Origin: Arthonia radiata
Taxonomy: Eukaryota > Ascomycota > Arthoniomycetes > Arthoniales > Arthoniaceae
Direction of reading: 5' to 3'
Assembly (NCBI GenBank): GCA_002989075.1
Contig: PSQN01000015.1
Location: forward strand, 1,178,001 to 1,242,000
Length of the DNA stretch: 64,000 nucleotides
Each line of letters begins with the position of its first letter. Positions within the stretch are counted from its first letter, which is position 1. Below the pieces are notes generated by a model. The model searched no databases. It was not told the DNA's origin and saw only the letters and a program-made list of their open reading frames with translations. Shown in pieces: positions 1 through 64,000 of this stretch. The position numbers and the translations under genes were made by a program.

Positions 1-1115
1 AAGAAGAGCGGCGGGACAGGAATAGATGGTGGGAAGACATGCTCGGGCGGAATGGTCACTGGCGAAGAGCTTTGTTGCGGTGGACACTCATACTCGCCGT
101 GATAGGCGCCGCTACATGGTTTTGGTTCTGGCAGAAGCAAGTCGGTGAGTTGAACCCTTTTACCCGAAGTTAGCGCGCATGCGTTGACAGATGGCCTCCT
201 ATAAAGAACGGACTGCGAGAGACAACGATGTACCTCCGCCGGGGCAAGTCACCAAAGCTATCGTTGCGGCCAAGACAAGGAAAGACGACGCCAGATGGAT
301 GCATGACCTCAAGCCCGACTGGACACCCTACATTTACACCACCTCGAGACCTCCTGAGCGCGGCTACAAGCTCAAACCTCCCGCATACCGTGGCCGCGAA
401 TCTCTCATCTACCTCACCTTCATCATTGACAATTACGACGATCTCCCCGAATACGTTGCCTTTGTCCACGCCGGCCCGGATCAATGGCACAATGACCTCT
501 TAGGACCGAAGACCTCCAAAATCCTGCAGAACATTCGCTTAGATACCGCAAAAAGAAAAGGCTACCTCAATCTGCGATGCGAAGCAGACCCAGGCTGCCC
601 AGTTGGCGTGGACCCGTTTCATCCGACCGACACCGACATCCAGGGCAAGGATATCCGCGCTTATTTCGCGGACGTTTACATGGAGCTCTTCAACGTCCCG
701 CCAAGTCAAATACCACACGAGATTGGCAACGTCTGCTGCGGTCAGTTCGTGGTTACCAGAGAGCGAATGCGAGAAAGACCTTTGGAAGATTACATTCGTA
801 TGCGAAAATGGGGCCTGGAGACCACGGTCACAGACAGCTTTGGCATCGGCTGGGTCTTCGAGAAGGTCTGGCACATCATCTTTGGCATGCCGGCTCAGTA
901 GTAAGACCGTTCTCGGTCCTCGATATCTGTCAAAACGCATGCTAACTTTCTGCAGCTGTCCCGACGAAGATACGTGCAAATGCGACCTCCTCGGCTGGTG
1001 CGGTCCCATCCCTGAAACCTGCAAGACCACTTCTTCACCAATGGTCAAGCAGCACGAGCACATCAGCAGCTCGCCCGACCGTCACCGACGGACGGCGCAC
1101 TACCACGAGATATGA
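1..1115 (+). CDS. DUF3431 family membrane protein (5' partial)
   Basis: Three exons are visible: 3-144 (open at the left edge), 207-900 and 956-1115; together they read 331 residues without a stop. The first exon encodes a basic stretch followed by a hydrophobic segment rich in Leu, Ile and Trp, which looks like a single signal anchor. The body carries the DUF3431 hallmarks: a run ending DNYDDLPEYVAFVHAG, then WHND, and a cysteine-rich end (YCPDEDTCKCD and GWC). The last intron is convincing (GTAAGA donor, GCTAAC branch, CAG acceptor). The first is less certain: the CAG at 188-190 puts the donor GTGAGT out of frame, whereas the AAG ending at 206 restores it. Family members are fungal, often membrane anchored and of unknown biochemical role; some authors suspect glycosyltransferase-like folds, which this sequence alone does not show. 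Confidence 0.82.
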
Positions 1116-1589
1116 CCGAACCGCCACGACAGCCACGCCTTGCCGTACACTTTCCTTGTTTGAATATGCACCTTAGACAGCGAAGGCGTTTGGGCTTTGT
1201 GATGACGATAGACTTCTACATACTGCATTCTGCATAGCGAGAGTGGATTTGGACGATCGAGATGTCTTGAAGTTTTCAATCAGTGTAATAGTACGCATAC
1301 CTATTGTGGCGTCTCATAAGTAGTCAGACAGTCAATGCAGGAGGGACGCTGAGCGCTCCCTGTCCAGTGAGGCCATTTCCCGACCTGAATTCATCTGGGT
1401 CTTCCCAGGAGTAATAGTCATCCCACCGGCGAGTGTGGTCTGCACCGTGGTCACGATCACACGTAAGCTCAGGCCAAGTAGAAGGACCAGAATCAATGCC
1501 ATTGCTTGGGCAATTGTATTGATCAATAGTATGTCGTCTCGGGTCACTAACCATTGCAGTGACTCTAATACCTTGAAGTCCCTGTTTCC
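1116..1589. other. Convergent 3' intergenic region
   Basis: The DUF3431 gene and CLP1 end towards each other here. No reading frame with coding character, RNA gene or repeat was seen; it presumably holds both 3' UTRs. Confidence 0.6.
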
Positions 1590-3279
1590 TCAGCCAACGA
1601 CCCCACCAACAGCACCCGGCCACCGTCCAAGCACACACGGTCCGCTTGGCAACCTCCCTCCGACCGGACACAGCACTCTCGCTCGCATCCGGCTCGCATC
1701 GACATCGACCACATAGAGGAAGCCCATCACACTTGCATCCCTCACGGTGTCCGGGCTTGCATCTTTCGCGCAGTGCTTCACCGCCAGGATGTGTTGGCTC
1801 ATCTCTGACGATATGTTGACTTTCTCTAGCATACCTAGCTGCCCGTGTGACGTCTGATCATTAGTAGGGAAAGCAGCGTCGGTGAAGCCGCCGGGTTTGA
1901 AATCGTCGCCATAGGCGTCTTCGTCTTTCTTTTGCGTGTCGTTGTTTGTGGGCGTGGGGGTCACGAAGGGTAAGCGGTAGACTGTCAGCGGGCAGTTGGA
2001 GGGTGAGATGTCGATGTTCTGCGTGTACGGTGAAAGAGGTGTTTTGGTGCCGCCGAAGAAGTAGTTCTTGACTTGCGCAGTCTGGAGGGCTGTGAGGTAA
2101 GACGAGGGTCGGGGTATCGAGCCGCCTGAGGATGGGATCTTGAGGACGTGTATGGCTTCGTCTGAGGAGGTGGCGCTGCCGTACTTGCGCTGGAGGTCGG
2201 AGTGCAGGCGTTCCGAGCCGAGCGTGAGGATGGTGGTGACTAAGACAGGCCGTCAGCATAGTTCCTGGGCACAAAGGCTGCCGATGATGGCGTTGCTGCG
2301 AAGAAAAGGCAAGGGCAATGAATAGTACAGAAAGAAGACCACGAAGCATATGCCTGTACATACTCGAGAACTCGCTAACGATATGATCAACAACCTCGTG
2401 GCCCTCCTTTTCTGCCGTCACGCTCCCTGCTAAATCGACGATGATGCCCGCGCTCTTCACATCCTCATCGTCTTCGAACCTGCTCGTCACAGCCAATGCC
2501 AGCCGTCCCACCAGACTCCTCGTGACCTCCATGTTCTCCTCAACCTTCTCATACCCATAATGATACACCACCGGCATTCTCACGCCGGTACTGCTCGGCC
2601 CAGCCACCGGACTCGTGCCCCAGCCCCCTCCCGCCGTATCTTCAACGTCCAACATCGCACCCGTCCCAAACACAGCTGCTGAGAAACATCCAGGGGGCGA
2701 CAGCATCCCCTCATGCGGATTCAAGCTGACAACACAAGGACACCTCCCCGAGCGCACCGCATACGCCGTCAAAGTCTTCACCAAACTGCTCTTCCCCGCG
2801 CCCTCCGGTCCCAGCACCAGCACCCGTGGCCCACCACTCACATCGCCCGCGCCTGCGCGATTCGCAAGCCGTGCCGCCGCCTCCTCACGTACATGCTCCA
2901 GCGCAAAATGCACATTCGCAACCACCGCGCCATTCGTCTCATCAGCGACGTACTCGCTCTCGCTCTCCCCGCTCACCTCCAACGTGCAGCCATGATGCGT
3001 GAACACCGCGCTCTTCGCGCCAGTGAACGAGTAGCTAGCTGAAGGCGCCAGGGGTGTGCCAAATATCTCAGCGGTGTTCTGGGGCGCGTCGGAGGAGGCG
3101 GAGTCGCCGGAGGTGGAGGCGTTGGGGGTGGGCAGGAGCTTGAGCGTGAGGGTTTGGGTGAAGGCGGTTTCGAAGCGGAATTCGGTGTTGGGATTTATGC
3201 GGATTGTGCGCGGGGGTGCGGTGGTGGGGTCTGTGAGGGAGGTGGTGGGGAGGGAGAGACCGAGGCCGGGGAGGGACAT
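1590..3279 (-). CDS. CLP1: mRNA cleavage and polyadenylation factor CLP1
   Basis: Exons on the minus strand are 3279-2364 and 2239-1590, split by a 124-nt intron with GTATGT donor and TTAG acceptor, giving 521 residues, normal for fungal CLP1. The N-terminal beta-rich domain is followed by a Walker A loop GPEGAGKSS at about residues 157-165, a conserved LNPHEG segment, the HYGYEK region, and IIVDLAGSV. After the intron the protein continues ITTILTLGSERLHSDL, typical of the central domain, and ends in the small C-terminal domain with CPVGGRLPSG. CLP1 is a nuclear component of cleavage factor IA that bridges the CPF complex and Pcf11 during pre-mRNA 3'-end formation. Yeast CLP1 binds ATP without known RNA kinase activity; the human protein is an RNA 5'-kinase. 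Which applies here cannot be read from sequence. The start is 399 bp from the divergent G-patch gene. Confidence 0.95.
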
Positions 3280-3678
3280 TGGGGTGGTTGTGGGAGGGAC
3301 GGTGGTTTGAGTGGTGGATGGAGGGTATGGCGAGTATCGTGCAGGTCGGATTAGGAGGACTATCGAAGCATGTTGAGAGATTTTGGGCTGTCCGTCAACG
3401 ATCTCAAAATCTGGCGCCAGCAGCTCAGAAGAATACTAGGACATGAGCTGAGGTCCAAAGAAAGCTTGATGTATTCAAAGCGCGTTTGCGGCCGCACTGC
3501 TGCTGGGCACGGGCCAGCTGTTCGTGCCAAGCATCATCGCTTTGGAGGCAACGTTCCGAATTTCCAGCAAGAGATATCCTTTTGTACAGTTTCTCTGTTT
3601 ATCCCCCGAGATGCAGGCACTCAGAAAGGCTGTGTCCTTGCTGAGTGCGTCACGGCTTAGACAACCGCGATCTCAAAT
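3280..3678. promoter_or_regulatory. Divergent promoter region, CLP1 / G-patch gene
   Basis: This 399-bp stretch separates two divergently transcribed RNA-processing genes and must hold both promoters. I saw no clear TATA box or named operator. Short open frames here have no coding character. Confidence 0.5.
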
Positions 3679-4296
3679 ATGAACCATGCAATGCGGTGGA
3701 AGAACAAGGTCAGCTTCGTAAAGCAAAGTCTTGACGACGCGTCCAGTGAGCAGCCACAATCCATCGCAAGGTCGCCACAGCCTGACTGGGGCAATTTGTA
3801 TGAGCAAGTTGTCTTCCCTAATGGTCGGCCTCAAGCAGCCACAGCAGCACGTTCAGCGGATGAAGATGCGGCGGTAACAAAATGCAAGGCTTGCGGAGTC
3901 GAGCTGACTGGAGACGAAGACGAGCAAAGAGCCCATGCCTATACTCTCGTTCATCAGCTGGCAATCGGCGCAAGTAGTCGTGCTCCTGCAGCCATCGACA
4001 GGAAGAGCAAGGGTCTGCGAATGATGGAGCGTCACGGATATGACCCTGACGAAAGAACGGGCCTTGGAGCGAAAAGTGAAGGCATGCATAAGCCAATTGA
4101 GGTCAAAGATCGTACCAGAAGAGCGGCGTTGGGAAGTAAAGACGAATATAAAAAGGAACTAAAGCGACCCAATCACGAGAAGACAGCAAAGATCGCGAAG
4201 AAAACCAAGGGTGAGAAACGCATCGCTCGAAGAGACGAACTTGATCGTGATAGTAAGAAGCACGAACAATGGTACAATGAGCTGTTCGGAAGATGA
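3679..4296 (+). CDS. Small G-patch domain protein (GPANK1-like)
   Basis: Single exon, 205 residues. A short region with CKACGVEL and a downstream HAYTLVHQL suggests a degenerate zinc-binding element around residues 70-100. It is followed by a G-patch at roughly 108-145 (SKGLRMMERHGYDPDERTGL, then GAKSEGMHKPIEVKDR), and a lysine/arginine-rich helical C-terminus ending HEQWYNELFGR. The order and the C-terminal position of the G-patch resemble the conserved half of vertebrate GPANK1, without ankyrin repeats. G-patch proteins generally bind and stimulate DEAH-box RNA helicases; the specific partner here is unknown. The ATG is the first in the open frame. It lies between CLP1 and a D-amino-acid oxidase, with no sign of co-transcription. 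Confidence 0.82.
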   Translation: MNHAMRWKNKVSFVKQSLDDASSEQPQSIARSPQPDWGNLYEQVVFPNGRPQAATAARSADEDAAVTKCKACGVELTGDEDEQRAHAYTLVHQLAIGASSRAPAAIDRKSKGLRMMERHGYDPDERTGLGAKSEGMHKPIEVKDRTRRAALGSKDEYKKELKRPNHEKTAKIAKKTKGEKRIARRDELDRDSKKHEQWYNELFGR

Positions 4297-4635
4297 GGAA
4301 CAACCTTGCGGAAGCCTGGCATCTCTACCACAACTCTTGTATGTTTCTAGGTGCGCGAGGAAATGCGCCATGAAGGTGGGTCCCACGCCCCTCGTGGTTG
4401 AGTGAAGTGTCAAGATACGATTACACCGCGTACGCAGTTTGTATATTGAATGACTCTCCACGTACGGCGAAATGCCTGCAATGACGGACACGACGGAAGC
4501 TCCCCACTAGGAAGCTCGGAGTCGGTGTCGGACCATTAGCGCAACTGCAAACTCAGAGATAACATTGCAATACGGCGAACTAGGTCTGTATATGAAGCCT
4601 CGTGCTGCTTCCTTAATAAGTCAACCATCACAGAA
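4297..4635. other. Intergenic region upstream of the D-amino-acid oxidase gene
   Basis: 339 bp between two same-strand genes. Nothing recognisable beyond presumed 3' UTR and promoter sequence. Confidence 0.5.
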
Positions 4636-5936
4636 ATGCAAGACATCAAGGTTGTTGTGATCGGCGCAGGCGTGATCGGTCTTACAACAGCTCTCTTGCT
4701 GGCTGAAGATGAACAGAACTTTAGCATCACGGTAGTTGGGAAGCATATGCCTGGCGACTCTGATATCGAATACGCTTCACCATGGGCGGGTGCGAATTGG
4801 TCAGCGTAAGCTAAGACTCGTGTAGTGGAAAGGGGTTCACGTTTAGCACGCGTTTTGCTTGAGCATGAAGAGTTTATCCAGGCAGCAATATGCTGTCTGT
4901 ACTATGCTAATAGCTACTATACAGCGGCGCTTCCAAGCGTGCCGGCAATCTGCGCTCATATGAGATTGAAACATTCCCGAAACTGGCACACCTGGCAAAA
5001 CACCATCCAGAAGCGGGCATTCACTTCCAAGATCAAGTGACCTACCTGCGTGAGTCCACGCCAGAAGATCGCGAGCCATGGTATAAAGACTTGGCCTATG
5101 ATTTCCAGCACTACGATGATCCAAATCATCCCAATGCTGCCCGGTACGGTGCAAACGGCAAGTTCCCACAGGATCTGAAAGCCATCAACACTACGACCGG
5201 TGTTTGCATCAATTCCGCGGTATACACACATTGGCTACTCTCGAAATGCTTAGCTAAAGGCGTTATCGTCAAGCGCGCAGACCTCAGTCACTTGCTCGAC
5301 GCCGCCTCACTCCATCACTCCTCTGCACCGGCTCAAGTCATTTTCAACTGCACTGGTCTAGGGGCGCGCAATCTGCGCGGTGTCACAACATCGTCAACCT
5401 CAGTTGATCCAAGTATGCCGCAAGGCGACCCGGCTGTCTTTCCCATTCGAGGGCAGATTGTCCTCGTGCGCAACTCACCAGGCGTCATGGCCGACTCTCC
5501 AACACGATTAGACGTTCCTACTGAGGTCACGTACGTGATGGAGCGTGGCGCTGGAGGTGGTACGGTGATCGGGGGTTCGTATCAGCCCTATAATTGGGAG
5601 TCCAGTGTCGACGCGAATCTGGCGAACAGGATCATGAGCAGAGCAATCGAAATGGCGCCGAGCCTGGTGAGTGAGGACGCTGTGCAAAGAATCAGTGGAA
5701 AGAAGGAGGACAAGAAAGGCGTAGATGGTCTCAGCATCATACGGCACGGTGTAGGCTTGAGACCAAGCAGGGAAGGCGGTGCGAGGATCGAGAGTGTGAA
5801 AATGGGGGACCAGGTGGTTGTGCATCAATATGGGCACGGAGGAGCTGGGTATCAGAGTAGCTATGGCACTGCGAGGCATGCCATCGAGTTGATGAAGGAG
5901 ATGCTTGCGGACGGCAAGCAGAAGGCAAAACTATAG
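4636..5936 (+). CDS. D-amino-acid oxidase, peroxisomal
   Basis: Two exons, 4636-4805 and 4925-5936, separated by a 119-nt intron (GTAAGC donor, GCTAAT branch, ACAG acceptor), encode 393 residues. The N-terminus is a classical FAD-binding Rossmann motif, [17 protein letters not shown], followed by the PWAGANWS segment. The middle contains the [13 protein letters not shown] flavin loop, and the C-terminus has the family signature [18 protein letters not shown]. The protein ends KQKAKL, whose last three residues AKL are an acceptable type 1 peroxisomal targeting signal. D-amino-acid oxidases deaminate neutral or basic D-amino acids to 2-oxo acids, producing ammonia and hydrogen peroxide, which fits peroxisomal location. 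Substrate preference, including the possibility of a D-aspartate oxidase, cannot be decided. At 393 residues it is slightly longer than the usual 340-370. Confidence 0.93.
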
Positions 5937-6173
5937 CTCTACAGTTCAGGGTTGGTGCGATATGTCTGCATGTCTGCATGTGAATTCTGAGGATTACTTT
6001 GCCAAGACTTCGTTCTCCAACTGTCTCATGCTTCCTCCGCGCCCTGTTCACCTTTCACATCAACAATTATATCCCGCCTTGCTTTCGCATCTAGAAACGT
6101 CGTGGAACAAGTTTTCTGATGATTATACAGCTCTGAAATATCAAAACAGCTAGCGAAGCCGCAGCGCCGCACG

Positions 6174-8137
6174 ATGTCTACTAAGGATGACGAAAGGAAG
6201 CAAACAAACCCAGGCCTGTCGGCTTTCGCTAGCTTGCTAGATCCAAACGGCACTGGAATCTCCAAAAGCCCAGTACTCTACGAGAAACAGGACTCTGCGG
6301 AGCAAAAGGACGATAAACCATTGACATGTGAGAACCTATGAAGAGCCAGCCGCTTGCTGGTCGTAGCGTACGACGGGCTTTTCAAGACTAATATCTATCC
6401 TGCTTCTTCAGCCGCTTCACTTGCTTTCAAACCTGTCAAACGACCGCAAATTAAGCACCCTGCCAAGCCGCGACCTGGCACAGTCATTTCAAAGCCGCCA
6501 ACACTTTACAAGCAGGACTCAGCACCACTACCAACAGATGACAACACGGCCGTCCCCACAATAGCCCCTGCGGACTCCTCCCCTCCACCAGCACAGAATG
6601 CTAATCATAAACCTACACTCCAGGACTGGATGGACACCATGCCCGAAGACGAAGATGCAGCAGCAGCTTACGCCGCAGCAAAACAGCAGAACCGCAACGG
6701 CGGACGCAATGCGCGCAAGCGAAAGCGCGAGAAAGAGAAGGCTGCTAGGGCCACAGAAGAAGCTGAGCTGACAAATTGGAAGGCGCCGTACGATCCAAGC
6801 ATGCCAAACCGATATCAGCTCTTCAAGGGCAGCGATGAATTCTACGACATGGTTGATGAATGGAAAGAGTTTCTGCACAGTCGTGCACGCGCCACGGGCA
6901 GAGCACGCGACATGGGCAACAATTCACGACAAGCAGTAGATGCTGCGCAGAGGAATCCTGCGTTTGCGCCTCCTTCCGAGATGTCGTTCGCGCCGCCAGC
7001 AGCATATGACGAAGACGAGAAGCGTAAGAGTATACCAATCTTTATTTCTATCACCCTTCAAGCGCTCCGCATACTGACCGAAATCAGCGGGCGAAGATGA
7101 AGAGCCTTATGAGCCGCCGCCGCCACCGCCGCCCCCCGGCATGCGCAATGACCCATCAGGCGAAGATGCGTACGCTCGGCGCAAAGCATTGGCCGATGGA
7201 AGCCAGCTTTCACCTCCACCTGCCTCGGCTGTTAATGAAGACGAGGACATGGACGACTACGAGCCGCCTCCACCACCACCACCTCCCTCTGCACCCAGCC
7301 CCGCAGCAGCTGCGCCAGGCAGTATCTCAAGAGAGCCTGTGCGCTATGAAGTTCCGCCCACAGCACCTGGTTCTATCTCGAAAGAGCCGGTCCGATACGA
7401 TAACTCACCACCGTCTCCTGTTGATGCCCCAATGGAGGATGCGCCACCTGCTGACAACCTACCACAGCCTTCGTCAAAGCGGCCGGGTCAAAAGGACTTC
7501 GCAAAGCGCATGCTTGCGAAAATGGGCTGGCAAGAAGGCAGTGGCCTTGGTGCTCAAGGTATGATGCTATCTGAACTCCCCTTAAAGCTCCGGCATGAAG
7601 CTACTGCGTCTCTAGAATACTACTCGCCAAGGTGCACCACTGACAGTAGCCCTCCCAGGCACGGGTATCGCTACACCGCTCTCTGTAAAGCTTGACAAAC
7701 GGCTGAAGCGATTTGACGCACAAGGTGGCAGCTTCATCGGCCCCGTCGGCAAAGGCCGCATCATGGGCGGTAAGTTGAGCAAGGAGGGCAAAGCCGCGGA
7801 ACAGCTGGCCAAAGAAGAGGCCGAGCGCATTGGAGAGCTTAGCGAGGTTGTGGCGCTTGATCACATGCTTGACGGCCAGGATCTCGAGGAAGTGATTACA
7901 GAGCTCAATTTTTACCAAGAGCTAGGTGACGAATGTGGTGAGAAGTACGGGCGGGTCGAGCGAGTCTACGTTCAGCGACAGGGTGACGACCGCGGCAGAG
8001 TGTTCGTGAAGTTCACAGAGAAGATGAGTGCTATGCGTGCACTGCAGGGGTATGAAGGGCGCGAATACGGCGGTAACATGATTGAAGCTCGATACTTCAA
8101 TCCGCAGAAGTTCGAGCGTGAAGTGATGGGAATGTGA
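6174..8137 (+). CDS. SPF45/RBM17-like splicing factor (G-patch plus UHM)
   Basis: Four exons, 6174-6327, 6412-7023, 7088-7558 and 7659-8137, encode 571 residues; all three introns restore frame. The N-terminal half is disordered, with an early ASLLDPNGTG element, a basic RKRKREKEK cluster and proline runs near residues 260 and 310. A G-patch lies at about 390-435 (FAKRMLAKMGWQEGSGLGAQ, then GTGIATPL). The C-terminal RRM at about 470-565 is of the U2AF-homology (UHM) type: VVALDHMLD at the start and FVKFTEKMSAMRAL as RNP1-like strand. This order, G-patch then C-terminal UHM, is that of SPF45 (RBM17), a nuclear factor acting at 3' splice-site choice through UHM-ULM contacts with SF1, SF3B1 or U2AF. 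The UHM Arg-X-Phe position reads R-E-Y here, which may alter ligand binding. Domain identification is firm; orthology to human SPF45 is inferred from layout. Confidence 0.9.
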
Positions 8138-8728
8138 GAGGCCTTGAGGAGTGCCATGAGAAGATGCAGACGCTAAGACACGCGTTGGAGCACAAGATCA
8201 AGGCTCGGGCAAAGACCTCACGTTGAGCGGCCTAGACTATAGAGTCTGCTGGGAGCTTGACCTCGTTGAATAATGCAATCAGTGGCCCTGACGCCTTTCC
8301 AAATCGGGACGTCTAGCGGACGACTTGAACTGCGTACATTCACGGACTTCCCTGAATTCCTGTGCTCGTTCTTCAGTCCCTCTTTTGCAGAATTCTTATG
8401 GCTCAATGTCAACACTCACTGGTAGTTGGATCGTGCCTGACTACTTTGTACAATTTGACCAGCCGTCCTAGTAATATTTTAAAATCTCCCCACCATATCA
8501 GTACTACCACTTAACGATTGACAGCCTCCCTTCGCTTGACTTCGCCGTAAGTGAGAGAGACAGCGGCGACCGTCTCAACATGCTGTAAAGCCTATCAAGC
8601 CCATAGCCGCGACAAAAACAGCGCAGTCCGCAAACCCCAACACCAACACATCCCCAGAAGAACCAACCACTATTCGGCGACGCACGTCTTCGCTCACCTC
8701 ACCGGGTGAGCCTCCCTCGCGAGCGGCA
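8138..8728. promoter_or_regulatory. Upstream region of MNN9
   Basis: 591 bp without a supported gene. A GTAAGT at about 8547 could start a 5' UTR intron. An open frame runs from 8555 into the MNN9 frame but has no ATG before 8729, so an additional upstream coding exon is possible and unproven. Confidence 0.4.
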
Positions 8729-9999
8729 ATGCTGCTACCGCGAGGGGCCACGTGGATAAATGCGCGTGCGCGGCTACCCCCGTGGGAAGGAATACAGCAT
8801 TATCTGAGGAGACCGCGATATGCGCTGGCCGCTGTTGGGACCTTTATATTTCTAATGTGGATGCTTTTTGGAGGCACGAAGCCTGAACGGTACGGAAGAA
8901 ATTGCGAGGACAATGCAAGAGCACGTACTGACATCTGAATAGATACACCTGTTGGGGGCCTGCCATCTCCCCGTTTGACATGAACCCCGCCGACTCCGCG
9001 CGCTGGCACGCACAACTACAGACCCCTATCCTCGTCAACCACCACGAGCCAGTCGAAGTCTCTGCTCCAGGCATTCGCCACGTTGACCTCAACCCTCTTC
9101 GCTCCACACCCCGTGCCATCGAACGCCGCGAGCGCGTCCTTCTCCTCACACCTCTCAAAGACGCATCTTGGTACTTCCACCACTATTTCTCACTCCTAAA
9201 AGATCTCACATACCCACACGAGCTCATCGATCTCGGCTTCCTCGTCGGCGACAGCAGCGACGAGACCCGCGCAATTCTCGCCAAAGAGCTCGATCGCCTC
9301 CAATCCGACGAAAAAGTCGCCTTCCGCAGCGCCCTAATCATCGAGCGCGACTTCGGCTCCATGCTCCCACAGGACGTCGAGTCCCGTCACGGCTACAAGG
9401 CGCAAGCGCCCCGCCGAAAGATGCTCGGACGCGTCCGCAACTACCTGCTCGCGTCTGCGCTCAAGCCTGAGCATTCTTGGGTCTACTGGCGTGACCTTGA
9501 TATCGACGAGGGGCCTTCTACTATCATTGAGGACCTCATCTCCCACGATCGCGACGTTATCGTCCCCAACGTCTGGTTCCACCGCTACCACCTCCTCGAC
9601 GGCACGAAGGTCGACTACGATATCGAAGGCCGCTTTGACTATAACTCCTGGGTCGAGTCCGCGCACGCGCTCAAGCTCGCGGACTCCCTACCGAAAGACG
9701 TCGTCATCGCTGAGGGGTACAAGGAGTTCGAGACGAAGCGAACTCACATGTGCAAGATGGGGAACTACACGCTCGATCAGGATGAGGAGATGGAGCTGGA
9801 CGGTATTGGCGGGGTCAGTATCATGGTGAAGGCCGATGTGCATAGGAGTGGCATCAACTTTCCGGCATATGCGTTCGAGAATCAGGCGGAGACGGAGGGG
9901 TTTGCGAAGATGGCGAAGCGCGCGGGGTATGGGGTGTTTGGGCTGCCGAATTATGTGGTTTGGCACATTGATACGGATGAGAAACCGGGGAACGCTTGA
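8729..9999 (+). CDS. MNN9: Mannan polymerase subunit MNN9 (alpha-1,6-mannosyltransferase)
   Basis: Two exons, 8729-8889 and 8943-9999, joined across a 53-nt intron with a CTGAC branch point, encode 405 residues. It is a type II Golgi membrane protein: a short basic N-terminus, one hydrophobic anchor at about 30-48, then a lumenal Anp1-family glycosyltransferase domain. Recognisable blocks are LTPLKDASWYFHHYF, YPHELIDLGFLVGD, the aspartate-rich motif YWRDLDIDEGP, IIVPNVWFHRY-like text, and a C-terminus ending NYVVWHIDTDEKPGNA that is nearly invariant in MNN9. MNN9 takes part in both M-Pol I (with VAN1) and M-Pol II (with ANP1 and others), extending the alpha-1,6-mannan backbone of N-glycans from GDP-mannose. 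The start was taken at the first in-frame ATG; the upstream frame is open but lacks one. A paralogous partner subunit, ANP1, lies 7 kb downstream on the same strand. Confidence 0.93.
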
Positions 10000-10650
10000 T
10001 GGCTCACGCGATGGGCGTGCATGAAGGTCCGAAGTATCGTAGAAGGCGCCGGAACCAATACTTACCGAGCGTATTGCAACAGTGACGGGGCCTGGTGGTG
10101 GCACAGTGAGCAGCAAGCCGGCCGTGCATACTAGGCGAAGATGAAGAGAAGCTGAGTGTCTGCTGTCAGCAGCATGGTCGCCTACACAGTCCTCTGATGA
10201 ATTCGAGTTCATCTGCAACGCGCATTTGGAGAGGAGACGCCTGGTGGCTCGCCTCGACAGACAGCCCTGGCGAAGCCCGAAGCTGCGGTCTTCAGTCGGA
10301 CTGCGGCGCGAATCCCAACGTTGGCCAGAGTTTTGGAGAGCGCCCAGGCCGTTGCTTCGAGCCCGCCACGACGGCGCAAGAGCGAGCAAGCCACCGTTGG
10401 CGTAACGGGGTGACGCACGAGGCAGTGAGCAGAACACATTCTCGAGATAGCCGTGCAAAACCTGCACCCAATGTATAAGATAGGCTGAGGAGTAATATGG
10501 AAAGAGAGCCGAGGTTGAGATTGACGTTTGACGCCCCATAGAAGAGGGTGTGACACATAATTGTACAAAGACGTACACCAGCAGGAGCATAACAGCGCAG
10601 ACTTGTTAATCATAGCATTCTAATACATCAGTCTAAGGCGCTCAGTCCAT
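10000..10650. other. Convergent 3' intergenic region, MNN9 / MFS
   Basis: 651 bp between convergent genes. The open frames on both strands look like chance overlaps; no RNA gene or repeat was seen. Confidence 0.5.
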
Positions 10651-12727
10651 CTACAGCATATTAACCCACCTCTCCCCCTCCAATTCCCTTCCTCCCCCCT
10701 CACCCACCAACCTTTCCCCTTCTTCCCCTTGCTGACCCGCCCTCTCCCTCTCCCCCTCCCTCTCCCTCTCCTCCTCCCTCTCCCTCTCCCCCTCCCTCTC
10801 CCTCTCCACACACGCCATCCAAGCATTCTCCCTCACAAGCACCCACCTCAACACCACCGCCAACACCGCCACGCACCCCATCGCGCCCGCACAAACCCCC
10901 ATTCCCCGTCCATAGTACGGGCCATCGCCATCCGGAAACGCACGCGTCCCAATTAGCGGGCCGCACTGACCCACGAGATTGAGGATCGTCATGCCGACCC
11001 CCTTGCCCTCCGCGGATTGCTGGTTGTTCATCGTCCAGGTGATGATGATGGTGATGGCGGAGAAGAAGCCGGCGCAGGCGGGGTAGACGAGGATGTAGCG
11101 GATCCTGTTGGGGAGGTTGAGGGGGGAGGAGAGGGACAGGAGGGTGTAGGAGGCTGGGAGTGTTAGTGGGGTGCGGATGATAGGGTGTCGGGATGGGAAT
11201 GAGGGTGAGGAGAGGTGAATGAGGAAGAGGGGTGAGCGGGGAAGGTGGTGAATGGGGAACGGTATGTGATTAGAATGCAACGTACCTGACGCGAGGAGAG
11301 CGTGAAAGATGACGTAGGGGCCGCGGGTGCGCGTGCGGTCGGAGAGGTGGGCTGTCAAGAGGACGATGAGGAAGGAGAAGAAGTAGGGTGGGGCGGAGAG
11401 GGCTTGGGAGGTGAGGGATGTGTAGCCCATCCTGCGAGTGGGTCAGTGAATGCTTTCAATGGTTTGTCGAGCAACAACAGATCGTGAAATAGGAAAAGGG
11501 TAGGTGAGAAGACTCACTCGCGAACGATAGTGGGAAGGAAGACGGGCATGCTGGCGAAAGAGATGTTGCAATTGAGGAACATGAGCTGCGTGCGTTAGCG
11601 CAGGTCCATTCAACATGTAATAATGAATTGAGAGGCATACAGCAGTCAGATAACACTTCGGATCCATAGCCGTCGCGCGGATCTGCTTCCAATCGACCCT
11701 CTTCTTCAACTTCAGCACTTCCTCACCACCCTTCGCATCTCTCCGCTCCTTCTGCCCTTGCAATCTCACCTTCGCGATCCTCCGCTCCCTCGCCGTCAAG
11801 AAGCCGGCCTTCTCAGGACTGTCAGCGATGACGTTCCACGCCACTACCGCCACGATCACGCTTGGGAATCCCTCCACTAGGAACAGCAAGCGCCACGGCG
11901 CCAGCGGGCCGCCTTTACCCAGCCGCGTGATGAGCCATGCAAGACTACCGGCAAAGCTCGCAGCGAGCGGCGCGGCGGAGACTTGCATGCCTGCGCGGAA
12001 CGCTAGCTCTTCGCGGCGGTAGAAGAAGGAGAGATAGAAAGGAACGCCGGGGCTGAAGGCCGCTTCGCTGACACCGAGGAGTAGTCGGAGGATGAGCATG
12101 TGGCTGAAGTTCGTGGAGAGGGCTTGGAGCGAGGCGAGGAGGCCCCAAGCGAAGACGCAGAGGGAGATGTAAACGTGCGGAGTTAGGTAGTTGTAGCTGA
12201 GCTTGTTAGCGAACGGAAGGGCAACGGAGGGGAGGAAGGGAAGCGAACCCACAGCAAGATCATCCACTCAAAGGCAATGTAGGTGATGTAGAAGCCTGTG
12301 AGGAGCCATTCGAACTTGTTGTCGTCAAGGCGGAGGTCCGTCATCATGCCGGCGATTTTGGCATTGCCAATGTCTGAGGAGCTCGTCAGCATATGCCTTG
12401 TCTTCTCCACACTTACTTAAGAATAGGCATACTCGACCGATCTAAGAATGAAAGCAGATACAGGAACGACATGAAGATCACAACATGTCTGTCCAGCTTC
12501 TTGACAACCCTGCGCTCCTCGTCCGGCGTATACAACTCGAAGCTCTCCATGGATAAGTCACTGCTCGAACGTCTCCGCCCGTCGTCAAAGTTGAGACGAG
12601 CATCTTGTGTGCTATCGCCGAGAAACTCAGCTTTATCATCGACTTTGCTGATTTCGTGCAATTCATAGGAATGGTGAGACTCGTGATCGTCGTCAGGTTC
12701 GTGGGACACATGATGTCGTCTGGTCAT
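10651..12727 (-). CDS. MFS transporter, Dal5-like anion:cation symporter
   Basis: Six exons on the minus strand (12727-12433, 12373-12253, 12196-11641, 11585-11518, 11431-11286, 11153-10651) join in frame to 562 residues. An acidic, histidine-rich cytosolic N-terminus precedes about twelve hydrophobic segments. FLYLLSFLDRSNIGNAKIAG in the first segment is the hallmark of the ACS/allantoate-permease family (TC 2.A.1.14), and LRLLLGVSEAAFSPGVPFYL is the MFS A-like loop region. Such proteins import organic anions such as allantoate, nicotinate, pantothenate or vitamin-like acids with a cation; the substrate here is not predictable. The intron 11154-11285 is 132 nt, a multiple of three and free of stops, so retention would insert 44 residues. 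The C-terminal tail is an arginine/glutamate repeat encoded by a CCCTCT-like hexanucleotide tract, unlike normal family members. Confidence 0.9.
10741..10807. repeat. Pyrimidine-rich hexanucleotide tract inside MFS coding sequence
   Basis: About eleven imperfect units of CCCTCT/CCCCCT on the plus strand lie in the last exon of the MFS gene, where they encode a Glu-Arg-Gly rich cytosolic tail. The frame stays open throughout, as expected for a six-base unit. Confidence 0.9.
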
Positions 12728-14524
12728 CGTAGCGAGCGGAAGTAGCCTAGGTTTTGCGGGTAGGTCATTGCTTTGACATTAGCTTTGGATATATTAGGTC
12801 TCGAATAGATGCTTTCGTATCATTGTAGCGATTACATGGTGATGGTCCAAAGGCCATCGAGGTTTCAAGGTCGCTCCTTCCCGTAGAGCATGATTCCCGG
12901 ACTAACTTATTTCCGGCGCAGCCGATGCGTGACTTCGGGACAAGCATGGAGCAACAGGAGTCAAGAGAAGCATCTCGAGAGGAAGACTAGGATATTTCAC
13001 TAGCAAGGTTGCGAACAGAAGTCCTGTTGGTATCATCGTTCAGTAGCTATGAACTGCGTAAAATTACATGTGTCCTGACCGAGCAGCCGCAGGTTCAGAC
13101 ATTCCATAGTGTAAGTCCAATGGACCACACACGCACGCCGGTAGCTGAGGCGCCCGAGTTGTCGTAACGTACCTTCGTGAAGCACGAACTCGCTTATTTA
13201 GTCTGCTCTTAGTAGGCCAGAGACTGTCAGTCTAGTGTTCACCTTCAATATTGAGAGCTGTCCCAGGCTGGCTGGATGAAGGTGAACTTGAGACTTGAAA
13301 CGCGCGAAAGCCTCTTTCCGATATATCAGTAAGACATTGCTGGGTAAATATCGAATAGATATGCAGATGGCTCGTGTTGAGGATTTGGTAGTTCCTTCGA
13401 ATTGGTTGAGGTAGACTTCGGGGCAACAGCATTAGCAGAATTAAGACGCTTGATGAACATCTGGCGGCTGACAGCAAGGCAAGCGTTGTCAAACTGAGGT
13501 CCAGTCACCACGGAGCTTGAAGACTGACTGCTGAAGTAGAGGTGACCCTTAGTGAGCTTTGCCCAAGAGCACAGACCCCTCCCACTTAATAAGTTATATA
13601 TCATTTGTGCATTTACCTACCCCGCAACACTCCCAGCTTGGTCGAGTGGTTAGCAAAAGTAATACGAAGCTACCTCCAAGGTGGCCGAGTACGGGGTGGT
13701 CTCTCCGGTCCTCCGAACTTGTGTTCCTCAAACATCCTTACCAATTAACCTCACATAGGGCGCGGAACGGATTGGTTTGTGGGTTTTCTTTTTTGGATTT
13801 TTCTGTTGATATCACCTCTTTTGGCAAGCATTGCCGAGCAAGGAGACAGGTGAGATTCGAACTGCTGGTGAACAGGAGAGGATATTGGAGAGTAAGACGA
13901 TGACGACAGTAGTTCTTTCTCATTCATGAGACAAATCCCCGTGCCTGCTTTTTAGGAAGTCATCTTCTTCAGTCTTCCTTTTTTCCGCTTTGTGAGCGGC
14001 TGATACAGACACGATCGGTCTGGGAGTCGACCAAACCCTTCCATCTCACGGAAAGTACCACTCTTGCATGCAGTTTGCGGCGCTCCGTCTCAACGCTACC
14101 CTACTCGGGAGACAGACGAGCTCACTCTGTCTTCTCTACCTCGTATTACCTAGCACTTGACAGCCTCTTTCTTTACCAGGAGAGCAAAGTGGGTCCGTGT
14201 TGTCAACCTTTGTAAAAGTCGGACAAAGCATACGCCGGAACTCTTAGCGTGTCTCGTAGGTCATTGTGGTAATAATTCGGTAGTGCTGGGCTAGGATTAA
14301 GCTTCTTAAATAGGGAGATGGTCTCGACGCATAGATACTTAGTCGCAAGCAGCTGCGCCGTATTAAATGGAGTCGAGATTGAAATCGAAGTTCTCCTTGC
14401 AACCATCGAGAGCAGTAGTGCAGGATTGCAAGTTTTGGAAACGTGCGAATTATCTTTTACGTCGGAATCGGTGCAATTGGAATGCCTGGCGTGGCTGGTA
14501 ATACTGCATCAAGGCGACTCTGCA
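12728..14524. other. 1.8-kb gene-poor stretch
   Basis: No supported gene. Around 13634-13700 two D-arm-like stretches (TGGTCGAGTGGTTAGC and GGTGGCCGAGTACGG) occur, and a GTTCGAATCTC-like string lies on the other strand at about 13852-13862, but no cloverleaf can be drawn. The MFS promoter lies at its left end. MTR3 ends at its right edge, or inside it if the alternative 3' intron is used. Confidence 0.4.
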
Positions 14525-15532
14525 CTAAGCAACAGCTTGCAGACCATTGTTAGGCAATGTCAACGCACCTTGCTGCAGTTGCTTCTCGTGTGCCGCTTTA
14601 GTGACCATGTTCTCGCGTAAAACCTCTGCCAGTACATTGCGTGAACTCTGGGCAGCAAGAACAGCTTTCTCGACAAGCTCAGCTTCCAGACCTTGAGAGA
14701 CCTCACCTTTCATCCACAGCTCAACGAGCTCGTCACGAGACGTGAGATAACCCACACAGCAGACAGCATCGATTCTTTCATGCTCGGCGAAGTTGGGATC
14801 GACCACGATTTGGGGTGCGTTTCGCTTAGAGCTCGATACAGTGGCTGCCGTGCCGCCAGAGACTAAATCAAGACAGTCGACTCCAGCTTCAACAAGCGCA
14901 GCGCTCGCAGTTGTGATGCAGCCAGCGAGGACGTTCATGCACCCCCAGGTTGCATCTGCCCCCAACCCAGTGTCCCTGCTCGAAGCAGCCTCCCCTTCGA
15001 TTATGGTTATGATGATCTCGACGCTGCTCTTTGGCCATCTGTCACCCAGCACGACACCCTTCAGGGCTGTCTCCAGGTGTGCGCCGAGATCACGCTCGCC
15101 GCCATCGCGAATGAAGCCCCCGCGCTGTGCTGAAGCGAAGGGTGCATATTTGACGTGTGTGTTCAGCAATAGTTGTGGTGAGAATGCTGCGTTTCGAGGT
15201 AGAGGTTTTGGTCCATGGACTGTGCACGATATTTTCAAAGAGGAAGCACTGCCAGAGAATGAGTGGACTTCATCTAAGGCGCTACGTTCGAGCTCAAAAT
15301 AGGCTGATCCGGAAATTGATGGCGTCAAGCCAGTCTGCAGAACTTCGCAGTCCTACAGTCAGTCCGTGCCATTCCGCAGTGTGTCCATCTTTTGCTCACA
15401 AATCTTGCGTGGCTGGTCTGGTTTGCGCTGGCGAAAAAGGCCTTCCTCTTTCGGCGGCTGTTTTACCAAGGAGGCATAGACAGGCTGCGAAGTTGCCACA
15501 GAGGGACCGTTGATGCGCCTCCGATCTGACAT
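14525..15532 (-). CDS. MTR3: Exosome complex subunit MTR3 (RNase PH-like)
   Basis: Exons 15532-15400 and 15342-14525 on the minus strand join across a 57-nt intron (GTGAGC donor, AAG acceptor) to 316 residues. The N-terminus MSDRRRINGP and the junction FLQTGLTPSISGSAYFE are characteristic of MTR3. The rest is an RNase PH fold with VEIIITIIEGE and GCMNVLAGCITTASAALVEA. MTR3 is one of six non-catalytic RNase PH-like ring subunits of the nuclear and cytoplasmic exosome, which degrades or trims RNA 3'-to-5'. The 3' end is uncertain. A GTGCGT at 14568, a CCTAAC branch and the TTAG that includes the annotated stop could form a 44-nt intron, moving the stop to 14457 and giving 324 residues. Other introns of 41-48 nt in the window make that plausible. 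Confidence 0.87.
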
Positions 15533-16891
15533 CGCAAGTAGGCGGTGAATGCAGTGCAGAGGCAGAGCGCGAAGAACGTGGTGAAGGTCAATGGTAGCCG
15601 TTACTTCATTCGGTAGTTTTGGCCATACGCGCACTAAGGCAGGGTTTTGATAAAGTCCGTTTTCTCTTCAAACTCGACAGATGTGCCACCAACGCGCATC
15701 ACAGCTATAGAAGCTGATCATGTGCAACAGAAGAGCGTGACGAGGTTTGTTCACATCATCTCTCGCCCAACAACACTTATGAAGAAAACCATCACACACA
15801 CGTTCACCGGCGATTCTTACATGAGCCATTGAACAACATGCATCACCATCTGAATAACCCTCTAAATTCCAGGACATGACAAACGCAGGCGAAAGCCCTT
15901 GCTGACTGTGCATCAAAAGCTTAACGACTGTGTCCCGGTCTTCGCAACGTCTCTCAAGAAGTAAGTCCCAAATCCCCGGATGTTATCCCACCAGCCTTCT
16001 ATGATGATTGTATTATAACCAGTTCTGCTACTGAGCAAGATTGAGGAAACTAAATACCACTTACCAAACATTGTCTGAAATCTACTCCATTCATTCCAAC
16101 CTTCCCGACCGCTGCAAGGGGGGCCTTTCCGCTAACAGCATCCACAACAGACCCAGATCCCGGTACGCAACAGCGCCCCTTGCTTTCCTACCCCCTCGAA
16201 TGATGCAAACCAAGTCTATCCATTCTATGATCTGTGGTTGCCGGGTTGTCCTCCCGCACCGGACTGTCCAGGCAGGAGGATGGTTGTGGAGTTGTGGCTC
16301 TGCTGCGTAATGTCGACTCGAGCGCCTCCACAGAGACGACTGCCATCTTGACCGTCGCTCTGTGGGGCCGCAACGCAGGCTGACTACACCGGCTTTTCTG
16401 AACCTTCGTGCACACATGGAGCCATTTCACAGTCGCTGGTTGGGGCACATACACTGACACATGCATAGTAACTTGTTTTATACACGAATCAAATGAACGC
16501 ACATAGATCATGAACTGCCAAGCTCTTAAATGCATCGTCATTTTCTATCTTTGATAGTCGCATTCGTCTGCTACTGCGGCCGGACTTTGCTATTCAAGCT
16601 TCGATATCAAAAGCATGACTCGTGGGTCAAACCCTGTACCTGAGTCCAAAGCTTGGCACGCAGCTCTGACTTCCTATCCTCACCCGCGACTATTTGCTGT
16701 AAATACGTTCCTGCCAGAAATAGCGCGCGGTCTCATATATCACTAAAGGCCTACTGCGAACACTGCTCGGAGCAGGACCTGCGCATGTCGTCCGTATTGC
16801 CAACGCCCTCGCCGGGATTGCGCTACCCTTTCCTCGAGGTTGAAGCCGCAAGGGCATAAGCAGCATTGCGAGCCCGTGTACCGAAACTCCC
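15533..16891. other. Divergent intergenic region, MTR3 / ANP1
   Basis: 1.36 kb between divergent starts. No frame with coding character or homology that I recognise; it should hold both promoters. Confidence 0.5.
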
Positions 16892-18546
16892 ATGCTTCCC
16901 ACAAATGAATTCCAGTCGCGCAACAAGATGAATAGGCGTGGCGCCGGCCTGCTCAATGGATATCCACAGTCACCCATCGGCCCGGCAAGCGACAACTACG
17001 ATCACAGGTGTGACCCCCACTGCGCCGGCGTTCTATGTGAAGATCACCTCGTTCTCTTATCCGAAGTGATGTAGATACGTTTGCTAACCGTACGCTCCCT
17101 CAGCTTCCGACCTCGTCCGCAGTCTCATCGAAGGCGGAAGCAATTGACCCGCATCGGACTCGCAGTGACCGGCCTTCTCTCCCTTCTATTCTTCCTCTTC
17201 CCCTCTCTTCGACCCTCACCGCTCACGGGCATTATCACAGCCCTATTTCCGGACCACGACGACTATCAAATCGAGACACTCCGTTACTACGACCTTACCA
17301 ATGTCCAGGGGACGAGCAGAGGATGGGAGCGCGGGGAGCGGGTCTTGCTCTGCGCTCCCTTGCGAGATGCGGCTTCCCATCTGCCAATGTTCTTTTCACA
17401 CCTACAAAATCTGACATACCCACACAACCTTGTTGACCTTGCATTCCTGGTCGGCGACTCAAAGGATAACACACTAGAACTTTTGTCCGATCTTCTGGCG
17501 GAACTTCAAGAGCATGAGGACCCCAAGAAACAATTTGGCGAGATATCTGTCATTGAGAAAGATTTCGGACAGAAGGTCAATCAAGATGTGGAGAGTAGGC
17601 ATGGCTTCGCAGCACAGGCTAGCAGGAGGAAGTCAATGGCGCAGGCACGTAATTGGCTGCTGAGCGCAGCGTTGCGGCCGGTGCACAGCTGGGTGTACTG
17701 GAGGGATGTAGACGTTGAGACAGCACCTTTTACGATTTTGGAAGATCTCATGAGACATGACAAAGATATAATAGTACCGAGTGAGCTTCTTTTCCAGCCT
17801 GGTTGGTTAAGAACTTGCTGACCATATCCCCAGATGTATGGCGTCCCTTACCAGATTGGCTTGGCGGCGAGCAGCCATACGACCTGAACTCATGGCAAGA
17901 GTCTGAAACAGCCTTGGCTCTTGCTGACACTCTTGATGAAGACGCGGTCATCGTCGAGGGTTACGCAGAGTATGCGACATGGCGACCACATCTCGCTTAC
18001 TTGCGCGATCCGTTTGGAGACCCAGATATGGAAATGGAGATCGACGGCGTGGGAGGTGTGAGTATTCTGGCGAAGGCCAAGGTCTTCCGATCGGGTGTAC
18101 ACTTTCCGGCCTTCAGCTTCGAGAAGCACGCCGAGACCGAAGGCTTCGGTAAGATGGCCAAGCGGCTTTCGTTCTCAGTCGTCGGCCTTCCACACTATAC
18201 TATATGGCATCTTTACGAACCGAGCGTGGACGACATACGGCATATGGAGGAGATGGAGGCGGAACGGCTGCAGCGAGAAACGGCCGAGAAAGAGGTCAAG
18301 GCCCGTGAGGATCGGCTGAAAGACACGTTGGCAACCGAAGGCGAGGAGTGGAAGAAAGACAAGGAAGAGATGGAGAAATATAAAGAATCAGCTGAGCAAA
18401 AGGAGAAGGAAGTCGAAGCGAGTGAGCAGAAGGGTAGGAAAGCTGAGTTTATGTACGGCGAGGATGGTGTGGCGCGGAAGGAGAACCCTCTGGTGATGGA
18501 GCCCGGCGAGCAGGGCGTACAAGGCGATCAATACGCAGGCGGATGA
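16892..18546 (+). CDS. ANP1: Mannan polymerase II complex subunit ANP1
   Basis: Three exons, 16892-17007, 17104-17780 and 17834-18546, join in frame to 501 residues. A short basic cytosolic N-terminus with RRRKQL is followed by a signal anchor at about 50-68 and the Golgi-lumenal Anp1-family domain. The diagnostic blocks are LCAPLRDAASHLPMFF, YPHNLVDLAFLVGDS, the YWRDVDVETAP aspartate motif, and, after the second intron, NVWRPLPDWLGGEQPYDLNS, which marks ANP1 against MNN9. The C-terminus has about 110 extra residues of charged heptad-like helix (MEEMEAERLQRETAEKEVKA and beyond), probably a coiled coil, as in other filamentous ANP1 proteins. ANP1 works with MNN9 and partners in M-Pol II, lengthening the N-glycan mannan backbone. 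An alternative start at 16928 lies in the same frame. Confidence 0.91.
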
Positions 18547-19125
18547 TCTATGTGCCCCATGTACTTCTATATGGTATTGTTTTGCATGGCAAGGCGCATG
18601 GAGGGTTCTTTGGAGGCACCAGCTTGAGATCCGGTAACAGCATACACGGGGAGTTGCCTTGACCCACTGGCCTGCATATAAGTCTGTGATCTCAGTGCAT
18701 TGGCTATGTTCTAATACCATGACAAGTAGGAGATTTCCCTTCGCAAGTGACTCGACCTCCTTTCTCTTCGGAATTTGCCGTCGAGCACCCAGCCCTCCTC
18801 ACATTTCGCGAAACCGCTGTACGGATGCTGCCGCAATGGCTCTGAGATAATTTAAATAAGCAATTGACACAGCCATTTTTAAGCGGTCGTGTGCTTTATC
18901 TATCCATTGGTCAATGGGTAAGACTCCACGAAAAAGCCTTTGAGCGTCCGAGACGACCTCTCGACTAGATCTCGTGTTGCAGAAGCCTGGACAAGCAAAG
19001 TCCGCTACCAAAGGCCACAAGGCTTGACAGCATCGATCACAGTCGCGTTGCAGCATATGATGGTGGCTACTCGCCTTCTCGCAAGGACAAGATAGCCCAG
19101 CGCGAAGGCTGCAGCAGAGGCAGCA
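18547..19125. promoter_or_regulatory. Upstream region of the GEA/GBF1-class gene
   Basis: 579 bp between ANP1 and the ARF-GEF gene, same orientation. Nothing beyond presumed 3' UTR and promoter was recognised. Confidence 0.45.
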
Positions 19126-22100
19126 ATGGCGTACAATGCTGCCAATGCGTCGGGCGCAGCGAGACCCGCAGCTATCAACGTCGCCGTTGACCCCGTCGCG
19201 CTGGTTGTTACAGAATGTATCACTGTAACCTCGGCCATGCGCAAGCATGCCCGATGGGCTCACTCTTCAGTGTCCGCGATCTTAGGAGGGGGGACGTCCA
19301 GCCGCCTGGAGGCACGAAGACAAGATGCGCAGAACGGCAACAAAGATTCAGCTACCTTGAGCGTGACAGATGATGTCAGCTTGGCCAGCCGATGGGGTCT
19401 GCGTGGGAAGAAGGGGCAAAGCATGCAGGACAACCCTCTGCTCTCTGCCTTTGCACGCTTGCGCAGCGACCTCAAACGGTGTCGAGGTACGTCCAATCAC
19501 ACGCTGAACAGAGCTTGCGACTGATTGTTCTTAGGTATATACAACGTAGACGCTCCATCGATCCTGCATCCCTTCCTACAAGTCATCCGCTCCTCCTCGA
19601 CCTCCGCACCGATCACCTCTCTCGCCCTGATTGCGATCACGAAGTTCTTCGCCTACAACATTATAAGCAAAGACTCTCCACAGCTACCACTAGCAATGCA
19701 AAGACTGTCCTCCGCAGTGACGCACTGTCGTTTCGAAGCTAGTGACTCCGCGACGGACGAGATCGTCTTGTTCCGAATACTGAAGCTGATGGAAGGCATG
19801 ATCAATGGCCCTGGCGGAGACGTAATCGGCGACGAGAGCATGTGCGAGATGATGGAAACTGGGATTAGCATGTGCTGTCAAGTCCGACTGTCCGAGTTGC
19901 TCAGAAGATCTGCGGAGGTTTCAATGGTCACCATGTGTCAGACAATATTCGAAAGGCTCAAAGGTCTGCCTCTGGAGATCGAAGAGGAAGAAGCCACGTT
20001 GGCACGGAAGCCATCAAGATCAGAGCCGGACAGCGCCGCTCTGAAGATGGACCCTTCGATCTCAGGTGACATGATTGCTGAGAACAAGGAGGCCACCGAT
20101 ACAACTCCAGGTGGACAGAGCTTAGAGCTACCGCGAGAAAACGGCGAGAATAGAGACTCCACAAACGAAAGAGCATCGAGCAAAGCTGATCTTATAGAGG
20201 CACAGGTTGATCACTCGACACAGATCAAACCCTATGGCCTCGCTTCGATACGGGAGCTCTTTAGGGTACTTGTCGATCTGCTTGACCCACATGAAAGGCA
20301 GCATAATGACACTATGCGCGTCATGGCTCTACGCATAGTGGATGTTGCGCTGGAAGTGGCTGGGCCTTCGATTGCGAATCATCCAAGCTTAGCAACGCTC
20401 GCGAAGGATACACTATGCCGACACTTATTCCAACTCGTTCGCTCCGAGAACATATCGATTTTGAATGAGTCTCTTCGTGTGGCTGGCACACTCTTGTCTA
20501 CCTGTCGCAGAGTACTCAAATTACAACAGGAGCTATTTCTCTCATATCTTGTGGCATGCTTACATCCTCGAGTAGCTATCCCACAAGAAGCAGGTATCGA
20601 CCCTGCGCTGTACGAAGGCGTTCCGCAAGCGCCACGGCTGGCAAAGCCCGCTCCTGGGCCATCCTCCAGCGGCAGATCGACTCCAGTACCCGTCAAAGAT
20701 CGAGCACGGCTAGGCCTAGAAGGCGGCACGCGGAAACCTGACGCGAGAGAAGCAATGGTTGAGAGCGTTGGGGCGCTCGTCAGAATACCATCCTTCATGG
20801 CCGAGCTTTTCGTCAACTATGACTGTGAGATCGACCGCAGTGATCTATGCATTGACATGGTTGGCCTGCTCGCAAGGAATGCCTTTCCAGATGCAGCGAC
20901 CTGGAGCACGACGAACGTGCCGCCTCTTTGCCTGGATGCGCTACTAGGTTACGTGCAGTCAGTTGCTGATAGATTGGACGATCCAGTTGATCGCGATCGC
21001 ATAGTTGATCTTGATCAATTACGACGTCAACGCGAGTTGAAAAAACTCATCATCAGGGGCGCAACACGTTTCAACGAGAACCCCAAGTCAGGCATCGTCT
21101 TCCTAGCTCAGCAGAAGTTGATAACAAGTCCGGATGATCTGCATTCGCTCACAGGGTTTTTGAAAGGCACCAGTCGAATAGATAAGAAGGTCTTGGGTGA
21201 TTTCATCTCGAAGGGCTCCAATGAAAAGCTACTGAGTGTATTCATGAGCCTTTTCGATTTCGCAGATCTGCGGGTTGATAGTGCCTTGAGGCTCCTCCTC
21301 AACTCGTTCAGACTACCAGGAGAGTCTCAGTTGATCGAGCGCATTGTCACGGAGTTTGCAGATAAGTATTTCGACGCCGCTAAACCCTCAGAAATCGCAG
21401 GCAAGGACGAAGTCTACGTGCTCACGTATGCTATTATCATGCTCAATACAGACCAACACAATCCCAATGTCAAGAATCAGAATCGAATGAAGTTTGAGGA
21501 TTTTGCAAAGAACCTACGTGGCGTCAACGCCGGCAAGGACTTCGAATCAGACTTCTTGAATGAAGTCTACGAGTCGATACGCACGGAAGAGATTATATTA
21601 CCTGAGGAGCATGACAACAGAAGTTCATTTGACCACGCATGGAAGGAGCTTCTGGTCAAAATCCAATCCACGAAGGACCTAACTATCTGCGACACCAACC
21701 TGTTCGATGCGGACATGTTTGCAGCGACTTGGAAGCCTGTGGTAGCAACACTGACTTACGTGTTTCTTTCAGCTACGGATGACACAGTGTTTTCGCGAGT
21801 GGTCGCCGGATTTGATCAGTGTGCACAAATCGCCTCCAAATATCAGCTTCACGACGCTTTGGATCACATAATCTTTTGCCTCAGCTCAATTACGACTCTT
21901 TCAAGCCCGACACTACCGAGCACTTCACTCAATACGGAAGTCTCAGCAGGCGAGAAAAGCGTCATGGTAAGTGAGACGGCAGTAAGATTTGGCCGTGACT
22001 TCAAGGCTCAGCTGGCTACTGTCGTGCTCTTTAGGCTAGTAGTGGGCAATGAGTCGGCTCTGCGAGAGGGCTGGAATCATGTAAGTAAAACTCGAGAATC

Positions 22101-24233
22101 ACACTTGTGCGATACTGATGTTGAGCTTAGCTTGTCCACATACTTCTCAATCTCTTCATCAACTCCCTCATTGGCGGGTCATACTCGACCATCACGCCTG
22201 AGTCATCACTGCCAGACATCCCTCTACAGAGCCCAGCACAAGTCATTGACCGTCAGAAGCAAGGGCAAGAAGGAGGCATCTTTTCTGCTTTCACATCCTA
22301 TGTCTCAAGCTTTGCCAACGACGAACCTCCAGAACCTTCTGACCAAGAAATCGAATACACCTTGTGCACAGTGGACTGTGTTAATGCCTGTTCGTTCGAC
22401 AAGCTATTTAAGAACATCAGCAAGCTACCAACCAGCGCACTAAAAGCCCTCGTGGAGACACTGTTGTCCCATTTGCCAGAAGATGCTTCGCCAAAGATAA
22501 TGGTGGTGAAGCCTGACATCCCAGCTCCGACACCTATACGGCCGAATGGTACAAGTGCGAGAACGCAAAGGCAAGTCGGCGTCGCGTATGATCCCTCGCT
22601 GGTGTTCGTTCTCGAACTCTCCACGATACTCGCTTCTCGAGACGCCGAGTCTATCACAGAATGTGGCAAGGACGTCGCTCGTGCTCTGCAGTCAGTTGTC
22701 AGGGATTCGTCGCACGTGCACCCGGTAACGCTTTCCCGCTCGGTTTACTACCTTCTATCATTCCTTCGAGCTTCGCATGAGTATGATTTCGTACGGGCAC
22801 CGGTTGTTCTGCACACTATTGCGAAATTTCCCGAGGAGCAATTGCACGCCTGTGCTTCCAATGTAATCGCTGGCTTGAAGCTCTGCCTCTCTGGACCAGC
22901 GTCTCTCCGCAACGAGATTGTCAACAGCCCTGACTTCTGGCTGCTGCTCGAGCCGTTTGCATCGACCGCGGCAACAGCGTCAGAAGTGTTCACATTGCTG
23001 TCCGACATCATCACCGGTCCACGTGCTGGACTCACAGCCGACAACTACGACGCAGTAGCCTCTCTACTGAACGCCTTTGGCTTAGCAGCAGGCCAAGCTG
23101 CTCGAGCCCACCGCCAGCGCGATGCTGAAGCTCAAAGGAATCGCCAACCGCGACCCAACTCAGCACCTGTCAAAGACGCAATTGAACGTGGCGCCAAAGC
23201 AATGTCCATTGTCGCATCAATGACCGAGCGCGTTCCTCTGTTCATCAGCCAGAGCCATCTCGAGCCTCGTAAAGCATGGAAGACCTACTGGTCGCGCCCT
23301 CTCCGCTGTCTCATGACACACGCCAGCAACCCTGTCCGCAGCATTCGCGCACAAGCCCTCTCAAGTCTCCAACGCATCCTCCTCAGTCCCGCCTTAGCCT
23401 CCCTACCAGCAGGCAAAGGCAAGGAAGAAGCGAAACCAGATGCCGCATGGCTATTCACGCACACACTCTTCCCCATCTTACTCCACCTGCTGAAGCCAGA
23501 AGTCTGGCACTCCGACCCAGGCGGCATGGGCGAAACGAGACTCACCGCAAGCTTGCTGTCCTGCAAAGTCTACCTTCGCTTTCTCGATAACCTGTTCTCG
23601 TCCACCCTCCCGCTCAAGTCGAAACAAACTGAAAACACAGACGCCGCACAAGGCAGTCCGACAAGCTCCACGACCGCCAGCCCAAATGGCGAACGTCGCG
23701 GAAAGTCACCGGCTCCCCCTGCTCTGGACGGAGCGGAGAGCGAGGAGAAGCAAAGGCAATCACCTGCCGCAGTCCCCATCTTTCTGCGCACACTTGACCT
23801 TCTTGAGCGGCTGATCAAGAGCACGGCGTCGGCGCAGCAGCCCGCGAGAGATCCGAAATCTCGAGACGGCTCGAGCGCGGAGGCGCTTGAAGAAGCGATA
23901 CCAGAAAGTTTGAAAAACGTGATACTGGTGTTGAGTCATAGTGGGTATCTGAGACGGCCGGAGGAGATGGAGCTGGAGAGTGAGGAGACGAAGGAGTGGA
24001 AAGAGGCGTTTTGGGTTGGTGTTGAGAGTAGGTTGGAGAGGTTCGTGCCGGGGTTGCTGGGGGAGCTGTTGCCGCCTCCTGAGAAAGCAGAGGAGGCGGA
24101 GAAAGTGGCTGATGGTGTGAGGGAGATGAGCGTGCATGATGAGCGCGGTGAGGGTATCAGTGAGAAGGATAGTGTGCTTGATGATAGAGGGGGTGGAACC
24201 TCTGCTGCGGTTGAGCAAGAAGTTAAGGGATAG
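19126..24233 (+). CDS. GEA1: Large ARF guanine-nucleotide exchange factor (Gea/GBF1 class)
   Basis: Three exons, 19126-19486, 19535-22080 and 22131-24233, join across 48- and 50-nt introns to 1669 residues. The N-terminal dimerisation (DCB) region includes VALVVTECITVTSAMRKHAR and, after intron 1, LHPFLQVIRSSSTSAPITSL. The HUS box appears as NYDCEIDRSDLCIDMVGLLA. The Sec7 domain spans about 620-812, with the catalytic glutamate in FRLPGE near residue 717 and YAIIMLNTDQHNPNVKNQN in the second conserved helix. HDS-like helical regions follow, and the C-terminal tail is low complexity. GBF1/Gea proteins activate ARF1 at the ER-Golgi interface and early Golgi for COPI coat assembly. The Sec7 text matches the GBF1 pattern more than Sec7p/BIG. 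Yeast has two copies; whether this genome has another is not visible. Confidence 0.95.
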
Positions 24234-26073
24234 CGTGGTGAGCTTTGTTGTACGAAAAGTATCTGTAGTATATTGAACTTGGGCTTGGACGATGATGGAC
24301 ATGTCTTTTGCGTCTTTGTTTCAATGATTTGAGCTGCGCGGTCGTTCTTGCAAGTATCTCCCAACAATTCAAAATATTTGATGTCGTTGTGCTTATGCCG
24401 GGCCGTCCTTGCGCGTGCTGGCAACGGAAGTTCAGGCTATTCAACAGCTACACAAAGCTTCCCTAGCAGACCGAGCTCATACCCTGCGAATAGAATTAGG
24501 CATGTATGGCCAATAGCTTCTTTCGCCATTGTAAGTAGTGAATTCGGTAAAGCGGCCTGTAACAGTTGATCTTGGTAGGTAAACAACCGCTTAAAGCGTT
24601 TTCGATCTCGCCTACCTGGTGATGAGGCGGAGCGGTCGTAATTTCTCGAATAATCATAGCAATGTTTCAGTCGGGTCAAGAAGTCATGGATGAATTACGT
24701 ATGCAAAGAGGCGGAGATGAGTACACAAGAATACTTCTAAATCTAGCCTAGTAGTAACAGATACGTCTCGCCACCATTTCCTATTGGTAAGACATAGTCT
24801 GGGTAGGAGCGGTGGTTCTGGAGCGAATGCTATCGTGTATGTTAGATCGCTAGCTGACCATTGTCACTGCCAGCCACCGTCAATAGAGCCGGTGTACAAG
24901 TTAAGCAATTGGATAATCTTGAGAGCGGCTAGCCACGCCAGCTCTACTGCATCTCTACGACTATTCTGAACATAGTGATGCTACTACACGTAGGCTCAAG
25001 GTTTAGCATGTGCATAGGTTTGAGAATTAGCATGTTAAGTGTTTGGATTGTGGACACGCTCTTTGCGGCCGGCAAGCTATCCTGACAGACACAGTACGCA
25101 GATGGTACGGAGTGGTCTTGATTCAAGCGCTAAAAATCAGAGAACGCTCAACTGATTTCACTAATTATACCCATTTGCGCAAGCGCTTGGTCGTTGCTGA
25201 AGCGGATAGCCATCGGCCGTCCCTCAGCGCCCGGGAGACTGAGGGACTGGGATCCGGCCATCTGTGCGGTTTCAAGCACTAGCGGCGGTTTCTGACGAGA
25301 TATCAGCTACAAGTGGTGGCTTTCGATGTTGCTGTTGAGATGGTAGCTGAGAGGTTCGCATGGGCAATCGATCTGCGCAGTCACAATCAGTAGACCGATA
25401 GACACAAGTTGTTCTTGTCTGTGTGGCGTTAAGCACGGTGCCAGCTCGTCTATAAGAATGTACCCAGTGGCTAAGTACAGGAGCTTCACCTGTGTAGTAA
25501 CCAGCATCACCCAACTCGACGTCTGAGGTTGGGGCAACCGATGCAAAGCATGATAAGGTGCCGCTCACCGCAACTCGCAAACGAGGCTGTGGGTAAGATC
25601 AGACGCATTGGGCGCGCTTGACTTGCTCGGCTAAACCCGACATGACGATACATCTGCAATGTACAGATTGACTTGTCGTAACGCTTTTGATAGATCCATC
25701 AGGCATATGCGCAGCCGTTCTACACAGTAATACTGCTATCGTATGCGTTAGATTCTCCGACATGACATCCGCACAGCGCAATGTATCGTCTGCAAAGAGC
25801 AGGTCAAATCGAGTGCTGTGAGACAAATGGAGAGGAGGTCGGCTCTCGTCAGACGAAACATGTGAGCTAGACCCGATCGAGCTTTCGACCCCTGCACTAG
25901 TCCCCTGTGTCAGGGCGCTACACTTAGACTAGCGGTTGTGCCTCAGTGTTGCGATCTATCTTAGCAATGTAGCAAATTTTGTACAGCAGAGATGTTTTAA
26001 AGTTCATAGAATCAACCTTCGCTCGCCGCCTCTGCGCCTTTTCCGTTTCTTCACACCAAGCCCCCTCACCAAA
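24234..26073. other. 1.8-kb gene-poor stretch
   Basis: Only short overlapping frames without coding character were found. No repeat pair, terminal inverted repeat or RNA gene stood out on reading. Confidence 0.45.
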
Positions 26074-26669
26074 ATGGCCACAGCACTCGTCTACTGCACC
26101 GCCAATATCCCCACCGAAGTACGTTCCTCCTCCTGCCATCCCTCCTCTAACACCATCAGACCCTCAACGATTTTCTCCGCTCCTCCACTAGCGCCCCCGA
26201 CGCCAGCGGCTCAAATTGGTCTCTCGTCCCCTCCCCCTCCCACCCATTTCCCTCTGATCCCAGAACGGAATACGAAACCCAACCCCCCGTCGAAGCCTTC
26301 ACCACGGGCTTCACCTCCTGGTCCTTCTCCCAGATCGACGAACACCACGCTCAGCGCCTTCCCCGCTCCGTGGATATGCTCACGCCTATCACCTACGTCG
26401 TGCTCGACAAGCGCAGTATCAGTGATCGCACCGTCGTGCTCAGGAGTCTGGTCATCACGTGGCCTGAGGAATGCTTGGAGAGGGCGGACCCGGACCCGGA
26501 GAAAGAGATCAGATATCGCGATACGTGGAGAGTGAGTTTCGAGGAGGTGGGGGTGGCGCTGGCTGTGTTGGAGGCGGAGCAGGGGAGTATGGTTGAGGGG
26601 AAGGAGGAGGCGGAGGGGAGCGATGGGGTGTTTAAGATTAGGGAGAAGTTGTTTGGGAGTGAGAGTTGA
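26074..26669 (+). CDS. Conserved fungal protein of unknown function, 184 residues
   Basis: I do not recognise a named domain. Two exons, 26074-26118 and 26160-26669, join over a 41-nt intron (GTACGT donor, CTAAC branch, CAG acceptor), among the shortest in the window. The joined frame begins MATALVYCTANIPTE, has a serine-rich linker, then a compact region with EAFTTGFTSWSFSQID, DMLTPITYVVLDKRS and LRSLVITWPEECLERADPDP, which reads like a globular alpha/beta protein, and ends in an acidic tail and KIREKLFGSES. No signal peptide or membrane segment is present, so it is probably cytosolic. The clean splice, and the fact that the exon-2 frame only becomes sensible after splicing, support a real gene. 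A long antisense frame over the same bases is a shadow. Confidence 0.7.
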
Positions 26670-28056
26670 GAGAACGGACGTTTGTGGATAGAGGTGGGGA
26701 TAGGTTTGCTGTCGGGGAGGGTTGAGGGGCAGAGGCTGGTTGTGTTGAGTTGGGTGTGGGGTGGAGAGTGACCGCGTTCGCCGCTGTGAAGCGATGCTTG
26801 CGCTTTCACAAGACGCATGAGGTCGTGGATGTGTATAAATTTCGTTGCGATCTGAAAATGAGATTGTAGTTTCTGACATGGTTGTTCCTATAAGCGTCTG
26901 CGGGGTAGACAGCAGTTGCGAAAGGTAATCCCTGCGAGTTGGTACCCGTCTTTCAGCGTCAAGCGTAGACGGAGATTCTGGGCTGTAGATCGAATGGTTG
27001 ATGTATATGTGGCTGGTGCTGGTGGCTTTCCCAGCCTTGTCGGCTTCTGAGGCAATACATTGCTCTTGTACTTGCGGCACGGGCGCACGGCTTGGCCGCA
27101 TTCGGAGAGGCAGACGTAATTTCGATTGTGCTTGTTTCATAGTTCGTGTGGCTGCCTATTGCGTTATGCTCGATCATGGCCCCTAGATCGTTCAAAAAGC
27201 GTCTTATCGGGTTCGACACGAATGGATCTGATTGTCTGGCTAGTCCCGAGGGATGAAATCAATAAGGATTCCATGCACGGCGCAAGTACGCGAGCTTCGT
27301 TTCAGGTGTCTGGTCTAGAACAAACGCAACAGCTACAAGGCATTCTTTTAGAAGGAGCTTAACGACTGGATTAGTAAATGCCTTCGTGCAGGTGTACTAC
27401 TATCGCAAGCAAGATAGTCTCTGCCATACTTTTGCAACCCGCAAATCTGCGCCATCAACGATGTGACTCTCCCCACTTGACCTGTTCCACGACGCGATCA
27501 ATATTTTAGCGCAAGGCACCTGGCAGTCGGATTTGATATGTTGCTATGATGACAAGTACATTGCCCCTGCTTATACGAGTCGTTCTCCAATGCATGTTTC
27601 AATCCACGTTAGTACTCAATGACGTGCAAGAGATGAGAACTTATCCTGAAAGAGTCAGATCGAACCTATGTGGTAATTAGCAAGGACCTTGAGGCTCTTC
27701 GCGACGATTGAGGCCGGTGAGAAGGCCAGTTATTCTCCTTCAGACGGACTCGAGCGTACTGTGTGCTATTGCTTTGATCCTGACAGATCGCTCCCGAAAG
27801 TCTATTGGGAAGGTGTCAGAAAGCATGATGTTTCGGCCACAGGCTTTCGTTGTAGATTGACAGCGTCAACCTCCCGTGTTATGGAATCAACTGTCTTGGC
27901 AAGTGCCAGTAAGAGGAAGATAAAAGCGTGGTATGTCCTGCCATGTCGATGGGCGTTGCGGACATCAAACGTCTTTCTCGTCTTCTAGCAGACGAATACT
28001 TGGATTTGAGCCACAAGCGCGCTGCATTCAAATCTTTCTTGCCACTTGTTCCAGCA
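26670..28056. other. 1.4-kb intergenic region
   Basis: Lies between the small unknown gene and the secreted nuclease gene. No supported feature. Confidence 0.45.
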
Positions 28057-29193
28057 ATGCATACTCTCGCGGCATTGACAGCCCTGCTCGCCTTCCACAC
28101 CATTAGGGGCGTGGTGAGTGCACCGCATGCTGCCTCTGCAGACGTGCTTGACGCACGATCCGACCACAACGGCACCACCAGCAGGCTCGAAGCTAGGGAT
28201 GCCGGCGATAGTCAAGACAACCCTATCGATATATATCTTGATTGCACGAACATGCAGGACGCCTGTGAGGTGGACTGTTACGCGATCTTGTGCCGTGGCG
28301 ACTCTCCGGTGGGCAAGCGCGCCGAGCCAGGTTCTCAATCAGGCCGTCGCACGGAGTGTGGAGCCAACCGTCAGCCATACAAGGACACCTCAAAGTTCGT
28401 CCCTCGCGGCGGCCTCAAGCGCAAGAACAGTGACGCCGTGTCCGCTGAGGAGTATCCTTTCGCCAGCATGGAGGTAAGGTGTCGACTGTTATGATCACGC
28501 CAGGCGACGACAGCATGCGCTGACGTGACATTCTAGCAAGGCGGCTATAATGAGGAGACACAAAGGTGCTCGGTGACTGCGGGGGTTCCGCTATCAGACC
28601 AGGGTGTACAGGCGACCCAGCTCATGAGTGCATTTAGACAAGGACGCGTTGCCCCCGGTAAATGTGAGTTCTCGACGAGTCGAAGCTGTTTGCTTTAGCC
28701 ATGCTTGATTAACAACATCCCTCCGTTTAGGGTTTCGCAACAATTTCCAGAACGGCCACGGGTGAGTACTAATCATTCTTCTGCTTTTATAAGAGCAGCG
28801 AACCAGGTAGCAAGACCGTAGACATTGTTTTTCGGGGCACTGACCTCTGTGACGCACAGGAAGTACTGCAGCGCGCTAGCTAGAAAGGATCCCATCGTTT
28901 GTTACGATGATAACCCTCCCGAAGACGATCTGAGAAACCTTGCATTCTCCAAAGATTCAGCGAAGGGCGCTTCTTTACATTTCTCACAAGCATGGAAGCC
29001 CCACAAGAAAGCCAAGCGGCAGGACTTTCCAGAAGATGGCGGAGCGGGTACCGAAGTGGAAAATCCTGGTGACCCGTTTGATTCCTACGACGTCAACGGC
29101 GTGGCCGTAGATGGAGACGACGTCGGAAACGAGTGGGACTCTGACCCGCCAGAAGACCGGACCGTCTATGGTGGTATAGCAACAGGTGACTAG
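28057..29193 (+). CDS. Secreted NucA/NucB-type nuclease-domain protein
   Basis: Four exons (28057-28473, 28537-28663, 28731-28761, 28860-29193) encode 302 residues, with all junctions in frame. The start was placed at the ATG that opens a typical signal peptide, MHTLAALTALLAFHTIRGVV followed by SAP. After a spacer with many charged residues comes a domain resembling PF14040 (deoxyribonuclease NucA/NucB): ECGANRQPY, then EEYPFASMEQGGYNEETQRC, then VPLSDQGVQATQLMSAF and FRNNFQNGHGKYCSALARKD. The EYPFAS...GG core is the most diagnostic. In bacteria these enzymes are secreted non-specific DNases; fungal copies occur in many filamentous species and are little studied. The core acidic pair is E-E here where many members have D-E, so activity is not assured. 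The tail after residue 240 is acidic and low in order. Confidence 0.78.
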
Positions 29194-30076
29194 CGGCTGT
29201 CCGGCATTCTTGAGGACGATTGAGTGTTGCAATTATTTTCTTCATAGCGGCTGCTGGCAGCCTTGTCGTAGCACGAAAGATTTCTATTTCAGCGATCGTT
29301 CAGACTATTAGCCTTGTGCACACTTTGACTGGAACTTACTTCAGTCAGGCTGCTGGGATCGATATCTGATTCGGTATCAGGTTCAGAATTAGGCCAGTAG
29401 GCCAGGTGGTTGCAGTGGGAGAGCACTCAAGAAAGTTGTATGATCGTGGAACTAGGACCCCCTAGTAACAGCGGCAGGTGTTTATGTGTCCCCATCGCGC
29501 TCTAGCTGTGTGCAGGGTGGCGAACTAGGAGCGAATATGTTCGCCTGATCGCCTGATCTTGTACGCGCTCTAGAAATTGCCTGACACCGTTGGACACGCT
29601 GCGATCCGGAGGCTGCGTCAACTCGAAGGCGCAAAAACGCTCAACGTTGCGATCTGCAATGAGCCCAATGCAGCGAGAGCTTAAACGAATGCTCAATGAA
29701 AGTGTCCATGGAAAGAGCAGCAGTGGAGGTCTTGCAGAAAATAGGGGCTCGCGATACAGAAGGCTTGGCATGCCTCCAAAGGTCTAGCTTGGCCATTTGC
29801 GCTGTCCCTGCAGTGAGCCGTGGAATCTCTTCCTTACAGCATCATAAGATGTGGCTATGGAATCCTTCAGGATCAATGTCACAGCCCATACGCCTTCGTT
29901 TGATTTTCTAGGACCTCCAGCAGCCTTGTTGCTGTTCACGGACCCGCGATTCCCTGTTATACACCTTGCATAAGGTGGTCCGGCACCGCCGGTACAACGT
30001 AGATGACGCAATTCGTAATATCATAAGTATTTATACGTCGATGAGAAAAGTCTGAGCAAAACAGCAAACAAAAGAT
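29194..30076. other. Intergenic region upstream of the FAD monooxygenase gene
   Basis: 883 bp with no supported gene. Presumed promoter of the FAD monooxygenase at the right. Confidence 0.45.
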
Positions 30077-31587
30077 ATGTCACCCAGCGAACAGCACCCG
30101 GCCACTAAGCTCAAGATCGTCTTGATAGGTGCGGGACTGGGCGGTCTCTCAGCAGGCATCTCATGCGCTCAGTCCGGCCATGGTAAGTCTCCGAGCATTC
30201 ACACATTACGTTGTATTGCCGGGAAAGCTTTGCCAGGGTAGCTCCCGCGCTGGCATCGTCCAAAAGGACTTTATTCGCGAATTGAACAAATCTAAGAAGC
30301 GGCTGCGCTGACTTGTTCCTCCTAGAGGTTCTCATTCTCGAGTCTGCGAAAGCGCTAACAGAGGTACACACCCTTTCCAAGCCCGATGACCTGCTTGACA
30401 CGGGCACTCCCAGTTAACAAACACAGATCGGCGCCGGCCTCCAAGTCACACCCAATGCGACGCGCATCCTCATCGCCTGGGGTTTAGGACCAGAAGTCGA
30501 GCGTCTGGGCGCTGAACCGCATTTACTGGCCGTGCACCGTTACGCCAACAACAAGATCCTCGCGTCCTCGCCCAACCTTCGTGAGAAGACCCGCAAGAGG
30601 TACAACGCCCCTTTCGTGGACATGCACCGCGCGGACTTACAGAGGATGCTCCACACGAAAGCGCTGGAGTGTGGCGTCACTATCCGAACCGGCGCTCGCG
30701 TCACTGATGTCCAAACCCCTTCTGGCTCCCGAGCGGAAGTAATCCTCGATTCCGGTGAAAGTATTCCCGCAGACCTCGTAGTCGGCGCCGACGGCTTATG
30801 GTCGCATTCGCGCGAATTGCTTCTCGGACGTCCGGATCCGCCAGTACCCACAGGTGATCTCGCGTATCGCATCGTGCTTGACCTCGCCTCCATCACCTCA
30901 CCCTCGATCCGCGCTCTCATCTCACATCCGGAGGTCCATTTCTGGATCGGACCACATGCACACGCTGTTGGATACTCTTTACGGCACGGTGAGATGTACA
31001 ACCTCGTCCTACTAGTCCCGGATGATCTGCCACCGGACGTAGCAAGACAACCCGGCAGCCTAGACGAGATGAAGCAGCTGTTCGAGGGCTGGGATCCCAT
31101 CTTCAGGTCCCTGTTAGACCAGGTGGAAAAAGTAGATAAATGGAAGCTCATGCATAGAGGTGAGCTAGAGACATGGACGAACGAGCAGGGCAATTTCGCG
31201 CTGATGGGAGATGCATGCCACCCCATGCTCCCCTATCTCGCCCAAGGCGCAAATTCAGCGCTCGAAGACGGCGCGAGTCTCGGCCGGATACTCAAAGACA
31301 TAAACAGTAAGGAGCAACTAAAACATAGGATCAAAGCCTGGCAGCAGCTGAGGAAAAGCCGCAGCGAGGCGATTGCGCGGGAGACGTTCGGGCAGAGGAA
31401 GAGCTACCATTTGCCGGACGGCCCGGAGCAGGAGGAGAGGGACAACTTGTTTGAAAAGTGGCTGGGACGGGAGCCTGGGGAGAAGTTTCCGAGTCGTTGG
31501 TCGTGTCCGGAGGTGCAGCCGTGGCTGTGGGGATATGATGCGTTCGAGGAGGCGGATGAGGCTGTTGCTGGTATAGTGCGAGAGTGA
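30077..31587 (+). CDS. FAD-dependent monooxygenase, salicylate hydroxylase-like
   Basis: Three exons, 30077-30182, 30326-30363 and 30427-31587, encode 434 residues. The N-terminal GxGxxG motif reads IVLIGAGLGGLSAGISCAQS; exon 2 supplies EVLILESAKALTE, ending the second strand with the ribose-binding acidic residue; IGAGLQVTPNATRIL follows. The DG motif is ADLVVGADGLWS, and the GD motif is LMGDACHPMLPYLAQGANSA, with ALEDGASLGR behind it. These are the three fingerprints of class A flavoprotein hydroxylases. The closest characterised groups are salicylate hydroxylases and related aromatic-ring hydroxylases that use NAD(P)H and oxygen; secondary-metabolism FAD monooxygenases look similar. No biosynthetic core enzyme lies nearby, which favours a catabolic role, but the substrate is unknown. 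No signal peptide; probably cytosolic. Confidence 0.9.
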
Positions 31588-32362
31588 TGGGGTGTCGTGC
31601 CTTTGTGGCTAATACAGGGGTTGAGAACCGTGAGCTACCGGTATTAGGCGATCTAACGGGCAGCGGGGACGTGCAGAACTGGCAGTGAAGTACCATCTCG
31701 GTCGTCACAAAGATGACGACGGCGGGGAAGTCCTTTCGGCGGGGAGCGATGAAATCGATGACGCAATTACAAATTGAAGGCTTCAAGAGGTCGGTGGAGT
31801 GAGTGCTGTCGAGTATGTGAAAGTTGGCAAAACGCCACGCAACTGGAGCGAAGGAGAGGAGGCGGCCAAAGATGTTAGTAGCAGATTCTAATCGATCACG
31901 CCTACGCGCTGATCGGCACGGAGGCCCAGAGGCTGCGCTGCTAGAGCGATCGTACTTACTGGTCGTTTCTGGACTGTCGGTCTATCGTGTTTGAAGAACA
32001 TCGAACATGTGCCAAAGACACGAGCTTCGTGATTTTCGCATAGCCGAACTGCAATGCACGAATGAAGGGTGCAAGTCATTTTCCAATCATCTATTCTCAA
32101 TATCGTACATAGCTGTCTCAAGCTACATCATCCTTTCTGGATTGGAGATTCGCTAGGGCTGACAGTGTTTCATACAACTGTGGCCCCGTGCATTAGTAAA
32201 GTGGCTTCGCTGTCGCAAAAGCCGGTTAAGTGGAGTTTTCTATCGTCCCATGCCATGCCACGCTATACCCATGCCCATATCAAATGTCAAACCGCCTCGC
32301 CATGCAAAAACAAATCGTGGGTATCATTATCATCCCGCTCATCTTCTTCGATCACCCCGTTC
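31588..32362. other. Convergent 3' intergenic region
   Basis: 775 bp between the convergent monooxygenase and PPR genes. No supported feature. Confidence 0.45.
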
Positions 32363-35300
32363 TCACAACGAGGCCGCGTACTCACCTCCCGGCGCCACCA
32401 GCTCTGCGATCCTGCCGCCTACTGCGCTGGGATAACCCCTCCTCAACGCCTCGCCGACTACTTTCCTCGCCTCGCCGCTCTCGCCAGCGCTCAAGCACGC
32501 TCTTGTCATCGCTTCGTACGTGCTGGGCTCCCTGCCTTCACGGCCAAGCTTCTCGTATACATCTCTTGCCTTTGTGATCTCGCCCGCTGTAGCCCAGCCG
32601 TGAATCAGCGTGTTGGCGATGTACGCCGTCATCTTCCCACCCTTCTGGGTCATACTAGGCAGCACTGTTTCAGTAGCAGCGACGTCATGATTCGCAACGT
32701 AGCCCTCAAACAACGCTTGATACAGGCACGGCTGTGCTCGCACAGTCCCGTCCGCCAGCGCAGCATCGAATAGAGACCGCGCGGCGGCCATGTCATGCAA
32801 TACACACCCCTTCGCATGTATCAACGCCGCGTAATGCACAGCCTCTGGTCTCATGCCCTTGCTCTTAATCTCTTGCACCACGCCTTCAGCCGCTGCTAAA
32901 TCCACAGGCGACAGCGTGGCGTAGGTGTCAATGAGCAGTTTGTACGTGTGCATAGTCGGCTCGATGCGGTTGTGGCGCATGCGCTCGTAGTAATTCAATA
33001 CCTTGGAGCGGTCGCGCTTGGTGGTAAGGAAGTACTGCATCAGACTGTTGTAGGGCGCTGGGCGGGGCTTGTAATTCGCGCATGACTCCATCTCTTCAAA
33101 GAGCTGTTCAGCGAGCTTGTCGTCGGAGACACGGCAGAGGGCATTGACGACAGTGCCGTAGGTGACACTTGTGGGGCGGATGCCGTGGGCGCGCATCTCT
33201 GCAAAGTAGAAGAGTGTATCGTCGATACGGCGAGCTTTACCCAGCTTACCGATGAGGGCGTTGTACAGGAAGGAGGTAGGTTCGACGCCTTCGGCCTTGG
33301 CTTGATGGAAGATCTTGACGGCTTCGGTGGCCTCGTCGAATGTCTTGGTGCCTTCTTTGAGAGTGGTGATGTAAAGACCGAAAGTGTTGGCGCTGGGTGC
33401 GGCGCCCATGCTAATTAGCTCGTGGTGGTAGCGGCAGGCGACATCGCGGCGGCCAGTGGTGAGGCCAGCGGCAACCATGGAGTCCAGGATAAGCGCCCAG
33501 CCGTTGCGGACTGTGGTGCTTTGAGAGAGGAGCGGCACGTCTTGTTTGGCCATTGAGATGATGTCTTCGGCTGTAGACAACTGGTTCTCTTTGGCTGCAG
33601 CAGCGACGAGCTTCGCGTACACAGCGTAGCGTGGATGGCGACCTAAGCGGCGCATGTTGCGGAACCGGAAAAGAGACTCTCGCAGGTGGTGAGCGTGTGA
33701 TCCGTGAGGCTTCTCGAGCTCGTCGTTGATGAAGCTTGAGCCTTTGAAGTCAGTGGAGGATCCATAAGGATCGTACGTGTCTTCATAAGTAATCGAGTTG
33801 TTGGTGTACGCGGGTGAAGGTGGGTACTGTACGGGTAGGAGCACGGATGACTGAGGAGACTGCAGAGCCTGCCAACGACCGACAAGATCAGGACGGCTGA
33901 GTTGGAGTAGGGCATCCTCAATCATTTTGCTGGAGCTGGGCTCGAACGTGATCCCATTTGCTGTGAGGATCTCCATTACGTGGGCGAATCGGGCACCGTG
34001 TGCTACGTCAAGCGAAGCCGGGCCATTGATGAGACCCGCCTCGACTTGTGCCAGTAGTTTGATGTCTTCCGCAGGCATGCCAGAGACTTGCTCGGGACCC
34101 AAAGCTGCCAGAATATGCTCAGTAATCGGAGTGACGGCGCGCCCGTTCTCAGCCATGGCACGTAGCAGCTGCATGCTAGCCACAGGAGATGACTGCACGC
34201 TCGACAATACGGCTGAAGCAAGTACCTCGATGGCTTCGTCAATGCGGTCGCTGATGCTGATCGAATCCAGCGGCTCACGGAGGCTGGCAAATAATGCACT
34301 GGCCTCAGCGATCGCCTTTTCTGGATTGCCGCTCTTTACAAGAGCCAACGCGTATGCTGTAGCTGCCTCGACGGCGCTTGCAGTAGGTACTCGCTGCGTA
34401 AGGGTCGCCCACACATCGCTGGCTGCACTGAGATCATCCTGGCGCACATACAAGGCAACCATGGCAGTTGCCGCTTCAGACAAGTCAATGTCTTCAGCCA
34501 CCTCAGATGCGGCTTTAAAGGCTTCTGAAGCGACGTCTGCCAGGTTCTTGTCAGCAGCATCAATACAGACTGATGCCAAAGCTTGAGCTTTGCCCACTGT
34601 TGTGAGATTGCTGCTGGCGTGAGCAATGGTGTCGGCGTGTTGATTAAGCTGGTTCCAGATTGGATATACACTTCGCGTGTAGATTGAATCCTGGATCCTG
34701 GCCACGTTCTGTTCATTAGCAATGTCTGCAACAACCTTGTCGAGAAATTGAAGTCCGCCATCAATACGTCCGCACAAAGCATAGGCTCTGATCACAGCGG
34801 CGTACACTTCCTCATCTTTGCGGACCATGGCGTTGGAACCATCATTGTTCGCAATAGCAAGAACCTTGTAAACGTCGTAACACTCGACAGCGCTTCGAAG
34901 ATCGCCCGTTGATGCGAAAGCGTTGATCATGGGCGGAAAGACAGCAGATGGAGCCGTGACACCGTGAGACTCGAGGCTCGCGTAGATGCGAACCATGTCG
35001 CCAATTCTGCCCGTTTCTGCGCAAGCCGAAATCAGTAGCCGATAGGTCTCTGGAGCAAAGATGTGTCTTGCTGAAACAGCTGCGGAAGTGTCAAACAGCT
35101 CAATGGCGACACTCAGAGCGTCGTCTTCCGCAAGAATCTGAGCCTCAGTCTCGTCAGACCTCAGGAGGAAGCCTTGGCCGTTGAGGCCACCGTATCTCGC
35201 TGCCTTATCGGCAAGCTCTTGATTCATCGCAGCGACATCCATGGCACGTGCTGCCAGAAGCTCAATCAAGATCGCGTACGTCGAAGTGTCAGGTACGACC

Positions 35301-36226
35301 CTCCGACGCAGCATGTCCGCATAGACATCGAGAACCTTCGAGGCAACCAGGTGCTTGCCTCTAGGTAGATTGATAGCCGCCAGTAACAGAGCATTGTACG
35401 CTGATGCCGTTGGCGTAACGCCTGATGCGAGCATAGACTCGAACACAGTCGGGATATCAGCGTATTGTTGGACCTCCGCAAGGTTGGTGAGATACTCGGT
35501 GTATGCGTCAGTCGAAGATACAGAAGTTGCGCGTGTCGACCGAGAAGCAGATCCAGAGTCGACGGAGATTACAGAGGCAAACGAGTCTGATGCTTTCGGT
35601 GTAGCAAGTCCACTCTCATCAGCTTCAAAGGTCGCCTCAGCATCTTGAGCTGTCGCGACACGACCCTCAACGGCTTCTGTTACTGTTCGAGCGTCCTCGC
35701 CCGCAATAGCAGACCTAACTGGAGGTTCCAAATCTGCCGATAGTTTCAGCTGGTCAAGTGCACTGGTTGTATTGGATCGCGTGAGGGTTGCTCTTCGAGG
35801 TTCGCCAGCTGTTGTGGGCCGCTTGGCAACCTCGCGAGAGCGCGATTGCCCGTCAGGTATTGTCGTAGGAGCTTTCCATCCTATCCGCTTCGCAAATTGG
35901 AACTGGTGAAGGTCCTTATCTTCAGCTTTGTGGTGGCGCTGCCATGCTGCATAGTAGGCAGCTAAGCCACCCTCGGTATTGTTCGTATCTGCATAAGCTG
36001 CCTTGGTCGCAGGACCGGACGAGCTTGAGGTTGACTGCAGGCCATTTTGAGAATGAAGAGCGTGGCCCTTTGCGAAAAGGGAGGCAACGTTGGTGCCTAA
36101 GGTGTGGAAGGGTGTGTTTTGTGACGCGGAGGAAGATTGGGAGGCGGCGACGAGAGATTGGGCGTAGCCGTGGGTGAAAGTCTTGACGAAACTCTGGCGC
36201 GCGAGATTGAGAGGTTTGAACACCAT
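32363..36226 (-). CDS. Mitochondrial pentatricopeptide-repeat protein (CYA-5-like)
   Basis: An uninterrupted frame of 1287 residues. The N-terminus, MVFKPLNLARQSFVKTFTHG, is basic and free of acidic residues, like a mitochondrial presequence. Degenerate helical repeats of about 35 residues begin near residue 240 and are clearest at the C-terminus: SFLYNALIGKLGKARRIDDT, SVTYGTVVNALCRVSDDKLA, APYNSLMQYFLTTKRD and HTYKLLIDTYATLSP. These are PPR motifs, which bind single-stranded RNA in organelles. Length, N-terminus and repeat layout resemble the filamentous-fungal CYA-5 proteins (Neurospora cya-5, yeast Pet309), which promote COX1 mRNA translation or stability. That assignment is by impression and should be treated as tentative; a general mitochondrial RNA-binding role is safer. 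No intron signals are needed. Confidence 0.88.
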   Translation of the reverse strand: MVFKPLNLARQSFVKTFTHGYAQSLVAASQSSSASQNTPFHTLGTNVASLFAKGHALHSQNGLQSTSSSSGPATKAAYADTNNTEGGLAAYYAAWQRHHKAEDKDLHQFQFAKRIGWKAPTTIPDGQSRSREVAKRPTTAGEPRRATLTRSNTTSALDQLKLSADLEPPVRSAIAGEDARTVTEAVEGRVATAQDAEATFEADESGLATPKASDSFASVISVDSGSASRSTRATSVSSTDAYTEYLTNLAEVQQYADIPTVFESMLASGVTPTASAYNALLLAAINLPRGKHLVASKVLDVYADMLRRRVVPDTSTYAILIELLAARAMDVAAMNQELADKAARYGGLNGQGFLLRSDETEAQILAEDDALSVAIELFDTSAAVSARHIFAPETYRLLISACAETGRIGDMVRIYASLESHGVTAPSAVFPPMINAFASTGDLRSAVECYDVYKVLAIANNDGSNAMVRKDEEVYAAVIRAYALCGRIDGGLQFLDKVVADIANEQNVARIQDSIYTRSVYPIWNQLNQHADTIAHASSNLTTVGKAQALASVCIDAADKNLADVASEAFKAASEVAEDIDLSEAATAMVALYVRQDDLSAASDVWATLTQRVPTASAVEAATAYALALVKSGNPEKAIAEASALFASLREPLDSISISDRIDEAIEVLASAVLSSVQSSPVASMQLLRAMAENGRAVTPITEHILAALGPEQVSGMPAEDIKLLAQVEAGLINGPASLDVAHGARFAHVMEILTANGITFEPSSSKMIEDALLQLSRPDLVGRWQALQSPQSSVLLPVQYPPSPAYTNNSITYEDTYDPYGSSTDFKGSSFINDELEKPHGSHAHHLRESLFRFRNMRRLGRHPRYAVYAKLVAAAAKENQLSTAEDIISMAKQDVPLLSQSTTVRNGWALILDSMVAAGLTTGRRDVACRYHHELISMGAAPSANTFGLYITTLKEGTKTFDEATEAVKIFHQAKAEGVEPTSFLYNALIGKLGKARRIDDTLFYFAEMRAHGIRPTSVTYGTVVNALCRVSDDKLAEQLFEEMESCANYKPRPAPYNSLMQYFLTTKRDRSKVLNYYERMRHNRIEPTMHTYKLLIDTYATLSPVDLAAAEGVVQEIKSKGMRPEAVHYAALIHAKGCVLHDMAAARSLFDAALADGTVRAQPCLYQALFEGYVANHDVAATETVLPSMTQKGGKMTAYIANTLIHGWATAGEITKARDVYEKLGREGREPSTYEAMTRACLSAGESGEARKVVGEALRRGYPSAVGGRIAELVAPGGEYAASL

Positions 36227-37214
36227 TTAGGTGATGCGATTAGACCCTTGTCATCGGCAGGGCAATCTAGCGTTATGGTCAGGATGCGGTGATGGTTGAT
36301 GTGTGCGCATGAAGCGTCAACTTACAGGTCAAGCCGAAGTCCAAGAGCTATGCAGGCTCGCGTAACGACCGAGTCGTCAGCGAACGCGCTGTGTATGGAG
36401 TCTGGTTGATTGGAAAGATAAGACCGTGGCGGAGAGCTTGGCCAGCAAGTACCAAGACACTCAACGGACGTGGATGTGTTGATTGAAAGTTTGTTAGGCA
36501 AATGGAGCGCTCCCGGGTGGTAAGGAGCGTATAATGTGCGTTTGGGAGAGGATTGTGAATGGCAGTAGTGTGTGGAAAGGTAAGAGAAGAAACAGGAGTG
36601 GAATTACGCGATGACTGCACTCCAAGCTATGATCCGCGCTAGTCCTCGGCGTTTGCTCCCGGTTCCGTCCGGTTTCTCCGTTTCGGTCCCTTGCCTCCGA
36701 AGCTCTTCATCCACCCTTTGACTTGATCGGACTTGTCGCACAGCCTATGGCACTCTACCTGAAAGACTGGGTCGTGCGCAGAAGTCCAGCGATTCCTAGA
36801 CACAGAGATGCGAAAGTGGTAGAAAGCGCGAAGAGGCGATGCGGATGCTCCAGCGACCGATGGGCACTTTGAGCAGGCAGCCACATTATCGCGCTGGGCC
36901 CGTCATTGCCCGAGCCTGTTCGATAATGCTTTCGTCTGGCGCTGTGGTCCTACTGGAAGCATTATGAAGCTATGTAGCCTGGGGCAACAATGTCAGCACA
37001 AATGCTTCTATACAGCATCACGCGAATTACAATCGTATCCGAGCCAATCATTTTAGAAGAGTGCCGACAGATGGGCCGCAGAAAGAATCATAAAGAGGTA
37101 AAGACTCGATTGCATGGACGCTCCAAAACCTACCTAACCAATGCCATTTCATACTTACGTGCCATGACATGTATAAGTATAGCAAAGCGTGGAAATTCGG
37201 CTCCTCAGTACCCA
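36227..37214. other. Intergenic region upstream of the PPR gene
   Basis: 988 bp. A minus-strand frame at 36639-36884 ends with a basic, coding-looking stretch but has no ATG and no convincing exon partner. Otherwise nothing was recognised. Confidence 0.4.
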
Positions 37215-38376
37215 TCAAAGCCACATCGGAACCTCGTCTCTACTCTTAGCTAAGGATTTGCGCTCCCCTTCCAGTCGCTGTTCGCGCTCCCGTTGTGCTT
37301 GTCGCGCTTTCAATCTGTCCTTCAGAACAGACCCAGCTTTGGAACGAGTAGCGCCAGCTTGTGGAGCTTTGTTGCGGTCATGTGGGATGTCTGGCCCAAT
37401 TACTTTGGGATCGTGACCGTTGGTCGCCAGGTGTTCTTTGGATTTTGAGTTGGGCAGAGCAGCAGCAGCTCCAGAACGTCTATTTGCTTCCACAGCATCG
37501 CGCAACTCCGCGTTCCCAGATGTCGAGATACGCTCCTCCGGTGTTCGATGCACACCTCTAATGGTCGGCTTGCTGGAAGTATTGGTAGGAAAATGGTGGT
37601 GCGGCGCACCTGGCTCGGCTTTGAAAGTGGTTGATACAGAGGGCTCTACCCTTTCTGCACGCTGCGTAGCGAGAGCATTGCTACTCATCCCAGCTGCTGC
37701 GCGAGTGTTTGACTTGGCCTGAGCTCCTGAAGCCGTTGATACTTCATGGCGAGCTGCTTGGACGTCGTCTCCGTGCATCAAGCCTGACAAATTTCTATCA
37801 TTAATAGCTAATTCGGCTTCCTCGAAGCTGTCCTCGTCTTGTTCCACGTGTTGAAGTGCGCCGACTTCTTCAAGTGCTTCATCTGCACCCTTGTCAATCG
37901 CTCGCCTCTTTTCTTCGTTTGCGATAGCTCGTGCTGAAGCTTTGTCGGTAAATGCATCGCCTTTGGTAGGTCTTCGCAGAGAGCTCAGCGTCTCTTGTGT
38001 TTTCAGCTTGTTGGCTTGCTTGATACGCTGGTACTCAGCATGGTGTAGATGACGCGTGAAGGCTTGCGCAGTGCTTAGAAATCTAGCGGTTGGTGAGCTA
38101 AACCAGTTGGCTTCAATGCATGGGCGGTACTTACTCATCCTCAACCATCATCCATTCATTATCTCCATTGCGCATGAACTCCACGTCCGGGGACGCGGGT
38201 GGTGGAGAAGTTGACGGTGTGCGCGAGGATCGCTTGGCTCTTTTACTCCGGGTCAAGGCGGTGCCATCAGTCTTGTCGGGACGGGCATGCTTCACCGACG
38301 GCGCTGTTGCTTTGCGGCGGGTTGACGTCGTGGAAGATTTGGGGTCATCTTTGAGCCAGGGAAGTGTGCGAGGCAT
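37215..38376 (-). CDS. Conserved fungal protein of unknown function, 369 residues
   Basis: Exons 38376-38135 and 38082-37215 on the minus strand join over a 52-nt intron (GTAAGT donor, TAG acceptor). The start MPRTLPWLKDDPKS is followed by a basic, proline-rich segment (RSKRAKRSSRTPS), which could serve as a nuclear localisation signal. The best-preserved block spans the junction: NGDNEWMMVEDEFLSTAQAF then TRHLHHAEYQRIKQ, which I associate with a widespread but unnamed ascomycete family. The remainder is charged and disordered, with an acidic patch (HVEQDEDSFEEAE) and a basic C-terminal helix (KDRLKARQAQREREQRLEGE), ending in DEVPMWL. No enzymatic motif is seen. It is divergent from DCL1, with 575 bp between the starts. 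A chromatin or nuclear role is only a guess from composition. Confidence 0.75.
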
Positions 38377-38951
38377 TGCAGACCCATAAACGTCGCATTT
38401 TGATCTAATGAGAAACGGCTAGCAAAGATCTTCTCCTGTTGGCAACGCGGTGCAAAGTGTGTGCTTGGTGAATGATACCTGTGGGGAGGTGATTTGACGG
38501 GATTGTTGGCAAGTTGGGATGCTGCCTCGGCAAAGTTGCAACTTTCCCAACTACGCGTCGCGTCCTCACTCTTCGATTATGAAGAAGCGCCACTCTTTTC
38601 AAGCCGATTGATGAGAGCATGATAGAAGACGCGTCGAGCAAAGTGGTGCGGGAGGTCATGCAAAGATCGGGATGTAGCAAACAGTCTGCGCTGCACCTAG
38701 TTCGTCGTTCACCTTCTTCCCTCCAACTTTGATAATGATCACTTTCACCTCGCTTCTTCACATCCCAACAAGACCTAGCGCACCTGCAGAGGACTGCTCG
38801 CTTCTCCGTTGTTGTCTTTGCGTGATCACTGCTTGCTCTCCAGCTGATGCCTTCTCTTCGTCGACACCGCTTCGACTTCTTCTGACAGATCGATTGAACG
38901 TCTTTAGTCTTCGTAACTACGTGCGTCGCTACTGATCTAAAGCTAGGAATC
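38377..38951. promoter_or_regulatory. Divergent promoter region, unknown gene / DCL1
   Basis: 575 bp between divergent starts. No recognisable regulatory motif. Confidence 0.45.
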
Positions 38952-41900
38952 ATGAGCCCATTCATGGATGATGACGACCCTCAAGATGCTGAACTGGGTG
39001 AAGATGAAGTTGATGATGAGCCCGAACATGGCACGCACAAGATCACACACAGAAGACGAAGACAACAAGCCATCTTCAATGACTGGTACCAACGCGAGGC
39101 AGCTACTACTGATTTCTCAAAAGTCAGACGATCCGCGAAACCGAGCGATGGGCCAGAGATGGAGTCGATCAAAGACTTGCTGAGAAACACCAGTGGCAAG
39201 AAAATCATGGGCTCGGAGCATGAATTTCAGATAGCTCTCTTTGAACGGGCCAAAGAACGAAACACGATTGCCGTAGCTGACACTGGCTCTGGGAAGACAC
39301 TCATCGCCATGAACCTGCTCAAATGGACGTTGGAGCAAGAGATCAACGCCCGTGCCGCTGGCAAGCCTCGGAAGATAGCGTTATTCTTGGTAAGGCTGTC
39401 TCTGATCTGTCTACGCCTGCTGCTTGTCTGACTCAAGTAGGTTGATAAAGTGACATTGATGTTCCAGCAATACTCCGCGTTCAAGTCGGAGTTGGCATTC
39501 ACAATTGAGTGTGTTAGTGGGAAGTACAATCGCAGCGATTTATGGTCCAGATCGAAATGGATTGAGCTACTCCACAAAGCCGACGTCCTCGTCTGCACAG
39601 CGGAAGTCCTGCACCAAGCTCTGATGCGTTCCTTCGTCCGCATGGAGCTTATCAATCTCCTAATCTTTGATGAAGCTCATCACGCAAAAAAGGGGCATCC
39701 TTATGCAAGGATCATGAAAGACTATTACGCGCAGATGGCACCAGGCGTAGCTCGGCCTCGCATATTCGGCATGACTGCCTCTCCCATCGACCTTCAGGAC
39801 GAGACGGATATTGAAGACTGTGCTAGGTAAGGCGTCGTGAACCCAGCCTGTCCCTGATCTAACAAAGCGCAGGGAGCTCGAGACCATCCTTGACGCTCGG
39901 ATCGCAACATATCCCGAAGAACTTATGCAGGACAGATCCCAGAAGGCTGAAGAGGAGGTTCGATCGTACTGGAGAGCCCCAAGGCACCCGCGGACCGCGC
40001 TGTACCATGCTCTACACGACAAGTACCGAAATTTGCAGCACTTCAATGTTCTCTTCGACCGAGCAAATGATATCAGAACTGAGCTTGGATGTTGGTGCAG
40101 CGATGCGTTCTGGCAGTTTGCATTTACCGAGGCGGAGTCGAAAAAATGGGTCATTCGCGCCGAACGCAGGCAGGCCAAAGAGCATGAGAGCGAAGAATAT
40201 CGTCAAAAGTTCAATAGAGAGGTGAAGGACCTTCAAGAAGCACAGCAGCTGATCGAAAAGCATCAGTTGCGACAACCAACGACAAATTTCGACGACATTA
40301 CTCCGCGCGTGAAAGCGCTCTGGAACATACTGATGGAGTACTTTGAGCGAAAGAGCGATTCACACTGTTTGGCCTTCGTTGAGCGTAGAGAGACTGCCCG
40401 ACTACTGCATCTGTTGATGAAGCGTCTGGACATTCCCTATTTGAAAAGCGATATCCTTGTTGGCTCAACATCGCGAGACTTTGAAGGGGACCGGCTTTCC
40501 TTTACCCAACAGATCAAGACGACCAAGAGGTTTCGAGCGGAGGACGATTTGAATTGCTTATTCGCAACCAGCGTTGCGGAAGAGGGCTTAGACATCCGCT
40601 CTTGCAACGTCGTTGTTCGATTTGACCCCTGCAAGACAATGATTCAATATATCCAGTCGCGAGGCAGAGCACGACATCAAAATTCTCGATTCATTCACAT
40701 CATCGATGCGAATGACCAAAGAGCATCAGATGCGTTGCATGAGCACGGGCAAAGCGAAGACCGCATGAAGAACCATTGCAAGACAATCCTTGAAGACCGC
40801 CAACTTTTTGAAGAGGACGATTTTGAAGAACCTGATCCAGACCTTAAACCTTGGTCAGTACCTGGCGGCAATGCAGTACTTCAGTACCATGCCAGCATAG
40901 GGATACTGAACTCTTATGTGGATACAATCACTCACGACGAAGAGGACGATATGGATGTCCGCTACGTCATGTTCGCGCGAGACGGCAAGTTCGTCTGTGA
41001 AGTCAGTCTACCAGAGAGAGCTGGGCTTTCTGCGATCATTGGCCGACCGTTTCCCAAGAAAGTCACGGCAAAATCTTCAGCAGCCTTTGAAGCATGCAAA
41101 TCGCTTGTCCGTCAAGGCATGCTCGATAATAATCTGACGCCTTTCCGGGAGAAGCGAATGCATCATATGAGAAACGCACGGCTTGCGCTGAAGTGCAAGA
41201 AGCAGCGTACTTACGATGTACAGCGCAAGCCTACCCTTTGGCAGTCAGGACGAGGGTCCATCCAATCGAAGCTGTATCTAACGGTGCTTCAACTTGCTGA
41301 CCGATGGGATCGCCCAACACGGCCACTCGGACTTTTCACACGACACAAACTACCTACACTGCCGTCATTTCCCCTCGTCAGAATGGATGGTATACCAGTT
41401 GCTGTGGAAACCATCATGGCTGAAGTCGAGACCAATATGGACGAGCAGACATTTTCACAGCTGACATGGTTCACGCTCACTATCTTCAAAGACATCTACA
41501 ACAAGAAGTTCGAGGACGCTCCACAAGACATGTCTTACTGGCTTGCACCTCTGAAAGGTCTAGTGACCTCAGCTAGGTCTGACGCTGTTGACTGGTCGTT
41601 GTTGCACGAAATGCATCGAAAAGAGCCCCTCAAGTGGAACCGCGAGATGTCAAACGCAGAGTTGTTGAATAAGTTTGTCCTCGATCCTTGGGATGGAGGT
41701 CGCAGATTCTTTTCGGAAGCCATTGAACCATCCCTAGGCCCCTTCGATGAGATTCCCAAGGACGTCGCGCCCGGACCCAGAGGTGCAGAGAACATCATTG
41801 GGTACAGCTCAAGCTTGTTCAAGAAGTCACATGCAAGGCGCACTTGGGACGAGCAGCAGCCTGTCTTTGTCGCAGAGAAGGTTATCCATCGCCTCAACGT

Positions 41901-43733
41901 TCTTGCTGCGCCTCACGAAGCGGAGCAAAACGCGGTTACCAGAAGCCTTCTCTGCGCCGAGCCACTCGATTACTCGCGTTTACCTCCCGAAGTTGCCACC
42001 ATGGGATTACTCTTTCCATCAATCATCCACCGGATCGAATCGTACCTGATTGCCCTAGACTTCGTCAATGTTCTTGGGCTTGATGTACAGTCTCACAGAG
42101 CATTAGAGGCCATCACGAAAGATTCCGACAACTCGGATGACGCACAGGCAGAACAGATCAATTTCCAGCGAGGCATGGGGCCCAATTACGAGCGTCTGGA
42201 GTTCATTGGGGACACTTTCCTGAAGATGGCAACTTCGCTTTCGACTTACATCATCAACGCTAAGAAGAACGAGTCGTGGATGCACGACGAGCGCATGATT
42301 CTTCTGTGCAACGATAACATGTTTCATAATGCTCAGCATCATGGATATGCTAAGTATGTGCGTAGTGAGGCTTTCTCGCGGTAAGTCTCTTCTCGATTTA
42401 TTGTACATCAGAGATACTGGCTAATAAACGTAGCCGAACCTGGTACCCTGAGGGCCTGAAGCTCCTTCAAGGGAAAGGTGCCAATAAAGTCGACGGAGGT
42501 GACCCTCCTCAACAAGCGCTCAGCGACAAGACGATTGCGGACGTGTGCGAGGCGATGATTGGTGCTGCTCTGGTGTCCCATGTGGTGACCGGCTATGAAA
42601 ACTTAAGCTGTTTTGACAACGCCGTCAAGGCCGTGACAGCCTTTGTTGAGAGCAAGGAGCATGCTGCACACAACATGATGGCATGGGCCGACTACTACAA
42701 GCGGTACAGAAAGCCGACTTGGCAGAAAGCAGCGTGCGCCGCTTCTGAGCTACACCGGGCCGAAGAGATGCAGCAGATCCACAAATACAAGTTTAAGTAC
42801 ATCAAGCTGCTGACCTCTGCATTGACCCATCCTTCCTTGCCAAGCAGTTACTCCAAAGCTCCGAGCTATCAGCGTCTCGAATTCCTGGGAGATTCGCTTC
42901 TCGACATGGCGTCTGTGAAACATCTGTTCTACACCTATCAGCACAAGGACCCACAGTGGATGACCGAGCACAAGATGGCCATGGTCTCCAACAAATTCAT
43001 GGGCGCTTTGGGCGCAAAGTTGGGCCTGGGGAAGATGATCTACCAGCAGAGCCCGATGGTGCGGAAACAGATACTCACGTATATGGAGGAATTTGAAGAA
43101 GCGCAGCGCGAAGCCGGATCCTCACGAGGCTTTTGGCAAACACTCAAGGAGCCTCCCAAGGTGAGTCGTGACCAGTGGTCGACAAGTATGCAAGCCCTGC
43201 TGACTCTAGACTTCAGTGTCTCGCGGATGTGGTCGAATCCTACGTTGGGGCCATATTCGTAGACTCAAAGTTCAACTTTGCAGAAGTGCAGAGATTCTTC
43301 GATACACATATCAAGTGGTTTTTCGAGGACATGAGCATCTACGACAGCTTCGCGAACAATCATCCCATCGTGAGTACAACTGTCTACGTTGATCACTGGT
43401 GTCGATACTGACTGTCTCAACCAGAACCGCTTGCGCGACTTCATCGAGACCTCAATGGGCTGTCAGAACTGGCGGTTGATGGCGAAAGACCAAGTCTCGG
43501 ATGACGAGTACACAACAATTGTTCTGGCAGCTGTCTTGATTCATGACAATGTCGTTGGAAAGGGTGCCGCGAAATCTATCAGACCCGCAAAATCACTCGC
43601 CGCAAACGATGCCTTCGAGCAGCTGAACGGACTTGCGCCGGTCGTACTTCGTGGGAGAGTCGGTTGCGATTGTGTGCTGAAAGATGCCGAGATGAAGGAG
43701 CTCGAAGGTGCTTTTGAGGATACCGCCATCTGA
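38952..43733 (+). CDS. DCL1: Dicer-like protein 1
   Basis: Six exons (38952-39389, 39441-39826, 39873-42380, 42434-43160, 43217-43369, 43425-43733) join in frame to 1506 residues, the usual fungal DCL1 length. Order of parts: acidic N-terminus; DExD/H helicase with ADTGSGKT near 109 and DEAH near 223; helicase C-terminal domain with FATSVAEEGLDIRSCNVVV and QSRGRARH; Dicer dimerisation domain near 605 (NAVLQYHASIGILNSYVD); RNase IIIa with ERLEFIGDTFLK near 1047 and ADVCEAMIGA; RNase IIIb with QRLEFLGDSLLD near 1256 and CLADVVESYVGAIF; and a short C-terminal dsRNA-binding-like region. The acidic catalytic residues of both RNase III centres are in place, so the enzyme looks active. It should cut long dsRNA into siRNAs for quelling and antiviral silencing. 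The helicase text (NTIAVADTGSGKTLIA) matches DCL1 better than DCL2. A PAZ domain could not be confirmed. Confidence 0.95.
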
Positions 43734-44294
43734 GATGCTTCCGGAAAATCAGTGTATGCGGCTCAGCGCTCTCACGACGGGCCAAGGCTGAGTTACGACT
43801 GTTTGTATGAAGTCACCCTCTTCCAATCTCTCTGGTACCAGATTCATAAGCAAGAGTAAAGCCCAGCTTGCGGAACTGCTGAGTGAGACCTTTACTACCT
43901 TGTCGCGCGCCTTTAGAGCTTGCAATCAAGGTCTTCGCTGTGTAAAAGAGATATAGTTTTGCTGTTAGTCGGCCTCTCTGCCATGAGTTTTGTGGCCCAG
44001 CCTTGGGCGGCCGTACTCGACGCTCGTACCTCCGGCAACTCAAACGAGATGTTCAGCGTGGCCGGCTGCGTCCCCGCCTCCCGCGAATGCTGCGCAATTC
44101 TCTCCTCCGGGAAAGAGGATCGACTGGCGCGGGGGCTGTCTGTTTCACGAGGGCATGCAGGCGGTTGAGGACCGTTTGCAGAGCTGCATCAGGGGTCGAT
44201 GTTGCTACATAAATTGCGTACTCCGCACTCCGTACCTGGCCCCCTCTGCGCGGGTGGACACTCATCCCAGACTGCCGGGTTCGTTAGTGGTTAG

Positions 44295-44330
44295 CTCGAT
44301 CGGAGAGAAAAGCGGGTCTGTCCGATCGAG
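44295..44330. repeat. Inverted repeat, possible hairpin
   Basis: CTCGATCGGA at 44295-44304 is the exact reverse complement of TCCGATCGAG at 44321-44330, leaving a 16-base loop. It lies about 345 bp upstream of the MATE start codon. Each arm also holds the short palindrome CGATCG. Confidence 0.75.
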
Positions 44331-44343
44331 TTAGGTGGCCCGA

Positions 44344-44371
44344 GCACCTTGGTCCTTGCACCTTGGTCCTT
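44344..44371 (+). repeat. 14-bp tandem duplication
   Basis: GCACCTTGGTCCTT occurs twice back to back, directly after the inverted repeat and upstream of the MATE gene. It could be a binding site pair or simple slippage. Confidence 0.8.
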
Positions 44372-44673
44372 TGGTACAACAATCTCTCCCGCCAGCAACG
44401 GAGTACTTGTGTAATGCTGCAGATAATGTGGGTATCACAGCGCCTCCGATCCATGCGCAGAGACGTCGTCGGCCTGGTCGAAGCTATGCCCTTCTTGTCC
44501 CTTCAATAATCCTCACTTCTTCAATCTTGACGTCCTGCTTCGCTTAAACTTTATTTACCTCTTCCTCTACCGCCACTTTTACCACTGCTCCCGTTACAAC
44601 CTCGTCCTCAAACCTTTCTCCACGACATCCTCCACCCTCATTCCAAACGTCAGCTACAAGTCTCGACGCTGCT

Positions 44674-46780
44674 ATGAGCTCGCCTCGTCCCAGCTCCCAT
44701 AATCGACCAAGCTCTCCACGCCCTGGCTCTCCAGTCACCCGTGCTCAGGCTTCGATAGCTCGCGACGTCGAGCTTGATCCCGACGACGCTGAAGAGGATT
44801 ACAATCATCTCCATTACACCCCAAGCTATGGCGGTGCTATTAGTCGCCTCGATGACTCCATTGAATCAATTCCCAACATCGATCATGTCATGGATCATGC
44901 CTTGGTTGGCAGCTATCGGGGTCCGCCTGCCCAATTCGGCGCCATGGGAAGGTACCATGCTACCGCGATAGCAGGAGCAGACCCTGCTGATGATGTCCAC
45001 TTCACCGACACTCAGATGGGCATCGCCCGCGATGAAGAACGAAGCTTGCTTAGAGACAATGAACTCATTCCTCCAAAACATCCCCGCCAGAGAGAAAGCA
45101 GTGTCGCGTCCAGGCATGATGGATTTATCAATCAACTACGAAAAAAGGCGAGCATATTGACGGAGCGCGATGAAGCAGTGGTGGATGAAGAGCAGCCAAC
45201 GGAGACCACATCACTCCTCAATGGCCACCACCTTGCCCAAGATCAACTGCCATACGGCGGCCAAGACTCACCAGAGAACATTGACCAGAAGTGGGAGGAA
45301 GCTGTGGCCGCAGGCAAGATCCAGACGACATGGAGACGAGAAGCAAAAGTCTTGACAAGATACTCTCGGTCCTTGATCGTCACCTTCGTGCTACAATACT
45401 CGCTTACTGTCACATCGGTCTTCATGGTCGGACACATTGGCAAGGTCGAGCTCGGCGCGGTCAGCTTAGGGACGATGACGGCCAACATCACAGGTTTCGC
45501 CGTATACCAGGGTCTGGCCACCTCATTAGACACGCTATGCGCGCAAGCATACGGCTCCGGACACAAGAAGCTCGTGGGATTGAACTGCCAACGCATGTTC
45601 TATTTTCTACTATGCTGCACCATACCCATCGTCGCCGTTTGGCTGAATGGCTCCAGACTGCTATCCCTGATTGTCCCAGACCAACGTACCTCAGATCTCG
45701 CCGGCCTCTACCTTCGCATCGTCGCCATTGGTACTCCTGGCTACTGCTGCTTCGAGGCAGGCAAGCGCTTCGTCCAGGCACAAGGCTTGTTCACGGCCAA
45801 TCTCTACGTGCTGCTGTTTGTCGCGCCTGTGAACGTTCTATTACATTGGCTTTTCGTCTGGAAGTTTGAGTGGGGCTACATTGGCGCTCCCATTGCGGTG
45901 GCCATCACCCACTATCTCCTCCCGATCTCTCTCGTCACCTACATCCGCTTTGCCGGCGCTCTCGAATGCTGGGGTGGCTTCTCCAAAGCTGCACTGCGCA
46001 ACTGGGGCCCAATGATCCGCCTGGCCATTCCTGGTCTGATCATGGTTCTGGCTGAATACCTCGCCTTCGAGATTTTGACCTTGGCTGCCAGTCGACTCGG
46101 TGAGACAGAGCTTGCTGCTCAGAGTGTCGTCAGCACGATTACCTGCTTGACCTGGCAAATACCTTTCCCCATCAGCATTGCAGCATCAACACGTATCGCC
46201 AACCTCATCGGCGCCACGCTTGCACCGGCAGCGAAGGTTTCCTCCAAGGTCGCGGTGGTCATGTGTGCTATTGTCGGTGTCATCAACATGGTTGTACTGA
46301 GCAGTCTACGTTGGTACGTACCTCGGCTGTTCACGGGTGAAGGAGATGTTATTGCGATGGTCGCTAGCGTGCTGCCAGTGTGTGCTGCGTTCCAGTGGTT
46401 CGATGCGCTTGCTGCGAGTGCCAATGGTATCTTGCGAGGAATTGGTCGTCAGGAAATCGGCGGCTACGTTGGGCTGTTGTGTTATTATGGGGTAAGTTGA
46501 ACCAGCACTAAAGGAGAAGCAGAATCTGTGGCTAATCATTCTACAGGTTGCATTGCCCATTTCGTTCGGAACATGCTTCGGTCTCGGCTGGGGCTTACAG
46601 GGTCTTTGGCTGGGGCCGCTCGTCGCGCTTGCATTGTGAGTATTCGCGAAACGGCGAAGCTCCAAGCATTACTGACGATTTGTCCCTTTTAGGCTCGCGG
46701 TCATTGAGGGTCTGTTCATTTGGAAGGCGGACTGGGAAAAGTCTGTCGAAGACGCTCAAGCAAGAAACGCGGCTGCCTGA
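44674..46780 (+). CDS. MATE family multidrug/metabolite exporter
   Basis: Three exons, 44674-46491, 46547-46635 and 46693-46780, join to 664 residues. A long acidic, disordered cytosolic N-terminus of about 225 residues, common in fungal members, precedes the first membrane segment SLIVTFVLQYSLTVTSVFMV. The family signatures GHIGKVELGAVSLGTM and GLATSLDTLCAQAYGSGHKK follow, then about twelve membrane helices, including LFVAPVNVLLHWLFVWKFEW and IRLAIPGLIMVLAEYLAFEI, and the second-repeat IPFPISIAASTRIANLIGA. The protein ends with the helix AVIEGLFIWKADWEKSVEDA. MATE proteins are cation-coupled antiporters; fungal ones resemble yeast Erc1, linked to ethionine resistance and S-adenosylmethionine storage in the vacuole. 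Substrate and membrane location are not predictable. The last two introns are 55 and 57 nt. Confidence 0.94.
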
Positions 46781-47241
46781 ATGCATGTACATGCGGCACT
46801 GGTGTTCTCAAAAATGGGAGATTGTATTACTGATACCAACAGCATTGTGGGCGTTTACAAAGGCACGAAGAGGTGGTCTCGAAATAAGCGTGGCGCTCTC
46901 GTTTGGAATCCCGTGTGCTGAGAGAGCTAGAATTGACATCACCCTATACTGTACAACGCTTATATATCCTATTAAATCCCTGATGTCCACAAGTACGGAA
47001 TCTCCGTCTGTACGTGAATTATCACCGTCGTCCAGCGTCCTTGTTTCCAGACACAACCGAGCACTCGCCTAATGTGGTTTAGCCCACATCTGGTGACCAT
47101 GGCGGGGTTCAACTTCAATGTCAGCGAGGATCCAATGCGGCGCGCCCTTCCGTCAGCATACCCGTGAGCACCAGTCAACCTCTCATCTATATGATAAATC
47201 TCTCGATCTCGAACAGAAGATCTGCCTAGCAGAAAACCTGC
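46781..47241. other. Intergenic region, MATE / quinone oxidoreductase
   Basis: 461 bp between same-strand genes. Nothing recognised beyond presumed UTR and promoter. Confidence 0.45.
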
Positions 47242-48520
47242 ATGTCCCTCCTCGCACGCAACCTACTCCAGCGCTCGCGCCCAGCGCTCAGTAGACCAGT
47301 ACTCGCAACGCCAGCGCAGAGACTCGCATCCATACGTTCACATCTCTCTCCTACACCGTTGCGAACACTCAACGTCATGTCCACCGAGCCCACCCTCCCT
47401 ACCTCCATGAAAGGCGTCCAGATCGCGTCCACAGGCGGCGTCGACGTCCTCGAATACAAAGACGACCTCCCCGTCCCTAGTGTAAGCCAGGGACAGGTTC
47501 TCGTTAAGGTCGAGTACGCGGGTGTGAATTATATCGATACGTATGTCCTTCCCTTTCACCACCCCCCACGCTCTCCCCATTCACCTCCTCCGACTCACCG
47601 CTCCCGCTCTCCCCACCCACAGAACCTCCTTGCGCCCACCAACTAACACCCCCAGCTACTTCCGCACAGGCCTCTACCCCTCCCCACTCCCCCTAACCCT
47701 CGGCCGCGAATGCGCCGGCACCGTCGTCTCCCACTCCTCCCCGCCGACCCCCAACTCGCCCCCTATCGGCGCAAAGGTCGCATGCCTGACCGGGCACACC
47801 TACGCGCAATACGCCGCCGCAAACGTGAGTCACGCTTATGAACTTCCGCAGTCCTTCCAAGACATGAAGGTCGCAGGCGCGGCCTTACTACAGGGCTTAA
47901 CAGCATTGACGCTAATACGGGAAGCGCACGAGGTCAAAAGGGGCCAATGGGTGCTCGTGCACGCCGCAGCGGGGGGTATGGGATTGTGGCTGTGTCAATT
48001 ACTGCGGGCGGTGGGCGCGAAGACGATCGGCACGGCGAGCACTGCCGAGAAACGGGATACCGCGAAAGAGGCAGGGGCGGACGAGCTTTTGCCGTACCCG
48101 GAGGCCATGGAGGGCGGGGTAGACGGGTTCGTGAAGAAGATCATGGAGATCACTGGGGATGCCGGAGTGGCAGCCGTGTTCGACGGGGTGGGCAAGGCGA
48201 CCTTTGACGTCAGTCTACAGTGCGTAGCAAGAAAGGGAAGTTTCGTGAGTTTCGGGAACGCAAGTGGAAAGGTGCCGCCGGTTGAGATATCGAGGCTCGC
48301 GGGCAAGAATGTCCGGCTAACGAGGCCGATGTTGTATGGATATGTGACGACGCGGGAGGAGTTTGAGCGGTACGCAAACGAGTTGTTTGAGATGGTGGAG
48401 GCGGGGAAGGTGGACGTGAAGATTCACGAAACCTACGATCTCACGGACGTGAAGAAAGCGCATACGGATATCGAGGGCCGGGGGACGCAGGGGAAGTTGT
48501 TGTTGAAGGTGGCGGAGTGA
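47242..48520 (+). CDS. Quinone oxidoreductase (zeta-crystallin type, MDR superfamily)
   Basis: Two exons, 47242-47540 and 47656-48520, split by a 115-nt pyrimidine-rich intron, encode 387 residues. The core aligns with NADPH:quinone reductases such as yeast Zta1: VLVKVEYAGVNYIDTYFRTG, LGRECAGTVV, GLTALTLIREAHEVKRGQWV, and the NADPH-binding loop HAAAGGMG. The chain lacks the zinc ligands of alcohol dehydrogenases, as expected for this branch. The first 45 residues are rich in Arg, Ser and Leu and almost without acid, like a mitochondrial presequence; a second in-frame ATG at residue 46 (47377) would give a cytosolic form matching the usual family length of about 330-340. The enzyme reduces quinones or enals by one- or two-electron transfer and may protect against oxidative stress; AU-rich RNA binding is known for some relatives. 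Confidence 0.92.
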
Positions 48521-50595
48521 GGTTTTGGGGGATTTGGGGTGAGACGACGAAAATGAGACATGCATAGCTGACATTTAGCATTGCACATATGATTGAACAT
48601 AGCATCTAACGCGAGACTGGACCTTCTTAGAAATGTTGACGCAATCGACTGCTTCGAACACCGTCGATACACTAACCCCTCGAACAGCAATAACACAACA
48701 GCAGTGCGGATCGGCTTTGAAGTTTGAACAACTCGACCGAGCGACGACAAGCATTTATGCATGGCTCGGAGCAACGCCGTTAGCCATACACAAGCGACGA
48801 CCCATAATGTCTAAGATGCATGCAACCCCATACCATACTCGCGGGACTTGACAGCAGCAAAGGCTCACGTGCGCGATCGAGAACTTCAACGAGACACCAC
48901 TTGTCTCAGATCCATGTACGCTGGACTGCAAACGGCGCATTTGAGCCAGGAACGCCCAATCCTCAAACGACACGTGTGTGGGCTTAAACCACAGGACCAG
49001 ATTCGCGCAAAGCTCAATCGCACTTCTTTTGCCTATCGCACCAATACCACCCAACGACCACCTCCAATCTCGGATCTTTCACCCCCGTACTATCAATCAA
49101 CCAATCCCGCCACACCGGCGACGCCAATCTCTGAAACCCTTTCAAAAGTACATCGGCAATCTTGACACCCTTCCGGATCTCCACAAACGATCTCACACAC
49201 GATCGCCACAAAAACGGCGACTGCCGCCATCCGAACCTCATACCTCATATCGTGGTACAAAAACCGCTAACGAGTCTACAAATCCCAAAGTCGAGGTGTG
49301 GATGTACCAAAGTACCCGATCGTGCGTCGTTCATGCACGTCAGACGGCGATCGGGACGCTAGCGCTTGATGCGGTTGTTATCTTGCCGGGGCTGTGTTTC
49401 ATTCCGTGCAGCTATTGGGACGTGGGGGGCGGCGCTGCAGGGGCGTTGTTTGCTTACTCTTTGACTCTTAGATGGGGTGAGGGATCGCGAGCGGTGTTTG
49501 GAATGGGCAGTGCGCCGTGTTGTCGCTTGTACGTGGCAGATGCTCGCCTAAGTCAACGTGGGCGAATGGCACGCACGCCTTGCTCTGCTGACGTCTGTTG
49601 CGTTGGCATTGGCTGAAATCGAGTTGCTGTTTCCAAGATACGGGCGTCGCTTTGATTGAATGTGATTACGGTAAGTGGCTTTGCCCTTCGCGTTCACAGC
49701 ACTTTTGCTGTCCACGCCCGACTCACGCTTATCCATTTTCCTTCTCTATTTTGCTCCATGCGGCAATGGTATCCTCGCTCATCCTGCAAAGGCGTCTTTC
49801 ACGAGGTCGCTTTCGCATCTAACCCAACAATTTCACAGCAAGCAAAGAGCCTCGAGAGAAGGCAGACTAGCAATTTATGTAAGCGTGCAATGCCACTGCT
49901 TGTAGGTTGCTGTCTTCTTGCAGTCTCTCTGGAACCTCTCCAAAATCCTTTTCCGATTCTTTCTGTCTTGGAGCTTTTAAGGTCCCTTCAATTTCTTCCG
50001 GATATTTTAATATTTAATTGGAAGCTCAATTTTTGCTTTGAGAAGTCCTCTCTTTGAGCAAACCGAGAAGCATGAGTATATTGGACTTCAGCATGATCAA
50101 GGTGTTGCAGGCAACATTTTAGGAAAAGTATATGAAGATGAGAAGGGGACAGGGGGCCTGGGATGCTCGATTCTAACAGGATTGGCCCCTGGTTGGGGGG
50201 AAATGTATTTTGAAAAGTGTTCTTTGAGGGAGAGTTCGAGCGTCCACTCCTTCTTATAATGCAAAACAGATCGCTTGTAGACCGTTACAAGAGCATTGAC
50301 TTGACAGGATGATGGAGAAAATAGACAGTGATGAAATGTGCACTTCTAACGAAGATAACAGGAGGCGTTTTAGGCAGTGAAAACTTTGTTTGTCGTCAAA
50401 GAACGTATGTCAACAATCAGCTGGTCCAGAAGATACAATAGGTAACATGAATTGACTCCCAATGCGCGAGACGGCCGCAAACTCCGGACGTCAAGCTCAT
50501 GAGACGTGTTCATGCGAGGTTGTCTGCTGTAGATGGTTGGGTTGATCTCAGTGATCGGCCATGCCTCGCTCCACGGTCTGTGACGGTTCAGACCT
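48521..50595. other. 2.1-kb gene-poor stretch before the paralogue array
   Basis: Longest gene-free stretch in the window. It includes an AT-rich patch at about 49985-50045. Open frames on both strands (for example 48978-49616) show no coding character, domain or splice structure. Confidence 0.45.
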
Positions 50596-51350
50596 TCATT
50601 CCAGCCCCTCAAGCCACTTTGATGGTGCAGGGATTGCCTTCTTTTTTGCAATCGCCTGCTCATATTTCTCCAGAACTTCTTCAGATGGCGCTAGAGGGTG
50701 TCCAGGTTGAAACATATATGCCGGGTCAGCGAACTGCAATGCGTCAGCGGAGATTGGTAACAGTGTCGAGCGCAAATATTTACGTGGCAGTCGCAGCTAC
50801 GGTCCTTGCAAGAACACATCCTCTTCAGGCTCCCACCTGCTTTGTTCCACAGAGCAAACAGCTGCCACACCAGATCGCTCTGATCACATGCGAACCAATC
50901 GCTTGCGGGGTCGAGGCCATGCTCAGCGTATAGATCGTGTGCTTCAGTGAAGGCGACAAAGGACATGGCTTTGACTGTCAGCACGAGACTGTAGCTCTTT
51001 CGGTCTTGGACGAGAAGTGGAACACCGATATTATGCGCATCGATGGATTGCCTATACTCCGCTTCTGCCCAAACCTCCTCGCGGCTGTCCTGCGCTACAT
51101 CGATAAGGTAATCGTTGCACGATTTGGTGTACTTCTCCATTAAATCTTGTTCTTTGGGATCGGTCTCACTCGCAAACTCATAGAGTTCTTTTAGATACGT
51201 ATGTACCTCGCTGAGAGCCTTGAGTCGAGGTGAGATAGTAAGAAGCGTCTGCAGCTGCTCCGCGAGGTCAGGTGGTGGCAAAGGTGGCACTGAGAGCGCC
51301 AGCTCAGAGAAGAGCGACACTCTCAGTAAAGGACTCTCGATTGGTTCCAT
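50596..51350 (-). CDS. Tandem paralogue A, unknown family with C-terminal CxC motif
   Basis: I do not recognise this family. Exons 51350-50784 and 50733-50596 join over a 50-nt phase-0 intron (GTAAAT donor, GCTGAC branch, GCAG acceptor) to 234 residues. No signal peptide or membrane segment; predicted mostly helical and acidic. Shared blocks with the neighbouring copies are SEVHTYLKELYEFASETDP at about 45-65, then a Glu/Trp patch (EEVWAEAEY), then SYSLVLTVKAMSFVAFTEAH and DLYAEHGL, and finally CSCKDRSCDCH just before the intron, a C-x6-C-x-C pattern that could bind metal. The short second exon encodes FADPAYMFQPGHPLAPSEEV and a basic helix, different from the other copies. It is the 3'-most of four same-strand genes and 407 bp from copy B. 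Confidence 0.75.
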
Positions 51351-51757
51351 GGCGTTTTGCTGTAACGTTGCGGTCTCTTATTTCAAGCGGAGATGCAAGA
51401 GGGGACGAGAGAGAACAAGAGAAAAGGAGAGGAGGGAGAGACAGGGAGTAGGGAAGTAGGAGGAAGATCGATATTCAGATACTTGCCAAGCTCTGAAGGG
51501 GGAAGAAGCAGCCGGAAAGTCGCGGCCTCAAGGTATGTTGGGAAGGAGCGAACGGTGTGCATGGCTCGTATCAGAGGATAGTGCAGAGAAGGAGCGTTCT
51601 CAGTGTGTACCATCCTCTGCCCACCTCACAAGACTGCACCTTGCGTGTACGTCCCCACTAGCCTTTGATGCCGTCGTGTAGGCTACCAAGCAAGATGTAT
51701 CCGTCCTCTGTTGAGAACCTACCCCATCATTCAAGAGTCTTCAAGCGTAAACGAGCT
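51351..51757. other. Spacer between array copies A and B
   Basis: 407 bp including a purine-rich tract at about 51391-51450, which is a pyrimidine tract just upstream of copy A on its own strand, as often seen in fungal promoters. Confidence 0.5.
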
Positions 51758-52479
51758 CTAGTGCCCGAATTGCTTCGTCACCAGCTTCATGATGTTGTCG
51801 TCTTCAAGCTCCTTGACGACCTCTTCGGGAGTGAGCTTCTTTGTTAGCTCCCCGTTAGTCCGCACTCAAGATAAAGTAAACTCACATCACACATGCAGTC
51901 GTCGGTGTCATGAGCACAAAGACTGTCCATGTTCGTCTCACAGCATCCACTCAGGATGTGGAAGGCACTATGAGCATCTTCGTCGCTATGAAATCCCCAG
52001 CAGAGATCGCGTGGAGTTTCGAGACCATGCCGACTGTAGATCTCCTTCGCCTCCGTCTGTGCGACGTCCGAAAGAGCCTTGATGAGCAAGAGGACTGGAT
52101 AGGGGCGCTTTTGCTGGAATTGGTGGTAGAAAGGCCAGTGATGCCGAGTTTTTGCAGCCCATAGACTCTCATCCTCGCTCCATGCGGCTTCTTCGGGTGA
52201 TTCCGCTTCGGTGATGAAACGGTTGCTAGTTGCGCCGTACTTCCAGAGGCATCTATTTTCGAGACGTCCATCTTCGACACGGTCGACTTCCATGAAGTGA
52301 CAATAGAGTGACTTGAGATAGGTGTGGAGCTCGTGGAGTTGTTTGAGTTCCGGAGATTCGGCGTTGAGTGCGAGGATTCGGGCATACTGTGGACGGGCGT
52401 ACTCTGGATCGATTGGTTCTTCTTCCTTCTCCGCAGGAGGGCCGGGCGCAGGGCAATCGTCGTGTGGGTTGGAAGTCAT
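51758..52479 (-). CDS. Tandem paralogue B, unknown family with C-terminal CxC motif
   Basis: Exons 52479-51886 and 51838-51758 join over a 47-nt phase-0 intron (GTGAGT donor, GCTAAC branch, AAAG acceptor) to 224 residues. After a proline- and glutamate-rich start, the shared blocks are LKQLHELHTYLKSLYCHFME, then EEAAWSEDESLWA, then YPVLLLIKALSDVAQTEAKE followed by IYSRHGLE, and CAHDTDDCMCD immediately before the intron (C-x6-C-x-C). The second exon is short: LTPEEVVKELEDDNIMKLV and a few more residues. This copy has extra cysteines (ILSGCCETNMDSLC). No targeting signal. The acceptor could also be three bases later, removing one lysine. Identity to A is low outside the blocks, so the duplication looks old. 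Function unknown. Confidence 0.74.
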
Positions 52480-52851
52480 GATAGATATCTTGCGCTGGCT
52501 TGGAGTGCGTCAGATGCGCTCATAGGAGCTTGAAACTAGAGAAGTGAAGATAAACGAGGTCTGGAAATCTCTCAACAGAAAGTCACGGTTGGGGCGCTAG
52601 TGCAGTGTTTGCCTAATCTTGCGAAGAGGCGAGGGTGCCAGATTACCGGCTACATGTGCAAATGAGGCAACTAGTTGCGAGAGAGAAGCGAGCCGGGCCT
52701 CAGAGGGGAGCTTTGAGCACTTCTCACAATCGTCTCATGAGTCTACTGACATCTAATCTCCTGCTGTCCTGCCAGCATCATCGGGCGCGTATTGCTATGC
52801 ATTGTCGCGGTTGTCTCCTCCACGAGCACGAATGTCCTCCTGAGTGTCAGA
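52480..52851. other. Spacer between array copies B and C
   Basis: 372 bp. Nothing recognised beyond presumed promoter of B and 3' UTR of C. Confidence 0.45.
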
Positions 52852-53605
52852 TCAAGATCCTTCAGAAGCCTTCGCAGTATCATTGGCAGACTCCTGGAGT
52901 GAACCCTCGGCTGTCTCCAGGTCGAGCAGAAAGTCCTGTACACTCGTTAAAACAGTCATCACAACAATTCCTTGGCCCACGTACGTCGCAAATGCAACCG
53001 AAATGTCCTCTCAAGGCACATATTTCTTTGGCCTTAGTGTTGGCGCGCTCCACAAGAGCCCCAAGCTTAGACGTGGTGCAGCTGTCGATATGGAGCGCGA
53101 ACTCAAAAAGGTCTTCGCCACCCTCGTCCATCAGGATCTGCGTCGCTTCTACCCAGGCCGCCTCAGACATACCCTTGACCAGCAATGCCAATGTGTAGCT
53201 GTCCTTGTCCTGGCCGTTGAGTAGCACCGACGATTCTGGAACGCTGTTGTAAAGTCTGGCCCGGTCGTATTCGTCATCCAAGTGCTGAAGCTCCTTGCCA
53301 TCAGTGGCTTTGGAGTAGGCCTGAAGGCACCCTTCCTGATACGTCTCCAGCGTTTTTGACTCGCGAGGATCGATATCCATTGCGAAAGCGTACAGTTTGT
53401 TGAGATACTTGTAGACCTCTTTGAAGCGTTGAATCTTGGGATGGTTGGCCTCGAGGTCTTTGAGCTTCTTCTCAAGCTTATTGGGCTTGCGGCTATGCAT
53501 TTCGCCCTGGGTCACTGCGAAATTTGGCATTTCATCGTCATCAACTTCAATCTTGGTCGTCTCGGATTGAGCATGCTCTGGAAGGTCAGCGGAGGCGGAC
53601 GCCAT
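52852..53605 (-). CDS. Tandem paralogue C, unknown family with C-terminal CxC motif
   Basis: Exons 53605-52985 and 52935-52852 join over a 49-nt phase-0 intron (GTACGT donor, TTTTAAC branch, ACAG acceptor) to 234 residues. An acidic N-terminus and a lysine-rich stretch (KPNKLEKKLKDLE) precede the shared block FKEVYKYLNKLYAFAMDIDP, then RESKTLETYQEGC, then SYTLALLVKGMSEAAWVEAT, and CALRGHFGCICD right before the intron (C-x7-C-x-C). Exon 2 gives an acidic tail, DFLLDLETAEGSLQESANDT and a few residues more. It most resembles A in the first helical block (both have an FA..(T/I)DP(K/R)E pattern). No signal peptide, membrane helix or known enzyme motif. Function unknown. Confidence 0.75.
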
Positions 53606-54075
53606 AGTTGTTGGCTGGTTCTCGTGTATGTCGAATGAGGGTTACGAGATGCGGAGAGCGAGAAGTCGAAGAGAACAAAGATAGGTGAGGGAAGTGCATT
53701 AGAGTCCGAGAATCACTCTACCGCCGAATATAGTAGTTTCAAGCGCCTTGTTTAATTGTTGCCTGGCAGCTGGGCTCCAAGGATGCCTGTCACCTGTCGC
53801 AAGCTGTCGCGAAGCTTTAGTCAAAGTGATGGGATTCATCCGTTGCAGTAGAGCCAAGACGGGCGAGTGCCCGGTAAGAATGAATGTAATGGGTTGCATA
53901 CGCATCATGTCCTCAATGATGCAGGTTTATAGCTGCACAGGCTGGAGCTTCCGACCAGGTTGGCATCGAGTTTCTTTGACACTGCATTTGACAACTATTC
54001 CCTTCTGGCGTCTTACGCTATTGCTTCTTCGCCCCTCCAACACGCGTGCAGCGCTGCGACTCGAGCACTCGCCTG
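53606..54075. other. Spacer between array copies C and D
   Basis: 470 bp; largest spacer in the array. Nothing recognised. Confidence 0.45.
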
Positions 54076-54925
54076 CTAGTTCAACCTGAGCCAAGGTCCA
54101 TTGTAGTCTCCCTCTCCCAACTTCTTTTTCGGATCTGGCGACTGGCTTTGGATGCCTTTGCTTTCAGAAACTGGCTCATTGGCAGTGAACGTGGCAGATC
54201 TCGGTAGGCAAAGCATCATCCTCAATGTCGACGCGTTTCTCTGCTGGGACAAGGTGATGAGGTCGAATTGATCAAGCCCGTCGCGATGGTGTTGATAGAA
54301 GTATCCTGCAGCCATGTCACCCGAGATACCGAGAGGCACGCCTCGAGCCACTTCCGAGCTTGACTCAAATGTCTGGGCAGATGTCAGTGCTGAGTCCTCC
54401 CTCAATGCATTTACGCAAATCGGCTACCTTGCAAGTGCACTTCGACGGATCTTGACCTGAGCATATGTAACGAACGTCCTCGCTGGCTCGATCAAACAGA
54501 ATGCCAAGATCGAGCGCGACGTTGACAGGCGCGTGATCAACCGAAGGGTAGAATTCCTCCAGCCCGTTCTCGCTGTAGATTTCTCGCGCTTCGCCGTGCG
54601 CTACTTCAGCGAAGCTCTTTATAAACAGCAACAGTGTTTAGCTATTCTTCTCTTGAGCGGCATAAAGATAGTGTTCTCGCGCATCCTCCACACAAAGGCC
54701 TTCGTTGAAGGCCCAGTCCGCCTCTTTGTCATCTGTAGCAAGTTGCGCAAGTTCGGCGCAAGTGTCGTCGTACCGCTTCAATCCTTCCTCTTCAGTTTCA
54801 TCAATTTGGAGGGCATACTCGTGAAAATTTGAGAGATATTTTTGAACCTCACCGAGACGGTGGAGTTGAGGCGAAGTCGAATGTAGAATGGCAAGCTTTT
54901 GAAGGTTCCGCTGATATTCCGCCAT
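54076..54925 (-). pseudogene. Tandem paralogue D, interrupted copy of the same family
   Basis: The frame from 54925 (MAEYQRNLQKLAIL) carries the family block LGEVQKYLSNFHEYALQIDE and the Glu/Trp patch, but meets a TAA at 54640-54638, exactly where A and C have tyrosine in their SY(S/T)L motif. In the same frame beyond the stop the family text resumes (TLLLFIKSFAEVAHGEARE, IYSENGLEE) and reaches CSGQDPSKCTCK (C-x7-C-x-C). A splice donor follows at 54427 and an acceptor at 54373, giving the same phase-0 intron as in the other copies, then a 98-residue second exon, much longer than theirs. Only one interruption is seen, so it is a young pseudogene, a truncated 95-residue protein, or a sequencing error; no splice explanation for the stop was found. 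The frame is open further upstream to an ATG at 55126, giving a proline-rich extension absent from the paralogues. Confidence 0.65.
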
Positions 54926-55208
54926 CGCGAGAGGCTGAAGCTGTTGGAAGCTCTTGGAAGCTTGCAGCAAAAGAGGAAGAGGGAGAGGAAGCAAGACGCC
55001 CGTGGGAGGTGATGAGGGGCTGGCGCGTTGCCACGGAGACGCGCTGAGGTCATGATGTTCCCCTAGGTGATAGCTGGTCACGTTGTAATTAACTTTGGGC
55101 AAATGATTCTCGGTGGTCTCGAACATCTTTGGTGCTCAATACCGATGTTTGGAAGAACGCGACCGGATTCGTACTAATTTTCAAGATCTTGCGTGCGGCG
55201 TTAAATCA

Positions 55209-58200
55209 TTATCGTAATCGTCGCAGTCCTTCAATCATAGTCTTCATTTCTTCTAGTCTCCCCTCTTCAACTTGAGCCTGAGCGAGGACCTGCTCCTGCA
55301 TCTCAGCCTTCAGATCGAGAAACATCTCGATAAGCTCTCCATCGACGAATCTGAAGGGTTCAGCCTCCTCCCTAACTGCATTTCGGAAGCCCCGCCACAC
55401 TCCGAAGGGCACGTCGCCAGGACTCTTGACCACCTCAGCCAAGGCACCTTGCAGACGCATCATTAGGTCTTGAGAGCCATTTTTGATGGTTGCGAATAAA
55501 TGAATGCTTCCTTCGACAGTCGCCAGAAACGCCTTTGGCACCACTGGCAACGAAGGCGGTGTAGGAACGTTGATGCGCTGCATGCGGTTCACAAGCTCGC
55601 TAATGCACATCTCCGAGGTGACCTGCAGTCGTCTTCGATCTTCGGCAGTGACACCGTTTGTATCCTGCCGCAACACCATCAAGTTCCCCTCTGCGTCAGA
55701 CTCAAGGTAGGAGTTGTCCTCAGCATCGACCAACTCCACGGCGGTGGCCCAGGTTGTCGAGAAATGCCGTGCCACTTCAGTCAATGTGTCAGGGAGACCG
55801 AGGTGACCTCGCGCGTACTGTACGATGGAGACAGATTTCATGAGATCACCAATGGCAATCATGTGTTTTCCCTCAGATGGTGTGTGGGTCGCAAGAGAAA
55901 TTGGCGCAGTACTTGTGCGATATGAGGCTTTCTTGATCAACGACGGCTTCGATGGGGTGGTATAGGACAGCTCGTAGATGATGACCTAGTCCAAACATTA
56001 GTATAGTACTCAACCAAGATAACGATAGGCTACGAGAAAGTCTTACTGTCTTGATAAGAGCAGCAACTATCTTGCCGTCAACCATACCGAGCACACGACA
56101 CGCACCCCTGACATTCTGTTCGCAAATCCCCTTGAGTTGGCGATCCTCGGTCACCTCAAGAATCACGATACGCCCTCGTATAGCCTCATCAGCGTCATCA
56201 GCAATGTATGCAGTGCCAACAACAAAACGCTCCACCCTTCGACCGTGCCCGTTATCGAGTTCGCATCGCATGACGCTCTCAATCAACTCATCCTCGTTGA
56301 GTAAGTAGCTCGACTGAATAGCGAATGTCACCTCGTCGGCGAGTTTGAAGGCACTCTGGACCACTTCGACGCCATTCTCGAGCGATCGCGAGATAGTGCC
56401 GAGGCCAAATGCTGCGAGTTTTGGCGAGTGTGCAATCCGCCGTACAGTCTCACCAATGTGTAAACCCTGCACATGAGTACTGCGCTCTTCATCGACCATG
56501 GCAATCCTCAGTCCACTCGGACCAGCGATGGCAATAGCGCCTGGGTACGCAGCCGCGTCAAATGGAGCAACGACTGCTGCATCTTCCGCGGTGACCGCTG
56601 AATATGTGAGGCGACCTTCAGAGCCATAGATAAGCGACGCATGCTCCGCAATTGCCAAAACGTTGTCAAGACCATCAGCACGTGGCAAGATGCGCAAGTC
56701 TGCCTGCTGAGTACCGAGGACAATGCTCTTGGGATTGTTAAGTGCGCCAGTAGATGACTCGCATACATATGTTACAACCGTCCCGTCTGCAAGAGCAACA
56801 AAGAGCGTGGGCGGCCGGCCTCGCAGTACTTGCGCAAGTACCAAAGACCGCGGAACTGTCGGTGAGGTCTTTCCAGAGGATGATTCTGGAATTTCTGCGG
56901 CTGCATGAACAATATTGAGATCCGAGAGAGATAGTACAGTAATGTCAGAGCTACCCCAGAAGCCAACGAACAGCAGTGAAGTGTCGGGGCTCTGAGAGAT
57001 GTTGATGCAAGCTATTTGAGAGTCAGAGCCAGACTCGTGGGCCGAGATGGACTTGAGAGAGTCGTCAAGGGATAAAACGTAAAGACGAGTGCCAGAGACG
57101 GCAACTACCAGAGTCGAAGGATTAGCGGTGACGGCGGTAATGGCGGCTGTAGTATCAGACTTAGGTGGTTTCCATTCTGCAGTAAGCGATCCGGTTCGTA
57201 GATCAGATAACCTTACTGATGATTGGTTGACCTGAAGGATTCCTTGGGAGCTGTCGTTTCCGGCAAACAACGTTGCAGAATCTAGCTGCAAGCCATTGAA
57301 CTCCGCGAGCTCCTCAGCATCTCCATCCGCGGAGAAATGGAAGACACGAGTCTCGGAGATCAGTGACACGACTAGCGTGTCGACGTGCTGACCCACAGGA
57401 CTGGACTTGATGCTGAACATGTTCGTAACGTTGTCAATTTGATCGAGCAAGCCGAGATCTTCGAGACCAACTCCGCTTCTGACACTCCTCAAGCTGCCGT
57501 CCTTGAAAGCACCGCTTCCAGTGACAAGACGGGCTTGACCTGAAGAGAACTCGTTGGCCTGGCCTTCTCCGCCTCGATTGCCCATATCCATGATTGTGAA
57601 GTCAATGATCGGGGCAATATTGGGTAAGGTCTGGAGAATTTCGATGGCTTGAGGCTTGATAAGAATTAGCTGTGAATCGCCTGAATGCGAGCCCACAAAG
57701 ACACGGCCTTCGCCGAGATACACGAGGACCTCTGCTTTGCTCGTCTCTCCAATCACATCGATTGCCCATCCAGTGAGGGAGCCCTGTGCGTTGATTTGGA
57801 GCATGAACAGATATAGCTTTCCATACTCATCTGCGAATACATAGCGCTGCGTATCGATCTGCTCCCACGCGACAAATATGGTGGCTGCCTGAAGCGGTCT
57901 GCGGGTTGTTTGATTTGAAGAAGCTTCATAGTACAGGATGGATGTCTCTGCGAGTACAAGAAAGCCGTGAGCCGGTGCCGCCACCGGTATCAGATGACTT
58001 GCTCCAGCCTCTAAAGCTCTTTCGTAGTTGTGCTGTGCTTCCGGCAACTCCGCGCTGGGTCCATCGCCGGAAAGGCCAGGTGAGAAATCAATTTCTCTTA
58101 TCCTTAACTTAACGCGTTTGTAGTTGTCTTCGTACAATAGCGCAATCTTGGACTTCTCTTTGGGGGCTTGAAGGCGAGAAGTAAAAAAGGTCGAGGATCG

Positions 58201-58731
58201 AACGAACATCTCAGGGATGCGGACAGGTATAGGGTCGCCTAGTGTGCCGTGCTCGGGTACTATCGCATTCAATGGTGTTCGTTTCGGTAAAGTTGTAGGC
58301 CCGATGACGGGCACGATTGTGACTACACCTTCGTACAGCTCCAGAGTCACGAACGAGCCTGTTGGATCTGTGTGTACCCGATCCCCAGTCTGACTTTCCC
58401 GGGCGGACTTGTCCGCCTGATCTACGTATGTGCGTTGTGTTTTGAACTGTTTTGTGGAGGTGTCCCACGATAGCACGAAGTACATGAAGCGGTCGGTGCC
58501 CACGAAGAGCTGGTCCGTCGCGGATGAAGCAGGCCGCACCTTGGAGAGCATTGTGATCTTGCCATAGACGGCTCTTGTATACTGGCTGACGAGGCCATTT
58601 TGGTTTTGCGAGTAGATCTCGAGGCGGTTGTTTTTTGCGACTGCTAGACTTTCTTCCTCCGGATTCAAGAAGTTGAGCTTAAGAGCATGGCGTATTGAAG
58701 TTGCAAGATGGATCGGAGCCAGGTAAGCCAT
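55209..58731 (-). CDS. DDB1: DNA damage-binding protein 1 (DDB1)
   Basis: Exons 58731-56047 and 55985-55209 join over a 61-nt intron to 1153 residues, close to human DDB1 (1140). The N-terminus MAYLAPIHLATSIRHALKLN then FLNPEEESLAVAKNNRLEIY is highly diagnostic; the start was set at this ATG rather than an earlier one (58749) because the family begins here. Three WD-like beta-propellers fill the chain, with DRFMYFVLSWD in the first, and the CPSF-A homology region near the C-terminus contains RIVILEVTEDRQLKGICEQN and VRGACRVLGMVDGKIVAALI. The intron falls between KT and VIIYELSY. DDB1 is the adaptor of CUL4 ubiquitin ligases. In fungi it pairs with DCAF-type receptors for nucleotide excision repair, replication licensing and, in Neurospora, heterochromatin formation through the DCDC complex. 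It sits directly downstream of the paralogue array on the same strand. Confidence 0.95.
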
Positions 58732-59082
58732 TGCAATACGGGAGCACACGGTGTGGGAGACGAGGTAATACCCGCAGATGGGTGGTCATAGAAGAAGCGA
58801 TAGTCAGCCTAGTGAATACAAAGTGAGCTTCCGAAGTTCGTTGGAGCTCTCATGCGCGTCACTGCGTGATACATTAACTCCGAAATTATCTCCGCTTCGA
58901 GTTCCGTGGCCGGCGTCACGCGTCAAAGCGTATCGGCATTATTGTGACATGATCAGCGGCCACGCAGCTCGTGAAATCCTTCGTATGCAGGGATAGAACT
59001 CCTTCTCGGCTGTTCAGCATTATCTTTATTGACATATCCATGTATCTTTCGTGCGCAACATCATTGAGTCAATCTCCCATCC
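58732..59082. other. Intergenic region, IPMK 3' end / DDB1 5' end
   Basis: 351 bp holding the DDB1 promoter and the end of the kinase transcript. Nothing else recognised. Confidence 0.45.
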
Positions 59083-60338
59083 TCAAGTATCGAGTATCTG
59101 GCGTAATATCTTCCTCACGCTCTTCACCCCCTTCAGCATGTTCTCGTCCCGGCCTTTGCCTGGAGTCCAGTGCGCATGCGCGAAATCAATGAGTTTGACC
59201 GCATGAATCCTCGGCATGTCTTCCTCATCCTCGTCGTCCGCATCCTCCTCGGTGCCATTTGCGCCCACCGCCGTTTCAGGCTTCTCCTGTAGCTCTTCGA
59301 AGGCGGTGAGAGCTCGATTCAGGGCGTTGTTGTCTCCCTCGTATACGAAGAGAATGGACGCCGAGTACATTCGAGTCTCAAGCTTCTCCAGCTGTTGCTC
59401 CATGTCGAGTACTTCAGCTTCGCAAACCTCCAACACAGCGCGTCTCAGCGGCGTGAGCTGCCGCTTATGCGGCGGCCCTTCCAGGAAGAACTCCTCGAAT
59501 CCAGATCGGACATTGTCGGCTTTGAATCCTTGTCCGTAGAACTTGTTGTAGACTTTGTATTGGCCTTGCGGATCTTCAGGTTTGCGGCCATCCTTCGGCT
59601 GCCAAACTCGCATGCCTGCGATGCGAAAGCCCAGGTCATGACTCGTCGTCTCCATGGAGACTTTATCGAGACGCTGCTTCTTCTCGGGTCTAGCGTCTTC
59701 ATCCCACAAGCGAGCGCCCAATTTGACGTCGAGAGTGTTGTATCGGACGAATCCGGCGGTGAGGTTTTCTATCACGATCGCGTGATCGGTGTCTATCTTC
59801 TTGCCATAGATCTGCTGTGGTGACGCCTCGGGCTGCTTCGCTTGCTGCTCTCCATTTGCAGCAATAAGGTCCTGCGCCGTGGTTTCCTGCGCCTGCAGGG
59901 CAGCATTGATGCTCATGGGATCTTGATTCTTGATCGCCTCTTTCTGCTCCGGAGTTGACAGGGCAAGTCGTCCGTAAAATGTGGGCATGAGACGAGCAGC
60001 GAAGTCGGGGTGATTAGCAGCGGCGGATTCATAGAAGTGGGTCTCGTTGACAGTGCAGGGCTTGATGAAGAGCGTGCCGGAGGCGTCGGTGAAGACGCCG
60101 TCACTTTGTACAATTAGCCCATGTACTCCTTTGCTCATGCCACCAACAAGGAGACTTACTGTCCGGCAGCTGCACCCTCGAAGCTGACAAGCTCTGATCC
60201 GTTGAATTGCATCGGATGTGACTGAATAGGCGGGGACTGGGTGGGAGTTGTCTGTGCGGGGGTTGTCTGTGTCGGAGAGACAGACATACCTACGAAGCTC
60301 TTTGGGAAGGAGTGTGAACTGTTCGATAAAGTTTTCAC
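59083..60338 (-). CDS. ARG82: Inositol polyphosphate multikinase (Arg82/IPMK family)
   Basis: Exons 60338-60160 and 60103-59083 join over a 56-nt intron (GTAAGT donor, GCTAAT branch, AAAG acceptor) to 399 residues. A Thr/Pro/Gln-rich N-terminus precedes HDGVFTDASGTLFIKP, the start of the kinase fold. The inositol-binding motif PxxxDxKxG is represented by NTLDVKLGARLWDED; the ATP-side motif S-L-L appears as SASILFVYEGD; the metal-binding motif is VKLIDFAHAHWTPGKG. An acidic insertion (EEDADDEDEEDMP) lies before the last motif, as in yeast Arg82. These enzymes phosphorylate IP3 to IP4 and IP5 in the nucleus and cytosol and, in yeast, stabilise the ArgR-Mcm1 regulators. A second ATG at 60287 lies in frame. 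It is divergent from the La-ARB1 gene. Confidence 0.92.
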
Positions 60339-61519
60339 CAGCGCGCGACGATTGTCAAAAGATTGTGAGAAAGAGAAAGAGTGGGAGCATGACGAAGAGC
60401 TTATCTAGACCATGGCGCAAACGAGAGTGAGCAAACGGGCTGCGGTCCAGGTGGGCTGACGGTGGCCGGGCTGTAGGAAACAGGTCTGAGCTGGAGTTGC
60501 AGCGATGGATGAAGGATTGTGGTAGCAATCGATGAAAAGGGACAGTGCGCGCACTTCAGCGCGGGGGAGGCTGACGTCGAAATGATGGAAAGAAGATCTG
60601 ATTGCGCTCGTCGAAATTAGGCCTGTTTCAGACAGTGTACCCACTCAGGTTCGGTGCTCGCTCCGCGTTGTCGCCGCGACCGTTGTTTCTCGGCCTGTAG
60701 TCATGAGCGAAGGCAGATTCAAGACACCAGCAGCGACTGTGTGATCCTGCGCGACGGCGGTCGGGATTGCAGGCGAAGACATTCTGCGCCGGTCTGACTC
60801 AAAGTTCGAAGCCTCGCCCCGTGCAGTGCATGAGCTGGCACGTGAAGGAGCGTTCGTTTCTCCTGACGGGATTTAGCTGTTATTGCCTTAGCGCGCTGAA
60901 TCCCGCCCCAGACCTGCATTACCGTTAAAGACTAGATCAAACCTTGCCTCTTTTCTGGAAATGACGGTTTCCGCAGAACGTGGCGGTGAAGATGTTGCCC
61001 CCCCAATTCTTCACTCTGTATCTCGAGCGAAACATCCGTGGGCTCGCGCTGCATCGGGTGCTGTGGACGAGACAAGACCTTGACGCCTCACCTACGTCGA
61101 ACGATGAAGTGAAGTGGATCCGTCTTTGTATCCGGAAAGTGCAGCCCAGAGCAACGCACTTTCACGAAATACTATTCTAGCTTCATCCCATTTTCATGAA
61201 AGAACCTCAAGTCATCACAGATTTTCTACCGACTTCCAGACACATGCATTGCCCCGTAGGCGAGCAGCGATAGTAATATTGCAATCCCCGAGACTCTCGC
61301 TTTGGCAAGACGGAAACGCGTGGTGTTTCGCTCTGTTTGCTGCGTGCTAGCGACGCAAACCTGCATCTCAGAGACCGCACATCTTTCCATACGATGCTTC
61401 CCATCATCAGGCCGACTCTTCTCATTGGTGCAACTATGCTTTGAGGAAGAGTTCCATGCCATTGCATCGAAAAAATTAGCCCTCAAGCTAAAAGCCAGCA
61501 GGCGCGCAAATTACCCAAC
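60339..61519. promoter_or_regulatory. Divergent promoter region, IPMK / La-ARB1 gene
   Basis: 1.18 kb between divergent starts. Small open frames only; no RNA gene or repeat recognised. Confidence 0.45.
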
Positions 61520-63422
61520 ATGTCTTCAACAGAACCCTCAAACAGCCGGTCGTGGCAAGAGCCAGAAGCTGCGGTGGGCAGTGATCCCCACGCTCATCCT
61601 GATCAAACCTCTGGGCTATCGACACCAGCAGAGAAGAACGAGCCAGAGCTCAACATGGCCAGCCGATCAGATGAAGCAGAAGCTGTTCGTCGACAGGTCA
61701 GTTTGTGTTCCATGTCTCTTCAGCTCGAGCTCATCTGTAGTAGGTTGATCACTACTTTTCTGGAGACAACTTGGCCAAGGACACCTTCCTCCTCCAGCAA
61801 ATGAAGGGCCGGAAGAACAGACCCATTCCGGTTCAGATGATTGCCAAGTTCCAGAAGATGCGAGAGTATCAGCCTCTCGCATTCGTCATCAAAGCTCTGA
61901 AGACTAGCAGCATGGTCAACATCGTCAAGCACGAGGGCAACGACTGCATTCAGAGAAAGGAGCCATTCATCATGGAACAGCAACAGAAAGCCAGTGGCAC
62001 TCAGTCTGTTCGCAGCTGGGCGAAACCGAATGCTGCATCTGGCTTTGAGTCGTATTTTACTGAAGGTCCATTACCGCCTGATGTGGCTGCAGAGGAGAGC
62101 GAGATCTACAACGAAGACAGCACGTTCGAAGAGTGCGTACCGCGAAAGCTTTATCCTACTACTTACTGACTCGCATCAGACGAATGGAGCACGCTATCCG
62201 TGCCTATATCACTCGTCGCAAATTCAACTCCACCGTTTCCAACATCTTCTCCAAGTGGATGCGCTTCGGCGGCGTCGATGTTCAACCCCATGCTCACGTT
62301 GCCAACACTGTTGATCCTCAGGAGCTAGAGGGTCTCACAGCAAAAGAGAAGAAGCTCGCGCTCGCTCCCAAGCCCTATCTCTCTGGGGAGGAAATGGACA
62401 CGGATGGCAAGCCTCTGTGGGAGGTTGACTTCGAAGGCGTCTCTGAGGCCTTCCTCTCCTCCATCGTCCCCGAGATGTTCATCTTCAACCGCCGTGACCA
62501 GTACTTCGAACTTACAAACGTGATGCAAAACTTCCTGCGCTACCTGCAGTACCACCGCGTCTGCCCGGAATACAACACCGCCATCAATGCTACCATCCGC
62601 ATCTGTGACATCGCCAATCGCGAGCTCCCGGCGTGCGAGACCCTCCAACAGAACCTTCCTGGCGCATTCAACACCGCGGCCTCTACGCTCTTCGGTGGCG
62701 TCTTCCACGACGCCTTCGTCGGAGATCAAGAGTGGGCTCGCGGCGAGCGCAGCGAAGGCATCGACATCTCGCACGGCCTCAGCGGCAAAAGCTCAAAGCA
62801 GCTATACATGACGGGCTTCGTTGCGTTCGAAAAATCAAAGCAAGGTCAACAGCGCCCACTCGACAAGAAGGAGATCATGGGCCAGCGTATTGCCTCTCGT
62901 GAGAGCGTTGTCGGCCTCGAGGTCGTCGAGATCCTTCCCCCAACTGAAGACGTGATCGAGATGTACACACTGATGGGCGCCGGCTTCGAGCCTCTTGGGC
63001 GGCTCGTGTGTCGCACCTGGCGTGCTCCTGATTTCTTCGACTGGGATCTACCCGCGCACGTCTCACAAGCGTCTATGGGCAAGCAGCAGGACAAGACCTA
63101 CACCTTCCTTCTTGAAGAGACCCTTCTCCAAAATTGTCATGTCGGCATCAAGCTCGAAAACGCGCGTATCATCACGCTTGAGCCGAGCGGGATCCAGATC
63201 CTTGATGGCATTCCCAGCCATACTAGGGCGAGCTTCTACCAGGTTTTGGAGAACGAGCTGGTGCTGAAGTGGAAGGAACCGAGGTTCATCACGAGGGAGG
63301 AGCAGAAGGAGCGTGAGGCCCGGCTCGAAGAGTGGAAAATGGCACCAACAGCGGAGAGGGTGGGTGAGAGGAGTGGCGGTAGCGGTGAGGGCAGTGAGGT
63401 GGGCATGGATGATGAGTTTTGA
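61520..63422 (+). CDS. ARB1: La-motif/ARB1 fusion protein, Argonaute siRNA chaperone subunit
   Basis: Exons 61520-61696, 61744-62132 and 62180-63422 join over two 47-nt introns to 602 residues. The first 56 residues are acidic and disordered. Residues about 57-130 form a complete La motif: VRRQVDHYFSGDNLAKDTFL, PVQMIAKFQKMREYQPLAFV, IKALKTSSMVNIV and IQRKEPF. From about 155 onward the chain matches Arb1: ASGFESYFTEGPLPPD, RMEHAIRAYITRRKFNS, MRFGGVDVQP, WEVDFEGVSEAFLSSIVPEM, HRVCPEYNTAINATIRICD, FNTAASTLFGGVFHDAF and GDQEWARGE, VVEILPPTEDVIEMYTL, ending in LVLKWKEPRF. Arb1 in fission yeast is a subunit of the Argonaute siRNA chaperone (ARC) complex with Arb2 and Ago1, holding duplex siRNA before RITS assembly in heterochromatic silencing. 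The La motif would add an RNA 3'-end binding surface. I do not recall such a fusion in described ARB1 proteins. The first intron lies inside the La motif, so the two parts share one spliced frame. Confidence 0.86.
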
Positions 63423-63735
63423 GAAGCTGCTCGCACAGGCACCGAAGGATGAGAGGGGCGGGGGCGACTTTTTGCAGTACCCGAGACTTGGCCTTGCGTT
63501 GGACGCGCCCCATCACCGTGGACAAGTGACGGCAAGGTCACCCACGGAGCAGCTAGCCGTGTTGAACGGGGACCGCTCATGAATTTGTTTGAATCACAAA
63601 AGTACTTGGACTGATAGAATCTGGCGACAACGCCACGACAGTCATGAAATCACGACCACGCTCATTGGGGTATCATACTCGCTAACGCTGCTTTTGTAGT
63701 GTGCTTATCATCTAATCGCAACAGATAGTGTGCCT
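63423..63735. other. Convergent 3' intergenic region
   Basis: 313 bp between the La-ARB1 gene and the gene entering from the right edge. Nothing recognised. Confidence 0.45.
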
Positions 63736-64000
63736 CTAACCACCACCTCGTCGAAACTTCCCCTTCTTCTTTTTCTTCTTCTTGCCTTTCTTCTTTGGAG
63801 CAGATCCCGAAGGTCCATCCTCACCATCACCTTCATCAGCCCCATCACCATGGCCCACATTATTCACCTGAGTCTGCCCAACCTGCTCAACATCCTCGTC
63901 ATCATCATCTTCTTCGACCACGCCCCTTCCACTCACCTCATCCTTGCCCCCCTTGCCCACCGCATCCCTCTTCTTCCTCACCCCAAACCGCCCCACAATC
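63736..64000 (-). CDS. C-terminus of a lysine-rich protein (5' partial)
   Basis: The frame is open to the right window edge and ends at the stop 63738-63736, giving about 87 visible residues. The visible part has a basic segment (GRFGVRKKRDAVGKGG), an acidic patch (VVEEDDDDEDVEQ), a glycine/aspartate-rich linker, and a tail of lysines ending KGKFRRGGG. There is no ATG near the edge, so the true start lies beyond the window. Composition suggests a nuclear or ribosome-associated protein, but nothing identifies the family. Confidence 0.55.
   Translation of the reverse strand, partial: IVGRFGVRKKRDAVGKGGKDEVSGRGVVEEDDDDEDVEQVGQTQVNNVGHGDGADEGDGEDGPSGSAPKKKGKKKKKKKGKFRRGGG

Follow-up and report, generated by a model that had tools for sequence, protein, structure and literature searches.

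Four neighbouring genes at positions 50596-54925 of the 64,000-nucleotide stretch of DNA analysed here (the window) stand head-to-tail on the minus strand, which raises the question of what family they form and what their products might do. The copies are homologous, have a candidate intron in a common column, are constrained at the protein level and belong to no named family in the searched libraries. The explanation that we prefer for all parts jointly, at a probability of roughly one in three, is that they are DNA-level tandem duplicates of a one-intron gene and encode intracellular helical proteins with a cysteine cluster.

The initial annotation described four same-strand paralogues, and pairwise comparison bore this out: all six pairs are homologous, with Z scores of 15.1-27.9 and a score that none of 1000 shuffles reached in any pair. 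The local alignments have identities of 30-34% (A-B 52/165, A-C 49/162, A-D 47/156, B-C 47/149, B-D 41/121 and C-D 49/157). When each copy was compared with the window by tblastn, another copy came up below 1e-13 in six of the 12 directed pairs, whereas the other six (A to C, A to D, B to C, C to A, C to B and D to A) were unlisted at E up to 10. Profile and tblastn searches of the whole 64,000 nt turned up no additional copy; the best profile match outside the array (E 0.81 over 18 residues) lies just past a DUF3431 gene, and the best tblastn match, with copy A as the query, lies at 49173-49325 (E 0.13). The plus-strand segment 543-1112, which has a C-x(6,7)-C-x-C motif and gave that E of 0.81, was rejected as a fifth copy: it lies past the DUF3431 gene (191-901), apparently, by eye, within the last exon of that gene.

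Copies A, B and C are apparently intact, whereas copy D is interrupted. The coding end-to-start gaps are 407, 372 and 470 bp, the last computed with copy D counted to 54076, which fits the spacing of 370-470 bp given earlier. The strand cannot be told from codon usage, as the antisense frame scores about equally.

Coordinates of the four copies and their candidate introns and exons
Feature	Positions	Strand	Length	Remark
Copy A	50596-51350	-	234 aa	
Copy A exon 1	51350-50784	-		
Copy A candidate intron	50783-50734	-	50 nt	phase 0
Copy A exon 2	50733-50596	-		
Copy B	51758-52479	-	224 aa	
Copy B exon 1	52479-51886	-		
Copy B candidate intron	51885-51839	-	47 nt	phase 0
Copy B exon 2	51838-51758	-		
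Copy C	52852-53605	-	234 aa	
Copy C exon 1	53605-52985	-		
Copy C candidate intron	52984-52936	-	49 nt	phase 0
Copy C exon 2	52935-52852	-		
Copy D overall	54925 to about 54076	-		
Copy D exon 1 region	54428-54925	-		in-frame TAA within; conserved residues on either side
Copy D candidate intron	54373-54427	-	55 nt	phase 0; same column as A-C
Copy D possible exon 2	54076-54372	-	98 residues + stop	doubtful

All four copies have a candidate intron of 47-55 nt, in phase 0 and at the same alignment column. The fungal branch-point consensus RCTRAC is present in three of the four candidate introns (A, B and D, not C), whereas such a continuation within 44-61 nt follows 67 of the 3551 GT sites (1.9%) on the minus strand of the window. 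In copy B, an alternative AG three bases downstream serves equally well as the intron end. Splicing would add 45 residues in A, 26 in B and 27 in C, and 98 in D if it is spliced likewise; the possible exon 2 of D scores lower for coding than the other three second exons. The exon 2 tails have no detectable likeness to each other, with a shuffle fraction of 0.041 for A-B and of 0.26-0.76 for the other five of six pairs; therefore, splicing into the tails rests on the intron signals, with C lacking the branch-point motif. The members thus share one strand, common homology and a common intron position and phase, the introns being read from sequence signals, as in a tandem family. The likeliest origin of the array would be an old tandem duplication at the DNA level, and the earlier proposal of old duplication is supported.

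Of the four copies, D is not open: it carries an in-frame TAA at 54640-54638, where A, B and C have Tyr in the alignment column. We screened GT-AG spans of 40-130 nt in the exon 1 region of D whose GT lies no more than 110 nt ahead of the stop, and found six that keep the frame, five of which leave it open and none of which has an RCTRAC. An intron removing the stop is unlikely, as each span would delete at least 25 codons around a conserved block. As D retains 23 of the 28 columns identical in the other three copies, the stop may have arisen recently, be confined to this isolate or come from a sequencing error. Dinucleotide ratios give no sign that repeat-induced point mutation lies behind the divergence or the stop of D: TA/AT is 0.62 in the array, 0.63 in the exon 1 region of D and 0.63 in the window, and (CA+TG)/(AC+GT) is 1.33, 1.22 and 1.28, respectively.

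Comparison of codon positions showed constraint on the copies at the protein level. In each of the six pairs, identity is highest at position 2 (0.49-0.58), followed by position 1 (0.40-0.49) and position 3 (0.27-0.35). Over the six pairs summed, 122 of 285 same-residue columns have the same codon, compared to 110.6 expected without synonymous memory; synonymous sites between copies are near saturation, and therefore the age and the rate of divergence are inseparable. Consequently, the earlier suggestion of fast divergence in an expansion under selection was not borne out. An array evolving fast in intra-fungal genetic conflict (self/non-self recognition or defence against viruses and mobile elements), with selection diversifying the copies, would agree with the tandem layout, the low identity, the differing N-termini and tails and the one interrupted copy; nevertheless, we consider it improbable, given the plain constraint at codon position 2 and since Pfam-A scans up to E 1 list no family of the nucleotide-binding, HET or TIR-like kinds. 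Excess replacement change in favour of such a conflict cannot be shown, because synonymous sites are near saturation. The in-frame stop of D and the tails without detectable conservation might instead be taken as marks of decay, in which the copies are relics of a once useful family, with D lost and A-C drifting. However, exon 1 of A, B and C stays open over 189, 198 and 207 codons despite synonymous near-saturation, and these copies retain 23 of 28, 23 of 33 and 23 of 31 columns identical in the other three (columns gapped in the copy concerned, also for D, being omitted), which makes decay very unlikely. The best tree pairs B with D (support 66.2) instead of joining neighbours (A with B, C with D), and the AU test rejects none of the three possible topologies (p 0.29-0.68).

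The shared motifs were confirmed only in part by the alignment. The EV-x2-YL block is general, except that B has EL; the E/W patch has its W in A, B and D but not in C; and the Y-x-L block reads YPV in B and, in D, is disrupted by the stop codon. The C-x(6,7)-C-x-C motif, previously called terminal, is present in all four copies with all three cysteines retained; however, it closes exon 1 rather than the protein, because the candidate intron follows one residue on and exon 2 then adds residues. The motif by itself is no evidence of kinship, because it occurs 21 times in the six-frame segments of the window, four of them inside the array. The second long helix also has a Cys, which is aligned in A, C and D; that of B (residue 77) lies within a nearby insert. 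With three conserved cysteines in the cluster, the fourth ligand of a putative metal site is uncertain. Literature searches with spellings of the motif led, by title, to tick defensins, human polyomaviruses, plant antimicrobial peptides and spider venom.

The products of A-C are acidic (pI 4.67-4.90) and have masses of 25.9-26.5 kDa. The highest 19-residue hydropathy across A-C is 1.08, and the first 40 residues of A reach a modest 1.04. By hydropathy, A, B and C have neither a membrane-like segment nor a strongly hydrophobic N-terminus, in agreement with the proposed lack of signal peptides. Many exported families acting on other organisms are small, cysteine-bearing, tandem and diverged, and these proteins share such features, so that unconventional export aimed at another organism was weighed. 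It seems highly improbable, since A-C have no strongly hydrophobic N-terminal stretch, their six, nine and five cysteines follow no common paired pattern, and the proteins are acidic with long predicted helices.

The AlphaFold model of C exon 1, built from five alignment rows, has a mean pLDDT of 72.9, with 59 of 207 residues at 90 or above. It consists of helices at residues 43-54, 56-98, 103-121, 137-171 and 177-198, without any strand; the final seven-residue block averages 48 and one loop drops to 47. Copy C is thus predicted to be helical, with a core that is partly well predicted. The model of A, from three rows, is poor (pLDDT 60.5) and shows the cysteine motif as two short strands, where blocks average 32-41. 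The pTM values of the models are 0.57 and 0.59.

No Pfam-A family reaches its cut-off with the open frames, exon 1 and spliced products of A-C or with two pieces of D from outside its possible exon 2; the top scores are those of Pfk_N (12.4-13 bits against a cut-off of 26.8) and Endo_dU (11.6-11.7 bits against 32.7). Similarly, exon 1 of A-C and the two D pieces reach no cut-off in NCBIfam, a library built for prokaryotes, where the best, glut_trans, gives copy A 18.5 bits (E 0.0014; cut-off 245). These results support the claim that named domains are absent. PDB sequences gave no significant match to the copies. Structural similarity search of the PDB gave no match at E 0.001 or better among the best 50 of 351 up to E 10 for the C model or the best 50 of 394 for the A model, and BFVD gave no significant match among the best 50 of 406. 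Among the papers listed by literature searches, no title or start of an abstract describes the array family. Viral origin and prokaryote relatives were also considered and rejected: the A-C profile had 149 pattern matches in viral_contigs and 94 in genome_contigs, none confirmed, and tblastn of copy C found no relative in plasmids or phages. The neighbouring RSE1/DDB1/CPSF1-family gene served as a control: its first 957 residues gave two pattern matches in viral_contigs, none confirmed. The control is weak, because a single-protein query picks up close relatives only, but it suggests that near kin of the source fungus are missing from viral_contigs and that little can be concluded from a negative in that collection.

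An alternative only slightly less probable than the preferred explanation is that the copies belong to a known helical-bundle family and have diverged so far that its sequence signal has become undetectable. Helical bundles are common, and ferritin-like and Dps four-helix bundles are likewise soluble, helical and of similar length. However, Dps-like chains match the copies by sequence profile at an E of only 0.27-0.29, and among the fold matches listed the "iron binding protein" 6n63 has an E of 0.30, ferritin and bacterioferritin 0.90 or weaker, with bacterioferritins at 1.0 or weaker among the best 50 of 351, and ferritin-like folds a TM of about 0.16-0.31; neither sequence nor fold gives a significant match to the ferritin-like superfamily. 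The core of ferritin-like bundles has paired ExxH-type iron ligands, and we know of no counterpart of the cysteine cluster in ferritin-like or Dps bundles. Chains of the CINP-C1orf109 complex (9gwj_A, 8rhn_A and 9lgo_G) are helical like the C model, with TM by query of 0.27-0.39, and 9gwj_A (0.39) and 8rhn_A (0.37) are the highest by query-normalised TM among the best 50 of 351. They differ in having E of 0.97-1.9 and TM below 0.5, the usual threshold for one fold, and none appeared in the PDB sequence searches. Such weak fold matches are what any helical bundle collects; no significant PDB or BFVD fold is among the matches listed, and no Pfam family comes near its cut-off.

Returning to the intracellular helical proteins, we propose that a single gene with one intron was duplicated in tandem at the DNA level long ago, and that the array was retained by selection on the protein. 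The products of the intact copies would be soluble intracellular proteins, acidic and about 26 kDa in mass, with a variable, probably disordered N-terminus, a predicted bundle of long helices, the C-x(6,7)-C-x-C motif at the end of the last helix and a variable tail coded by exon 2. The bundle might bind a partner protein. A metal ion, most likely zinc, might be held by the C-terminal cysteines, perhaps joined by that of the second helix; alternatively, these cysteines might form a redox-sensitive pair, and either arrangement could fasten the tail to the bundle. The copies may now differ in partner or in the timing of expression, and the reading frame of copy D was apparently lost only recently, provided that the stop does not come from a sequencing error.

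Among the fungal genes unnamed by domain libraries, a considerable share belongs to small tandem families of unknown fold, and lineage-specific tandem families are likewise head-to-tail, of low identity and without a named domain; without relatives from other fungi, the array is an ordinary kind of finding. As the gene models are anchored by the common intron and a helical core is predicted, a family model could be built and traced through related species. It is unlikely, though slightly less so than diversification by conflict, that the array represents an unnamed family with a helical bundle unlike solved folds, in which three or four cysteines form a new metal or redox site that fastens the variable exon 2 tail. 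If so, the tandem copies would present differing tails on one core.

The array comprises a real, old tandem family in which one copy is interrupted. Its four head-to-tail paralogous copies (A to D) share local identities of 30-34% over aligned stretches of 121-165 residues, and none of 1000 shuffles attained the observed score in any of the six pairs (Z of 15.1-27.9). A profile of the four copies recovers, by construction, the five open segments of the array among 1601 six-frame window segments of at least 25 residues, with a best E-value outside the array of 0.81. As a non-circular check, tblastn joined six of the 12 directed copy pairs at <1e-13, the remaining six being absent from its listing. 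Copy A also gave a weak hit of 54 residues in tblastn (E-value of 0.13) at 49173-49325 on the plus strand, opposite to and near the array, which is probably due to chance. As proposed in the initial annotation, the region carries four genes on the same strand.

Coordinates of the array copies and flanking genes (window positions)
Feature	Position	Strand	Remark
Copy A	start 51350, coding end 50596	-	234 aa with candidate intron removed
Copy B	start 52479, coding end 51758	-	224 aa with candidate intron removed
Copy C	start 53605, coding end 52852	-	234 aa with candidate intron removed
Copy D	start 54925	-	in-frame TAA 54640-54638
Zinc-binding dehydrogenase gene	47543-48520	+	one flank of array
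RSE1/DDB1/CPSF1 family gene	frames 55209-55940 and 55873-58749	-	other flank of array

Elsewhere, the window carries two RNA-silencing genes ~19 kb apart: a Dicer-like gene in pieces (39925-43262, plus strand; helicase C, Dicer dimerisation and two RNase III matches) and an Arb1 gene (62133-63422). Two Anp1-family glycosyltransferase genes lie ~7 kb apart on the plus strand (8980-9999 and 17081-18546), with Pfam matches within 8980-9996 and 17081-17818; by eye, 17803-18546 seems to be the second half of the latter gene. The plus-strand frame 27928-28494 possibly encodes a NucA/NucB-like DNase (22.1 bits, cut-off 23.8), putatively secreted by its look. Taken with the short introns, the Arb1, Dicer, Anp1 and RSE1/DDB1/CPSF1 family genes suggest that the source is a filamentous fungus.

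In all six pairs, the copies agree most often at codon position 2 and least often at position 3. Coding scores of the copies (0.174-0.311 bits per codon) fall inside or exceed the interval spanned by seven window genes under leave-one-out scoring (0.148-0.273); the antisense frame comes close to them (0.172-0.217) and in B slightly outscores the sense frame, so that this score cannot decide the strand. In copy D, the in-frame TAA occupies a column that is Tyr in A, B and C. Nevertheless, D retains 23 of the 28 compared columns identical in the other three, and its coding score is similar on the two sides of the stop (0.248 upstream, 0.221 downstream), suggesting that the stop arose recently, is confined to this isolate, or reflects an error in sequencing.

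In all four copies, a GT in phase 0 immediately follows the codon after the last Cys of the C-x(6,7)-C-x-C motif, and the candidate intron closes with an AG 47-55 nt downstream; copy B has a second, equally usable AG three bases further. RCTRAC, the fungal branch point consensus, is present in the candidate introns of A, B and D and missing from C. Ignoring frame, 67 of 3551 GT sites on the minus strand of the window have a comparable continuation within 44-61 nt. An intron common to the copies would indicate that they came from duplication of DNA rather than from mRNA. The exon 2 tails showed no detectable likeness by shuffling in five of the six pairs, A-B being marginally alike (shuffle fraction of 0.041), in a comparison where the C tail included, as a small error, the stop sign and one residue beyond. 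Unspliced readings were no more alike (lowest fraction of 0.063, A-C). Coding scores of exon 2 are 0.230 (A), 0.473 (B), 0.419 (C) and 0.121 (D), and the second exon of D is doubtful.

The initial annotation had also proposed old duplication with fast divergence, of which the old duplication is supported. Summed over six pairs and excluding Met and Trp, 122 of 285 same-residue columns use the same codon, against 110.6 expected under no memory; synonymous sites are therefore close to saturation, so that divergence cannot be called fast. Identity at the third position lies above that of random re-pairing (≤0.02) in three of six pairs (A-B, A-D and B-C). Terminal branches span 1.1-2.0 replacements per site, and none of the three possible branching orders of the four copies is rejected.

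Judged by profile searches, the family is without a name in Pfam-A or NCBIfam, in line with the earlier view that named domains are lacking. No Pfam-A family came near its cut-off for A-C as open frames, exon 1 or spliced products, and the single NCBIfam match (copy A, E-value of 0.0014, 18.5 bits with the cut-off at 245) is taken as chance. PDB sequence searches gave no match below an E-value of 0.11. Exon 1 of C, aligned with A, B and two D pieces, was predicted by AlphaFold as five helices with a pLDDT of 72.9: residues 1-40 are below 50; when the chain from residue 41 onwards is divided into 17 blocks of at most ten residues, 10 blocks have means of 84-96, and values fall to 47-48 in one loop and at the end. 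The model of A exon 1, from three rows, is weak (pLDDT of 60.5) and disagrees with that of C on the shape of the Cys cluster. Foldseek found no match at an E-value of 0.001 for C against PDB (best 0.30, among the best 50 of 351 matches to E 10) or BFVD (best 0.069, best 50 of 406), or for A against PDB (best 0.36, best 50 of 394). By a weak control, the viral_contigs collection, at least, seems to contain no near kin of this fungus.

The Cys cluster is retained in all four copies, and an extra Cys in the second long helix shares a column in three, lying nearby in B. A similar C-x6-C-x-C stretch occurs in the last exon, assigned by eye, of a DUF3431 gene (191-1112, plus strand), and the minus-strand open frame 1327-1857 has a dense cysteine run, CKPGHREGCKCDGLPLCGRCRC. 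Copies A-C encode acidic products (pI of 4.67-4.90) that have no membrane-like stretch. With low confidence, these products are read as putative intracellular binding proteins with a helical core, variable ends and a Cys cluster closing the last helix, which would hold either a metal ion or else a redox pair. Unnamed tandem families of such kind are common in fungi.
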